The position numbers were made by a program, and so were the translations under genes. Under the pieces are notes generated by a model, which ran no database searches, was not told the DNA's origin, and saw only the letters and a list, made by a program, of their open reading frames with translations. A stretch of 64,000 nucleotides of DNA. Source: Sycon ciliatum (lineage: Eukaryota > Porifera > Calcarea > Leucosolenida > Sycettidae). Each line of letters opens with the position of its first letter. Positions within the stretch are counted from its first letter, which is position 1. Of this stretch, positions 1 to 64,000 are shown one piece after another. The stretch is taken from assembly GCF_964019385.1 (NCBI RefSeq), contig NC_088646.1, forward strand, positions 4,774,778 through 4,838,777, in the 5' to 3' direction.

Positions 1-186
1 TACAGGATCGATCGGCTTTGGTCAACCACAGGTTCCGGATTCGTCTGATAATCCGTGTACAGTGCGCAATGCATCATCAAAATGACGTCAACTTGAAATT
101 CTGTCGGGACAGCACCCATATAGGCCATAGTGGAGTTGCACACTCTGGGGGCTTTGGAAGTTATGTACTCTTGGTAGTATGAATAG

Positions 187-593
187 TAGGGCTCAAACGA
201 TTAGTCCAATTAACCGGTTGCAGAATAATTGACGGTTAACCGATAAAGATAACGGTTATGCAGTAACTTTTCAGTCAATTTTTCAAGTATCAGGTCGTTG
301 CAAAGTATGCACTTTCGCAGGCTGTCACCATGGTCACACGCGTAAGCAATTTCTGGGCTATCACCTCGGTCATATCTGGTCTCTTGGTGTGAGACTATGT
401 ATGAATGAGCATGCAAGAGAATATACATGTGTGCGTTGTACTGAATAGGGTACATTGTTTGAATGAGTATAGTCAAATACACGGTTAAAAAAGAGTCCGC
501 CGGATTGCCGTGTCTTATAGGTTATAACCGTTAAACCGACCGTTAGCTTAGCAGCTAACCGTCAGGGGTAAAACCGTGACCGTTTGAGCCCTA
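187..593. mobile_element. Non-autonomous hAT element with 8-bp target duplication
   Basis: The termini are inverted: TAGGGCTCAAACG on the left and CGTTTGAGCCCTA on the right. The flanks carry an identical 8-bp duplication, ATGAATAG, at 179-186 and 594-601. An 8-bp duplication with TAGGG-type ends is the signature of hAT transposons. The 407-bp interior is rich in GGTTAACCG-like palindromes and has no credible transposase frame, so it must be moved by an enzyme encoded elsewhere. Confidence 0.85.
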
Positions 594-607
594 ATGAATA
601 GCCTATA

Positions 608-789
608 AAGCTACGAACGGCGGCGTTGGTTTTCTGGCAGTTTATGGGATACATATGATCAAGGACGGATTGTTTCTAAGAACGTCACGCACACGGTGCT
701 ATAAGAACGCAGCCAGATTGCTGACAAAATAAGAACGTCCCAGTCTTAAACCCCTTGGAAACAACGTTCTTGGGCGCGCGACTCTACTG
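608..789. mobile_element. Partial pogo-like MITE, same family as 7499-7802
   Basis: The right terminus GCGCGACTCTACTG followed by TA matches the end of the 304-bp element at 7499-7802. The interior (a TTTTCTGGCAG block, several AAGAACG words) is homologous to the reverse complement of that copy. The outer left part is missing, and the hAT element at 187-593 lies immediately to the left. TA-flanked CAGTAGAGTC ends are typical of the pogo branch of Tc1/mariner. Confidence 0.6.
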
Positions 790-1850
790 TATGTGACCAA
801 TTCTTCCGTGTTAGGTCTTAGTAGATATGGAGAGTTGAATAAGATATTTTTTTCAAATACTAACATCTTAGGGCCTGGTAAGACTGCGGCAAATTTTGGT
901 TGCCTGACGAAAACAGAAATGAGCGTCCAGAATTAGAATCGCGATCACACTACACAGGTGGGGAGAATGAAAATTCAAACTTCATTTCGAGCGTCAAGTG
1001 GTAATCTCCACGAACGACGTCAAATTCCTTCACCTTGGGGATCACCAACACCTTCAGTGCAATCCTTGCAACCATCCTTATGAGTTTTGTTGTTGTCCGT
1101 GACCTCGATATCGAGATGAAAAAATAAGTGAATATCAGCATCAATGGCGTATCAGCGTCAAACTCCTGTTGGAGCGGAAAAAGCGTGGTCCGTTCTTGCT
1201 TTTTTTTGGAGCGTCAACTCCCGCTTTTGCCGCTCTGGCGGCAAGTTACTATGGAGATTCGGATTATAATCCTAGGATTATTTCAATTTTGCCGCAGTCT
1301 GACCATCTCCTTGCGCAATATTTCTAAGGTCTGTGCCCTATTTTTCGAATCCTATTATAATTATAGGATTTGAGATTTTACTGGACCTTGTTTTATCCTT
1401 AAAATTGGTAGTTTCACGACGGCATGTGCGATATGTCGTCATGAAACCACCCCGTGCCACACCTGTAATGTTCTTTTGCACATTCACTGCTTCAGTCCTT
1501 CCCATGACACCAGCTGAACAATGCTGCTCAAAGTACCTATTCTTGCTCAAAATGGGTATTCATGATGTCCTATGAATCTAAAAAGTAAACATTCATACCT
1601 CAAATATATTTACAGCTTCTAATAAAACCATAATGCTGTTATTATGCGTCATGAATGACTCATGATGACCAATAACAACGGCATAAAGGTCACGCATTTT
1701 CAAATCCTATAATCTATTATATAGGACTTTTTGCCAGCAAATTAAGAGATATGAGAGTAATTCTGGAGCGGACCTGAGCAATATTCCGAAAACTATTCTC
1801 AAAACGTTCCAGCCAAATTTGAAATATTTCAAAAACACTACGCGTCTATA
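790..1850. other. No gene recognised; short ATCCTATAAT palindromes
   Basis: No reading frame of credible length or similarity. Short palindromic ATCCTATAAT/ATTATAGGAT words recur near 1268, 1349 and 1703 and again near 15335. They look like remnants of a small repeat family. Confidence 0.4.
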
Positions 1851-2305
1851 CAGTAAAACCTGTAATGGCGACCACTCGGATATGGCGACCACTTTTCCTT
1901 GTCACGGACGCATTCACATTCAAAACACCTCGGATAAGGCGACCACTCGCTCAACGCGACCGGCAACCACCCACCCGCGACCGCGTTGCACAGTGCTAGT
2001 CATGTAAATGTATGCATTGCATGGTGCACCAGGCATGGTACTTATTGGTAGATCTACACATCAATGCAGGAAGTGTAGATGTACATAATTATGGTGCATG
2101 CACGACATTTGACAGGTCTGAGGACCCCAGGCACATGAGTCGTGCTAGAGTAGCATAGGTGTGTGCACTGTGATGCACTGATCAAAATGATGTATCACAT
2201 GTGGATATGGTCACGTGACCCACTGAACCTGGATAAGAAGACCACCTGGCCACGGCGACCACTTTTTCTCGTCCCTTGAGGGGTCGCCTTAGACAGGTTT
2301 CACTG
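1851..2305. mobile_element. Non-autonomous pogo/Tc1-mariner type MITE
   Basis: The ends are inverted: CAGTAAAACCTGTAATGGCG on the left and GGTCGCCTTAGACAGGTTTC then ACTG on the right, each flanked by TA. GGCGACCAC words are repeated inside both arms. The 455-bp length, TA target and CAGT termini fit a pogo-type MITE. No transposase frame is present. Confidence 0.7.
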
Positions 2306-3184
2306 TAGTTTTGAAATGGGGATTGCCCTATCAAAAATTTGATAATAATAATAATAATAATAATAAAATGGACTGTAACGTTACCGGTACGTAAGTTTTG
2401 TACCTCTCACCGTGGCACTGAGAAGGGATTTTCCCTTTTCCCCAGCCTGAGCACTCTTTTTACTGCCGGAAAAGTTTTACTGCCGCAGCAGCCGCGGCAG
2501 TAAAACTTTGCCGCTGGTAGCGTGCCAGTAACGTCACGTGATCAAATCACCTTGGAAACTTTCCCATTCCGTCACTTTTTATCGGTAGTCTGAGCGCGCC
2601 CTCTGGTACGTGTTTCTGAAGTCCATTTCTCCAAAAAGCCATACAGCAGGAATACTGAGGATGTCGGCCAGGGTTTGCCCCCCCCCCCCCCCCCCCTCCT
2701 CCAAGCACTGAATGAGGGAAAACTATGAAAATCCAGGCCGTTCACTGCACTGTCATAACAGTACAATCTGCGGTTCGAACCCCAGTTGAGGTGCCTTTTG
2801 GACCCCTTTTCAAGGTTCAAATCTCTTGGCATGGTGGCAATGCACTGTGTTCCACGGCAGCTCAGCTGCTCGTCATCATTACCATATTGACTGTGGCTCG
2901 AGCTGGACCAGCTAGGCTGTAGCTCAACGCGAGCTTTCGCTACGATTCTTGATCAAAAACTGCAAGTCGCGGTTGCGGTCGCGGTTCGCGTACGTTGCAT
3001 TGTTTTGTACGTGAGAATGGACCACTTGCCATTTGTACAGATCCACGGAATTCCGTAGAATCCCGTAGACCGGGTAGGGTGTTGAATGCACAGGACCCTA
3101 TTGTGTTTTCTGCTATTTCCACTAAGAAATGGGGCCTGAAGGCATTTCATTCGAAAACCTTTTTCTGACAAAGATCTAGCTAGT
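2306..3184. other. No gene recognised; TAA tract and 19-base C run
   Basis: The stretch holds a (TAA)n tract near 2339-2363, which may be the tail of an old retroelement, and a run of 19 C at 2678-2696. A GGTTCGAACCCC word near 2769 resembles a tRNA B box but has no supporting A box or cloverleaf. Confidence 0.4.
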
Positions 3185-3188
3185 TTAA

Positions 3189-4049
3189 AGGGGAAGTATA
3201 CCCTAAAATCAAATTTTCACCAGTTGTAGTCTTCTGGGTGCTGAGTCGAATGGTCTTGGTCCGAGGAAGCTGCAACGCTCCCTTCCTACTTGAATCCCAA
3301 TCGAACTCGCGCACTTCCACCGAAACTGGGTGACTGCGCCCTACTAGATGGGGATTTGTATGCAAAATGTCACTAAAAGCGCCATTTCGTTCTTATAAAA
3401 GCACGGATGACCGCGATTGGCCCATATGTTGTAGTCTTTTGGACGCTGAGTCGACTGGTTTTGGTCCGAAAAGGCTGCGATGCAGCGTTCCTCCTTTATT
3501 CCCAATCGAACATGCTTGAACAAGCGGTCACGTGCTCCTGGGTGCCCAAATCACCTCGTCACCGCGCCAGCAGGCGACAACTTTCACACCAAGGTTCAAC
3601 TCGAGTTCAACTCGAGTGACAGGACTGCACCCAAAAAAGGTCAAACAGGCTAGTAAGTTGTACCCTGCAGGCACGGTGACCAGGTGACTGGTGTACGCAG
3701 GAGCACGTGACCGCTTGTTCAACCATGTTCGATTGGGAATAAAGGAGGAACGCTGCATCGCAGCCTTTTCGGACCAAAACCAGTCGACTCAGCGTCCAAA
3801 AGACTACAACATATGGGCCAATCGCGGTCATCCGTGCTTTTATAAGAACGAAATGGCGCTTTTAGTGACATTTTGCATACAAATCCCCATCTCGTAGGGC
3901 GCAGTCACCCAGTTTCGGTGGAAGTGCGCGAGTTCGATTGGGATTCAAGTAGGAAGGGAGCGCCTCAGCTTCCTCGGACCAAGACCATTCGACTCAGCAC
4001 CCCGAAGACTACAACTGGTGAAAATTTGATTTTAGGGTATACTTCCCCT
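3189..4049. mobile_element. Long foldback element flanked by TTAA
   Basis: The element begins AGGGGAAG and ends CTTCCCCT, with TTAA at 3185-3188 and 4050-4053. The left ~345 bp and the right ~345 bp are nearly perfect inverted copies around a ~170-bp centre, so the whole 861 bp can fold into one hairpin. A second copy lies at 19321-20170. TTAA targets occur in piggyBac and Kolobok transposons, and the AGGG terminus favours Kolobok. It has no transposase. Frames that appear open on both strands are products of the palindrome. Confidence 0.8.
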
Positions 4050-4053
4050 TTAA

Positions 4054-5150
4054 GTAGGCTGAGGAAGATTGTGCCTGAAGAGCACCACTTATATTGTGCT
4101 CTCCAGGCACAAACATCACCAGGGATACAAATTTACAGAGACGCTCCGTTTCCAGCGCGACAAGCACCTCATGAACACCAGATAGCAGCGTGAGTCAGTG
4201 TCGCTCCTGGACGGTGAGACAGACGTCGAGGACCCTCATTGAATTATGACGCGAACTTTGGTCAAATGCGCATGCATAGCACACATTCAACACCCTTCCG
4301 GGTCTACGGGATTCTACGGGATTTCGTGGATCTGTACAAATTGCAAGTGGTCCATTCTAAAATTCAATTTTTAATTCGTTCCGCAGACCAGAACATGAGG
4401 ATTTTTTTGATTTCGCGCCCGCAGGCAGGTAAAACGTCATAAAAAAATGTGGAGCATGACCACGGTACCGGGAATCGCGAGTGCCAGTGGAACCGCGCTG
4501 CTCCGGTGCATGCAGCCAAGTGCCGCGGAGCCACAATGGAGCCCCGCCCTAAGACACAATCACGAAAAACCACCAAATACGGGAGCTCGCCATTATACAT
4601 GCACTGTCCCTCTTGAATTTTGTGGCTGAAAACAGTAAATTCTGCGAATCCTATATTCTGCAGCAATTCTGCAAGGAAAATGAGCATAAAAGCAGATCGA
4701 ATTTCCGCAACCCCACCGAAATTGGTTGTCCCTATAACTTCATCATCATCATCATCATCAGACCTTTCGCGCTGGCATCGGCGCTAGCCTCGCCTTCGCT
4801 TGGGCCACACCCAATGTTAGACATAATACCAGAAGAGAAGGGGAGAAAAAGAGAAAGAAAGCAAAACCAAAAGGGAAAAATATAGGTGAACAAACACTTG
4901 ATCATACGCATACTATTCAAAGACACTAACAATGCAACACGCTGGTGCAGCACTAGCACATTGCAAGTAGCCATAAGTAAGTTAGACCTGTTCAGTGGTA
5001 CACATATTTCTTGTCGAAGATGTCATTAACCAGTTGATGCCACCTGGATCTCGTGCGCGCAATTTCACGCAATCTGCAGAGGTCTGTACGGTTGTTGAGC
5101 TATAATATAACTTCTGAACCAAAATTATGCGAAATCCTGGTCAAAAATTG
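4054..5150. other. No gene recognised; CAT microsatellite
   Basis: Contains a short (CAT)n tract at about 4741-4759. The word GGTCTACGGGATTCTACGGG near 4301 recurs inverted near 3050-3080, so the two sides of the foldback element share an older inverted repeat. No coding region is supported. Confidence 0.35.
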
Positions 5151-5328
5151 AAATGTAGAAGAGAAAAGGACACATGGATACGAGTTAAGAGTAACTCTCC
5201 ATCACTGTAACATGATACTATATACAGTCAGAAAGTTATTGCACTTTCTGACTGTATATAGTATCATGTTACAGCGATGGAGAGTTACTCTTAACTCGTA
5301 TCCATGTGTCCTTTTCTCTTCTACATTT
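5151..5328. repeat. 178-bp near-perfect palindrome
   Basis: The sequence is symmetric about 5239/5240. Each arm is 89 bp, with a tiny unpaired centre and a single obvious mismatch (ATCACTG against CAGCGAT). Related single arms occur at 22600-22690 and 22940-23010, so it belongs to a dispersed foldback family. It would extrude as a hairpin in single-stranded DNA or RNA. Confidence 0.85.
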
Positions 5329-5744
5329 ATTTATGGCTCAACATCCGAGTTTAAAAAAATTGAAAGCTCCAAAATATACTACATGTACAAGTTGATTTTT
5401 GAAAGTCACAAGCAGGTTGGTTTGGGGGTCTCCAGAAAGAGTAGTTTTTCTCTCTTTTCTGCAATATTTTATAGAAAAGATAAAAGACCAAGGAACCACA
5501 AGTTACGCTACGAGAGAGCTTGGAAGCTCAGGGCCCTACGCTATGCTTTTAGTCGAGCGAAAGCGACGCAAACTGAACTCTCTGCTCATTCTGCCAATAG
5601 TTTCTCTTGTAAAGACGCTGTACATGAGCTGAACTACCTTCGTCCAGTGGTTTGCAGCCGATACAAACTGTTCTTGACCTGTTCTAAGCGTTTTCATATC
5701 CATCGAAAATCCATCACAAAGTTTTTGAGGACCCTGGCTAGCTA

Positions 5745-5803
5745 GCGCCAGACGCTACTGCACTATCGCCCTGCATGCATTCCCCCGATACACTTCACAT
5801 ACA
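5745..5803 (-). repeat. SINE-like fragment
   Basis: The CACTATCGCCCTGCATGCAT block with the following CCCCCGATACACTT matches two better copies at 31206-31300 and 31440-31530. In those copies a B-box-like GGTTCGAATCC lies directly upstream on the minus strand. This copy keeps only the distal part. Confidence 0.4.
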
Positions 5804-5904
5804 TATATGCCACGCCTCTATACAGTCTCTCATTTCTTGGTGCTGACCACTTTTATTAATGCTATACATAATGCTACTATACATACTCATTCTCTTGATG
5901 ATAC

Positions 5905-6010
5905 AGTACGGGACAGATACGGGATAGCGCCAGGCGTGGCACAAACAAACACGAAATTAAAGCTGTGTGGACCCTGGCTAGCGCCAGGCGTTACTTCATA
6001 GCTACGGGAA
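5905..6010. repeat. Dispersed repeat with GGCTAGCGCCAGGCGTTA core
   Basis: The segment from GGGATAGCGCCAGGC through CTACGGGAATAA is repeated at 32990-33073 plus 33447-33485. There it is split by the MITE at 33074-33446. This copy is therefore the uninterrupted empty site for that insertion. Confidence 0.7.
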
Positions 6011-6022
6011 TAAAGTATAATA

Positions 6023-6359
6023 GACACCCTTAGCAAACAACGGTAACGCTATTTTTTACGGTGCTCGTACCTTGATCACCCAAATAGCGTTGAAGCTGCA
6101 GCGTATAAACGTTATGGGGGCTGATTTATCGTTGTGACCAACGGTACGTGTTTTAGCCAAATATTGCATAGTCCGTACGCATTTCACCTTGTATCGCGTA
6201 TATGATGAAAAATGGTTGTACCGCGCGAAATCAAAGCTATTCTTGTGGCAACAGCGTACTAAAAATAGTGTGCATCTTGCTAAAGGTCGAACCCAAATCA
6301 CGGTATTTTCCCCCTTACGATAATACCGTTACAACATAACGTTGTTTGCTAAGGGTGTC
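6023..6359. mobile_element. TA-flanked MITE
   Basis: Inverted termini GACACCCTTAGCAAACAACG and CGTTGTTTGCTAAGGGTGTC are nearly exact and each is flanked by TA. The 337-bp element has no transposase. The target and terminus style fit a non-autonomous Tc1/mariner element. Confidence 0.75.
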
Positions 6360-6362
6360 TAA

Positions 6363-7102
6363 TGTCCACTAATACCACCAGTTACTTTAAAAAACAATCA
6401 GCTCATGTGATAACATTGCTCATGTGATAACATTGCACGACACTGATCGACGGTGATGACGTTCTACAACTAACTGGCTAACAGCTCTAGCACATCTTGG
6501 ATGCGCACTCCAACAGCCTTCCAACTTGGAAGGTTCTAAGTTATACTTCAGTAGAAATAACATAAGGAGGGGAAGGTGAGCGCAACCAAGATAAGCACGA
6601 GCTGAAAGTCTCAGCTGTGAAGGACGTTGGCAGATGTTCATGCATGTCGATGACGATACTGGCAAGACCATTGGACAATACGGTCCGAAAAAAACACGCT
6701 TCAAGGACGCAAAGTAGGCACCGGCGGATTCTGCTCGAAAAGCAGTGAAATTGGCAGAACCATACAAACCTTATGGCAGGCAATTCCTCGAATTCGGCTC
6801 CATTTCTTTATCCACATACCAAACATGCATGAAACTTACCAGAAAAAGTACCGAATTCTGCCAATTTTTCTGCTGGCAGTATCCGCCAGTGCCTAACGCA
6901 AAGCAACATTTCACACAACCTCCCCCTCCTTATGTTATTTCTATAACTTAGAACCTTCCAAGTTGGAAGGTTGTTGGAGTGTGCATCCAAGATGTGCTAG
7001 AGCTGTTAGCCAGTTAGTTGTAGAACGTCAGTCCCGTCGGTCAGTGTCGTGCAATGTTATCGCATGAGCTGATTGTTTAGTAACTGGTGGCGTTAGTGGA
7101 CA
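6363..7102. mobile_element. Foldback element with ~200-bp inverted arms
   Basis: Starts TGTCCACTAATACCACCAG and ends with the inverted GTGGCGTTAGTGGACA. The arms (about 6363-6575 and 6905-7102) share the AACCTTCCAACTTGGAAGG palindrome. That palindrome also occurs in the foldback at 22189-22615, linking the two families. The element abuts the MITE at 6023-6359. No clear target duplication was found and no protein is encoded. Confidence 0.65.
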
Positions 7103-7498
7103 GTATAGAGTAACTTGTAGTTCCTTGGTCCTTTTTTTCTATAAATTAATCCTAGGCTCTTCATTCGAGTCCATTCTGAAATATTTCGTGGGATTTTTCT
7201 GAATTCTGCGGACACTACTGGATTCTGCGGAACTTCTGCAATCCGCGGAATTCACGGGGTACAGGCTATAGCCAGTGCTCATCTTTTTCTGAATGGATTG
7301 TAGACCTGCGAACACTGGGCTGCGAAATGATGCAAGGTGCAAACTTGAGTGACGCAACTGCATTTCATTGAGCAGCATTGTACTTTTCGTACAACTCTCA
7401 TCTAAAGAAAATGTACCGAAGAAAAAATGTGATAGTGGAATTATTAAAGTGAGAAATAACACTTGCAAGGTGACAATAACAAGTATTGATAGCGAGTA

Positions 7499-7802
7499 CA
7501 GTAGAGTCGCGCGTCCACGAACGTTGTTTATCATTATACCCATTCCCGTGTTGAAGTGTAAGTAGACGGTCGCGTACCCAAGAACATTGTTTCCAAGGGG
7601 TTAGCCTGGGACATTCTTATTTTTCAGCAACCTGGCTGCGTTCTTATAGCATGTTCTCAGAAGCAATCCGTACTGGATCAATATGTATCCCATAAGCTGC
7701 CAGAAAACCAACACTGCCGTTCTTAGCTTTCGGCTGTGGTGTTCTTAGCATTTCAGGCTGGATGTTCCTGGGCTCCACGTTCTTCGACACGCGACTCTAC
7801 TG
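7499..7802. mobile_element. pogo-like MITE, complete copy
   Basis: Begins CAGTAGAGTCGCGCGTCC and ends with the inverted GACACGCGACTCTACTG, flanked by TA on both sides. It is 304 bp long with no transposase. Partial relatives end at 789, 39338 and 40555 with the same GAGTCTACTG or GACTCTACTG terminus. Confidence 0.75.
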
Positions 7803-7804
7803 TA

Positions 7805-9191
7805 GCAGCAGTATGCTGCGTCCACAGCTTCGCTTATGCAGAATGGCTTGGGTGAGAGGAGAGGGCCGGTTTAGAGTAATTTTGCGCAAAATTCTGACAC
7901 TATTTGCTAACAATTATAATCGATTATTATAGAGTAATCGATAGGTGAAAACCCACTATCGTTTCAGCTCTACAAGTTGAGTAATACTATCCTGGACACA
8001 AATTTGGCTTATGGCTACGTTGACAAACAGCTTTAAAAGAAACAGTTTCGATTGCCAATGTTTGTTCCAAGCCTGTGAAACAGGCATTCTGGCTGTACAT
8101 AACAACAGGTATCTCACTCGGCTATCCCACTCATCAATACTCCATCAATGCTGTTCAAATATTAATGTGGCAACGAAGTTGTCTGTTGCTGTTCAAAATT
8201 TCAAATTTTAATTTGGCTACGAAGGGGGTTGCTACAGTCGTTTCATCGAACTGATGGATGTGGCAAAAAGTTGAAAATATCTCCAGTCATGTCAATTTTC
8301 AGCGACAAGCTGGTAGGCAGTGCAAATACCGGCTATCATATTCTACGAGTATTCTACGGATTATGTTGCTGCTTATTATGTGGTTAGAGATGTTCTGCTC
8401 TGCGTTACGGGAACGGGGCGCGAAGAATCCCGGGAACTCTCTTCGTGTTCCCGTAACATAATGAAAACCTGTTCTGCTCTACGTTCACGTAGAGAAATCA
8501 TATGGAATGTGTACTGGGAATTTCCCCTGCCATATTGGGCAGTTTTCTGCCTGCATTTGAATTATACACTGCAGATTTGTATGCATTTTCTTTGCGTGTG
8601 CCACACCGTAGAGAACCTCATCCACCCGTAGAAATCTGGACCCAAAACAAGCGAAGCCGTAGGCTCTAACCCGGACATCTCGACCTCTCTACGTGATTTC
8701 TCTATGTTTAACGTACATGTACATGTATAGCAGAACCTCTCTAAGGTTTCATTGTAACAATTTGTTTCTCGAATTACCGGCATAATTGTTTCTGCCCTAG
8801 CTGATACCAGGCATACAATGCCCAGTTAGCAGGGACCTGCTTCAAATGCATCTTGGCCTGGGTTCTAGGCTTGCACCATAACATGATTGTATTTCTTATT
8901 TCTTATTGTGTTGTCAGCTTGTCATCGTCATACTCCTGCTACTGTATAATGTACACTTCTGTCTTCATGGAATGATGGGGGGGGGGGGGGGGGAGTAGGA
9001 GAAACAGTAACTCTGTAACCAATTTTCTCAGTTTCCAAATTTGTCTCGCCATGCAGAATGCAACGTATGGAGGCAAACCCCTGACTTCACTCCAAACAAG
9101 TGCGCATTTATGAACCCTTTATTACAGTACTGACTATTGACTGCATTTTCGTTGATTTTCCTGACAAGAAAACACAAAAATCGACAAATGG
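7805..9191. other. No gene recognised; 17-base G run
   Basis: AT-rich unique-looking sequence without a credible reading frame. It includes a 17-base G run at 8977-8993 and a GTACATGTACATGTA cluster near 8714. Confidence 0.35.
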
Positions 9192-9199
9192 GTAGGGGG

Positions 9200-9945
9200 T
9201 AGGCTTTCCCCAAATCGGCCCGTTTTTTCCGGCTTTTCGCTAGGCTCAAAAATACATCAGATTCGGCTGCAATATCAGCTGATTGTTCGAAAACGGCTGC
9301 AAAATTGGAATATACCGTAAAGTACCGTTGATCCGCCCCCACGCTATGTCGCTTCCCAGCTGGGTTTTCGGCAGGGGGCGGGAATTAGATCAGGGCTGTC
9401 AAGTGCAATACGATGTACAACAACGTAGAGGATCAGACTCAATGTGCTGGATTGTGCACATTTTGATCCTGGATTGGCAAGTATTGTGTACAGCAGTGCA
9501 TGCGTCGGTTCAACATCGTATTTCGTTGTATACGCCGAAGACGCTTCACAGGGAGAAAATCGATAGGGGGCGAATCAACGGTACTTTACGGTATTGGAAA
9601 TCGGCTAAAAGAATTGTTGGCGTATTGGCTTCAAAATTGCACTTTGCAACAACATTTTGATAGCTTTTCGGCGATTCTCAAAGGAACCCTCCAAAATCGG
9701 CGAAAAGCTAAGTTATTTCTCGATAAGTCTCGTTTTCAGCGAATTTTTTGGCCGCTCGATTTGGGGAAAGCCTATCGAGCGGTCATGCTTGCAGCAACAT
9801 CATTCGTTCGTAAACGCACTTTGCAACAATATTTGGTAGATTCTCGGCGATTCTCAAAGGAACCCTAAAATCGGCGAAAAGCTTAGCGATTTTCGATGTC
9901 TCATTTTCGGCGAAATTTTCGGCTGGCCAATTTAGGGAAAGCCTA
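9200..9945. mobile_element. Non-autonomous hAT element with 8-bp target duplication
   Basis: Inverted ends TAGGCTTTCCCCAAATCGGC and its near-exact inverse ending GGGAAAGCCTA. An identical 8-bp duplication GTAGGGGG flanks it at 9192-9199 and 9946-9953. The right part contains two degenerate copies of a ~180-bp block (about 9661-9775 and 9841-9941) with TTCTCAAAGGAACCCT. No transposase is present. A TA-flanked MITE is nested at 9315-9591. Confidence 0.85.
9315..9591. mobile_element. MITE nested inside the hAT element
   Basis: Inverted termini CCGTAAAGTACCGTTGATCC and GAATCAACGGTACTTTACGG are flanked by TA on each side, giving a 277-bp Tc1/mariner-style MITE. Its position inside 9200-9945 shows that it inserted after the hAT element. 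Confidence 0.75.
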
Positions 9946-9953
9946 GTAGGGGG

Positions 9954-10321
9954 GGGGGGGGGGTTGGCGCACCCCTGCCCCCCCCTTGCCTAGAACCCTG
10001 CAGAGCTAGAGTGACTCATTTCCCGTTCCCTCCCTGGTTCCACACACAACACAACCACTATTCTCAGCATTAAATTATCCTATAACCATGTAAAGTGGCA
10101 TGGCTGCCAATTCGGGCCTTCATAAGTTGACCCAACTTAACTTTGCAAACGGTAGCATACTTATCAAGCGAACACAGGCAACGCCCTGGTCACAGGTTCA
10201 GTATGAAAGACATTGAATGTAAAATGTTATGCAGATCAACATTATTCAGCTTTGTGCTTGTGTTATCTTGACTTGTAGCACTGAACAGTCAAGCTTTGTA
10301 GACCAGATGCGCTGGATACTG
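9954..10321. other. Intergenic, no feature recognised
   Basis: Starts in a G run (9949-9963) and leads to the 3' side of the minus-strand gene at 10322. No AATAAA signal on the minus strand was recognised here. Confidence 0.3.
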
Positions 10322-11722
10322 TCATGTTCTGAGTAAAAGCTTGATCTCACCTTTCCATCCAAGCTTGGCTGCTGATTCATCCTGATTCCCTCCATCGTAT
10401 GTTTGCTGGCAGGCTCTTCTTCTTCTCCCCACCGCTGCCACACTATCACTGTTGCTAAGGGAACACGGCGTTGAGCATGATGGTGACAGTGCTGCATCGG
10501 CTGTATTCCCAGCAACATGGCCGTGTGGATGAGACGAGTAAATTGCAGTGGACGACGGCGAGTAACTCGCCAGGCCTGCATCAGTGCTGTGCGCTCTCAG
10601 GTGTTTGGCATCTGCTGAGTGGCGAGGCACATGCACACTGTCCAATGATCTCACTGTGCTGAAGCTGTGATCCAACACAGCCAGATTATTCTGGGAGGTA
10701 GCGAAATACGGTGTGTGTCTCTCAATACTGCCTTGCCAGGCATCTCCACGGGCATGTTCACTGTCCTGGGAGAAGTCACTGCAACTGCTGTTGGTGGACG
10801 CATACAGTGATGCTTGGGTTGTACTGTGTTCTTGGGATGACTTACCAGTCAGGTATTTGCCACTACGTCCCAGAGTGCCAACAAACTTTGCTCTGGCTTT
10901 GTCCACTGCCCGTGCCATGACAACAGCATTCTTGATTGTGCCCTTCAGCGAGGGCAGCGAGGGCAGTGCTACATCACTCTTTCTCCGTGCACTCTCGGCC
11001 GAGTCCTGATTCGCTTTGTCTGATGCTGCCACCTTGTCTACTGTGTAGCGATGGACTGACAAGGATTTCGTTCTCCTCAGGGGTGTGTTCCCTGTGGTGC
11101 ATGTACTATCCGTTCGTTGTACTCGTGGTGGTGATACCTTATCCACTCTGAACATGCATTTGGGAGGCAGGGACGTTGCAGAGCTCCACGGACTGATTTT
11201 CAGTTGTGGAACAGACTGCTCGCCTTCTTCCTGGCTGCAATGCGAGCCGCAGGCGGATATGCTGATCTCTGGCGCGAATGATGTTCTCAGGATATCTCGA
11301 CCATCTGCATGGAGCGATCCCGCGGATCCATACCTCTGTATATGTGAGGTAGACACACAGCGTCTAAATCGGCACACCCCTACCGGCAACCGTGATCGAA
11401 CTCGCTGGTTTGCATGGTTTATCTGCTTACTATACCCCGTCAACGCCATTGGATAGGGGGCTGAACGTCCACGGACACGCTTCATCTCAGACGACCATAT
11501 CCAGGTTTCGTTGTCCATCTCCAAAACATGATGGGTCCTAAGTTGTGATCTTCTCTTCAGTTTGAGCGAGTCATGCACAAGGGAGCTGCATGCATCTAGC
11601 AATTCTTCGTGATCCTTACGTTTGGTGTCTTCGTCGTCGATCGTATCCTGCCAGTACGTGTAGAGCTCTGGACCTAGCAGGTCGATAGGCTGCCCGAGAC
11701 TCGCACGGCGAATTTCTTCCAT
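10322..11722 (-). CDS. Single-exon hypothetical protein, 466 aa
   Basis: A continuous ATG-to-stop frame of 466 codons in a region otherwise full of stops. I do not recognise a family. The N-terminal ~70 residues are mixed-charge and look folded, including MEEIRRASLGQPIDL and a DHEELLDACSSLVHDSLKLK segment. The rest is Ser-, Arg- and His-rich and probably disordered, with basic clusters such as RRTKSLSVHR and a central hydrophobic patch NAVVMARAVDKARAKF. No signal peptide, membrane helix or transposon motif is visible. The ATG at 11722 is the first in frame and follows CGAA, a weak context. Downstream exons cannot be excluded. A shorter frame at 10246-10581 overlaps it and is likely a shadow. 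Confidence 0.6.
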   Translation of the reverse strand: MEEIRRASLGQPIDLLGPELYTYWQDTIDDEDTKRKDHEELLDACSSLVHDSLKLKRRSQLRTHHVLEMDNETWIWSSEMKRVRGRSAPYPMALTGYSKQINHANQRVRSRLPVGVCRFRRCVSTSHIQRYGSAGSLHADGRDILRTSFAPEISISACGSHCSQEEGEQSVPQLKISPWSSATSLPPKCMFRVDKVSPPRVQRTDSTCTTGNTPLRRTKSLSVHRYTVDKVAASDKANQDSAESARRKSDVALPSLPSLKGTIKNAVVMARAVDKARAKFVGTLGRSGKYLTGKSSQEHSTTQASLYASTNSSCSDFSQDSEHARGDAWQGSIERHTPYFATSQNNLAVLDHSFSTVRSLDSVHVPRHSADAKHLRAHSTDAGLASYSPSSTAIYSSHPHGHVAGNTADAALSPSCSTPCSLSNSDSVAAVGRRRRACQQTYDGGNQDESAAKLGWKGEIKLLLRT

Positions 11723-12371
11723 TTCGAAACGGTTTGACGCTGAAGCAGCGGATACTCAACTTCTGAATGTTCTTCAAACTGGTGATCCAGTAACTAACTA
11801 CTTACTTACTTGCATCGACTATCGCTTCAAGGCTTCTTGGAAAGGAATGGAGCTAGTGTAGTCGAGTTCAATTATTGCCAGGCAGGCCAACCAAATTTAA
11901 CCCACTTTTCCGATCTAATCTGAGCAGAGGAACTATAATAATAACCTATTACTATGACTGCGACTCGGCGAGGCTGAACGGCTGAGGCCAGTGAGGGGAT
12001 GGAGCTTTTGTCTCCTTCCACTTCCAGTTCCATACAGCTTGCTGCACGAAGCCGAAGTCATTAACCCGGAAGTACTTTTTTTAGTTTGTTTGACACTTCG
12101 ACCTTTGAACTATGTTGACCTCGGATCGCAAAGCCAGGCGAAAAAAACCTGGGGGTCAATCGAGTGCATGCATCGGTCAACGAGTGTTCGGTAGATCCTC
12201 GCAGGCCGTTCGACATGTACCGGTAGCTAGCCTAGGCCAGGGTCGACGGCCGGTCCAGCGGATGGCAGTCTACCCAAAAATACGCTGAAAAATCGAATTT
12301 GTAAATTCATATTGAGTGCTACGTCATGTCAGTTGAAAGAGCATGAATAGCTGCAAATTCTCTGAAAATTG
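11723..12371. other. Intergenic, putative 5' flank of the 466-codon gene
   Basis: This is the upstream region of the minus-strand gene and nothing else is supported. No TATA box is obvious close to the start codon. Confidence 0.3.
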
Positions 12372-12530
12372 TGTCGCGATCTGATTGATTTGATTTTTGA
12401 TTGATTGATTTTTATTTCACGGATCCTCCAGAGGCAAATAGATGCCTATCGAAGGGAGTCTCCTATATAAGTATGGAAAATGAGAAAGTATGTTCGTAAG
12501 GGAGAAGAGGTAGAAGATACAATCTGACCA
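12372..12530 (-). mobile_element. 3'-end fragment of a non-LTR retrotransposon
   Basis: A TGATTGATT-type tail followed by CACGGATCCTCCAGAGGCAA and ~120 bp more is nearly identical to 26240-26365. There the same sequence is the 3' untranslated end of the reverse transcriptase relic at 26222-28425. This copy is cut off about 160 bp from its tail, the usual outcome of incomplete reverse transcription. Confidence 0.75.
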
Positions 12531-12730
12531 GCCGTTCAAGAGTTATGGCCGAAAAAGTAGCCTTGCAAGGAAAGATTTTTTGTTGCACGCTGTCATTTGT
12601 TGGCAGCACTGTATTTGAATGTGAGCAGACCGTGCGCAACTTGTCGTATCATGGAAAGACGCGAAAGTGTGCAGAATTTTGCTCCAAGTCCAAAAAGTCC
12701 AAAAAATCACGTTAAAAAACCACGTATTGG

Positions 12731-12764
12731 GCTGCACGGCGGCGGAAGCCCGCCGCCGTGCAGC
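12731..12764. repeat. Perfect GC-rich hairpin
   Basis: A 15-bp perfect stem, GCTGCACGGCGGCGG paired with CCGCCGCCGTGCAGC, around the 4-base loop AAGC. No terminator function is implied in this eukaryotic setting. The surrounding 12540-13321 shows no other supported feature. Confidence 0.6.
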
Positions 12765-13321
12765 AGGACTTTTGCCAGTGAGTGGTACCGGTAGTCTTTG
12801 CCGGTTTCTGAGGGTATCCTGGATTTGGTGTGCCGCGCTGTGGAAATGTGTTGCTGTGGAGGTCCCAGCACTGGATGTTGTATCAAAGGGACGACCTCGT
12901 AGCACGTGCTAAACCTAAAAAAATTCGAAAATTGACTTGGGTCTGTGGGAGTCTGTGAGAGAACGCCCACTCGTTCTGTTGTGACAGATTCCAGGGCCAC
13001 GTTGAGGGGCCGTACCCCACCACCCATGGCTGCTTCTGGACTTGTTTTAGGTTTGGGTCCCGCGCCCGGACAGAATGGGCACGAAAATGTGAAACAAATT
13101 GTAAATGCATTTGTTTGGCTCCTGGGTGGCTCGCACACCGTGGCACTATGCTGGAAATTTGAGTTTTTCCGGCCTGGAAAGCCTGTCAGTGAGGCGCAAG
13201 AACTTGTAAATCATGTCCTGAGGGCCAGCATAGTGGCAGGAGTGTGTGGTCAAAATTTCACTCAAATCCATTGAGAAACACCAAAGTTACGGTCAATTGA
13301 ATGCCAGATGAAATTTATGGG

Positions 13322-14841
13322 TAGGCTGCCCCCTTAATGCTCCGAAATTGTTCGTATAATGCTAACCATAATGCTCCAAAAATTACCTTATAATGCTGAT
13401 TATAATGCTTCAGCAAGGGATATAATGATCTTGGTTTGGGACAAAAATGGAAGAAAGTCTGCACATTGTCAAACTTCCAGGAAATTATGCATATCGTCGA
13501 TCTGCATCTGAAGTTGCCACCTTATCTCACGAGCTCCACCACTTCTTAGCACTATAACTTCTCTATAAGACATGATAGCTTCTCCATTCCAACTTTGATG
13601 CAGCTTTTGGCAGAATAGTCGGCGTATCAAATCTTTCCCTTAATTATCCATGTAGTCATTAATTGCTGGGATGAAGTTACTCTTGGCAAAATATAATAGT
13701 ATTCCTGCCTGCAGACAAGCTGTCACTGCGTCCACCCTGTGAATAATGTCTTCATCTGAAACACCAGACGTGACTCTGAGGCCAGCTCCAGAGATCCGAT
13801 CTCAGATGGAGAGTCCTCCCATTTGCGGAAATGCTGACAACACGTGGTCAGAAGTTATTTTGCCACTCTACATCCTTTGCTTGTGCTCTCATCTTCTCCT
13901 TGAGATGGTGTGTAGACGTATGGCTTGCCACAATACTCTTCCTTTCTGATAGCATTTGACTGTAGGCCTGGCATTACAACCGTCCACAACTAACTGTACG
14001 TGCTTCATCAGGAAAGTTAGACAGGCGCTGCTGAGCAATCGACTTGGTACTGAGTCCATGAGAAATTCTAGTTCTTTTCGAGCCTCCTGAGCTGGACTCG
14101 GCAAAGGCAGTTCTTTTGGAACGAGCTCTTTCTGTTTGTAGCCGCTCCTTCATCCTGGTCCAAATTTAGCAATGCATCAGTGTCTACTTCAGTATCGCTA
14201 GAGATGCTATCGCCAGAGCCTCTGGCACAACTAGAAAACTCTTCTTCGTCTGTTTGATATTCACTTCGCGTATATCTCCTCGATAGCTCTCCATTATTCT
14301 AAAAGTAAAAGAAACCTCGTAAATAATTTCTCCGGATTTGTGTCACTTGAACTGCCTCGGCCTCGGTTGGGCATGCTTCACAAATGGCTTGTATACATTT
14401 ACCTGACCACATCGCTACAATCATAACGTTTTTATGTAGCAATAGTCATGTAGCGTTAGTGCGAAAGGCGTTACGTACATACGTGTCTACACAATCACAA
14501 AGTCATGCCCCGGTACAATGCATAGTGCTCAAATGCCCGGAATGGGCGGAGCGTAGTACGCAAGAGGTACACAAAAGGAGTGAAATAGGGCTGTTTCGTT
14601 GTTACTCAGAGTTTCATGGCAAAAACCAATCATCAGACAATATCTCATGATCATGATTGTAGCCGATTGTTGCCAAAAACCTGGGATTTCCCGATATTAT
14701 CCACTATGAAACTCGTTATGCCGCTCAAACCTCACATATTTTTAATGCTCGTTTTGCTCCTTTCTAATGCTCCATAATGCTCTGATGCTCGGATAGTCGT
14801 ATAATGCTGAATATAATGCCGGCATTATCCGCTGGACCCTA
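13322..14841. mobile_element. Decayed hAT transposon with ATAATGCT subterminal repeats
   Basis: The ends TAGGCTGCCCCCTTAATGCT and the inverse of ...GCATTATCCGCTGGACCCTA are similar but not identical. Both subterminal zones are packed with ATAATGCT or TAATGCTCC words, and the same motif fills the hAT element at 15925-16374. A transposase relic lies inside. No exact 8-bp duplication was found, as expected of an old copy. Confidence 0.6.
13640..14270 (-). pseudogene. hAT transposase N-terminal relic (BED-finger type)
   Basis: Minus-strand frames joined across at least one frameshift and one in-frame stop read as an acidic Ser-rich leader, then KRTRISHGLSTKSIAQQRL, then a degenerate BED zinc-finger stretch. 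In that stretch SCGRL-stop-CQAYSQMLSERKS is followed by HTSTHHLKEKM. Cysteine pair, SERKS and H-x5-H spacing match the DNA-binding finger at the start of many hAT transposases. Further down, a segment with LQAGILLYFAKSNFIPAI fits the region after that finger. The catalytic DDE core is not visible, so the copy is non-functional. Confidence 0.6.
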
Positions 14842-15354
14842 TTTTTTTTTAATCACTCCCGTACTGGCCTTAGTATTGACTCCCATAGATTTTTGCCATA
14901 CCTTGTAGAGTCAAATATTCCTGCATATTTCACTCCTTATGGCTATATTGACTGCTTATATTTGACTGCTAATGCTAGTAATGGGTTCCGCAGTCGAACG
15001 GTGCCTAGTGCAGCATGGTCACTGTATGAGTAGGTGATGGTGCAACGGTTGTGCAATCATAAAACCCGGATTCATGAGGTCATCGTTCTGGAATTTGAAA
15101 TACGGACTGTTAGTCGTGATAAATCTATCATTGACTTCGTACTTGGTCAGTATAGGAAATAAAACCTCGCATAAAAAGACTTCGACTTCGCCTCGGTCTT
15201 GTACTCAGCTTTTATTTCCTATATTGACCTCGTACTCAGTCAATATTAGATACGTATTGGCAGCGTGATAACTACAATGTAAGTTTATGTAACAATCAGA
15301 GAGTCATTTTGAGTTGAACATTGACCAAAATCCTATAATTATATAGGATCTAGC
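14842..15354. other. Intergenic with short inverted repeat
   Basis: A TTGACTTCGTACTTGGTCAG block near 15133 is mirrored by CTATATTGACCTCGTACTCA near 15221, with TTTATTTCCTAT between. This gives a ~110-bp imperfect foldback. No gene is supported. Confidence 0.4.
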
Positions 15355-17130
15355 AAATAAAGAGATAGCCAACCACGGCTAGCAAGGAAAGGAGCAAGAA
15401 GTCGAAAAAGAAATGGAAAAGTTGAAAAGAAGCAAATATGGACTAAACGTGTGGTCTAAAGCAAAGCGTTCCTGAAATAGCCATTGAAAAGGGGGAGTGT
15501 TGCAATGCAGAAGAGCGGGCTAGAGGAAGGGAGAGTTAGTTCCTAGCGGAGCTATCCTGTCGAAACCAGTCAAATCGTTTAAAAATGCGGTGGCATTTTT
15601 GAAAGTCGAAGACTGTACGATGGATAAGACAGCACATCAGGATTCATTGTCTCTCAAGGAGAGGTCTGGTCAAGGATAACACATAGAGAGTCACACTAGA
15701 AAGGGACTTGGACATATGATAACGAATTTTAAGGAGGGATCGATTGTGAGTTTCCAGTTTCTGGTCTTGGGCAGTAGATAGATTTGTCCAGGCAGTACAG
15801 CAGTAGTCAAAATGTGGCAAGATATATGCAGTATAAAAAAGAGCACGACAGCTTTCAGGAAGATGGGCACGGTGTGATTATTATACCAGTCCTATGGCCT
15901 GACTAGTCTTCTTGCATACGTGGGTAGGCATGGGTGGGTAATGCTAGCATTATGGCAGGCTTTATAGTCCCTTTTTCCAGGTGGCATCATGCTGGCATTA
16001 TAACACCATTTCGCATGCAAAATTGGCATTACAAGCATAATTGCTGGTCGACAACGGTGTCATGCATGAAACTGGCTAGATCCAGTTCCGAAAATCGTGC
16101 ATCTGAACCCATTCGGCTTCGTCCAGAGACTTGACGTTGCAAATCAACCTTCTCAGTGGATTGTTTCAGACAACATGCTCACTGCTGTTTAAGTTTTTTT
16201 CTACGCTTTGGCCTTGATCCAAGACGGCCTTCTTAAATCGACTTTTCCAACTTTCAAACTGGCATTATGGAGTAGTGTGAGCATTATAAGTGGCATTACA
16301 TGTATATCCTCATATTATGAGCATTGCCTTAAGCATTATCACAGCAAATAACTAGCATTACCCGCCCATATCTATACGTGGGAAGCATGGTGATTCCAGG
16401 AAAGATTGGCATCAAGAAGGACACCAAGATGCCTATGATGATCTACATACATATTCTATGGGGGTGGGGGGGGGGGGGGTGGTGGTGGAGAAATGGAATA
16501 CTAGGGGAGGGAGAGGGTAGTAGAGGGTAGTAGACTGTGGGGGAATGATCATTACCTTGATCTTCACGACGAGGTGACATCCGTGATGCCCGCTTGACGG
16601 TCCAATATAAGACGGGGAACAGAGACCAGAGGGACTACTGCGCAGCACACAAGCGTGGTCTGCAAACAGAGACACGCCAGGGTTGAGGGCAGCGATTTCG
16701 TTGACAAAGGCCATGGAACAGTAGCGGTCCTAGGGTGGACCCCTGCGGTACACCAGAGCAAACAGGGAGAGAATCAGAGGATTGGGCCAAGATTTACTGA
16801 TTGAGTCCTACTGTTGAGATAGGAGGCAAGTCACGACTGCACACGGCCGGTGACCGCATAAGCATGCAGCTTGGCTAGTAACCCCCGATGCTAAGCTGAA
16901 TCAAACGCTTTCGCCACCAATTTAATGGCGGCGGTCTCGGAGGGTGCACGGTCGCTGGACAATGTTGGTTAGATGTAGGGAGGTGGAGTCACCATGGCGG
17001 AACCCAGATTGCATATCATGGAGCAGAGGTGCCAGATGATGGTACAGCCGATCATAGACGATTCTCTCAAGTATCTTGGAGCGGGTAGTTATCAGAGAGA
17101 TAGGGCGATATCAGAATCATGCATGTCTGC
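15355..17130 (-). pseudogene. Decayed non-LTR reverse transcriptase
   Basis: Minus-strand frames, broken by shifts and stops, give recognisable reverse transcriptase segments in the expected order. These are SKILERIVYDRLYHHL and MQSGFRHGDSTSLHL near 17000-17100, a GVPQGS-like stretch near 16740, VSLFADHACVL (the FADD site degraded to FADH) near 16650, DHHRHLGVLLDANLSW near 16400-16430 and YTAYILPHFDYCCTAW near 15800. The order and motifs fit a CR1/Jockey-like retrotransposon. A hAT element (15925-16374) sits inside it. Catalytic loss plus frameshifts make it inactive. Confidence 0.7.
15925..16374. mobile_element. Non-autonomous hAT element with 8-bp target duplication
   Basis: Ends TAGGCATGGGTGGGTAATGC and the inverse of GCATTACCCGCCCATATCTA. 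An identical 8-bp duplication TACGTGGG occurs at 15917-15924 and 16375-16382. The interior is dominated by ATAATGC/GCATTAT words shared with 13322-14841, suggesting that family once mobilised it. It splits the reverse transcriptase relic. Confidence 0.85.
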
Positions 17131-17142
17131 TTCTCTTGGGAA

Positions 17143-17335
17143 GGAGCATAAAATGGCATCCGAAAAACAAGGGTAGATGCACAATGAGGCTCTTATATAC
17201 ACCTGCTATTGAAGGCATAATTGAAGGCATAATTTTTGGCATAATCAGGTCCTTTTTGAGAAGGAGCATAAAACAGCACCGAAAAACAAGGGCAGATGCC
17301 CAATGAGGCTGTTATATACACACCTGCTATTGAAG
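17143..17335. repeat. Two-copy tandem duplication
   Basis: The block starting GAAGGAGCATAAAA and running through CACCTGCTATTGAAGG appears at about 17143-17212 and 17259-17335, with a few differences. A short GAAGGCATAATT doublet lies between the copies. Confidence 0.65.
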
Positions 17336-17465
17336 GACTGTACATAGCGCTCCTTGTCGATGTAGAATAATATTTAGCAGCCACTATAGGACATCTCCCA
17401 AAAGTTCAGCGTTTGCTTGTGAATTTGCCACTTCAATTTGGTATTCCTCTTGCATATTATTATTT

Positions 17466-18733
17466 CAATGAATATAACTAAATGCGCACTCATATCACAA
17501 CCATGGGGACGAATCATGTATTCCAGAACGTTTTCTTGTCACAATTATCAATGGAATTCGTGACTAAAGAGAATGATGAAACTACAATAGGATTTATACA
17601 CTTGCAGTGGAACAGCGAGGATACAAGCATAGTAAGAAAAATAGCACAAACCTTGGAACAATTTGCACAGGTAATAAATTATAGGTGAGGTGAGAAATGA
17701 TAGGAAATTCAGCAAGTGCAGTGTGACAATGGACATGCATGTGCAAGTGTGTGTGAGTGCGAATTTACTGGAATAGCGTAAGTGCGGTGACATTTTCTTT
17801 TTGTTTACAAAGATTTGGATCACGAATGCGAATGTAGACTGCTTCTAGAACTTTCAACTGCTTGAAAGTACTTGCAGAACGAACAACACTGAACCAAGAA
17901 TCATCATAACTTTCACGACACACGGGGTTAGACAACAAATGCAATTTAATTGCCGATGTATTCTTCTTCTTCTCACCGCCTCCGCCTTCACTTGGTTTCT
18001 GACCGCAACCGTCCTTCACACCATCTGCACCATCATCGTCATCATCGTCACCGTCCTCCTCATCATCGCTGCCACCTTCACCTGTCGTCGGCTCTCCCAG
18101 CAACTGACCACCGGGTTCATCATCGTCACTGCACACGTCGCTTCCACACTCCTCCTCCAGCTGCCATCGCGTTCTCTTCCTGACCGGTCTTCCCTTGCCA
18201 TTGCCAAACGCCTGACAGTCGTCAACTCTTCCGCTGGCATCATTCATATCCGGAGAGTTTCGATGCATCTTTCCAGTCACCTCTGCAAACCGAGCTGCCG
18301 CCAGCCGTTTGCTCCTTCTCAGCTTTGGTGAGTTGCGGTTGTCTGCGTCCGGCGTACCGGTACTCGCTGATAATGAAGATAAGACACAGTGTTCGTCTTT
18401 GTTTACATTAATGTTTGTTCCCAATTTCTGCGTGCTGTGTTGGTTTTTCCGAGACACCGTTTGTGGAGCAGAAGCCTCTGCCGGAACGGACAGTGGAGTT
18501 GGGTGCTTACGTGGTCGGCCACGCTTTGGTCGGGAGGACCTAGCCGCCTGTGACAATATTGAGAGCGGCACGTGTTGTTTGATACGTTCCACTGCAAGTG
18601 TATAAATCCTATTGTAGTTTCATCATTCTCTTTAGTCACGAATTCCATTGATAATTGTGACAAGAAAACGTTCTGGAATACATGATTCGTCCCCATGGTT
18701 GTGATATGAGTGCGCATTTAGTTATATTCATTG
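17466..18733. mobile_element. 1.27-kb unit with perfect 148-bp terminal inverted repeats
   Basis: The left arm 17466-17613 and right arm 18586-18733 are identical in inverted orientation over all 148 bp, from CAATGAATATAAC to CACTTGCAGTGGAAC. ATTATT lies just outside both ends and could be a 6-bp target duplication, though the flank is low complexity. The interior carries an open frame on the minus strand. The architecture could be a DNA transposon with a captured gene. A Penelope-like element with inverted pseudo-LTRs is also possible. Identity of the arms implies a recent origin. Confidence 0.6.
17765..18592 (-). CDS. AT-hook, acidic-tract protein frame with GIY-YIG-like tail
   Basis: An open frame of 275 codons starting near the inner edge of the right repeat arm. 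There is no ATG at the beginning; the first codon is GTG, and a CTTGCAG acceptor-like site lies there, so it is probably an internal or last exon. In order it shows an AT-hook (PKRGRPRKHP, about residues 22-31), basic patches LRRSKRLAA and GRPVRKRTRWQ, a long Asp/Glu tract, and a C-terminal ~60 residues ending LEAVYIRIRDPNLCKQ...LTLF. That tail resembles the segment after the GIY-YIG endonuclease in Penelope-like and related retroelements. It could be a chromatin-binding host protein or a retroelement product. Confidence 0.45.
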   Translation of the reverse strand: MERIKQHVPLSILSQAARSSRPKRGRPRKHPTPLSVPAEASAPQTVSRKNQHSTQKLGTNINVNKDEHCVLSSLSASTGTPDADNRNSPKLRRSKRLAAARFAEVTGKMHRNSPDMNDASGRVDDCQAFGNGKGRPVRKRTRWQLEEECGSDVCSDDDEPGGQLLGEPTTGEGGSDDEEDGDDDDDDGADGVKDGCGQKPSEGGGGEKKKNTSAIKLHLLSNPVCRESYDDSWFSVVRSASTFKQLKVLEAVYIRIRDPNLCKQKENVTALTLFQ

Positions 18734-18769
18734 CATTATTAAGATTATTGTCTCCACGTCGCCTTTTTA

Positions 18770-21540
18770 TATTATTATTTATTATTATTTATTTATTTCA
18801 CCTTCCCGTGGCCAGAGAATATAGGCCAATATGGAGGGAGGGGGCGGTAGCCAGCCATGGCAGTAAACAAAAACAAAGCAAAAATAAATAAATATTACAC
18901 ATTACTGGAGGCAAAGAGAAACAAATCTGGATGAAGAATTAGCAGTTATTAGAACACGAGCTTCATGTTGATCTTGAAATCCGTTAGCGTACAAGACGAT
19001 TTTACTGATAGAGGCAGGGCCAGCCAGAGAGAATAGGCAGCGAAAAACGGAGATCTGGTATAAGCTGAGGTTCGGGCCTTAGGTAAAGTGCAGGGATTGC
19101 GCGTAGGACGAGTGGGAAGAAACCAGTTATATTTACGCAAGTGTGGCGGGGCTTTGTCAAGACGAATAGAATGAACAACAATACACAGTTTTCGATCCGC
19201 TTGACTAGAGATAGGGAAGGTGTTAAACATATCATACAGCTCGGCAGAAGGAAAGTATGATGGTTTGCGGAAAAGGACTTTGAGTATCCTCTTATTGTGG
19301 ACTTCCAAGGTACTCATTAAAGGGGAAGTTAAGGCAAAAATTAAAATTTCACCAGTTGTAGTCTTCGGGGTGCTGAGTCGAATGGTCTTGGTCCGAGAAA
19401 GCTGAGACGCTCCCTTCCTACTTGAATCCCAATCGAACTCGCGCACTTCCACCGAAACTGGGTGACTGCGCCCTACGAGATGGGGATTTGTATGCAAAAT
19501 GTCACTAAAAGCGCCATTTCGTTCTTATAAAAGCACGGATGACCGCGATTGGCCCATATGTTGTAGTCTTTTGGACGCTGAGTCGACTGGTTTTGGTCCG
19601 AAAAGGCTGCGATGCAGCGTTCGCCCCTAATTCCCAATCGAACATGGTTGAACAAGTGGTCACGTGCTCCTGCGTACACCAGTCACCTGGTCACCGTGCC
19701 TGCAGGGTACAACTTACAGCCTGTTTTGACCTTTTTTGGGTGCAGTCCTGTCACTCGAGTTGAACCTTGGTGTGAAAGTTGTCGCCTGCTGGCGTGGTGA
19801 CCAGGTGATTTTGGCACCCAGGAGCACGTGACCGCTTCTTCAACCATGTTCGATTGGGAATAAAGGAGGAACGCTGCATCGCAGCCTTTTCGGACCAAAA
19901 CCAGTCGACTCAGCGTCCAAAAGACTACAACATATGGGCCAATCGCGGTCATCCGTGCTTTTATAAGAACGAAATGGCGCTTTTAGTGACATTTTGCATA
20001 CAAATCCCCATCTCGTAGGGCGCAGTCACCCAGTTTCGGTGGAAGTGCGCGAGTTCGATTGGGATTCAAGTAGGAAGGGAGCGTCTCAGCTTTCTCGGAC
20101 CAAGACCATTCGACTCAGCACCCCGAAGACTACAACTGGTGAAATTTTAATTTTTGCCTTAACTTCCCCTTTAACGATTTACTTAGTAGGGATGACCAGG
20201 CGGTTGAGCAATAGAGAAAAATTGGGAGAATATAGCAATGATAAAAAAGGCGAATGCATTCAAGCGGTAGGTGGGAGCAGTGAGACACGAGGTAGCCAAC
20301 AGCTTTACTGACTTTGCTACATATATAGTCGACATGTCTACTAAACGATAAGTCTGAGTCGATGACCAAACCAAGATGTTTGTGTTGCTTTACCACTGTG
20401 AGGTCTGTGAGGGATCCGGGAAGAGTGAATGCATAGGTTGGCTCTGAGTTCGGCAGGAATAATATCTCAGTCTTGGCGATATTAGGTCTTAGTCTCCAGG
20501 TAGTCATCCACTGATGGACTTCGTTGATACCGCGCTGGAGACTGTCTCGCAGCCTGTCTAGACACTCATTGAACCGGAGCAGTGCAGTATCGTCAGCAAA
20601 TAAGGACACACCTTCAACATGACTGGGAAGATCATTAATATACACTAGGAAAAGGAGGGGCCCTAGGATGGATCCCTGGGGCACTCCGGACAGAACAGGT
20701 GAAGCATCTGAGAGAAGTCCACCTACAAAGACAACTTGCGTTCTGTCGGATAGGTAGTCTGTAATCCACTCCAGCGCTGAGTCACACACACCGAAAACTT
20801 TGGAGAGTTTAGCAAGTAATGCACGGTGCCACACGGTGTCGAAAGCTTTCTCGAGGTCGAAAAAGCACATGGCAACTTTCCGCCCCATATGACGATGGTC
20901 GGCAATGTTTTGGATCAGCTTGGTGAGCTGTAGAGCGGTCGAGTCACCACGACGAAACCCAGATTGCGCGGGATGCAGAGCAGGAGAAATATGATTGTAT
21001 AATTGATTGAAGAAGAGCCGTTCACAAAGTTTGGAAATACAGGACAGGAGGGAAATTGGGCGATAGTTACTAGCTTGAGATTTGCTGCCTTTGCACTTGT
21101 AAATAGGCACAATTTTAGCCAGTTTCCAGTCAGTAGGGAACTTGCCTGTGGTAAAGGAGAGGTTAAATAGGCGGCTAAGTGGAAAAGAAATCGCAGGAGC
21201 TAGCTTCTTTATCATATTGTTCGTGATACCGTCTAGCCCTGGCGCTTTCCCAGATTTCAGGTTTGAGATGGCTTTACGAACATCTGCTGTAGTGATATGA
21301 ACGCGGGTGAATTGGCGAGTAAGACGAGTGTCATATTGGAGAGGGGGTATTACTAAACGTGGGTCATCAGGCACTGCGACAGAGGTAAACTGCTTGTTGA
21401 GGATGGTTGCTTTTTGGAAGCTGTCAGACACCAGCAGCCCATCAGGGCTTGCAATGTCAGGGATGCCAGGTTTTACTTTATTGTCTTGTACTTCCACAAA
21501 GCTCCCAGTTCACATCATGCCAATGGTCTGACTCCTTTTT
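18770..21540 (-). pseudogene. Non-LTR retrotransposon ORF2, 5'-truncated and split by a foldback element
   Basis: From about 21497 down to 20175 the minus strand is open, with no ATG at the start, and encodes a full reverse transcriptase. Motifs include GKAPGLDGI, NYRPISLLSCISKL, FDLEKAFDTVWH, SGVPQGSILGPLLF and SLFADD (about residue 300 from the open-frame start). After the 850-bp insertion at 19321-20170 the same frame resumes with TLEVHNKRILKVLFRKPSYF and runs to about 18949. The A/T-rich tail is at 18768-18800. No apurinic-type endonuclease is found upstream. Removal of the insertion would leave one TTAA and a continuous frame, so decay is otherwise slight. Confidence 0.75.
19321..20170. 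mobile_element. Long foldback element flanked by TTAA, second copy
   Basis: Starts AGGGGAAGTT and ends AACTTCCCCT, with TTAA at 19317-19320 and 20171-20174. It is the same family as 3189-4049, sharing nearly the whole arm and centre except for the outermost ~25 bp. It lies inside the reverse transcriptase frame on the opposite strand, which proves it is a mobile unit. Confidence 0.85.
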
Positions 21541-22188
21541 CATGGGAAAGTCGCTGATTGGTCAGCTCCTAGGCCACGGGATTGACCTCGTTCTAATACT
21601 GTTTATAGCTATAATACAACTTCTGTCTCCTCGAAGACTGTTTGTTCAAACTGGTAATAATATGATGTGCCAAGTTGCAATGCTGTATGGTGATTACCGA
21701 TGGGCCAACATACATGTACATGTAGCTAGATTCTAAGCGCCGTGAGTATGAGGAGAGAGTTGTCAATGTGGAGCGTGGTTATTTCACCCCTCTAGTGTTC
21801 GGTACTCATGGTGGTTGTAGTCCGTTGTGCACTGTTTTTTTTAAACGTCTTTGTCGCTTGCAATGTGAGTCTTCTGGTAGCGAATACTCTGTTGTCATGA
21901 GTCTGCTGCGTGCCCGTCTCTCTTTCTCCTTTAATACTGAGATCCAGTATTCTTTGTATCCGTGGTGCTCGTTCTCGTCGGGGTTTCCCCGTTCAACGTT
22001 TTGTGGATAGTTCCGTCGTGGTGGCCGAGTCTCGCCTTGTTACGTAATTTTCTGATCTTCTATACTGTGTTTATTTGTTTTATCAAGTTTTTGTTTTTTG
22101 TGTTTTTTGTGTTTGATTTTTCTTGATGAAGTTATTGGTGTTCTTATTAATTAGTACAGTGTTTTTTTGTTTGTTTTGTTATTGTTTT
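21541..22188. other. No gene recognised
   Basis: Beyond the 5' truncation point of the retroelement. T-rich, with a GTACATGTAC cluster near 21713 and no supported coding region. Confidence 0.3.
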
Positions 22189-22615
22189 TCTGTAACTAGA
22201 TACTATATGCAGTCAGAAAGTGCAACAACTAGGCACAAAACTGACAGAGTACTGACCCCCCTTCTTTACTTATCTTTGATATTTATGACCCACCCAAGTT
22301 GGGTGGTGTGCTGCTTTGCTGCTTCGAATTGTAGTTAGACCGCTTTGTCAAATCGCCTACTGGTTTCGTCATCGTCCAGTAACAATCGACATTCTTTGTT
22401 CCGTTGGGACTGTAGCTTGTGCTCGTTTTCGTTGCGCTTGCCTTCCCCTCTTTGGCATTTCCATAACCTTGAACCTTCCAAGTTGGAAGGCTGTTGGTTA
22501 GCGCTACGGAGATGTGTTGAAGCTAGGTGTCAGGACGTCGAATGTCTCAGTACTCTGTCAGTTTTGTGCCTAGTTGTTGCACTTTCTGACTGTATAATTA
22601 TAGTAGTTACAGCGA
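22189..22615. mobile_element. Foldback element with ~55-bp arms
   Basis: The left arm from CTGTAACTAG through GCAGTCAGAAAGTGCAAC and TGACAGAGTACTGAC is mirrored at 22550-22615. The interior contains the CCTTCCAAGTTGGAAGG palindrome shared with 6363-7102. Arm fragments recur at 23040-23090 and 30946-30975, so the family is dispersed. Confidence 0.65.
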
Positions 22616-23109
22616 TGGAGAGTTACTCCTAACTCGTTTCCATATGTCCTTTACCTTTCTACTTTTATTATTGGCTCAATACCCGAGTTTCGTATTGTTT
22701 TTCTCCTTTTGAATTGAGTTTATTGAGTTAATTTTTAATTATGAAAAAAATGATTTGAAGTTTTTTTGGTTTGGGTTTGAAATTCTTTATCTTACACCAG
22801 TGGATGATTAATTGCATTTTAAATCATTGTGTTAATTTGCCCATAAAAGAGGCCGAAAAATGTACATGTAGCTACCTAATACGGTAGATACAATGTATTG
22901 TACCAAGACTCAGATAATGGATCAATATTAATTAGAGAAAAGAGACTGTGACGGGCACATGGATTCGAGTTAAGACTAAGAGCGCTTTCCACCACTGTAA
23001 CTACATGTAGGTAGCATACGGTCAGACACTGAGACAGTTTAGCTAGTTCGACAAACTAGGCACCGACCTGACAGAGTACTGAGACAATACAAAAAACTCA
23101 ACAAAGCAA
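22616..23109. other. Intergenic with fragments of the 5151 and 22189 foldback families
   Basis: The GATGGAGAGTTACTC block at 22614-22690 matches one arm of the 5151-5328 palindrome, and 22940-23090 holds a divergent inverted piece. No gene is supported. Confidence 0.4.
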
Positions 23110-24362
23110 GTACCACTCACACTACCTGGTATACGGGGTGGCCCAAGAGTCCGGGAAAAGTTCAGCGCCAACTTAGCTCAGTGACCAATGTCTCTCTTTC
23201 TTAGTCTCTTACGGTCTTACCAGGACTATTCACAGGCAAACTTTTCGAAACAACACGGTCCCACCGTGAACTAATGCGGGAGATCACATTCCTTCACGCC
23301 TTCACATGATTTCGGGATAGTCCATTTAGCATCGGGCGGTGTAGTGAGGCTGAAGTTGGAAAAGTCTTGCACCCCCCAGCCATGCTGCCCATTGAAGAAG
23401 AACTCAGCTGGCAAACCCGTGTCTGCATAGAATGCAAAGCCGAATACAAGTTCATCGGCCGGAGGTATGTTCCTGTACCAGTTGACTTCCCTGTCGTGGA
23501 ATGGCTTCTTGCCATAGAATGGTAGAGTATTGGATATTGTGCTAGGGCTAGGTGGCAGCCATGGTTTGCCAAAGATGCAGCATGGAGGCGTCCATGATGG
23601 CCGATCGTCAAACGTTATGAAATAGGATACATTGTTGACGTTCAGAAAGCGACACGTGAAGTTGTCGCCTTCTACAAAGATCGGCACACAAAAGTCATAG
23701 TACTCTTCGATCATTGAAAGCTTGCTCCAGTCGTAATATGAGCGGCCCCTGCCCTTTCTGCTTCGCTCAGGTACCTTTCCATCTGCATAAGGTGGTATAG
23801 GGTCTTCTGGAAGTACGTGATACAGCGTCCAATCCGAGATCCACTTCTCTGGCCAGTGATCCTTCGGGGGTTCATTGAGCGCTGACCCAGCTGGTAATGA
23901 GTTCAGGGCATCAATTGTTTTACTCATTTGAAGCCGGCCCTTAGCATCATGCTGCCTCTTGCCAAGAGAAACAGCAATGCTGGTGCAGATTAGGGAGACC
24001 AGCAGAGCTGAAACTACATGTATGAACGCTTTGAGAAACATAGTGCTGAAGCTCACTGCCCGAGTACCAGCGCCCGGATGCTGCAGAAATAGCCGAGGAA
24101 GTACATGTAACTACAATGCAGCAGTAAAGCTGCTCGTGTAGCTGCATAGATCTACTGCTAGTACTGGCAGTACTACTGAGTACTGGTAATAAAACGCACA
24201 AGGACAATGATGTCAATGCACTAAGAACTAAGAATGTCATGCAGTTGAGTCAAATGAAAGTCGCTATTTGGTGTGTGGTGGTCGTTTGAGCGACCACCGT
24301 CTCTCGCACACTGCATGCCCACGATGACATCTGCCATCATGCGATGGACAAGCTCAGCTCCC
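23110..24362. repeat. Segmental duplication, copy 1
   Basis: Coding region, 3' flank (CAGTGACCAATGTCTCTC through CACCGTGAACTA) and 5' flank (up to CATGCCCACGATGACATC) are all shared with 33555-35002 in the same orientation. The duplicated block therefore included the whole gene and its putative promoter. Confidence 0.75.
23271..24041 (-). CDS. Small membrane-anchored or secreted protein, paralogue 1
   Basis: An intronless frame. The ATG at 24041 (MFLKAF) is chosen because the paralogue keeps it and the longer open frame starts with GTG. The ~256-aa product has one N-terminal hydrophobic helix (about residues 5-26, HVVSALLVSLICTSIAVSL), then a short linker, then a Trp/Tyr/Cys-rich domain with WPEKWISDWTLYHVLPEDP, a YYDW motif, ITFDDRPSWTPPCCIFGKPW and a terminal IPKSC. 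NFTC, NVS and NFS sites suggest N-glycosylation. A pattern of YDW, a WYR motif followed by an FY..TGLP stretch, and a DAKW.xPKSC end loosely recalls the plant At4g14100-like and ependymin-related secreted proteins. This is a resemblance only, and function is unknown. Confidence 0.7.
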   Translation of the reverse strand: MFLKAFIHVVSALLVSLICTSIAVSLGKRQHDAKGRLQMSKTIDALNSLPAGSALNEPPKDHWPEKWISDWTLYHVLPEDPIPPYADGKVPERSRKGRGRSYYDWSKLSMIEEYYDFCVPIFVEGDNFTCRFLNVNNVSYFITFDDRPSWTPPCCIFGKPWLPPSPSTISNTLPFYGKKPFHDREVNWYRNIPPADELVFGFAFYADTGLPAEFFFNGQHGWGVQDFSNFSLTTPPDAKWTIPKSCEGVKECDLPH

Positions 24363-26221
24363 TCGTGATCAGCACCAGCTCTAGTCCATAATTATGCATA
24401 GCCTATAGGCATTACCGTATGTCCAGACCTTTAGAGCCATGGTGGTATATTCGATTATAATATAAAGCCAGTCCCAGTTACATGTATAAAGCCATGGCTT
24501 CCTGAATGAGATGACATTATTTTGAACTTTGTTTTGTAAAAATGAAGGAATTATTAACTGTACTAACACGCTTATAGCCCAGCAGGAAGGGTAAACAAGT
24601 GGAGTTAGATGTAATTTCTGTGTGGACTTTGACTTTTATAGCATGGCGTAGTGGATGAGTCATGTTGCGTCTACATGTACGTGGAATTTTTATTTCCATT
24701 GCTATCAGGTTCGGCCTCATTTTCTCTGTGCTGCGCTGATGAGTTCAAAAAGAACGAAACAGCATGCTGTCCGCAGATTGAGTATTTCGCTCCTGCTCTT
24801 GTAGCAGTTGAGCACTCTTGCGTGGGGTAGTGCCTTTTGCTGTTTGCGTTATGCAGAGCTCACTGACTTGTCAGTTTGAGCACTCTGGCAAGGTACGTTC
24901 GGGCCTGATTGGAAATTTTTATTTCCATTGCTATCAGGTTCGGCCTCATTTTCTCTGTGCTGCGCTGATGAGTTCAAAAAGAACGAAACAGCATGCTGTC
25001 CGCAGATTGTGTACATGTACATGTAAAATAGCTAGGAAAGCAGCGGTGTTTCGAATATAAGGCCATGGCTTTATAGGCGCTGAGTCACCGGCTCACCGCT
25101 GACATACAGTATGTCACTATGTACATGTACTAGTAATAGTAGTATCATAGTATGTATTTGACTGGATTTGACTGGATTTGTCACCATTTCCTTCTTTTCT
25201 TGCGCTTTTCGAATTCTTCATTCCGACACCCAGTTTGTTATCAAATAAAGGCAAAGTTCTCACAGTATCATAGTATGTCGTAGGGCTATGGAATCCTGCA
25301 ACTACTTTATACCCGAGGGCTTACATTGTACATGTACAAGATAGTTTGAGGACTCCGAAACTCGGGACTCGGCACCTTTGGCTTTCCTATGACTTTTGTA
25401 TTACATGCACATGCACATGTAGCTCTCTGTACTGTTAGTGCTATGCAGTATGACATGTATGTGTAGAATCTACTCTTGCCGTCTTGGTATGTACTACGAC
25501 ATGTCGACAGTGCTAGCTGCTTCACTACACCACCGGTGCACCACCGGTCCAGCAAGCAGTAGCAGTTGCTTGTTGTAGTTAGACATTTCTGACTTCCAGG
25601 TTGGCCAAGTCAGCGTGTGAGCCTGTGAGGGGGTGTGTATGTCCCCACCGCATACATACATGGTACACATACATCGTTTTGATTCCGAGGCTCTCAAGTC
25701 ACTGTGTGTACCGTGTACATACATGTATGTGTGTACACATACTTCTAGTGATTTAGCACCATTTATTATTTTGATCTCGGATGGGAGACTTGGGCTGCAT
25801 TCGATTGTAGAAACTGGATCCCGATCCCCGCTGACCAGATCACTTCGATCGGACGGATACAATCGAATGCGCACAACCGATAATCCGTTTCAAGGCCTTA
25901 GCAACCGTGTTGTTACAGCTCATCCCGTAGTATCTGTACGCGTTGTGGTAAACTCTTGACCTAGTGTACGCATATTGCGAGTTCTGAGTAGATACCAGTC
26001 GTACTATCGAAATGAATCCGTCGAATCCGTCGAATCCGTCTCTGGGAGGTGGGTTGACTGGATCCGAATCCGTGCTCCCGGGATCCGGATTCGTACAATC
26101 GAACATGCACAAATTTGGCGAATCCGGATCCGGGGCTGATGGATTCGTACAATCGAACATGCCCTTGGAGAGTCAAGGATTAAAATCAAGAAGAAAGGAC
26201 AAAAGGTTGAAATGTCCCTAG
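24363..26221. other. Intergenic; 100-bp direct repeat and GTACATGTAC clusters
   Basis: A ~98-bp block (GGAATTTTTATTTCCATTGC onward) occurs at about 24681-24779 and again at 24911-25008. Between 25980 and 26165 a GATTCGTACAATCGAACATG word is duplicated and GAATCCG is repeated many times. No coding region is supported. Confidence 0.5.
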
Positions 26222-28425
26222 TTTTGATTGATTGATTGATTTTTATTGATTGATTTTTATTTCACGGATCCTCCAGAGGCAAATAGATGCCTATCGAAGG
26301 GAGTCTCCTAAGTAAGTATGGAAAATGAGAAAGTATGTTCGTAAGGGAGAAGAGGTAGAAGATACATTAGAATATAGAGTACAGAAGAAGTAAATTCAGT
26401 ACTTCGGGTAGTACATTGCATGCTAATCATAATGAGAATTAGAAAAGCAGCATTGCGGACTACTATAACTGACATATACACAAACTATTGAAACTATCAT
26501 AGATGTGGTTAGCCTAGACACAAAAGTCAGTTGTCCAACACTGACAATTATAAGCAAGTTACTGGTGAGTCACGACGTACAACAGGTAGCACAATCATGA
26601 CTGCTGTGGTACTGACATTCAGCATCCTGACGTTTAGCTCTATTTCTATTATTCTTTTATTCCACGATGGCGTGACGCCAATAAGGATGATTGATAAGTG
26701 CGATAGAACTGGTACTAGCCAGAAACAGCTAGATGGAAATTAACCGGGGAGGCAAGAAGCAATGGATCATGAAAAACAAGCGGGGGCAATAAGAATAACG
26801 TTAATTTAATAGCGGGGGTGATCGAGATAGTTAAGTACACGTTCGAGATATCAGAAACCAGGGGGATGCGCGGAGCAGGAACAGGTACTGCTCAAAAGAA
26901 GACTGGATGCATTGTTTCGGGAAGAATTTCTACGAGGTTGGGTTGTGATGTCGATAGGGAGTGAGTTGTAGAGGGTGAGGGCAGTGTTGATGGGGGAATC
27001 TCGGTGCCTGTTTGTGTGTGCGTGTCCGATGGAGTAGGTCCTTGTCTGTCGAAGGGTGTATGGTTGGTGTTGACGTTGTGGTGCAAGATGTGGTTGTTGC
27101 AGGTGTGGTGGGGAGGTTTGGTGGTGGATGTCCCATGCTAGTAGGACTTGTTTAACAAGGAGTCGTGAGCTAAGGGTGGGGAGCTTTGCATGATGGAGGA
27201 GGGAACTGTGGTGAACTGGTGCAAAGAGGGGAATCCGAAGGCAGATGCGTATAGCACGGCGTTGAATTCTCTCCAGTGTGTCCCGCTGTTGCTGAGTAGT
27301 GTTGGAGAGGGCAAGGCTGCCATTTTCGAGAACGGGTCGGATGTAGGTCGTGTATATTAACAATAGGCTGGAAGCGGTCATTGTGCCACGTGTCTTGTGG
27401 AGTTGGTGTAGTAGTTTTTTGGCTTTGTTGGTGGTTTCTATGATGTGTTGGGTCCATCGCATATCGTCTTGGAGTGTAACACCAAGGTGCCTATGTTGGT
27501 GGACCTGCTGCAGCCGAGTCGAGTGGAGCGTGATGTGGATGGTGTGTTGGGGTGGGAAGGAAAGGACGACGGTTTTCGTGGTGTTGACGAGGAGATGCCA
27601 ATCCTTCAACCATCGTCCTGCTGCGTCCACGGCACGTTGGAGAAATGCAGCTGACAAATCCCTCGTGTAATGCGTCGCGATGAGTGCCGGGCCGTGTCAT
27701 CGGCGAACTGGCTGCATTTGGTGTGGGAGTTTGTACATGCTGGGGGGAGGTCGATCGTGTAGATCTACACCAGGAAAAGAAGAGGCCCCAGGACAGAGCC
27801 CTGGGGTCTCCAGCTGGAATGGATTTCCATGATGACAAAGCGGAGCCAACCTTGACGGCGGCGAGTCAGGTAGCTTGTGAGCCAGGTAAGGCCAATGCCA
27901 CGGACACCAATGTGCTCGAGTTTGGCCAGGAGGCCAGCATGCCAGACTCAGTCAAACGCCTTTTGATTAAAGTCAAAGAAGCATGCTGACACTGCCTAAC
28001 CGGCATCTCGGCTGGCGGAAATCTCATGCACTACAATGTAGGCGGGAGAGCTGTAGTTCAGTACTATCCTTAAGATCGAAATCCAGATTGGTCGGCCGGT
28101 AGGTGGGGCTCAATGTGGGTGTAGAGGCGTTGGTGAACAATCCTCTCCTGAACCTTGCTGACAACGCTTAGGAGCGAGATTGGCCTATAAAGTATAATTG
28201 GTGACCTCTGCACGAGAGGCTTTCTTGTGCAGAGGACTGATAGTGGCGTCGCGCCAGTCCTGTGGCTGCTCGCCTCGCGAGAAGGACTCATTGAAAAGTG
28301 TTGCGAGGGAGCACGATATTTCGTCTGCAGTAATCTTGAGCAATTTCGTCGGGATGCCATCGTACCCAGCCGACTTCCTGAAATTTCGAATTATTATAAG
28401 AAATAGTTGCTTGCTCCCCACACCG
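26222..28425 (-). pseudogene. Frameshifted non-LTR reverse transcriptase with CAAT tail
   Basis: Minus-strand segments in three frames together give a reverse transcriptase. They are SAGYDGIPTKLLKI and WRDATISPLHKK (about 28200-28400), YRPISLLSVVSKVQERIVHQ and ADQSGFRS (about 28070-28200), then a clean 268-codon frame at 26851-27657 covering the thumb and C terminus (HRHLGVTLQDDMRW, TTYIRPVLENGS). The FADD region near 27700 is broken. The 3' end finishes in a (TGATT)n-type tail at 26222-26260, and a short copy of this end lies at 12372-12530. Inactive. Confidence 0.75.
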
Positions 28426-28429
28426 CGTA

Positions 28430-28622
28430 CCGGAGCTCGCGCTTTTCCGCCGACTTGGCAACTGCCCTATCTGTTAAAAATGAATAGAATCCGAAAGAGA
28501 ATACTATTATGTTGTCATGAAAATGATGAATTCCATCCACAATATAATTGTATGTTTGGCTGTTGCAACTTGCAAGATGTCACGCCAATTGGGATAGGAT
28601 AAATTAATACATTGCATTTCAA
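28430..28622. repeat. Dispersed repeat, also at 41400-41640
   Basis: The block with ACAATATAATTGTATGTTTG and CACGCCAATTGGGATAGGAT is repeated with minor changes at 41400-41640. It lies exactly at the 5' junction of the retroelement that begins at 28623. Confidence 0.65.
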
Positions 28623-30656
28623 GTGCGACAACAAAGAAGCACATTTCCATCAAACAAGCCTTGGTACTCTGCTGTTCACCATCGTCAGAGGCGGCTTCGG
28701 GATCGCCTTTTCGCCAAGGCCAAACGTCTCGGATCTACAGATAGTTGGATAGCGTATAGACTCTCACGTAACTGTCTTACCTCCTTGCTCCGGAAGGCGA
28801 AACGCCATTATCACGAGAGGATGGCGAGAGACATGGCTCAGCATCATGGAACTCGTACATGGTGGCGCAAAGCAAAGATCCTTTGTAATGTGAATCGCCC
28901 GTCTCCGGTTATCCCTGACCTCTACCATGACAACCAAGCCTACCCAGCCACGAGTAATACGGAAAAGACGAATCTCCTAGCCAAAGTGTTTGCGAGCTAC
29001 AGCCAGGCGCCACTGCTAACACCTGACCTGCACTCAGCTGGTATTTTAACACCCACGTCCACTGTGAAGTTCTCCATACAACCATTCTCTGTGCAGTCCG
29101 TATTTGACACGCTATCCAGACTTCCCATTCAACGTAAAACCGCTGGACTGCTGAACAATCGCATCCTTCGTGAAACAGCTGAGGTCACGTCACAGTCTCT
29201 TTCCGCCCTTTTCAACCGCTGCTTGCTGTCCAGTACTCAGCCCAGGGAGTGGAAATCTGCCGTTGTTGTACCTGTGTTCAAGGGAAAAGGTAATCCTTCT
29301 CACCCAGTCAATTACCGTCCTATATCGCTGTTAAATGCAGTTGCCAAATTGTATGAGTCTATGATTAGCCGTCAGTTTTACTCGTTTGTTGAGAGCCATA
29401 AAATTATCAGTTCCAGCCAGTTTGGCTTTTGTCGAAAGAGGTCAACAGTTGACCAATTGGTACAGCTTACCTCAATTGTTTCGCGTGCATTTGACTCTAA
29501 GTCTTCTTGTGACCAGCTGTTCCTTGATTTTTCTAAGGCCTTTGACAGAGTTAGTCATCATTTAGTTATTCAATCTGTTTCAGGTTGGTGTTCTCTTTCT
29601 GCCTGTTCTTGGGTGAAGGACTTTATCAGTGATCGTAGTATTTGCGTTCGCATTGGCCAAACTCTTTCTGACCCTTTGCCCATCACCGCTGGCGTACCCC
29701 AAGGTTCCCATCTCGGCCCGCTTCTTTTTAACCTGTGCATCAACTCCTTTCCTGATGCCCCTGCTTCTAGTACCCTATCCCTTTTTGCTGATGACTCTAA
29801 TTTAATTCTTGTTTCTCCAGCAAACACCTCACTTCCTATCCATCATGCATTGCTCCAGACTGACATTGATAAGTGTTGTCAATGGTCATCAGCTACTGCC
29901 ATGACGTTTAACACCAGTAAATGCGTCCACCTACCCTTTCAAAAATATGCATTAGCCCCCGGCCCGTCATCCCCCTTGACAATGAACGGTGTGCCTATTC
30001 AGAAAGGTGATAGCCACTGTCATCTCGGCGTGACTATCACTCCTTCACTAAATTTTTCTGACCATATAAAATCTATCACCCATAAGTTTCGCAGTCGTGT
30101 TTTTGTGTTGCGCCATATGGCCCATTTCCTTTCTGCTTCAACCGTGAATTTGCTCTACAAGTGTTACGTACGACCACTGTTAGAATACGCAGTCCCTGTC
30201 TGGTCATTCGCCGTATCCCATTCAGATTCGCTTACGTTAGACCGACTGCAAGCCGTTGCTGCTCGTTCATATCTGCTTTGTAAGACCCGGCACCCTCCTG
30301 AGTGGGAAACTCCGAAGCAGATTCTTAATCGTACTTGTGACTGGTCATCCCTGAAGTGGCGTCGTCAGATTCTGTCCTTGCTGTATTTTCATCATGTGTT
30401 TTACCAGTTTCCGTCTTTGCTAATTCGTTTCAAATTCAATGTATCCCTTAGTTGTCGTCACCCGTCCTCTATAGTTTTACCTCGTTCTGGCGCCCATTTC
30501 CTTAAATCCCCTCTCTTCAGTTTATCTGTGGAATGGAACAAACTTCCAGAACACATCCGCTGCGTTCAGTCCTCTGTCAATTTTCGCATTGCTCTAAAGG
30601 CTCATTACTCTCAGCATAGATATTCTCTGACTGGAATTCCGAACTTTTCCGTTTGA
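28623..30656 (+). CDS. Non-LTR retrotransposon reverse transcriptase, long open frame
   Basis: 677 open codons without an internal stop, though the first codon is GTG, so the true ORF2 start was lost with the 5' end. Residues 1-150 are the basic linker that usually follows the endonuclease (KPWYSAVHHRQRRLRDRLF). The polymerase follows: VNYRPISLLNAVAKLYESMI, SQFGFCRKRSTVDQLV, LFLDFSKAFDRVSH, TAGVPQGSHLGPLLFNL and FADD at 388-391. C-terminal thumb segments HCHLGVTITPSLNF and YKCYVRPLLEYAVPVW are intact. No endonuclease domain is present. An AATAAA-like start leads into (TACAA)n at 30908-30945, the 3' tail. The open frame implies a young, 5'-truncated insertion of the CR1/Jockey/L2 type. Confidence 0.85.
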   Translation: MRQQRSTFPSNKPWYSAVHHRQRRLRDRLFAKAKRLGSTDSWIAYRLSRNCLTSLLRKAKRHYHERMARDMAQHHGTRTWWRKAKILCNVNRPSPVIPDLYHDNQAYPATSNTEKTNLLAKVFASYSQAPLLTPDLHSAGILTPTSTVKFSIQPFSVQSVFDTLSRLPIQRKTAGLLNNRILRETAEVTSQSLSALFNRCLLSSTQPREWKSAVVVPVFKGKGNPSHPVNYRPISLLNAVAKLYESMISRQFYSFVESHKIISSSQFGFCRKRSTVDQLVQLTSIVSRAFDSKSSCDQLFLDFSKAFDRVSHHLVIQSVSGWCSLSACSWVKDFISDRSICVRIGQTLSDPLPITAGVPQGSHLGPLLFNLCINSFPDAPASSTLSLFADDSNLILVSPANTSLPIHHALLQTDIDKCCQWSSATAMTFNTSKCVHLPFQKYALAPGPSSPLTMNGVPIQKGDSHCHLGVTITPSLNFSDHIKSITHKFRSRVFVLRHMAHFLSASTVNLLYKCYVRPLLEYAVPVWSFAVSHSDSLTLDRLQAVAARSYLLCKTRHPPEWETPKQILNRTCDWSSLKWRRQILSLLYFHHVFYQFPSLLIRFKFNVSLSCRHPSSIVLPRSGAHFLKSPLFSLSVEWNKLPEHIRCVQSSVNFRIALKAHYSQHRYSLTGIPNFSV

Positions 30657-30945
30657 GAATTTTTTTTTCCTTGAAATTAATCCTTGCTGGGTTTTTTTTC
30701 ATCTAAATGTCCCGCTATTATCTGCAGAGGTGATTTCTTCCCTCGTCGATTTCTTTCCTGCTTTTATACCTCGATATTTAGGTACTTGTTTCCCTTCTTC
30801 CCATGCTTCATCTTCCACTCTCCTCTCCCCATTTCCCCATTTTTCTTGCGATATTTATGTGGGAGACTTCCGTGATAAGCATCCATTTGCTTTTGGAGAA
30901 TCCTTTTAAATAAATACAATACAATACAATACAATACAATACAAC
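30657..30945 (+). mobile_element. 3' untranslated region and (TACAA)n tail of the 28623 retrotransposon
   Basis: T-rich untranslated sequence ending in AAATAAA followed by about seven ACAAT units. Simple-repeat tails of this kind are typical of CR1/L2/Jockey-like elements. Confidence 0.75.
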
Positions 30946-31205
30946 TAGGCACAGACCTGACAGAGTAGTCTCAATACTGCAATACATGTAATAGACTTTA
31001 AAGCTCTGGTGGAGTCTGGGACCTCGCTCGCGCTATGCTGTTTACCCTAGGTCATCATGCATGTTATCAAGAGTACATAACCCCCCGTACTCTTGATGTT
31101 ATTCGAACTGATTGAAACTTTTTTGCAATACAATGTTAAAAATGAAAACCCGCCCGCCCTCCCCATTTCTTCCGAAAAAACAAACACAGGACGATCATAA
31201 AGTAC
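30946..31205. other. Foldback fragment and GAGTACATAAC inverted pair
   Basis: ACTAGGCACAGACCTGACAG at 30946 is an arm fragment of the 22189-22615 family. ATCAAGAGTACATAACCC near 31068 is mirrored by GTACTCTTGAT 10 bases later. The same hairpin recurs at 32611-32646. Confidence 0.45.
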
Positions 31206-31300
31206 AGTCATGTATTCCCTGGCTTGGCCTAACATGGGATTCGAACTCGCACTATCGCCCTGCATGCATTCCCCCGATACTCTTCGCATACATACACATT
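31206..31300 (-). repeat. tRNA-like SINE fragment, copy 1
   Basis: On the minus strand a B-box-like GAGTTCGAATCCC lies downstream of a conserved CCCCCGATA...GGGCGATAGTGC block. It matches the copy at 31440-31530 over ~90 bp, and the distal part matches 5745-5803. No convincing A box was found. Confidence 0.45.
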
Positions 31301-31439
31301 CTACCAAGTTGCTTCACGTAATGATCTTGCTGCTGAAACTCCTATTTGAATAAGGTGGCCAGCTGTCTTTTACAATGACAAAATATAAATTCGCCTGCTC
31401 TCCACATTTTTTCTGCCAAAAAGGACGATCATGAACTAT

Positions 31440-31530
31440 ATTCTTTGGCTTGGCCTAAGATGGGATTCGAACCCGCACTATCGCCCTGCATGCATTCCCC
31501 GATACACTTCGCATACATACACATTCTTCC
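31440..31530 (-). repeat. tRNA-like SINE fragment, copy 2
   Basis: On the minus strand GCGGGTTCGAATCCC forms a good T-arm/B box, preceded by the same ATGCATGCAGGGCGATAGT block as at 31206-31300. This is consistent with a tRNA-derived SINE family rather than a functional tRNA. Confidence 0.45.
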
Positions 31531-31622
31531 AAGTTGCTTCACGCTATGAATTTGCAGTTGAATGCCCTACTGTATAAGTACAAAGTTTCGTTTGGAATTA
31601 ACTTTCGCTATACTGTATTCGT

Positions 31623-32336
31623 TATTTATTATTATTATTTATTATTTCACAATCACGATGACATAGTGCCAATAAGCATGTGATGCGGGCGATTTTAACC
31701 AGCCATGGTGGGGACAACTGAGAAAAAGAAGGAGAAGAAAAAGAGAAAACAAAACAAAACAAAAGGAGTACTATAGGAACCTGGAGAGAGCAGTATGAAG
31801 ATTAGGCTAGCAATGGAAAACAACGAATTCAATTCAATTCAACTTAGGCGCGGGCAGAATGGAACAAAATGCAGCGAAGGTGTCACGAGACTTTACCTCC
31901 TGCGGAAGCCGAGACCAATGAGAATAGGACTTGAACAGAGGGGATTTTAAAAGGATCGATGACCTGGCAAGTGGGAAATGGAGAGAACATCTAGTACGCG
32001 AGCTATTATTGAACCAGCTTAAATGCGCAAGTGCATGAGGAGGAGCAAGTTGAAGCTTAATACGGTGAATGAATTTGCATGCCGAGTGGGGAAAGCGTTC
32101 TGAGAGAGGGGAAGAGGAAGCCAAAATGTATAGCGTCTGAGAGGAGGTCAGAGGGGGCATGCGAAATATTAATCGAAGTAATTTACGGTGGGTGACTTCT
32201 AACCGATGCATAAGAGCGGAGGATAGACCGGAGGACCAAACAAGAGAGCAGTAATCAAACAAAGGAAGAACATAAGAGTGATAAATTTGTATTCGACAAC
32301 CATGGTGTAGATGGGAGATGTGAGGAGAAATGCAGT
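31623..32336 (-). pseudogene. 3' fragment of a non-LTR reverse transcriptase
   Basis: The minus-strand frame encodes only the C-terminal part of a reverse transcriptase (IYHSYVLPLFDYCSLVW, MHRLEVTHRKLLRLIFRMP, SYSHWSRLPQEVKSRDTF). The (ATT)n-type tail is at 31623-31650. It resembles the C terminus of the 18770-21540 element and shares its CCAGCCATGG...AAACAAAACAAA untranslated region style. A hAT-like MITE adjoins its 5' end. Confidence 0.75.
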
Positions 32337-32755
32337 TAGGGCTGAAACGAATGGTCAATGACAATGAAGCGAACGAATATTCTTTTTCCGAATACATGTG
32401 AAACGAAGAATATTCCGAATATTCTAAACCATACAATACCCATGGATACCTAGTTGTATCCATGGTAACCACAGACCATTGACTGGTTGTGTACCCCAAT
32501 TACAAGAGAGCTGTGTGAAAAGGACAATGTTATCATTTATCTTGCTGATGGTAACACATTATGAAGGTGGCAACTCTACTCGTATTTTGCACCAAATATG
32601 CCTGGTTTTCTACCAAGAGTACATAACCCACCGTTATGTACTCTTGTTTCTACCCAAAAGGCGAATTTGTGTACATTTACAAATATTCTTTTTCTACTTT
32701 AACGAAGAATATTCTTATTCCGGTCTGCATATTTCGAATATTCCTTTCAGCCCTA
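32337..32755. mobile_element. hAT-type MITE, TAGGGCTGAAACG ends
   Basis: Starts TAGGGCTGAAACGAAT and ends ATTCCTTTCAGCCCTA. Subterminal GAATATTC words are clustered at both ends. The adjacent 8-mers (AATGCAGT and ATATTCGT) are not identical, so the target duplication has decayed or the ends are slightly misplaced. An internal hairpin of AAGAGTACATAAC with GTTATGTACTCTT lies at 32611-32646. Confidence 0.6.
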
Positions 32756-33073
32756 ATATTCGTTAGGGGCACGAAATAACTAAAGTTGCACCAAACTAAA
32801 AAAAATTCCTGAACGTTCGGGGTGATAGACCGCGACCAAAAACGAAATTTAGTACGTAACAAACCTGTTGGTGGAGTGATCTGACGAAAGATTTCGTGAA
32901 CGAAAAATTTGTACTTTAATAAACAGTACGTGTATTTGAATAAGGTGGCCAGTTGTCTTTGATGGTACGGTACGGTACATGTACTGAAGTACGGGATAGC
33001 GCCAGGCATGCCGTCGTCTGGCACAAGCAAACGGAATTAAAGGTGTGTGGACCCTGGCTAGCGCCAGACGTTA
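32756..33073. repeat. Intergenic plus the left half of the GGCTAGCGCCAG repeat
   Basis: 32990-33073 matches 5905-5995 and stops at CGTTA, where the next MITE begins. The match resumes after 33447. No gene is supported. Confidence 0.6.
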
Positions 33074-33446
33074 GGCCCTCTTCAGACTAGGTACAAAACC
33101 GCCTATAAGTCACATTTACATAGAAGTTTCCAGGACAACAACAAGAATCTGGCGGGAAGCCTAAAAAGCTGCCCAATCCTTTCAGGCAGGGTGCCAACCC
33201 TTGTACAAGGCAACTTTCCTGCATTTATCGTACTTTCACCAGGCAGTTGTACGAACTTTGTACCCGGGTACGACTGTCCGCTGCTTTCACACATCCCAGG
33301 CCCCTTGCGCAATTTCGTAGGGTCATAGGTTGCCTGTATATTGCATGTAAAATGTGTAGTCTGAAAGCAGGCATGGAAAAATGTTGCCTTTTAGGTTTTA
33401 TGTGATTTTGTACTGGATTTTCTATGTACGTAGTCTGATGAGGGCC
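33074..33446. mobile_element. PIF/Harbinger-like MITE with TTA target duplication
   Basis: Inverted ends GGCCCTCTTCAGACTA and TAGTCTGATGAGGGCC, with TTA at 33071-33073 and 33447-33449. The related repeat at 5905-6010 lacks the insertion, which confirms the boundaries. The three-base TTA target is characteristic of the PIF/Harbinger superfamily. It is 373 bp with no transposase. Confidence 0.8.
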
Positions 33447-33620
33447 TTACAAAGTAACGTCTTTTGCATAGCTACGGGAATAATAATAATTTATTTGCAA
33501 TGAGGTAAGATTACCTGACTGAGGAAAACAATTGCCAACAAATTCAATAAAGCCCCACTCACACCGTACGATGGCTTGAGAATCCGGGATAAGATCAGTG
33601 CCAACCTAGCTCAGCGACCA

Positions 33621-33622
<2 letters not shown>

Positions 33623-33697
<75 letters not shown>

Positions 33698-33721
33698 TCT
33701 CTCTCTCTCACTCTCTCTCTC
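33623..33721. repeat. (CT)n microsatellite
   Basis: About 100 bp of CT dinucleotides with a few interruptions. At the homologous place in copy 1 (near 23190) there are only a few CT units, so the tract expanded after duplication. Confidence 0.95.
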
Positions 33722-33781
33722 TTACTCTCTTATCATGACTATTCATAGGCAAGCTGCCTGAAACAACCGTCCCACCGTGAA

Positions 33782-34543
33782 CTAGTGCGGGAGATCGCAT
33801 TCCTTGACGCCTTCACATGATTTCGGCAAAATCCATTTAGCATCGGGCGGTGTAGTTAGGCTCAAGTTGGCAAAGTCTTGCAGCGCCCAGCCATGCTGCC
33901 CATTGAAGAAGAACTCAGCGGGCAAACCCGTGTCTGCATAGAATCCATAGCCGAATGTAAGCTCACCGGCCGGAGGTGTGTTCCTGTACCAGTTGACTTC
34001 CCTGTCGTGGAATGGCTTCTTGCCATAGAATGGTAGAGTACTGGATATTGTGCTAGGGCTAGGTGGCAGCCATGGTTTGCCAAAGATGCAGCATGGAGGC
34101 GTCCATGATGGCCGATCGTCAAACGTTATGAAATAGGATACATTGTTGACGTTCAGAAAGTGACACGTGAAGTTGTGGCCTTCCACAAAGATCGGCACAC
34201 AAAAGTCATAGTACTCCTCGATGATTGCCAGCTTGCTCCAGTCGTAATAGGTGCGGCCCCTGCCCTTTCTGCTTTGCTCAGGCACCTTTCCATCTGCATA
34301 AGGTGGTGTAGGGTCTTCTGGAAGCACGTGATACAGCGTCCAATCCGAGATCCACTTCTCTGGCCAGTGATCCTTCGGGGGATCATTGAGCGCTGACTCG
34401 GCTTGTGATGAGTGCTGGGTATCAATTATTTTACTCATTTTTATCCCCTCAGCATCATGCTGCCTCTTGCCAAGAGAAACAGCAATGCTGCTGCAGATTA
34501 GGGAGACCAGCAGAGCTGAAACTATGAACGCTTTGAGAAACAT
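33782..34543 (-). CDS. Small membrane-anchored or secreted protein, paralogue 2
   Basis: Intronless paralogue of 23271-24041. The start is placed at ATG 34543 (MFLKAF), giving 253 aa. An upstream in-frame ATG at 34750 would give 322 aa, but its extra codons cross a 43-bp tandem repeat that is read in three different frames, so the extension is probably fortuitous. The hydrophobic helix VSALLVSLICSSIAVSL, the YYDW, PSWTPPCCIFGKPW, FYADTGLPAEFFFNGQHGW and terminal IPKSC-like (LPKSC) motifs are all retained. Differences are spread as substitutions without frame damage, suggesting both copies are under constraint. Confidence 0.7.
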   Translation of the reverse strand: MFLKAFIVSALLVSLICSSIAVSLGKRQHDAEGIKMSKIIDTQHSSQAESALNDPPKDHWPEKWISDWTLYHVLPEDPTPPYADGKVPEQSRKGRGRTYYDWSKLAIIEEYYDFCVPIFVEGHNFTCHFLNVNNVSYFITFDDRPSWTPPCCIFGKPWLPPSPSTISSTLPFYGKKPFHDREVNWYRNTPPAGELTFGYGFYADTGLPAEFFFNGQHGWALQDFANLSLTTPPDAKWILPKSCEGVKECDLPH

Positions 34544-34571
34544 AGTGCTGAAGCTCGCTGCCCAAGCACCA

Positions 34572-34700
34572 CTGTTTGTCTGGATACTGCAGTAATAGCC
34601 GAGGGAGAAACAAGCTGTTTGTCTGGATACTGCAGTAATAGGCGAGGAAGAAACAAGCTGTTTGTCTGGATACTGCAGTAATAGCCGAGAAAGAAACAAA
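34572..34700. repeat. Three tandem copies of a 43-bp unit
   Basis: Units begin CTGTTTGTCTGGATACTGCA at 34572, 34615 and 34658. They lie directly 5' of the paralogue 2 start. Copy 1 has a single degenerate unit at the same place. Confidence 0.85.
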
Positions 34701-35144
34701 CTGGCTGCCGCGTAGCTAGAGCTACTGCCTGCTAACAAAATAAAACGCATACAGTATGCAGTTTAGTGAAATGAATCATCAACAAGTCGCTAGCGCGATG
34801 TGTGTAAGTGGTGCATGGTTGTCGTTTGGCTTGTCTTTGACTGTTTGACTTTGGCTGAAGTAACTAGTTTGAGCATCCAGTTTTCTCGAGATCTTGATCT
34901 CCGGATACAGTATACTGTATCTAGCTTCTGACATGTGACACGCAGCTAGCCGATGCATATGCATGCCCACGATGACATCACGTGATTGACAAGCTCAACT
35001 CTGTACTAGTACTACACTGTACTACTCTACTAGTACTCAGTACTAGTAGTAGTACCATGACTACACGGGCATGAGTAGATCTACTACTAGTATACTGTAA
35101 AAGCCATTGGCATTGCATATCGGAGCTTCGAGCTTCGATATGTA

Positions 35145-35318
35145 TATAATAACACATGGTACGGAGGGCATTATGGCTGATTTATGCCCTAGTGCGTAGC
35201 CCGAGGTCGTGCACCGTAGCCCAAGGGCCGCAGGCCCCCGGGCTACGGTGCACGACCGAGGGCTACGCACTAGGGCATACAATCAGCCATAATGCACGAC
35301 GCACCATGTGTTTATTAT
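35145..35318. repeat. 174-bp GC-cored palindrome
   Basis: Left TATAATAACACATGGTAC and right ACCATGTGTTTATTATA are mirrored. The arms continue through GCCCTAGTGCGTAGCCC against GGGCTACGCACTAGGGC to the centre near 35231. This is a foldback MITE-like structure with few mismatches and no coding. Confidence 0.8.
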
Positions 35319-35363
35319 AGTTCATACATGCCACGTGCCTAGTTGTAGACAAATAAGGTAAAC

Positions 35364-35531
35364 ATGGTCAAGGGAGGAGGAAGGTTCCATATGAATGAAG
35401 GGTCGAACAAGACCGGAAGGAGCTTTCTCCGTGGAATGATAGAACGTTTTGTGTCAGATTTACTTGCAGTTCCAGGAATATGTCTTTGCATTTTGGTGTT
35501 AGTGTTGCCTATTGGGCGGTACGGAAGTTAG
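35364..35531 (+). CDS. Candidate small membrane protein, 55 aa
   Basis: ATG-to-stop frame of 55 codons starting AAACATGG, a strong initiation context. The N-terminal ~33 residues are basic (RFHMNEGSNKTGRSFLRGMI), followed by a hydrophobic helix LLAVPGICLCILVLVLPIG at about 33-51 and a short tail RYGS. This looks like a single-pass tail-anchored microprotein, but I do not recognise a family and a chance frame of this length is quite possible. Confidence 0.3.
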   Translation: MVKGGGRFHMNEGSNKTGRSFLRGMIERFVSDLLAVPGICLCILVLVLPIGRYGS

Positions 35532-36300
35532 CTGATTCGCTGCTGCTTTGGCGTTAACGTTGGCCGCAAACATCCTTGACCAAGGGGCACTAGTAATTAG
35601 ACTAGTTTTGAGAGTACATTGTAAGTGTTCTTATTCGGAACAATGATACTTTTTCACATACATCTGAGATTTTGTTCGCATTGCTTTCAGTTTACTTGAG
35701 GTCCATGTGTACACTGGACAATCATGTAGCTAGGTACATTTGAAGTACAATGTAGATGTTACTGTATATTTGAGTTCGAGATACAATCTGATCTCTTCCA
35801 GATAGGTAACTTTGTGATGCATGTTCACCTGTTGACTTGTTCGTCTCAATTGACTTGAATTTAGTAATGCATGGTAATGACATGCTGTGTGCTATTGTCA
35901 CGTTGTTATAAATTACTTCTCCTATGTCGACATTGCTAGTAAAATATAAATGTTTTGGACGGTGCACGTTAGTAGTTTCGTTCTGTGTGGTGTGTGCGAG
36001 TACGAGTGCATGTGGTGTCCTTAGGAATGGTCCCATGTGTTCTAAGTGCGCTGGAGTACTGCCAATTATGTACCAGGTCACTGCCCAAAAGGCATGGCTT
36101 GGTGCATATTTGGCAGTGCACCAGCGTACGTAGTACGCCTGGGGTCATTCCTAATGGGCATGGGTACGCCGTACCCGGGCATTATCGTCTGATAATGCCC
36201 TGGTACGGTGCTGCTCTGATTGGCCAAATGCTAGCAACGACCTGACAACAGGCACGTGACATGTATGAAAACCTGATAACATTAACAGACTCAGTGTATA
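35532..36300. other. No gene recognised
   Basis: Contains the short inverted pair GTACGCCGTACCCGGGCATT and ATGCCCTGGTACGGTG around 36163-36210. No credible reading frame. Confidence 0.35.
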
Positions 36301-38960
36301 CCAGGGAGTCGTACTCAAACTAGGGTAGTAGGGAGGTGACACGGCACAGAAATCCGTGTCACAGGGGTTGACTCGCACCCGTGACCCCTCGTTGTTATTT
36401 TTGGAATAGTTCAGGCCAGTCCAGTCCGAAAGGTCATACTCGGATCGACTCGCCTTCTGTACTTCACCTCCAAGCGTGCAGCATGGGTGTCTAGTTTTTG
36501 AAATTATCGAGGCAGCACATTTCGTTTACAGCCCATAGTAGTAGTAGTAGTAGTAGAATTTATTATTTTGATAGGGAAGGCCCTACAGACGTTGCCGTCT
36601 TGTTACAGGGAACCCTAAGTGCTCTTTACAGAGCGAAACAAAAACGGATAGATGCTCAACCTGACGACACGAGACAGGCAGAGAATTCCACCTATCAGCG
36701 CCAAGGAAAGAAATGGAGAACATGCCATATCTAGTGGTAGCAGCGGGCAAAGAAAGTGAAGAGAATGATTGCCCTCTAGTGCGCCTCTCGGTGCAAGTAG
36801 CAGCCGACTGGAGGGTGAACATTGAGGAAAGAAGAGGACTTGTAAGCTGATGAATACAGCGGAAAACAAAAATAAAAAGCCTCAAGTTGAGACGAGATTC
36901 GAGGGAGTATAACTTAGCGTGCCGCAAAACAAAGACAGTCGGGGTACGGCGAGGGAGACCAAAAACCTGTTTCATGCTGATATGACTTAAAGTAACAAGG
37001 CGAGAGTATAAAGATGGTGTAAGACAGTGAGCATACGAGTTGCTGGCGTATTCAATAGTGGATTGGATGAGGGATAAATAAAATATTCGCTTAGTTGTGT
37101 GATCTACTGTACGGCGGCAGCGGCGGAATGCTCCTATCTTCTTATAAACAGATGTACACACATGGTTGACTTGATCCTCAAAGGTGAGGTGTTGGTCAAT
37201 AATGAGGCCAAGATAACGCGCTGTGGCAGAAGGTCGAATATCGACACCACCGCATGCAATGGTAAGATCCGGCGGAAGAGGCAGAGCCTTCTTCCGAAGC
37301 ACCATGAACTTCGTTTTCTGGGCATTCAAGATGAGACCAATGCTTCCAAGGTACGTATTTAGTCTGTTCAACTCACTTGTCAACTTGTGCTGAAGTTCTC
37401 CAGTAGACTGACAGTGTATATAAAAGGCGATATCGTCAGCATACTGTTGGGACTCTGCGTGGCGAAGTACTCCAGGGACATGTCGCACGTACAAAGAGAA
37501 TAACAGAGGCCCTAGCACCGACCCTTGCGGAACGCCTCGTGTACAATGTGTCTCGTCTCCTCTGTTATTTCCAATTTTCACCTGTTGTCGTCGACCCTGG
37601 AGATAGCTGGAGAACCACTGTAGTGCTACTCCGCTTATGCCAATAGCTTGAAGCTCGTTAAGTAGTAGTTCATGGCGTACCCGATCGAAGGCCTTGCTCA
37701 TGTCCACGAGTACAACCCCGCAATACTCGCCCTTGTCCACACTCATCATCCAGCGGTTTACTGCGAGAGTTAACGCATCCTCACAGGAGTGCCCTCTGCG
37801 GTAGGCGAATTGCTCGTCTGGGAGAATACGAAGCTCAGCGTGATCTTGAAGGAACCTAATCATTTGCCGATGTACTACCTTCTCAAGGATCTTAGAAACA
37901 ATCGGCAAAAGTGAAACGGGGCGATAATTCGACGCTTCAGATTTGTCCCCTGACTTGTGGACAGGACACACTGTAGCCAATTTGTAGACGTCTGGCACCA
38001 TTCCAGTACTCAAGGACTCGTTTATGATCTGCGCTATGGGACCTGCAGCGGCAGGCTCACAGAGGCGTAGGAGCAGAGGAGGAATGTCATCCGATCCAGC
38101 TGCCTTGGCACAGTTCAAATGCTTCAACAGGTCGCTTATCTCCAGAGCTGAAACGGCACGAAATTCTTTAAAAGATGGGGCGTCTCACTCGCCAGTATTC
38201 TTTGAAAGACTACCAGCAATTTGTTTACCTCCTGCCATGTCCGAACTACTTGATAGCAGTGATGGCAACAGCAGCAGTTATGAGACAGCGTGTAGTGTTA
38301 CGGTAACTGTTCAGAACTGTTCAGAGTCGTATCCTAGGTTAATCCGAATACTAAAAATTGACCCAAATTGCACATAACACGAAGCTGGTTTTTGAAAATT
38401 GTAAGTCGTGTATCTGCCCCATTTCTTCTTTATGACTTGCACAATACACCAGTCTTCCTAAACAACACATTTATAGCAGGGGTACCATACAAGAGAGCTA
38501 CATTGTACATCTAGTCATACTGTCATAAACAGCCAGCATTTTTCCTGCAGCAGTCACACCACCATCATCATTATTTCCAGGGAAATCCTCTTACATTGTC
38601 AGCTCCTACGTCGTTAGATACAATGTAGGGGGCTGTAGGACCGGCTCGTCAAAAATAGAGAACCTGAACAAGCGTGCTCGGGACGTCTCAGCAATCGTAG
38701 TATGCTTGAGCACTCCTATAAAAACTTGATCAATGGCAAAATCGTTCCCCACAGAAAAATCATACTTTGCGGGTTTTGCGTTGCACGCTTGGAGGTGAAG
38801 TACAGAAGGCGAGTCGATCCGAGTATGACCTTTCGGACTGGACTGGACTGAACTATTCCAAAAAAACAACGAGGGGTCACCAGGTCACGGGTGCGAGTCA
38901 ACCCCTGTGACACGGATTTCTGTGCCGTGTCACCTCCCTAGTTTGAGTACGACTCCCTGG
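36301..38960. repeat. ~185-bp inverted repeats enclosing a reverse transcriptase
   Basis: The left arm 36301-36485 and right arm 38770-38960 are inverted copies with only small indels, from CCAGGGAGTCGTACTC to ACTTCACCTCCAAGCGTGCA. The enclosed 2.3 kb holds the 36538-38290 retroelement. The arms may be a TIR element into which the retroelement jumped, or an inverted duplication of unique DNA. Confidence 0.7.
36538..38290 (-). pseudogene. Non-LTR reverse transcriptase with (CTA)n tail
   Basis: A 514-codon open frame (36583-38127) without an initiating ATG encodes a complete polymerase: DKSEASNYRPVSLLPIVSKI, FAYRRGHSCEDALTLAV, LVDMSKAFDRVRHELLL, RGVPQGSVLGPLLF and QYADD (about residues 228-232), then the thumb (ARYLGLIIDQHLTF, QSTIEYASNSYA). 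Upstream the same frame continues past one TGA (near 38190) through SALEISDLLKHLNCAKA to about 38250. The 3' end runs into AAAATAATAAATTC(TAC)n at 36536-36558. YADD instead of FADD and the CTA tail separate it from the other copies. 5'-truncated, no endonuclease. Confidence 0.8.
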
Positions 38961-39946
38961 TGTATACCAACCCGAAATCGGGTTTTCCTTTGCTCGAGAT
39001 AGCTGTTATATCTCCGCTCTCCGCTCCTCATACAATCCCCACTTCACATCACAATGCATCATTGCATGTGAAATGGGCAATTATTCTAACGAGGCGCATA
39101 TTATAATTAAAAAAAACGATATCCCAAAATTGACTAGTTTACGTGTACCAAGGCAAAGGTAACGATTCTCACTCATTCTCAACGCTCAATAGGACAGTAT
39201 ATGTGTCGATTTCTGTATAACGATTTCTATTTTAAAGACAGATTTCTCCTCGTTAACTCGTTAGAGTTAGCACTTCGTTATAAGAACTTTGCTAGGCTGG
39301 CCCTCTGAAACCGCGTTCTTGGGCGTACGAGTCTACTGTAGCTAGACTCCAGCCTAGAGTACTGTATGGCTTTTACAGTTCTTACGTGTATTTTTCAGCG
39401 CCCCAGGCTCGTTCTTATTTCGCGTTCTTACGCGAGACCAACGCATATGGCCGATTGGTTTGCAGGCCTGCCTGCGAATCATGAGGTCCCGAGTTCGAGA
39501 CCCGCGCTATAGTGGTAGCATGCGCTAGCAGGGAGCGTGTAAAGAATTTTTACGTGAGTAAAGACTTTTTATGCGTGGTGAACTGCGCCGACGCGACACC
39601 CACGGTCAACTGGGTACTCACAGCTCGGAGTGAGGGTAACAAGGATGCAGTTTACAGGGTTGGGCCGTTTATACACGCTCGATTGGTTGAGAGACTCACC
39701 TACTCTCCCCTGACTCACTTGTGAGGTCTGCATTCGCCACTAAGGTGTGCAAGGCATAGGCATAGTGGTGGCCTGCGGAAGCGAAGGCTAGTTTGTGTGT
39801 TTCTGAACATTCAAGCGATGCCAACGCGAATCCCGCGAATTATTATTACGCGTCCAACATGACCCGTGCATGACGCTCATTATGTACAAATTAATACTAC
39901 AATGCACTTTGCGCTACCGGATGTACACTTTACATGCACGTGTAGT
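38961..39946. other. Intergenic; pogo-like MITE terminus at 39338
   Basis: TTCTTGGGCGTACGAGTCTACTG ends at 39338 followed by TA, the right end of a 7499-7802 family copy whose left end is not evident. Otherwise only the tRNA-like segment at 39448-39505 is recognised. Confidence 0.4.
39448..39505 (+). repeat. tRNA-like sequence (pseudogene or SINE head)
   Basis: An A-box-like TGGCCGATTGG at 39448-39458 is followed 33 bases later by a B-box-like GAGTTCGAGACCC. The T-stem has mismatches and the anticodon stem pairs poorly, so this is a degenerate tRNA or SINE rather than a working tRNA gene. Confidence 0.35.
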
Positions 39947-40322
39947 CTGTCCCCGGGGAAAATTGCGGAAAAAAATCGCAAAAAACGCGGGGAAAAACGC
40001 GGCATAATATGGCATAATTTGCGGTGAATTTGCGGTAAATATGCGGTAAATATGCGGTGAATAATATTGATGTGCGGCAATTTTCAGTGAGTATGTAGTG
40101 AAATCAATCAGTTACAAGTCTCTGGTGTAAGCACTCGTCATATTTGAGTAAAAAGCCGCCACGATGAGACGTTGCTGACCGAACAGTGCACTGTGTGTAC
40201 GTGTAGTGCGACAAAAAAGTTCAAAAAACGCGGGAAAATCGCGGAAAACGCGGTCTTTTAAAAAATCGCAAAAAACGCGGAAAAAAACGCGGCCGCGGAA
40301 TTGCAATTTTCCCCGGGGACAG
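39947..40322. mobile_element. MITE with CTGTCCCCGGGGAAAATTGC ends
   Basis: Near-exact terminal inverted repeats of ~20 bp (CTGTCCCCGGGGAAAATTGC and its inverse). The interior is repetitive AAAAAACGCGG and GCGGTAAATAT. GTAGT next to both ends may be a target duplication. No protein. Confidence 0.65.
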
Positions 40323-41399
40323 CGTAGTATGTAGCGCTGCACTGGGTACATGGGTGATGTTTTCGCGAGGACCCGACAAGAGTTTGTGGTTGCGGACTTG
40401 TTTTTCGTGTACTCGAACAAGAAAATGTCGCGTTCTTAAACCCTTTCAGGACGGACTTGATTCAGTTCTTAAAAATCTTGGAGCTCGTTCTTAAATCCAG
40501 GCTGGGGCGTTCTTAGATTTCCAGCCTGGACGTTCTTGGGCGTACGAGTCTACTGACAGTCTGTAGCTAGCTAGCTAGCTCTCCACGACTCCAGGCTGTA
40601 GCTAGGAAGCTATCGATATCCATCTGTATGATCATCACCAGTCCATCAGTGGCATTACCATGATTACAGCATTAGTATTACATGTACCATCCACCATTCC
40701 CCCCAACACTGGCAACACTCCGTTTAGTTGACAGAGACAATGGCTGTTAATGTTATGTACCGGTATGAGTAAGACCAGGGAGTCGTAAAAGCCTCCCTGA
40801 GTAGGAGTATGAGTATGAGTATGACTATGAGTATGAGGCTACAACTTAAAAAAGTACAAGTACAACAGTATGTCCTGCGAAGTCCACATGTCGTCATGTC
40901 AGATTGATCTACTATTTTAACGGCAGTAATGACGGTGGGGTTACCATGGTTACGTTACATGTAACTGCTTTGCATTGTGTAGAGGTCTACTCTTGGGAAG
41001 TTAAGTCTTGGGTACTACGGCAGTGCTAGCTCGAGTTATTCAAGTAGATGTAGCTGGTTCACTACACCGCTGACCTGCTAGCAGTAGCAGTTGCTAGTAC
41101 TATTCTAGTCTAACATTTCTGACCTCTACGTACCCTAGGTTGGCACTGACTGTGTGAAGTGAGAATACATGCATGCATGTACCTCCAATGATTGATTTTG
41201 ATTTCAAATGATTCTAGAAAGTTGGTTTCTCTCCGCACCGGAGATCACGCTTTCCACTGATTTGACAAGTTTCCTATGAAATCATCGCAGATAGAAGTCG
41301 CTACCCGATTACTAGTATCTCCTTCAAATAATTCATTATTTTTACCATTGAAAGCGATATAGCGATACTTTGCAGCTGGGAGAAGTGCGATCAAAATAA
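40323..41399. other. Intergenic; pogo-like MITE terminus at 40555
   Basis: Repeated CGTTCTTA words lead to GGGCGTACGAGTCTACTG at 40555, another terminus of the 7499-7802 family. No gene is supported in the rest. Confidence 0.4.
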
Positions 41400-41640
41400 C
41401 CCTATCTGTTAAACGAATGCTCGGCCTAAATTCCTATAATTTAGTACACTGGTTAAAAATAATTACAGCCTCGGAAAAGGAAATAAATACAATCTGAAAA
41501 CAGACCTAAACGAAGAGAATACTTTTATGCTGTTACGAAACGATGAATTATTTCCACAATATAATCGTATGTTTGGCTGTTGCAGGATGCCACGCCAATT
41601 GGGATAGGATAAATTAATACATTGCCGTTTCAAGCTTGAG
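41400..41640. repeat. Dispersed repeat, also at 28430-28622
   Basis: Shares ACAATATAATCGTATGTTTG, CACGCCAATTGGGATAGGAT and AAATTAATACATTGC with 28430-28622. It lies just beyond the 3' end of the EYA gene. Confidence 0.65.
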
Positions 41641-41856
41641 CAGAGTCAATGTCGTTGCTATATTTGGCGATTCATATGTGCTGCATGATGATGCTCCATG
41701 ATTGCTTGCGTCTATATGCTTTTGCAATACTACCGTACGGTGTGTTGCGGCTCTTGTTACATTATCATGCAGCTATTGTGCTGCCTTCCTGGTGCTGCCC
41801 AAGGACTCCTGATTCTTATGCGGTTACCGTGCAGTTCAGCGGAGCTCATTCCGCTG

Positions 41857-41937
41857 CTACATGTGCTCCAGCGACAGTGCCTGCAGAAGCGCTTGGTGAT
41901 CGGACACTTTGCGAATTGGCCAGAATATCAGGTCAAG
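41857..41937 (-). CDS. EYA: EYA terminal exon
   Basis: 81 bp after a CTGTCGCAG acceptor, reading LDLIFWPIRKVSDHQALLQA and LSLEHM then TAG. It corresponds to the FWRISSHSDL...ALELEYL end shared by EYA proteins. No AATAAA was recognised in the ~200 bp beyond. Confidence 0.9.
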   Translation of the reverse strand, partial: LDLIFWPIRKVSDHQALLQALSLEHM

Positions 41938-43689
41938 CTGCGACAGAGAAGATCAGATATATGGCAAACCAGAGTGGACACACCAAAACATACACATTCA
42001 GTCTGTGAGCTCGTGAGAAGAAAGAAGATACTGTAAACTAATCAGACCATGAGCGCGTGTTGATAGTGTTGATAGTGTTGATAGCGCCATGAATGCTACA
42101 AGGTATCACAAAGGACAGAGTCAGCTGGACATGCTAGAACAGTCTGTTGGCTGGTGAGCGATTTTCGCATGAAATTCAGAGTCACAAATTGGCCCTGTGT
42201 TCACCACGCCTGGAGTCTGTACCGTCTCAATCACCAGTTACCCCACCAACAGACCAGGGAAGTGTTTTCTCCCGGCCCCAGTACTTCTAGAACTGCATGT
42301 ATACTGTAAGCATCGAGCCATTGTGCCAGGACCATACACAATTGGTAACACCTGGGGCTGGGCCCATACACACTGGTAACACGCGGGGGGGGGGGGGGGG
42401 CATACACACTGGTACCACGCGGGGGCTGGGCCCATACACACTGGTAGCACACAGGCACATTGACAACATACATACCTTGCGACTCGCTGCTTCCTCTTCT
42501 CCGCCATTGCCTATGACCAAGTAGGTGCACTTGCCTCCAAAGCGTGCCTTGATTCTCTCAATGCATGCCTCTTTCCCTGTGTCGAACATGACCGAGAGTG
42601 ACGCACAAACAATGAGCAGACACAAGGCAACACAGATGCGATCATGAAACCCACATACTAGTAGTCCAGCACTACTGCAAACCAAACTGGCTAAGACTAT
42701 AATTTTATGACTCGTGCTGGTCAATTCAAACGCTGCATATGGTTTTATGCACATGATTGAATGCCAGTGACTTCAGGTTTCGTACATACTGAGAATGCAC
42801 TGTGCAGGTACAGCATGATTGACTCACACCGCACCCAGTTGACTCATGCATGCACTATCCATACAATGGTCAGCCTACCTCTCAGCTAACTCACCACAAG
42901 ATGCTGAACCGTACACTCCGGACAGCGGGAAGTGAGGCGCCATGCCGTACAGCAGCAACTTGCTAAGCGTGGGCACGAAGTGACAGCTAGACACCACCAC
43001 ATTGCTGCAGTTTGACCTAGACGGCAGATATGTTCACGTACAAAGGACAGCAAGGAAATCAAATACATGTACTATAGTTGCATAGGACTTGGTAAGCGCA
43101 CACAGCTCACTACGTTCAAGTAGGACTTGGTAAGCGCACACAGCTCACTACGTTCAAGTAGGACTTGGTAAGCGCACACAGCTCACTACGTTCAAGTAGG
43201 ACTTGGTAAGCGCACACAGCTCACTACGTTCAAATAGGACTTGGTAAGCGCACACAGCTCACTACGTTCAAGTAGGACTTGGTAAGCGCACACAGCTCAC
43301 TACGTTCAAGTAGGACTTGGTAAGCGCACACAGCTCACTACGTTCAAGTAGGACTTGGTAAGCGCACACAGCTCACTACGTTCAAGTAGGACTTGGTAAG
43401 CGCACACAGCTCACTACATTCAAGTATCGTAGTTAGATCATGCCGACTTTGACGCTTGAACTGAAAGTACGTTGTTGATGATTAGACTTTGTCCTCCTAG
43501 TCAGTCAATCTCAGCAGTGATGCAACAAATGATGTTTTCTTCGAACGAATTTTCCCTGGAATATTGCTTTGGCGAACGAACGAATATTCTATATTCTTCT
43601 GAAGTGGCTCAGGCACTTCAATCAATAAAACCTAATAGTCATATCGTCTACAGAACACGTGGATATTAAATATCTCTCTCCCATCCTCC

Positions 43690-43768
<79 letters not shown>

Positions 43769-43786
43769 TCTCTCATTCTCGCTCTC

Positions 43787-43836
<50 letters not shown>

Positions 43837-44232
43837 CACGCAGGCACACACGGTCTTTCTCCCAGTCCTGTTTCATCATGTCGTCAATCGTTTGGTTGTC
43901 TCTTCCCTCGTCATTCTCTCCAATACTAATTCATGCCTTCCCCAACCCACCTCGTCTTGCTGTAAGTGACGACCAGGGCGTTGCATGAGAGTTGAACACT
44001 ACCAACAAAACTTCACTGGCATATGCTTGTGAACATGCCACTGGCCATGATGAATATGCAACTGACCCAGGCGTGGACTTGCAAGTGACCAACTATCATC
44101 ATTCCCTTACCTTGAACTAATGAGTGCAAGACACCTCAGTACAGTTCGATGCCAACTCTCTGCATTCTGATCAAGTTCTTGCTGTAACTGTTCATTCTCC
44201 TTTACCTGGTCCATTGGCAACAGATCTAAGAA

Positions 44233-44277
<45 letters not shown>

Positions 44278-47200
44278 GAGAGAGAGAGAGAGAGACAGAT
44301 AGGTTGAAACAGACAGAGACAAACGTCCCACACGTACATGTATTTCGTCCATACACGGTCCCACAGTCATATATCTCCAAGTATGGGCATTATTAGTCCA
44401 TTGAGTTGTGTGTTGCATGACTGTCACACACCCGGCTAATCAATACCCTATGTACTACACGTGCCTGCATACCTGTCAGTGCTGTTGTCCTTGCACGGCT
44501 CCATGTGTTCTGTATCTGCAAGTAACGATTGGCTAGCTGCCGGTACCATTGCTGCTGGACGGCTGCCTCCATTTCCCCGGATGCCTCGGGCGATGTTGGT
44601 GTGAAGCCATCATTTGCAAAGTCATAATCCCTGCACAAAATGCACAAAGGAATTCGCATAGGAACTATTAGAAGTGTGTACATCTACTGGTGACCATATT
44701 TAGTAGGCAATAGAAAAAGAGAGAAAAAAGTAGAAGACATATGCCATGGCTTTAGGTGATCAACACCCAGTGATAACGTCATACTTAAAAGGAGTAACAA
44801 AATGGAGACCATGAAGTTGGTTGCTCCAACGAGGAGCACACGCTTCTTGCCGAACTTGACACTTGACTGACTCACGACTGCCATCCGGAGCACACGAGGA
44901 GCACGTCGCACCTTCCGCTTTCGTTGGAGCAACCAACTTCATGACTGTTACCGCCGAAGTCGCAACTTCTAAGTTCAAAATGGAGACCTTTATAGCAACT
45001 ATAATTGGAGTTCTGCCAGGGTATGCTCTCAGAAGCTTTATCTGAATGCTTCACATAATGAAGTGCATTCACTGGATCATAAATCAAGTAATGCCGCCAT
45101 TTTCACATGCATAACCATGTGAGCTGTGGCATGCGTGCCAAAACTTAGTGCACCCGGGAAGCAAGGCACACCAGTGAAAGGGAAATCTTGCCTGATGGCC
45201 TGCTCACGCATCCAGTGCAATTGGATAAAGGCACGCAAGTGTGCATGCATGTACTGTGTATAACACGTCTATTTCGGTGAAACTTTTATTTCGGTAATTT
45301 CGGTGGAGAAACCAGGCACCTAAATTTAGATTACACCTAAAAGGTTCTAGAGTATGCACTGCTTACGAAGGGTAGGCTGGTCACCAAATAAGCACACCTA
45401 AAATTACATGCTGTACTAGTATTCACCACCTCACCGTAGATCTACAACCGTTCCATCTTGAACAACATCCTCAATGTGACACTGGTCAGATTTCTGGAAG
45501 AGAGGCACACACAGTAGCCAATAATTATATAGTACTTTCGAGGACACCTGCACTGCAAGTGGCTGTTCTGGATTCGACTGAAGCAGTTAGTCTCTGCTAC
45601 ACTCAGCTACACATACTGTCTACACAGTACTTCCTCCGCCCAAGCAAAATTTTCGCTTATCTTTACACTTTTTACTGATACATTCCAGGTTCTCAGAACG
45701 GCTCCTAACGACTCAGAAGCATTTTTACCGTACACACATCTTGTGCCGGATGCAATGAAACACGCTGGCTTTTTGCAACATGACACCTCTGCTCTGTACT
45801 CCAGTGGCACTCTAGCAGCACCCACCTTGATCAGTGACTGACTTCGTGTCTTTTTTACCAGGTCACTCGCATTCAACGCGCTCTTCTCTAGGCGTTTCTT
45901 TACTCTTTGCCGACTTCGCCGACTTGTTTGGAACTGGTACGCCTGAACCAGCAGATTTGTGGGATGGTGAAGTGCACAAGATGCAAAAATTGCTGCCAGA
46001 CACCTGTCATTGGGCTGAAGGAGATAAGCGAAAATTTTGCCTGGGCGGAGGAAGTACATGTGTGGTGAAAGTGTGACTGCATAGTCTGATCTTGCTTTTC
46101 TGGTCCTCGGCAATTCGCTACTTCCCTCCTCTACCTGGCCAAGGATAGTGGCCATGATTTGCAGCTAACACTCAGAGTACTGCCTTTCAGCCTTACCCAC
46201 TGACCTCAGCTAACACTCAGAGTACTGCCTTTCAGCCCTACCCGGTACCCTCAGCTAACACTCAGAGTGCAGTTCAGTTACCCGTTTTCCTCGCCCATAC
46301 GGATACCTTTGATAACAGCAAGCAAGGTCTATCGGTGCAGTATACCCAACGAACTACCAATCACACCAGGTCGCTTACCTCCAGGTCTTTGAGGAAGAAA
46401 GAGCTGTCCGACAGAGCAAAGATAAGCTTTTCTAGAGTCCTTCCAAGGTGATCCATGCGGTGGCAGTCCTAAAGGCGCAGTGAAGCACACCGGCAATGCC
46501 ACAGAAACACATCGAGGTTATACAAATGATGTCACGGTGAAAGTGAAGATGTGTTTTACAATGATTAAAATCATTGTAATGCTGCAGATATGCAGGTGGC
46601 TGTTGAAGCCAATAAGGCTGGCCCCCATCAGTGAAACTATGGCCTGTAATAGAACATGATGCTTATTTCCTCTCAGTGAGGTACATGTTTCCTGAAGGTT
46701 TCTTGTACATTGTTTTATAGAAGAAGTACCATTCAAAGAGAATCAAGCTATGACGTTCGACTGTAATCAGCCTGCACTATGAATTTTTTTATGTTTGACT
46801 GTGTAATACGTTCAGTGACCTGATGAGATTGTCACAGCCTAACAGAGGAGGTTGTAGATCACACACAGGCCCAGGAACAACGGGTAAAGCCAGAGCGTTT
46901 CAGACCTGGCACAAGCTGTGTACCGCTGGCTATAAAACATTTAAAAACTTCAAACATCACTTCCTCATAATTATATCACTTCCATTATACATGTACATGT
47001 ACATGTAGATGCTTACCAAGTCCATGGTCTTGGCAAAAGAACCGTCCAAGAGTGAACTGTACAGAAGCAGCGTCTCGTCAAGGTCCCAGATGAAGATTTT
47101 CTACAGAAGCCAGAGCAAACACTGTGCATGTCATGCTGTGCCCGGGCCATCAGAGTTATGCAAGTGTACTAGAATTAGTTATGCAAGTGTACTAGAATTC

Positions 47201-50200
47201 AAATAGGTTATAGAGGTTACTCCATACCCTCATGTTCTGTTTATGTGTTTAACCATGACACACAGTCATTTCATTACATCATCGTTTGGTCATGTGCATG
47301 ACATGGTGCATATTTTGTGACATCATCACATGTTAAGGTGCATGGTACATATTCCATTGATGTAACGTCGACGACATCATACTTCAAGTAATCATAGTCC
47401 GGCGATGTGCGCGGTGCATACTCTACAGATTGACAAGATGTGTGATGTAAACCAATATGGAGCTAACTGTTAGCTGCATGATGCTCAGTATGTATGCAGG
47501 ATCATCCCGGGCTTCTGCTGGGTGATCGCAATATCACGGGGTAGTTTCTTTTTCTCATTATGCGGCAATGTCACTGGGCATAGCAAAATTGGAGAACTTA
47601 GTGCTGTTTGTGCAACATGTTATGCAATGCACAGAGCACACTTCAAACGTGTAAAGACAATGTTGAGTACAGCGTAACTCACTCTGCCGGGATCGCCATC
47701 ATCCACAGGCTGCGACTTCCTTCGGCGTGGCCGCCCGGAGTCGAGCGTGTGCATTCGCATGCCCTGCGCATGCGGGTGCTGGTGCGGCTGGTGCTGATGC
47801 AGCTGGTGATGGTGTGCATGTTGGTGTTGCAGGGGCATTGTACCAGTGGCCGCGTACGTGTCTGATTGGACCAGCGGTGAGGTCGGTGATACACGCACGT
47901 CGCGTACCTGGTACGGCGGAGTGTTTGGAGTGATGAGGTACGGTGCGGGATGGTAGCACGTCGTCGTTGTGACCGGGTTGAGACCGGTGGCTTGTTGCAT
48001 TGCACCACTGGCAGTCGTGGCGTGTCTGTATCCCGGCGCAGTTGGAACGGCATGAAGAGTTTGAACTGCACCCGCAGTTTGCTGACTTGCTAACGGGTAG
48101 ACTGACACCTGGTGCTGTGAACATCAGCAAATCAGTGAGCACCAAGGCCAATGAAAGTTGGTAAGTGCAGACCAATGGATGCATAGTGCGTAACAACATG
48201 CTCTCCTGGCTCAAAACAAACACAAGAACCCCTCACTCAGTTTCAACCACACATGGTTCAACCATATTTGACACAATTGTTTCCTCCAAGGGGCACATTT
48301 GGGCATCCAGATATCATATTTATGATGGACTCGGCAGCTTATGATCGAATACTGGTAATGCTACGACATGGAGGCAGTAAAACATTGAGACAGTAAGGTA
48401 AAATGAGGTGTAGCATGCTATAACCTCAAGGTTTCCTTACCTGCTGTGCTGGGTTGGCCACGGGCACGACTGGTGTTGAGGAGCCATACACTGGTGTAGG
48501 CGTGTATCCCTGAAAGTATGTTCTCATCGGCGACGGCTGAGTGGTTGATGTGTGTTGTGCGGGCTGCTGTTGATGATGCTGGTGGTAAATGGCCGAGACA
48601 TGTGCAAGACTGTATCGCTGCGGGGACATGACTTCACTTGCGTCCGACAGTTTCTGGCTCCTGTCACTCTCCGAGGGTTGAGCAAGATGGCGGCGCTTCA
48701 CCAATGATTCTTCAAATAGTTTCTCACCAGCTGGAGAATGCTGTTGCTCGGGAGAATTTACCAGAGGGGCAACTAGTGGAGATGCAATTGTAGATTGTGC
48801 AAGTTGACCAACAGACTCAGCTGTACCAAGACCACCACCGGTTACAACAGAAGAGGCACTAACATCTGCATGCTGCTGCTGTTGCTGCTGCTGCTGTGAC
48901 ATCAGTTGTTGCTGATGCGGCTGTTGTGGTTGTTGCTGTTGCTGTTGTGGCTGTTGATGTTCTGGCTGCTGTTGTGACGACTGCTGGTGCTGCTGGTGCT
49001 GGTGGTGGTGGTGGTGGTGGTGCAGTGGGTGCACATCAGTCCTGGTGAAGGTTTGTGCGACCTGTCCACTGCCCGGCATAGGCCAGACAAAGCACGTGGC
49101 CTGCGCTTGCGCCTGCTCCTGTGGAGGAGTTTGATATGCCATTGACCCGATAGCCACAGTTGTGTCTTGCTGAGACGCAGTCCACTGGCCAGTCACAGGT
49201 ACTGCGGTCGCTCCCGATGTGGAATACGATGACGTTGGGTACTGCTCAGTCGTCTGTGTTTGCTGGTATGGCACTGCTGCAGGTGGAGAGGGTAACATGG
49301 ATGCCATGAACAAACTACAATCATGCACACTGAGTATTGGTGCAAGCGCCGCTTTCTCTCATTCCCTTAGCCAAAGTGGACTGGATCAAGGGAGGGTTGT
49401 GCTCACAATCGACGACACAACGCGAGCAAATGGGGTCAACAACCAGACTACGTGCAACAGTGGTGCAACAGAGGAGCAACATTGATAACTTACAATGGCA
49501 GAAACTTGCTCACACACAAAACAGTTCCCATGCGGCATCAGGAAGCAGGAGCAAAGGCTGAATAACATTAACCTGGTTTTACCATGTTCTCGGCTTGCTG
49601 AACCATACGAGGATCATTTGGGATGTCACATCTGTTTCCTTGCCGCCTTCTACCAGAGTGTTGCTGATATACACTTTTTCTACCAAGTGTGGTTGTAGCT
49701 CAAGAGGATGCCCGTTGAGGGCAGACACCTCCAGTTTTTTGGCAAGACGTTTCAGGCACAAAACAAGAATGTGTACAAATGCACGCATGCGTGATAGGTC
49801 GCAACCTGCGCAGTCCGCACGCGGACCCAGCACACATGTTCTAAAAGCCTAGTAAAAGGGGCACGGACAACACGTAGGTGAGGAATTAACTATACCTGCT
49901 GTTTGGGTCTCTGCTTGTCCACTCATCGTCTGACCTTGAATGGCACCAGGAATATACGCCATAGTTTGCTGGCCACTGCTCTGGTAGACCGGATAGGATG
50001 CGGCGTGCGTAGTCCTGGTTACGTGTGCTGCGGTTGCCTGGGCAACGGGGCTGATGATGTTGGCGGCTTGCATTAGCTGCTGTGCTGGTATAATCTCTCC
50101 ACTGGCTGCTGCCACATTGACTGCTCCCGTCCCAGCACCGTACTCTGGCCGGTTGATGTACCTTGCCTGGGGTACAGCAGCCGCCATTGTAACCATCGGA

Positions 50201-53200
50201 TGAAGAGATAGTGCTGCTGTTGCTGCTGCTGGTGCCGACAGGTTAGAGTCCCTGGTTAGTCAAGGAAATTAGAAAATAGTTTGTAAATACACACAGTCAA
50301 ACTTTGGGGAGCCTCCAGACCAGAACTTCTTACTCTTTGCTGTAGTTCTACGGAGGCTCCAGGCACCAATTTACCGTGAATAATAATTAGGTGTAGCGAC
50401 ACACTTTCTCAGCTCATCATGTATTGCAGAAATCACCTGTACAGTTCTTCAAAACCACCAGGAAGATAAGCATGTGGTCGTCACCGGCGAGCCTTATCTT
50501 GAATGAAGCACCAGGTGTTTGAAAGTCGCCACCTTCATTTATTCTCCTCCCTTGCAATATTGCCTTTGGGATAAAATTGAGTTGCAAGCAGATGGCAGAC
50601 AGCCAAGACCTGTCCAAGGCATTTATAGCACAGAGTGGTTTTGTCTAGGAGTGGTATCACACATGTGCATGTACTGGGGTAACCGTGGGCTCATCATCGT
50701 GACCCGACATTCGATATTGGGTGATTTTGCATAATCGGCAAGCCCTTTGTGATTCTCACTGAATGTGGCCAAATATGCAGCAGGAGTGGCAAAGGGATTG
50801 ATGCATGCATGCCCACAGTGAACTTTCCAACACCAGGGAACACAGGAGGGAACACTGGCCACCAGCGCTTATGTCACTGACATGTTCAGGGTAGCTATGC
50901 GTACGCACCCCACAAGTCTATGTACGCACAGTAAGATCAAGGCGGCCGGGCACTTCTCTGTGACTGGTTAGTGCCCTCAGTCACACCTACAAGCTGGTAA
51001 CCGGAGTTTTTGTCACGGCTGGTAACAAACTACAAGTAGAGGCACTTGCCTGGCCACTTCCCGGCAAAGTGGATGCCTACGCAAGAAACTGAAGCAGCCC
51101 CCATCACTTTTGTCCGGTGCAATTGTAGTTGCAGCACTGGCAGATCAGGAGTTGAGTCAACTGTTTGGTTTCAAGTGTTGTGTGTGTACGCTGCGTTCCC
51201 TCTGTGAGATCTTGTAACAAGTGAGCTACAGCTGCTCTGCAGCTAGCGTTTCAGTTGCGCTCTGCAGTGCCGAACAAGTACCAGCGCCTTTACCGAATTC
51301 CACTGCACTTGGTGAGCGACGCAGCTGAAAGTCTTGTCTCCGCATTAATTGAGACGTGATGGCGTGTGGCCATTGGTGGCCAGCTACTCTTTGCTTGAGA
51401 CCGGCCGGACACATGCATCAATGTCTTTGTTCTCTTCCTGATGTCCACTGACACGTGTGCTACCTCGTAGCCACAGGGCAAATTCACATGATCTGTGTTG
51501 CGGCTCCAGCCAGTCTAGGAGAACTTCAAGCTACTAGTAGTAGTACTCACTCGTCTCAACTCTCAACCAGCCGGCAAAGCTATTTTCCACACCAACATCT
51601 CAAAGTGCACACCATCAGAATAGAACAAAAAAGGTAAATTTACATCTAGTGCTTTTAGGGAACCGTCATAACGACACCAGAATACCAAGTTTTTGTTTAG
51701 CATCGTCCTAACAACGCAGGAATGTGCATTATCATGAGTCATAGCTCGACTACCAAACAGAAGCCTAAACTGGCGAACACCTCTTGGACAAAGAGAGGTG
51801 ACTCGATTCATGGCCGGTTCATTGAAATCGAGGAGCTGCAAATTCGACACACTCCGTACAAAAGAATCATTATCCAGGCTGCCTAACTTCATCCAAAAAT
51901 TCCAATCCTTTCTGGTACTGAACAGTACTGAACTATGCACCCAAGCGTTATCTCCTACTCATTATCAGGGTGAATTATTTATCTGTGGAACCTGGCACAC
52001 CCACACTGATCAGGGTAAACACCGACTGTTCCATGTTTTATCAATCAGCGGCAACAATGCTGTCCCATACAAGGAACTTGTTTTAGACTGAACCTAATCT
52101 CAAGTCTGACGCACACCAGGGAATATTCCTCTGACAAGCCGTGACCAAGTTGAATTGCGACATGTACGTAAACAATACGCTGGCACAGCGTTCTTTGCTG
52201 CGATATCCCCCATGGAGAAGCTGTCAAAGTATGGATAAGCAAACACGCTCAAGACTTCACACTTTCTGATCTTGGACTGCCCGTTTGCGCACTCCTACAG
52301 TGACCAACTACCAAAGCAAAACTTGGCGCGAAGATGTTGGCGGATGTTCCCCGCTGCGTACTGTCCCACAGCACGCAAGCATATCCACCAACATGATCAG
52401 GACAGCACTGGACTGCGGTGTCGAAGGACATTGTCATGTCAGACGATCACATTACAATGGCAGTTGTAAGTATAACCGCGCATCAAGCTGAGATTTGCTA
52501 CTCATGTACCAACACGCACTGTTTACCCATGCATTCTCGATGGTCTGTTGCAGCTAGCTGGGTCAGTAAGCCCGGTTACAAGACTGACGCAAACAATCAC
52601 ATTGTGAATCCACGTCCTGTGGTGTCAGCACAGCCGCATCCCTCGATTTGCCACCGACGGATGGATTGTCGCAAGACTGCTCCCAGCGTACTCGCACTAT
52701 GGCGGGCATTCCTCGGAAAGGGAGCCATGCATTATCGGGATGGGTTTCTACGAAGTTTAGACTGAATGCATATCCCTGACGCCCAATAGATCTGCATACC
52801 GTACTACTGGCAGCCATGGGATGATGTGCGCAATTATAATTTAGAAATACCAATACAGATACTTCAGGCAACAGTACTAGGTGCGGATGCTGCGTTGAAA
52901 AGAGCTCTTCCAGCGGGGTTAATGGTAGGTACTCGTACGAGATAGTACTGATACCTATTCCATGTCAGTTTACCGGTTTCTGAGCATGGTGACTAGAAAT
53001 ATTTCAGGAATTGAAATTGGAAGGTCAGATAGCTGAAATACCAAGCTTGAAGTATTACCTCACACCTTTTCACCACAGCTAGAGAGAGAGGGAGAGAGAA
53101 CCTAGCCACAGGAAGCTGTCATTGTACATACGACTGTTTGCGGGCAATGAAGCGGAAAAGGTGCGCCTACTAGAACTTTTGTATGAAATTGGTTTATCAG

Positions 53201-56200
53201 TAGGTCGATGGGGCAGGCAGGGTAGGGATAAATGACCACCAGTTCATGCTGTTATGAGCACATAATGCATGGAACACAGCAACAAGTGTGTTTCCGAACA
53301 GTGAACCAACAACGAAGCGGAAATCGAGACTCAAGTACGAGCACAATCCTCTGTAGGATGACGTTTCTAGTGCCCAGCCCCGTGTCCATCACTCCAATAT
53401 CAAATATCCCGTGAAAGTGACCAGTGACGGGTTTTTGAATAGTTCCACCTGATGGAGCCATTTCTAGCTGGGTGTGGTGGCTGTATGTTCAACCTCTATC
53501 ACTCTACTTTGAAAGTAATCAAAGGAGCTTTCCATTGAACAATGCCTGATTATTCGATCCCTCAACAACTCAACAATGACCGTCGACAAAGCCGCATACA
53601 ATCATGGGAAGGAGGAAGATAAGAGCCGATATTGTGCCCCCCCCCCCTCCACCTCATGCTGCGATGCCCTGCCTAATGGCGTCTGGCAATCCAGCAGAAC
53701 AATCTCAGAGGCACGAAGGCAAGGTCCACATGCATTGTGATGTGGTTACACTCCCACAGCCCATGCTGGGTGACACACCTCACTCAGAGAAAGCAGCTAG
53801 AAACTAGCCTGCCTGACATCAGCCTGCGTGCCCCACCAACAACTTCTCATTCCATCCAGCACCCCCATTGCTATCCTATCAATCCTTTCACTGCATAAAA
53901 CAAGCCTATCACACAGTGGCTAAGGTTCAAGTATGGAAGGCACTGACCTCACTGCCCCCATGCCCCAAACCAAGTCCTACTTCTGGTGGAGAAGGATGTG
54001 AAAGATGATATCCTTTCCCCCCAACTGCGTCCGAAGGGCTTTGTGACAGCTCGAACCAAAACGTGTTCCATGTAGCAGGGGTAATGATGCTTTGGCGTCC
54101 GTTAATCAGACGCCTTCCAAGATGACAACTACTTTGCAAGAAATGTAGCATCGTGCCTATGTCGGACTCTGGAAAGAATTGCAGAAAATTCCTCTGCATT
54201 GCGCTAGTGGTTGGGACGTTGTCTATTATATGTCCCCAGGAGGGGGGGGGGGGGGCAGTGACACAGAACACTGGAAGAGTAACACTGTTGCCACTGTGAA
54301 GAATGCAATGACCAGAATGCAGGATGTCCGACATTCGCACACGAATGGGAGTTAATGCTCCGAATAGTAGGTGCTGAGTTGTCTAGTCTAAGTACGAACG
54401 TGACTGTCAGCAGTCATAAGCCAATGGTCACTCCGACAAGTCACAGTTCAAAGGAGAAACTCCGGGGTTGTGAGCGCTAACAGTCTTTTTCGTTTCATCA
54501 CAATTTGTTGTTCACGTTCGGTCTCCTTTACAACAGTAACCTGATCTTAACTGTGTTTTTAGGGGGAAGTAAGTGATTCTACTTACCAACTACATGGTCA
54601 CAACTATCATACATGCCAGCTTACACAACTCCTATTTCAAAATTGCCCACCCACTGACCAGAAGTGCTGTCCCCCCCCCCCCCCCCAAGAGCTGGTTGTG
54701 AACAATACAGAGACGGTATGTAAGTTTCATTGATGGCCGTGTATTAGGCCTAACGTGTATGCTGTGGCAATGAGTCTAGCAGATGAAAATGGTCTTACAT
54801 GTATACACCATGTTTCAAATGAACATGGTACTTGTCTTGTGCACACACACTCACACACAATGCACCCACAGCACACACACAACACGAAACACACCCACAA
54901 TACAATACAAAACACAATGCACATACAGAGGCAGCATTATGATCATGCATGTGCAGTTGTGCAGTTGTGCACACAGTGCACAGCAGCTTGGCTCTTACCT
55001 GGACTGGTTGACGACTGCAGCACTACTGTCGGTGAAAGCTGTGCCTGCCTGGCACACACTACCACTCTCCTGTAATGTGCCAACCAATGGAACAACCTGG
55101 AAGTGAGTCAACACACAAAGCAGCCGACATGCCGTATAGTTATAGAACAACAGTCCTCCTCGATAACTAACTTTTCCTTCCCTGAAGCATTACAGGCCTC
55201 CCGAAGGCATTGCCACTGCCCACGGCGACAGCCAGCAGGACAACTCTCACACCATGACGCATTGCCTGAGGCTAGGGTGACATGCCATGTAGTGGGTGAA
55301 ACAGAATGGTCATGCTACACATACTCTCTTGCATGCCATATGTAGCAACTCCTTCAAGCATACGAGCATACTTAAAATCACCTATATAGTTGAACTCACT
55401 GGGAGCATCCACATTGTTGAGTCAATGCCTTTTGGCAGGTGATATTGAACTACAAATAATGAAACTGTCCACAAACAACAGCTGCAGCACAGGACTAACT
55501 AAAACTCTAGAAGGACGTCAGAATACTGCCGTTTTCTATAGAGTTTGCTTTGACCAACGCTACACACAGCAACTGTGGACTGCATTGCAAAACTCATTCC
55601 TCTCTTTTTGAGAGTACAGTGTGAGCAAGAAGAAAGATGCTGAGCATTGCTGCTGTGAACTAAGCAGTGGCATCATGTTGGATGCTTTCATTCCGGCAAG
55701 AAAACCATTATATAACTAGTCTTTCGGAGGGTGATACTTGGTCAGCCTCTGCCTGACACGAACCGTGACCCCAATCCTCGATCGGGTGTCAAGGGAGTCT
55801 TTCTACAATGCCCTGCTGACTGTACTCATTGTTACGACTAACACTCGGAGTGCTTGAAAACTGAAATCTGAAGAGGACCATCACCATTGTACGCTGGCAG
55901 TACAGTCGTTCCTCAGCAAAGTCTAACAGTCCAGGCGCTGTGCCATATACAACGTGTAATGACAAACAACACTTGCACTGCTACGAAGAAAACAAATCAG
56001 CCAGCTAATACACATTTCCTCTCTGCTGTCACTTAAGCAGAGCAAACATCATTATAGCCTGGAAAGGTGATATACACAAGTCCACACTTCTGGATATTCC
56101 AACTAAGATCTCATGAAATACTAGACTTGATTGATAATATTTTCTCCTGGAGACACAGTCGATTAGGTTACTGGAATAATCAGCCTTGAAATCTGAGACC

Positions 56201-59200
56201 CGCCCTTGCATGAAAAGAGCCACATCCTCACCATGCTGTAAAGAGTATGCCCAGGCTGGAAGATGGGGTAATCATGCTGATTAGCTTCTCTTAGAACACC
56301 GAGTTTGTTTTTACTTTTTGACCATCTCTCCGGAATAGTTTTGAAGCCTCTCGATCAGACGCCATGTAGGATTTCCTGTACTGAGTGGACAGGAAATGTA
56401 ATCGCATGGGCTACGCGTGTGATTCGTGTTTATACAATCATGTTGATTTCCTTGAAGCGCAGTTGTACCAGCCCACCTTCCAGTGGGGTCCATCCAGTGT
56501 TACAAGTCCATGTCCTGTCAACCTCATCCGGTTTGCATCACAGACACTACCTTCTCCTTTTCGGTGCTTCTGTTGTTTCCGGAAACTCAACGCCTATTTT
56601 TAAAAGGCTGTTTACACAGTGCTTTTAAAAGTACAGTAAAGCCTTTCCTATTCCCGGTGCCTTGGCACGCCCACACCTCAGAATTCTCCATAGCCGCAGA
56701 AATAAACTACACCCACAATGGATAATGACAAAGTAATTCTCTTCAGCTTCGTTCGCTAGCCCCAGTTCTATACCATTCACAAGCATGCATGGTAAGCTCC
56801 GAGGGTTCTGATCTCTTTCACAGTAAAACAGTTTTTAAGCTGATTGCAGCGAAAAGGAAGAAATTCGCAGGATTTGACTGCACCCGCCTGCGTGTGCCCG
56901 GTTGAGGGAGGAGTGCGGATACGGCAGGGGAGTGCGGATACGGCAGGGGAGTGCGGATACGGCAGGGGAGTGCGGATACGGCAGGGGAGTGCGGATACGG
57001 CAGGGGAGTGCGGATACGGCAGGGGAGTGCGGATACGGCAGGGGAGTGCGGATACGGCAGGGGAGTGCGGATACGGCAGGGGAGTGCGGATACGGCAGGG
57101 GAGTGCGGATACGGCAGGGGAGTGCGGATACGGCAGGGGAGTGCGGATACGGCAGGGGAGTGCGGATACGGCAGGGGAGTGCGGATACGGCAGGGGAGTG
57201 CGGATACGGCAGGGGAGTGCGGATACGGCAGGGGAGTGCGGATACGGCAGGGGAGTGCGGATACGGCAGGGTAGTGCGGATACGGCAGGGGAGTGCGGAT
57301 ACGGCAGGGGAGTGCGGATACGGCAGGGGAGTGCGGATACGGCAGGGGAGTGCGGATACGGCAGGGGAGTGCGGATACGGCAGGGGAGTGCGGATACGGC
57401 AGGGGAGTGCGGATACGGCAGGGGAGTGCGGATACGGCAGGGGAGTGCGGATACGGCAGGGGAGTGCGGATACGGCAGGGTAGTGCGGATACGGCAGGGG
57501 AGTGCGGATACGGCAGGGGAGTGCGGATACGGCAGGGGAGTGCGGATACGGCAGGGGAGTGCGGATACGGCAGGGGAGTGCGGATACGGCAGGGGAGTGC
57601 GGATACGGCAGGGGAGTGCGGATACGGCAGGGGAGTGCGGATACGGCAGGGGAGTGCGGATACGGCAGGGGAGTGCGGATACGGCAGGGGAGTGCGGATA
57701 CGGCAGGGGAGTGCGGGTACGGCAGGGGAGTGCGGATACGGCAGGGGAGTGCGGATACGGCAGGGGAGTGCGGATACGGCAGGGGAGTGCGGATACGGCA
57801 GGGGAGTACGGATACGGCAGGGGAGTGCGGATACGGCAGGGGAGTGCGGATACGGCAGGGGAGTGCGGATACGGCAGGGGAGTGCGGATACGGCAGGGGA
57901 GTGCGGATACGGCAGGGGAGTGCGGATATGGCAGGGTAGTGCGGATACGGCAGGGGAGTGCGGATACGGCAGGGGAGTGCGGATACGGCAGGGGAGTGCG
58001 GATACGGCAGGGGAGTGCGGATACGGCAGGGGAGTGCGGATACGGCAGGGGAGTGCGGATACGGCAGGGGAGTGCGGATACGGCAGGGGAGTGCGGATAC
58101 GGCAGGGTAGTGCGGATACGGCAGGGGAGTGCGGATACGGCAGGGGAGTGCGGATACGGCAGGGGAGTGCGGATACGGCAGGGCCGCACAAGAGAGGTTC
58201 TGCTATACGTTAACAGCTACTTCAGTACACGTCCTAATATGCATCATTCTACCTAGTGCTTGTAGAAAACTTTGCCCACATGGCCAAGTAAGGAATAAGA
58301 ATGAAAAAATGGGGAAAGACTGAGGAGGAGAGTACTAGTAGGGCAAATGAAGTCACTACAAATCAGGGCCTGGAAGACCCATCTTTGATGATAACTAACT
58401 TGTTAGTGAGCCACAGTAAGGTTCAATCGCCCTCAATGATCTCGGAGTCGCTACAGCGTTTTTCAAGACATATGGGCCTGAGCGTCGTTCAGCTATGTCC
58501 ATGATAGAGAGAAAACAAGCTTCCAACACAACCGAAATCTTCCACACATTGACACATATGTAGAGAGGTGTTGCAATCTGATCACTACATGGTGGTGCTA
58601 TTAGGCAGATACTAGATAGATGGCACTGCATTGCCGTGAGTCTGACTTGTCTTCGATCTGCTGGCTTTCTCTGCATGCTTTTAAAGTAGATAAAGATCAT
58701 CCAGCAGAACTTCCCTTGTAGATCTACCCGGTTTCGGGCTTACCAATGTATGGTCATCATATTCTAGTATAGAATAACTGACTTGGCCCTAGTAGTAGTT
58801 GGGCACTCCTTGAGCACATGTTTTCCATCTCTGGTAACTCTCATTACAAAAGGTGTCGGTTTGGCTTTGTTCATTTGCTCATTGTTCAATTGCCACTCTT
58901 TGTCTCCTATTTAGTGTAGCAATGGTGCTGTACTGTAGATGATCACTGTACTCTGTTATGAATTGATTGGAAACTGTGATTCTCAGTTTTGCTAAAGTAA
59001 TTAGAATCCAACTACAATGACCATGCAGCACAGTGCGTGGCAAGTGTCATGCCGGATTTCTGGAAAGTCAAAATCTGCTGAGTGCAATCGCTAGCTGCCC
59101 AGTCTCTCCTTTCCAGGGTTTGTTATGCTGCTCAGGCATTGACAGATTAACAATGTGGCAGTCATGTATTTGTTTGATGTACCAGGTAATTAATGAGGCA

Positions 59201-59490
59201 GCGATTGATGATTAAATTAGCACGAATGATTAGCCCCTGAAGGAAGATCCTGTCCACGTTGGGCCAGTGAGGGCAAGGCAAGCATGCAGTTTCAACCAAC
59301 CTTGCTTTGGGGTACGCCCCAGGACATTGCCGTGTGTGACCTGTCCCGAGAGGATCTGCTGCTGCCTCAGCTTCACGTGTGGATTAGCAAAGGGTGTGTT
59401 GATGCAATCTTGCTGGCTGGAATCGGCTCCCTTGATGATGTCCAGTGAGGCCGTCGACCGCCGATAGGGGCTTGACGTCGTGGTTGAGAC
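41857..59490 (-). CDS. EYA: Eyes absent (EYA) homologue, 13 exons placed, 5' end missing
   Basis: EYA proteins are transcription coactivators of SIX homeodomain proteins that also carry a haloacid-dehalogenase-type protein tyrosine phosphatase. Thirteen minus-strand exons with agreeing splice phases give 887 codons to the stop at 41857. Residues 1-618 are Q/H/S/T/P-rich and likely the activation region. Residues 619-887 align end to end with the ~271-residue EYA domain: KIFIWDLDET (nucleophile D624, acid D626), FFLKDLE, CHIEDV, DYDFANDGF, SNCSNVVVSSCHFVPTLSKL, GKEACIERI and YLVIGNGGEEE. N851 replaces the Asp that binds Mg in human EYA2 (Asp502 by my count from its C terminus). The first two exons are less certain, and no start codon was found. 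Confidence 0.92.
42385..42400. repeat. 16-base G run inside an EYA intron
   Basis: Lies in the last intron, within duplicated CATACACACTGGTAACAC / GCGGGGG blocks (42349-42450). No coding role. Confidence 0.8.
42476..42576 (-). CDS. EYA: EYA exon with GNG in place of GDG
   Basis: 101 bp coding for GKEACIERIKARFGGK and CTYLVIGNGGEEEAASRK. The Lys of motif III and the following Glu residues are kept, but the metal-binding Asp is Asn (codon AAT). The donor is GTATGT. Confidence 0.96.
42895..43016 (-). CDS. EYA: EYA exon with motif II region
   Basis: 122 bp coding for SNCSNVVVSSCHFVPTLSKL and LLYGMAPHFPLSGVYGSASC. It matches the [20 protein letters not shown] strand-helix of the family, with Ser-Ser at the usual Thr-Thr of motif II. 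Confidence 0.96.
43084..43425. repeat. 38-bp minisatellite, nine copies, in an EYA intron
   Basis: Unit of 38 bp beginning AGGACTTGGTAAGCGCACAC, repeated head to tail nine times with almost no variation (one G-to-A in copy 4, another in the last copy). It lies between the exons at 42895-43016 and 44111-44225. Confidence 0.95.
43695..43834. repeat. (CT)n microsatellite in an EYA intron
   Basis: About 140 bp of CT repeats with a few interruptions. On the sense strand of EYA it reads GA. Confidence 0.95.
44111..44225 (-). CDS. EYA: EYA exon with (CT)n polypyrimidine tract
   Basis: 115 bp coding for ENEQLQQELDQNAESWHRTV and RCLALISSR. The acceptor TTCTTAG is preceded directly by the CT microsatellite (GA on the plus strand) at 44235-44295, which serves as its polypyrimidine tract. 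Confidence 0.95.
44235..44295. repeat. (GA)n microsatellite next to an EYA splice acceptor
   Basis: About 60 bp of GA on the plus strand, hence CT in the EYA transcript, ending 10 bases from the exon at 44111-44225. Confidence 0.95.
44473..44630 (-). CDS. EYA: EYA exon
   Basis: 158 bp with DYDFANDGFTPTSPEA and QWYRQLANRYLQIQNTW, matching the YNFGTDGF and RKLAFRYRRVKEIYN regions of the family. The donor is GTATGC, phase 1 out. Confidence 0.95.
45435..45493 (-). CDS. EYA: EYA exon
   Basis: 59 bp, reading KSDQCHIEDVVQDGTVVDL, the counterpart of the CDQVHIDDV segment of vertebrate EYA. The donor is GTGAGG, phase 2 out. Confidence 0.93.
45607..46155 (-). other. 182-codon open frame inside an EYA intron, doubtful
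   Basis: ATG-to-stop frame on the same strand as EYA between exons 45435-45493 and 46379-46468. Its two ends are inverted repeats of each other (CTTCCTCCGCCCAAGCAAAA at 45629 and its inverse near 46035), so it may be a foldback insertion. A basic stretch SRRSRQRVKKRLEKS is the only notable feature. No family recognised. Confidence 0.2.
46163..46275. repeat. Short tandem repeat in an EYA intron
   Basis: The CAGCTAACACTCAGAGTACT block is repeated about three times, the last copy shortened. Confidence 0.7.
46379..46468 (-). CDS. EYA: EYA exon
   Basis: 90 bp, 30 codons, with LGRTLEKLIFALSDSSFFLK, matching the helical part after the DLDET motif. The donor is GTAAGC. Confidence 0.95.
47017..47100 (-). 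CDS. EYA: EYA exon with catalytic DLDET motif
   Basis: 84 bp encoding KIFIWDLDETLLLYSSLLDG and eight more residues. The DxDE-T motif supplies the nucleophilic and acid/base aspartates of EYA phosphatases. The donor is GTAAGC. Confidence 0.97.
47683..48108 (-). CDS. EYA: EYA exon before the phosphatase domain
   Basis: 426 bp, phase 0 at both ends, His/Pro/Thr-rich and closing with a basic GRPRRRKSQPVDDGDPGR linker. Vertebrate EYA proteins have a similar basic linker just before the catalytic domain. The donor is GTGAGT. Confidence 0.88.
48441..49276 (-). CDS. EYA: EYA exon, Q/H-rich activation region
   Basis: 836 bp, 278 whole codons. Contains a run of eight His, several polyglutamine runs and a Ser/Pro-rich end (SPMRTYFQGYTPTPVYGSS). 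The donor is GTAAGG. The polyglutamine is encoded by mixed CAG/CAA, which limits slippage. Confidence 0.85.
49896..50251 (-). CDS. EYA: EYA exon, activation region
   Basis: 356 bp, phases 2 in and 1 out. Ala/Gln-rich, with RYINRPEYGAG and SYPVYQSSGQQTMAYIPGAI. The acceptor is ...TTCCTTGACTAACCAG and the donor GTATAG. ATG codons at 50196 and 50187 could act as internal starts of a shorter isoform. Confidence 0.75.
50252..54998. other. Long EYA intron, no further exon recognised
   Basis: Holds homopolymer runs (C at 53637-53647 and 54671-54686, G at 54242-54255) and a CA-rich stretch at 54840-54920. Additional short EYA exons could be hidden here, but none could be supported. Confidence 0.4.
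54999..55044 (-). CDS. EYA: Putative small EYA exon
   Basis: 46 bp between an AGGCAG acceptor and a strong GTAAGAG donor. In the only frame compatible with both neighbours it reads TAFTDSSAAVVNQS. Confidence 0.5.
56913..58183. repeat. 19-bp minisatellite, about 67 copies
   Basis: Head-to-tail copies of GTGCGGATACGGCAGGGGA over 1271 bp. Most units are identical. A GGGT variant occurs at 57272, 57481, 57937 and 58108, spaced by 11, 24 and 9 units. Since 19 is not a multiple of 3 and the unit has no stop in any frame, all frames on both strands are open, giving spurious frames of up to 470 codons. If the exon at 59301-59490 belongs to EYA, the array is intronic. Confidence 0.98.
58184..59300. 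other. Putative EYA intron, nothing else recognised
   Basis: Unique-looking sequence between the minisatellite and the putative upstream exon. No coding region is supported. Confidence 0.35.
59301..59490 (-). CDS. EYA: Putative upstream EYA exon
   Basis: 190 bp open in phase 0, translating as a Ser/Gln-rich stretch with SPYRRSTASLDIIKG, CINTPFANPHVKLRQQQIL and VLGRTPKQ. The acceptor ...TGCATAG has a TGCTAAC branch site upstream. The donor GTTGGT is weak. It ends in phase 1, matching the next exon. It might instead belong to another gene, but it is very likely coding. Confidence 0.5.
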
Positions 59491-61639
59491 CTATGCATTA
59501 CCGACAGATGAGGTTAGCAGTAAGTTACCATTGCTGGTGGTAATGTCAAGTTTGATTGTCCAAGTCGGAAGGTACAGTTGTCGCTACTGGCGTCTCAGCC
59601 ATCCATGGTCTCTCGAAGTATTTTAGAAAGTCCTTACAGCATCATCTGGTCAACACCCTAAACCATGTAAACAGGGATGAACTTTCTGCTAGAACCACAA
59701 GTTCAAGTTTCTAAGCACGCATACAGGCACTCAATCCAGAAATCATCTCATGAACAAAAATGGTTCCAATCTACAAGAGTGCACCATGAGCCCTCCCGGA
59801 ATGTTTATAAGCTTTGTTTGTATTCAAAGGCGCCGTGCTACGGGTCACATAAAAATGCCGAAGTGATCACGGTGTGGCCATTTGCGGGTGATTTTAGCGC
59901 TATCTGATCTTCACATTTTGCAGTCGGTCTGTCATGGATAGTCAGAACCGGTTTCGTACGATTCGCATGCATTTCTTGTGCTGAGTAATTCGCAATCCTA
60001 GATGTATGAAAAGGCCTGTTCTTGCCCGGGGCCCAATCAACACCACTACACATAGAACTATTAGAAGTCGCAGATATACGTTCGCCGTGACGCGAGTAAT
60101 GCACATAGCAGAGAATCCAACCAATTCTGCAGCTATTTTCTGCACTTTCATTACCATAATTCTACAGGGATGGCGAGGAAATTCGAAAGCCACTTCATCA
60201 GGAGCTGATTCAAAACTACTACATGTTGCAACACGAAATTACTGACAGAGGTGAGCATGTTCAACAGGGGCGACAGGCGGATAGGTCAAATCATCTTCAA
60301 GCAGTTTAGTCTAACCTCTCTTGATCGGCCTCTCTGACGGTACGACAGCACAAAGAGCTGCCAGTCCGACCACTTGTCCAATGAGAAAAAAGCGACTTCT
60401 TCAGGCAGCACATGCTGGCTGCATAAGCCACTAGTCCACCCTGGCCCTCTGCACTCGCTCTATTTTATTAGTTTGTTTACCAATACCAGAATACTGGCAA
60501 TGCGAGGACGGCCGGAGAGAACTATGTTACATGGTGCGGCGATGTCCCGAAGCCGCGAAGGGTCTTGGCGGCTGCCTCTGGGGCCAGTCAATACGTACAG
60601 ACATATCCTACTGCACATGTATGGTGACCGTAGCGTTACCTGGCTCTCAGCCCCAGCTTGCCCTCCCTACACTACAGCCTACATGCATCACGGGGGTTGA
60701 GCCAAAATGCAAAAGGTCGCACAACCATGATAACACATCCAGGATCCTCTGCTAGTGGATGTCGATCAACTGTTTTCCCGATGACGACGAGACCAGCACC
60801 AGGCTGTATGTCTACATCATGGACTGGTCATTGCAGTGCAGCACCACTATTGTTAGTATTGGTAAGTGACACCATGCTTAGCACAGATTCGGTGTGCTGG
60901 GTATTCGAAGGTTCCGTGACTTTCTGTTCGGGCTCTTACAGAACCTGATAGCATTGGAAAAGTGAAAGCCTATCTGCGGACGTGCACATGGTCGATCGTG
61001 CAGTAAGTCTGCAGAAGAATTTTGTTGCAGTATCGTCGAGCGGGTGTCGTACAGATTCACTGCGCGTTGGTAACGTTATGCCACCAAGTCAGAATAAGAT
61101 CATCCGCTAGTGATCGTTGCGCAGCGGAATACATTCCGGTAAAGGCCTTCCACCCGTTTTCCGCCAGTGAGCGCAGACTAGCAGCGGGCCGCGCTGCCCA
61201 CCACATATAGCTTGTTCTAGAAACAGATGTTCGGCGAATTACCGTTCCCGTCACACTTGCATCAGCTCAGAAACGACACGGGAAGAAAGAGCAGGAAAGC
61301 GCGTTCCATTGTATGGGTTAGCCAGACACGGGGTGACCTTGGAGAGACGAATGACGGGTCATGCTGGAAACAGAATTACTGGTAACAAGCGAAACAATGC
61401 ACGGCACATGGTGTGTAGTGTGTACGCACGCCGTGTCTACATTATGGCTACGGGCGATGTAGTGTGTCGTGCAAGGTTGCGCCGGTGTGACCTGGTGCAG
61501 GCTGTGGTGTAGATACTGTACATGTACATGTACGTCCAGTGCAGTGCTGTATTGGTCGGGTGGATTATCTCCTGACTAGACTAGACTGGTGAAGCATTGC
61601 ATGCCATGGCTAATTAGTAATTAGCCTCTCCCGTCCCTC
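59491..61639. other. Unassigned, possible 5' region of EYA
   Basis: Several short protein-like stretches occur on the minus strand, for example DIQPGAGLVVIGKTVDRHPL near 60770-60830 and SLAENGWKAFTGMYSAAQRS near 61110-61170. None has convincing splice sites on both sides with matching phase. One or more first exons of EYA may lie here. Confidence 0.3.
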
Positions 61640-61646
61640 TATATAA
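61640..61646 (+). promoter_or_regulatory. Candidate TATA box
   Basis: TATATAA preceded by a pyrimidine-rich CTCTCCCGTCCCTC stretch. It lies 52 bases before an ATG with a following splice donor, a spacing that suits transcription from about 61670. Confidence 0.35.
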
Positions 61647-61697
61647 CACGACAAATCTGCCCTCTGAATTATCGTTCACGCAACGACGTTACGTCGA

Positions 61698-61721
61698 ATG
61701 TCTACCATGGAAAAGTTGGCG
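61698..61721 (+). CDS. Candidate short first coding exon
   Basis: The ATG at 61698 reads MSTMEKLA and runs straight into GTAAGG, a good splice donor. The second ATG sits in TACCATGG, an ideal initiation context. No downstream exon was identified before the window is taken over by the Tc1-like transposon, so the gene cannot be named and the call is tentative. Confidence 0.25.
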
Positions 61722-63013
61722 GTAAGGTTCGGGTAGGGGTATGAGTTGGAAGGCGTGAAGCCTGACCACATCATCACATGACCACATCATCACGCTCTGC
61801 TGATCAGCTCATATCCTCACGGTACGGATATAGCAGGGTAACACTGCTACATTCTTTGCCACACTGTACTGTCTGTACGCCCTGGACCGGGGGGGGGGGG
61901 GGGGGGGGGCATGGTGTGGCGCGCGCGGCTCGTTGTCTTTGATCTACACAGTGTACCCGAACATGGCTCAGTGCGCGCAAGCTACTGGCTGATCCTAAAA
62001 GGTGCAATGGAAACAAACATACAGTATTAAATTAATGTACAATTGTATTATAATTACGAAGTTAAAAGCAGTCACGTACATGAATGCAAGATAGATAACT
62101 AATACTTCGGCACTTGCTTCGTCCTTCTATTTTTTTAAACTTCCTTGTCCTTTTTAAATTGTCCTCGTCTGCACATGGCTAGCTCTCAATCAACCTTGCT
62201 TTGACGTGGTGGCAGAACAGGTACAAATACAGAAGGCGGGACGAGAGAGGGTACTAAAAAAGAGTAAAATGCTAACCCATTTACATGTACATGCTTGTAC
62301 ATGTCATGTTCATGTTCATGTATTAACGGTGTACACGTGCTATCATTTGCATGTCGAAGTAGTGTAATAACGAATACAAAAGTACATGTACATGGCGTTC
62401 GTTCTCTGTAAGTAATTCAACTACACGGTCATGTGTAGATGTGCACCAATCCTGTATGTCATGTTCTGATTGCAGATAGATAGATAGACAGAATGTGCTG
62501 ACTGCTGAGTGAGAGTGAGAATTGTCAGTATCCATAACAATGATAACGCACATAACACCATAATCATGATAATGACATTAGTAGGAATACTAGGATGGGG
62601 TGTCCCGTAATCGAATTACTGCTTGAACGTACTTCAGTAGATCTCTTAGCGCTGGGCTACTTCCTGGTTTTAGTGTGTCAGAAACGATATGCACAGAACT
62701 ACAAGACCTACAAGACCTACATTGTAGTATTGGTACATTGACAGTACATAATGCTCTACTCTAGTGTGCAACAAGTCAACACCATGCACAATCATGTCAC
62801 GTGGCTAGCTAATGATAAATACAAGATCATTGATTCAAGGTCTCTGTACTGTACAGACAGCAATGCCAGTATGTCCTTGCGAATTGCCATAATGACGGCG
62901 GTATCCACGGCACTGTACATTGACTCAATCTGCGGACAGAACTGTGTATTGTACATGTACATGTAGATGTACGTACAGTGTGTAGATGTACATAGAGCCT
63001 ACAATGCACATGT
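61722..63013. other. No gene recognised; 21-base G run
   Basis: Contains the longest G run of the window (61889-61909) and many GTACATGTAC clusters (near 62283, 62384, 62950). No coding exon could be supported. Confidence 0.35.
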
Positions 63014-63015
63014 AC

Positions 63016-64000
63016 AGTGGTGGACAGAATTATTGTCCCACCTTGCATTTTGGTCAACTTTTGGAATCTAAAGCCCAGCCTGGACAGAGCTGTGTGCCAA
63101 ACAGCCACAAAGCCGATGCATTTCAGGTATTGGCAATGAGTTTTGACAAAGCTGACCAGTTTTCCAGTATACTCACGATTTACCGTACAAAAAGTGGGAC
63201 AAAAATTATGGCCGAAATGTCACGTGTACGACTGGCAAAAGTTTTGCAACTGATTTTTGCGGGAAATTCAAAATCTGCACCACGTGGTGATTTTCCAGCC
63301 TGCTGACGGCTTCCTGACAACAATTTGAGTAATTTCACTTTGGTTTTCTGCACGATGGGGAGAGGAAAGGAGCTCAGTAAAGATAGTAGGGAATTTGTTG
63401 TTCAGATGAACAAGGAGGGTCTCTCGTCGCGATCTATAGCTGGATTGACGGGTCTCTGCGATCGTACGGTACGCAGAATTATTTCAGCGTTCAAAAAAAC
63501 TGGCGAAGTCGATACGAAGCCCCACACTGGTCGCCCAAGGAAGACTACCCCCAGGTTCGATCGCAGGCTGAAGGTGCTTTCTATGTGCAATAGATTCAAG
63601 ACGTCAACAAAACTGAGAGCCGAGTTGGCGCAGGACGGTGGAGACGCGGTCTCAGTGCGAACTGTGCGTCGCAGGCTGCAAAACAGTGGACTGCGAGGAT
63701 GTGTGGCCGTAAAAAAGCCGTTTATTTCGAAAGTAAACAAACTGAAGAGGATCAAATTCGCAAAAGCCCACAAGAATTGGACATGTGAGCAGTGGAGCCA
63801 AGTTCTGTGGACAGATGAGTCCAAGTTCAACCTGGTGGGCTCTGACGGGGCTGTCTACGTCAGAAGACGACCAGGTGAAGCCCTCGCTGACTCATGTACG
63901 CGGAAAACGGTGAAACATGGAGGCGGCAATATTATGATCTGGGGAGCGATGTCCGCCAAAGGCAGAGGCCGCCTGTACAAGGTCGACGGCAAATTAAACG
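63016..64000 (+). mobile_element. Tc1-like transposon, left part, cut by the window end
   Basis: Begins CAGTGGTGGACAGAATTATT directly after TA (63014-63015). A second, related AGTGGGACAAAAATTATGG lies ~175 bp further in, near 63190, giving the IR/DR arrangement of two direct repeats per inverted end found in many Tc1-like elements. The transposase follows in the same direction. Confidence 0.85.
63355..63999 (+). CDS. Tc1-like transposase, N-terminal 215 codons
   Basis: Open from ATG 63355 to the window end without a stop. Residues 1-120 are the paired-type DNA-binding region: a first helix-turn-helix (GLSSRSIAGLTGLCDRTVRR), the GRPRK hook (residues about 60-64), and a second with RVRRRLQ-type VRTVRRRLQNSGLRG. 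The catalytic part then starts: WSQVLWTDESKFNLVGSDG contains the first Asp of the DDE triad, followed by VKHGGGNIMIWGAMS. The second Asp and the Glu lie beyond the window. The enzyme cuts and pastes the element at TA sites in nuclear DNA. The clean frame suggests a young copy. Confidence 0.92.
   Translation, partial: MGRGKELSKDSREFVVQMNKEGLSSRSIAGLTGLCDRTVRRIISAFKKTGEVDTKPHTGRPRKTTPRFDRRLKVLSMCNRFKTSTKLRAELAQDGGDAVSVRTVRRRLQNSGLRGCVAVKKPFISKVNKLKRIKFAKAHKNWTCEQWSQVLWTDESKFNLVGSDGAVYVRRRPGEALADSCTRKTVKHGGGNIMIWGAMSAKGRGRLYKVDGKLN

Follow-up and report, generated by a model that had tools for sequence, protein, structure and literature searches.

The Eya homologue of the calcareous sponge Sycon ciliatum carries asparagine at the metal-binding aspartate of HAD motif IV and may act mainly as a Six coactivator

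The closest described counterparts of the gene studied here are the Eya and Six genes reported for the calcareous sponges Sycon ciliatum and Leucosolenia complicata (PMC4083861), where, as in the present assembly, one Eya accompanies three Six genes, including an ETSY and an ETNY type, and one partial Six gene. The available text of that report describes the calcisponge Eya as having a conserved ED and demosponges as being without Eya, and its main text contains zero occurrences each of 'phosphatase', 'catalytic' and 'residue'. In the accessible part of a second source, the acidic residues of motif IV are said to coordinate Mg, with a legend naming the motif IV Asp as an EYA2 metal ligand; among the choanoflagellate proteins examined there, from at least two species, this motif shows weaker conservation, and one of the five fungal EYA proteins has it in incomplete form (PMC8069645). 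On the part of that report available, erosion of motif IV is already known outside animals. In the literature searched, which for sponges comprised main-text reports, we found no case of an animal EYA with an eroded motif IV. The need for EYA tyrosine phosphatase in development is itself disputed, since flies are rescued without the activity, yet their robustness suffers, and work in mammalian cells points in the opposite direction.

We analysed one stretch of S. ciliatum DNA (64 kb, hereafter the window). The exons of the EYA domain were located by tblastn of an EYA2 domain against this window, exon borders were then set by hand reading, and the exons were joined by a script. All eight domain exons were matched, five of them (a, b, d, f and g) at E 0.034 or better; the matches to exons c, e and h were weak (E 1.2 to 3.7) and stood amid other weak chance matches. 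The resulting model, in the order of transcription, and the codon at issue are as follows.

49896..50251, minus strand: Eya N-terminal exon N1, in-frame; provisional 5' end of the model
48441..49276, minus strand: Eya N-terminal exon N2, in-frame, low-complexity with poly-Q and poly-H
47683..48114, minus strand: Eya N-terminal exon N3, in-frame, low-complexity, rich in H/Q/P/T
47017..47100, minus strand: Eya exon a with motif I, FIWDLDET (tblastn match)
46379..46468, minus strand: Eya exon b (tblastn match)
45435..45493, minus strand: Eya exon c (weak tblastn match, E 3.7; domain alignment)
44473..44630, minus strand: Eya exon d (tblastn match)
44111..44225, minus strand: Eya exon e (weak tblastn match, E 1.2; domain alignment)
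42895..43016, minus strand: Eya exon f with motif II, NVVVSS (tblastn match)
42476..42576, minus strand: Eya exon g with the motif III Lys and motif IV, bounded by GT-AG (phmmer and tblastn matches)
42506..42508, minus strand: Asn codon AAT, aligned with EYA2 Asp502 of HAD motif IV (alignments to human EYA2/EYA3)
41857..41937, minus strand: last Eya exon h with the stop codon and the C-terminal helix ending ALSLEHM (weak tblastn match, E 1.2; its end is the EYA2 end)

Joined across ten introns, all GT-AG, the 11 coding exons gave a single open frame of 810 aa with its sole stop at the end, and the eight ED exons gave a complete EYA domain of 269 aa whose C-terminal end coincides with that of EYA2. 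The domain scored 199.3 bits against the curated NCBIfam EYA profile TIGR01658 (cut-off 195.3) over residues 1-267 of 269, and aligned with human EYA2 over 1-269 and with EYA3 over 1-267 (E 9.2e-60 to 3.5e-57), at 38% and 39% identity, respectively. A Pfam search of the domain returned two matches, both under their cut-offs, and no match to an EYA model. The preceding 541 aa are rich in Q, A, T, P and S (28.1% P/S/T, 16.1% Q) and would, judged by this composition, form an activation-type region. That the locus is a pseudogene or a misjoined fragment, a reading with which the modest identity to human EYA2/3 would agree, is extremely improbable in view of the eleven exons, the ten canonical introns, the one open frame stopping where EYA2 stops and the score above the family's curated cut-off; with the gene model intact, we rejected it.

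Two further features of the gene were recorded. In exon h, the FWRI of human EYA2/EYA3 reads FWPI and is followed by RKVSDHQ, so that there are further changes at C-terminal positions common to human EYA2 and EYA3, and the intron between exons e and f holds a 38-base tandem repeat (43083-43426, 9.1 copies, 99%). Elsewhere in the window lies a 19-base minisatellite (56910-58183, ~67 copies, 98% match), where long runs lack stop codons in several reading frames of either strand. A sequence coding for a secreted-looking protein (SLGKRQHDA..., DHWPEKWISDWTLYHVLPED...) occurs twice, at 23191-24101 and 33704-34607, the copies being 90% identical, and this protein had no Pfam match at E 0.01. A large foldback element of ~870 bases, which matches its own reverse complement (~92%), is present twice (3185-4053 and 19314-20177), and three reverse-transcriptase open frames and one Tc1-type transposase frame are found at 20133-21509, 28608-30653, 36586-38184 and 63307-63999.

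The original prediction had placed an EYA homologue with Asn instead of a metal-binding Asp at 42476..42576, an interval that proved to be exactly one exon of the minus strand (acceptor ...cacag, donor gtatgt). The codon, read at 42508-42506 in the context GGC AAT GGC GGA and the peptide VIGNGGEEE, is Asn at EYA2 position 502, the numbering being that of our own alignment. When the unspliced frame of exon g was compared with PDB by phmmer, five sequences were matched, four of them EYA2 or EYA3 (E 1.4e-7 to 2e-7), and in the three exon g alignments listed the Asn stands over the Asp of IGDG; the alignment of the spliced 269-aa domain puts it on the same Asp as the single-exon match did. Exon g, with the first base of its Gly codon supplied by the preceding exon, translates to GKEACIERIKARFGGKCTYLVIGNGGEEEAASRK; the residue preceding GKEA is Cys once spliced, the Thr of the unspliced frame being intron sequence. 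The AAT codon and the EYA2/EYA3 alignments thus bear out the replacement that had been proposed.

The remainder of the active site is largely retained. In the same alignment (EYA2 numbers), Asp274, Asp276, Glu277, Thr278, Lys480, Gly501, Gly503, Glu505 and Glu506 are kept, in line with the earlier statement that DLDET, the GKEA Lys (480) and the Glu residues (505-507) are intact. Motif I (DxDxT) is present as WDLDET, motif II keeps its Ser/Thr character with Ser replacing Thr at 447 and 448, and motif III has Lys480; at motif IV the acidic metal ligand (Asp502) is absent and Glu506 is retained. We therefore classed the product as an EYA-domain protein and not as an active HAD phosphatase, because it has no acidic ligand at this place in motif IV. 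Of the 186 positions at which EYA2 and EYA3 agree, 92 are kept, and the stretch matching EYA2 479-508, which holds the Asn, keeps 18 of 22 such residues versus 74 of 164 elsewhere (p 0.001), this being the best kept of six segments and a comparison chosen after the counts were seen. By strict identity, five of the seven named catalytic positions are kept, not significantly above the rest (p 0.21). On these alignments, the Asp is lost from an otherwise well-conserved segment.

This pattern bears on a reading in which catalysis persists, with Mg or another metal held well enough by the side-chain oxygen of the Asn, the motif I Asp and the nearby Glu505-507, so that a weaker or differently metallated phosphatase would remain under selection. 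The retained motif I, motif II Ser, motif III Lys and Glu506, and the position of exon g within the best-kept segment, favour it, as does the measurable in vitro activity of mouse Eya3 carrying the D493N-equivalent change, reported in the available text of PMC5673202 for a motif I residue and not for the motif IV Asp. Against it, animal and plant EYAs are reported, in the part of PMC8069645 accessible, to have all catalytic residues, and by eye no new acidic residue compensates in the loop. On balance, we consider residual activity unlikely, though well worth keeping in mind.

The same codon could also have its Asp, and with it the metal site, restored after transcription or translation, either by A-to-I editing of AAT to IAT (read as GAT) or by spontaneous deamidation at Asn-Gly. 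The required change from AAT to GAT is exactly A-to-G, adenosine-deaminase domains are encoded in the genome (9 matches, a count that may include tRNA deaminases as well as ADARs), and Asn-Gly is the fastest deamidating pair. No RNA-editing duplex signal beyond shuffled controls was found, however, in the exon flanks within 3 kb: the best duplex (-40.7) fell inside the range of 20 shuffled-query controls (-45.7 to -36.0), 7 of the 20 being stronger, and the target A was mostly unpaired in local folds (0.75, 0.94 and 0.95). Deamidation of Asn-Gly in peptides, moreover, yields mostly isoAsp. Restoration by either route appears very improbable.

A second gene copy with the Asp had been named beforehand as an outcome that would overturn the proposal, and we looked for it in the assembly (538 Mb, 313 contigs). 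The EYA family profile gave two matches, exons g and a of the present gene, exon g as protein hit one place at E up to 10, and the 401-base stretch around exon g hit one place at 100%. These family-profile, protein and DNA searches of the assembly found no second Eya copy and no Asp-bearing haplotig, with the reservation that the profile detected just 2 of the 8 ED exons of the present gene and could therefore have missed a paralogue that is strongly diverged. Eya is apparently single-copy in the assembly. In prokaryote and viral contigs, no relative was confirmed among the 71 and 159 stretches that matched two peptide patterns each.

These searches also bear on the chance that the normal Eya of the species has Asp and that the AAT read here is an allele that is rare or still segregating, arose recently or reflects an assembly error. 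A single haplotype was found and the remaining active site is intact; in addition, GGC GAT would become GGC AAT through a CpG transition, within a CpG-poor coding sequence, from which methylation is presumed. In the ED coding sequence, CpG has an o/e of 0.58, with CA at 1.49 and TG at 1.38, and a C precedes 1 of 20 Asp codons versus 3 of 8 Asn codons, the present one included (p 0.058). The contiguity of the assembly, on the other hand, and the recovery of the present copy, without an Asp-bearing haplotig, by all three kinds of search argue against this reading, and we rate it as rather unlikely. A CpG-type change together with the good conservation of the active site nevertheless leaves both a recent or segregating change and residual activity plausible.

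Taken together, we favour, at roughly even chances, an intact Eya whose Mg-dependent phosphatase activity is weak or absent and which serves mainly as a Six coactivator. An Asp-to-Asn change would probably have arisen by the CpG-type G-to-A transition, and Asn, lacking the carboxylate, would bind Mg weakly; the two-step HAD reaction would then be slow or absent and, because Asn would hold Mg poorly, the Tyr phosphatase weak or absent. The C-terminal domain would meanwhile dock on Six and the N-terminal region activate transcription. The original prediction of a weakened phosphatase acting mainly as a coactivator is thus upheld in its EYA homology and motif IV Asp loss, and the loss of activity itself stays at the level of inference; our preference for the same reading draws on the apparent retention of the N-terminal activation-type region, the C-terminal helix and a Six1-type partner gene.

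Components that coactivation would need are present. The residue matching EYA2 Ala532, which we take to have a role in Six binding, is present in the last helix of the alignment. A profile search of the assembly gave four Six-domain matches, three full and one partial; of the three full Six genes, one has an ETSY homeodomain, a second has an ETNY homeodomain, and the third carries neither motif. The ETSY-type gene matches human SIX1 at E 2.4e-76, and the first helix of this Six1-type gene, QVACVCEVLQQ, within which position V17 of SIX1 presumably lies, is unchanged from human SIX1. V17E in the cofactor-binding domain of SIX1 is a known disease variant (PMC8293042). The partial Six-domain match (G000:C4:5300285-5300422) is on the same contig as Eya, ~0.5 Mb away, and resembles the partial SD/homeodomain genes described for calcisponges in the available text of PMC4083861.

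A coactivator of this kind has precedent in flies, where, in the parts of the reports accessible, genomic eya constructs carrying D493N, E728Q or the two together gave full rescue of eye development and of viability (PMC3595212) and Eya in the eye is described as primarily a transcriptional coactivator (PMC4793267). Several observations run against it. In mammalian cells, phosphatase activity was reported as necessary for reporter activation by Eya1/2/3, and BOR mutations lose activity (PMC3595212); in a later fly study, E728Q lowered eclosion (a ratio of 0.2 against the 0.3 expected), and in sensitised backgrounds eya without phosphatase activity failed, more so with E728Q than with D493N (PMC5673202). 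A long-dead enzyme, in particular, is argued against because DLDET, Lys480 and Glu506 are unchanged and 479-508 is the best-kept segment, and more loss would be expected.

Should the coactivator reading hold, the gene might constitute a natural animal EYA pseudophosphatase, the sole Eya of its sponge lineage being without a catalytic metal ligand while retaining Six-coactivator architecture, a proposal that we advance tentatively, at somewhat less than even confidence. An early-branching animal with no Eya other than one missing the metal ligand would put the non-catalytic role to a natural test and, if the proposal is true, the eroded motif IV of choanoflagellates would add the suggestion that catalysis was repeatedly dispensable near the animal base.

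Compared with known systems, the sponge domain resembles the phosphatase domain of human EYA2/EYA3 (PDB 3geb, 3hb0, 4egc and 9n0y) in the whole-ED alignment, motifs I-III, Glu506 and the C-terminal helix, and differs from it in the change of Asp502 to Asn and in an overall identity of 38-39%. The choanoflagellate proteins and one fungal EYA-domain protein, in the available text of PMC8069645, are similar in keeping motifs I-III with a less conserved or incomplete motif IV, and are unlike it in not being animal genes; the likeness is one of description and not of individual residues. The engineered phosphatase-dead Drosophila Eya (D493N, E728Q), in the part of PMC3595212 accessible, shares with it the loss of an acidic active-site residue, with developmental function largely kept, and differs in being engineered and in affecting residues other than the motif IV Asp.
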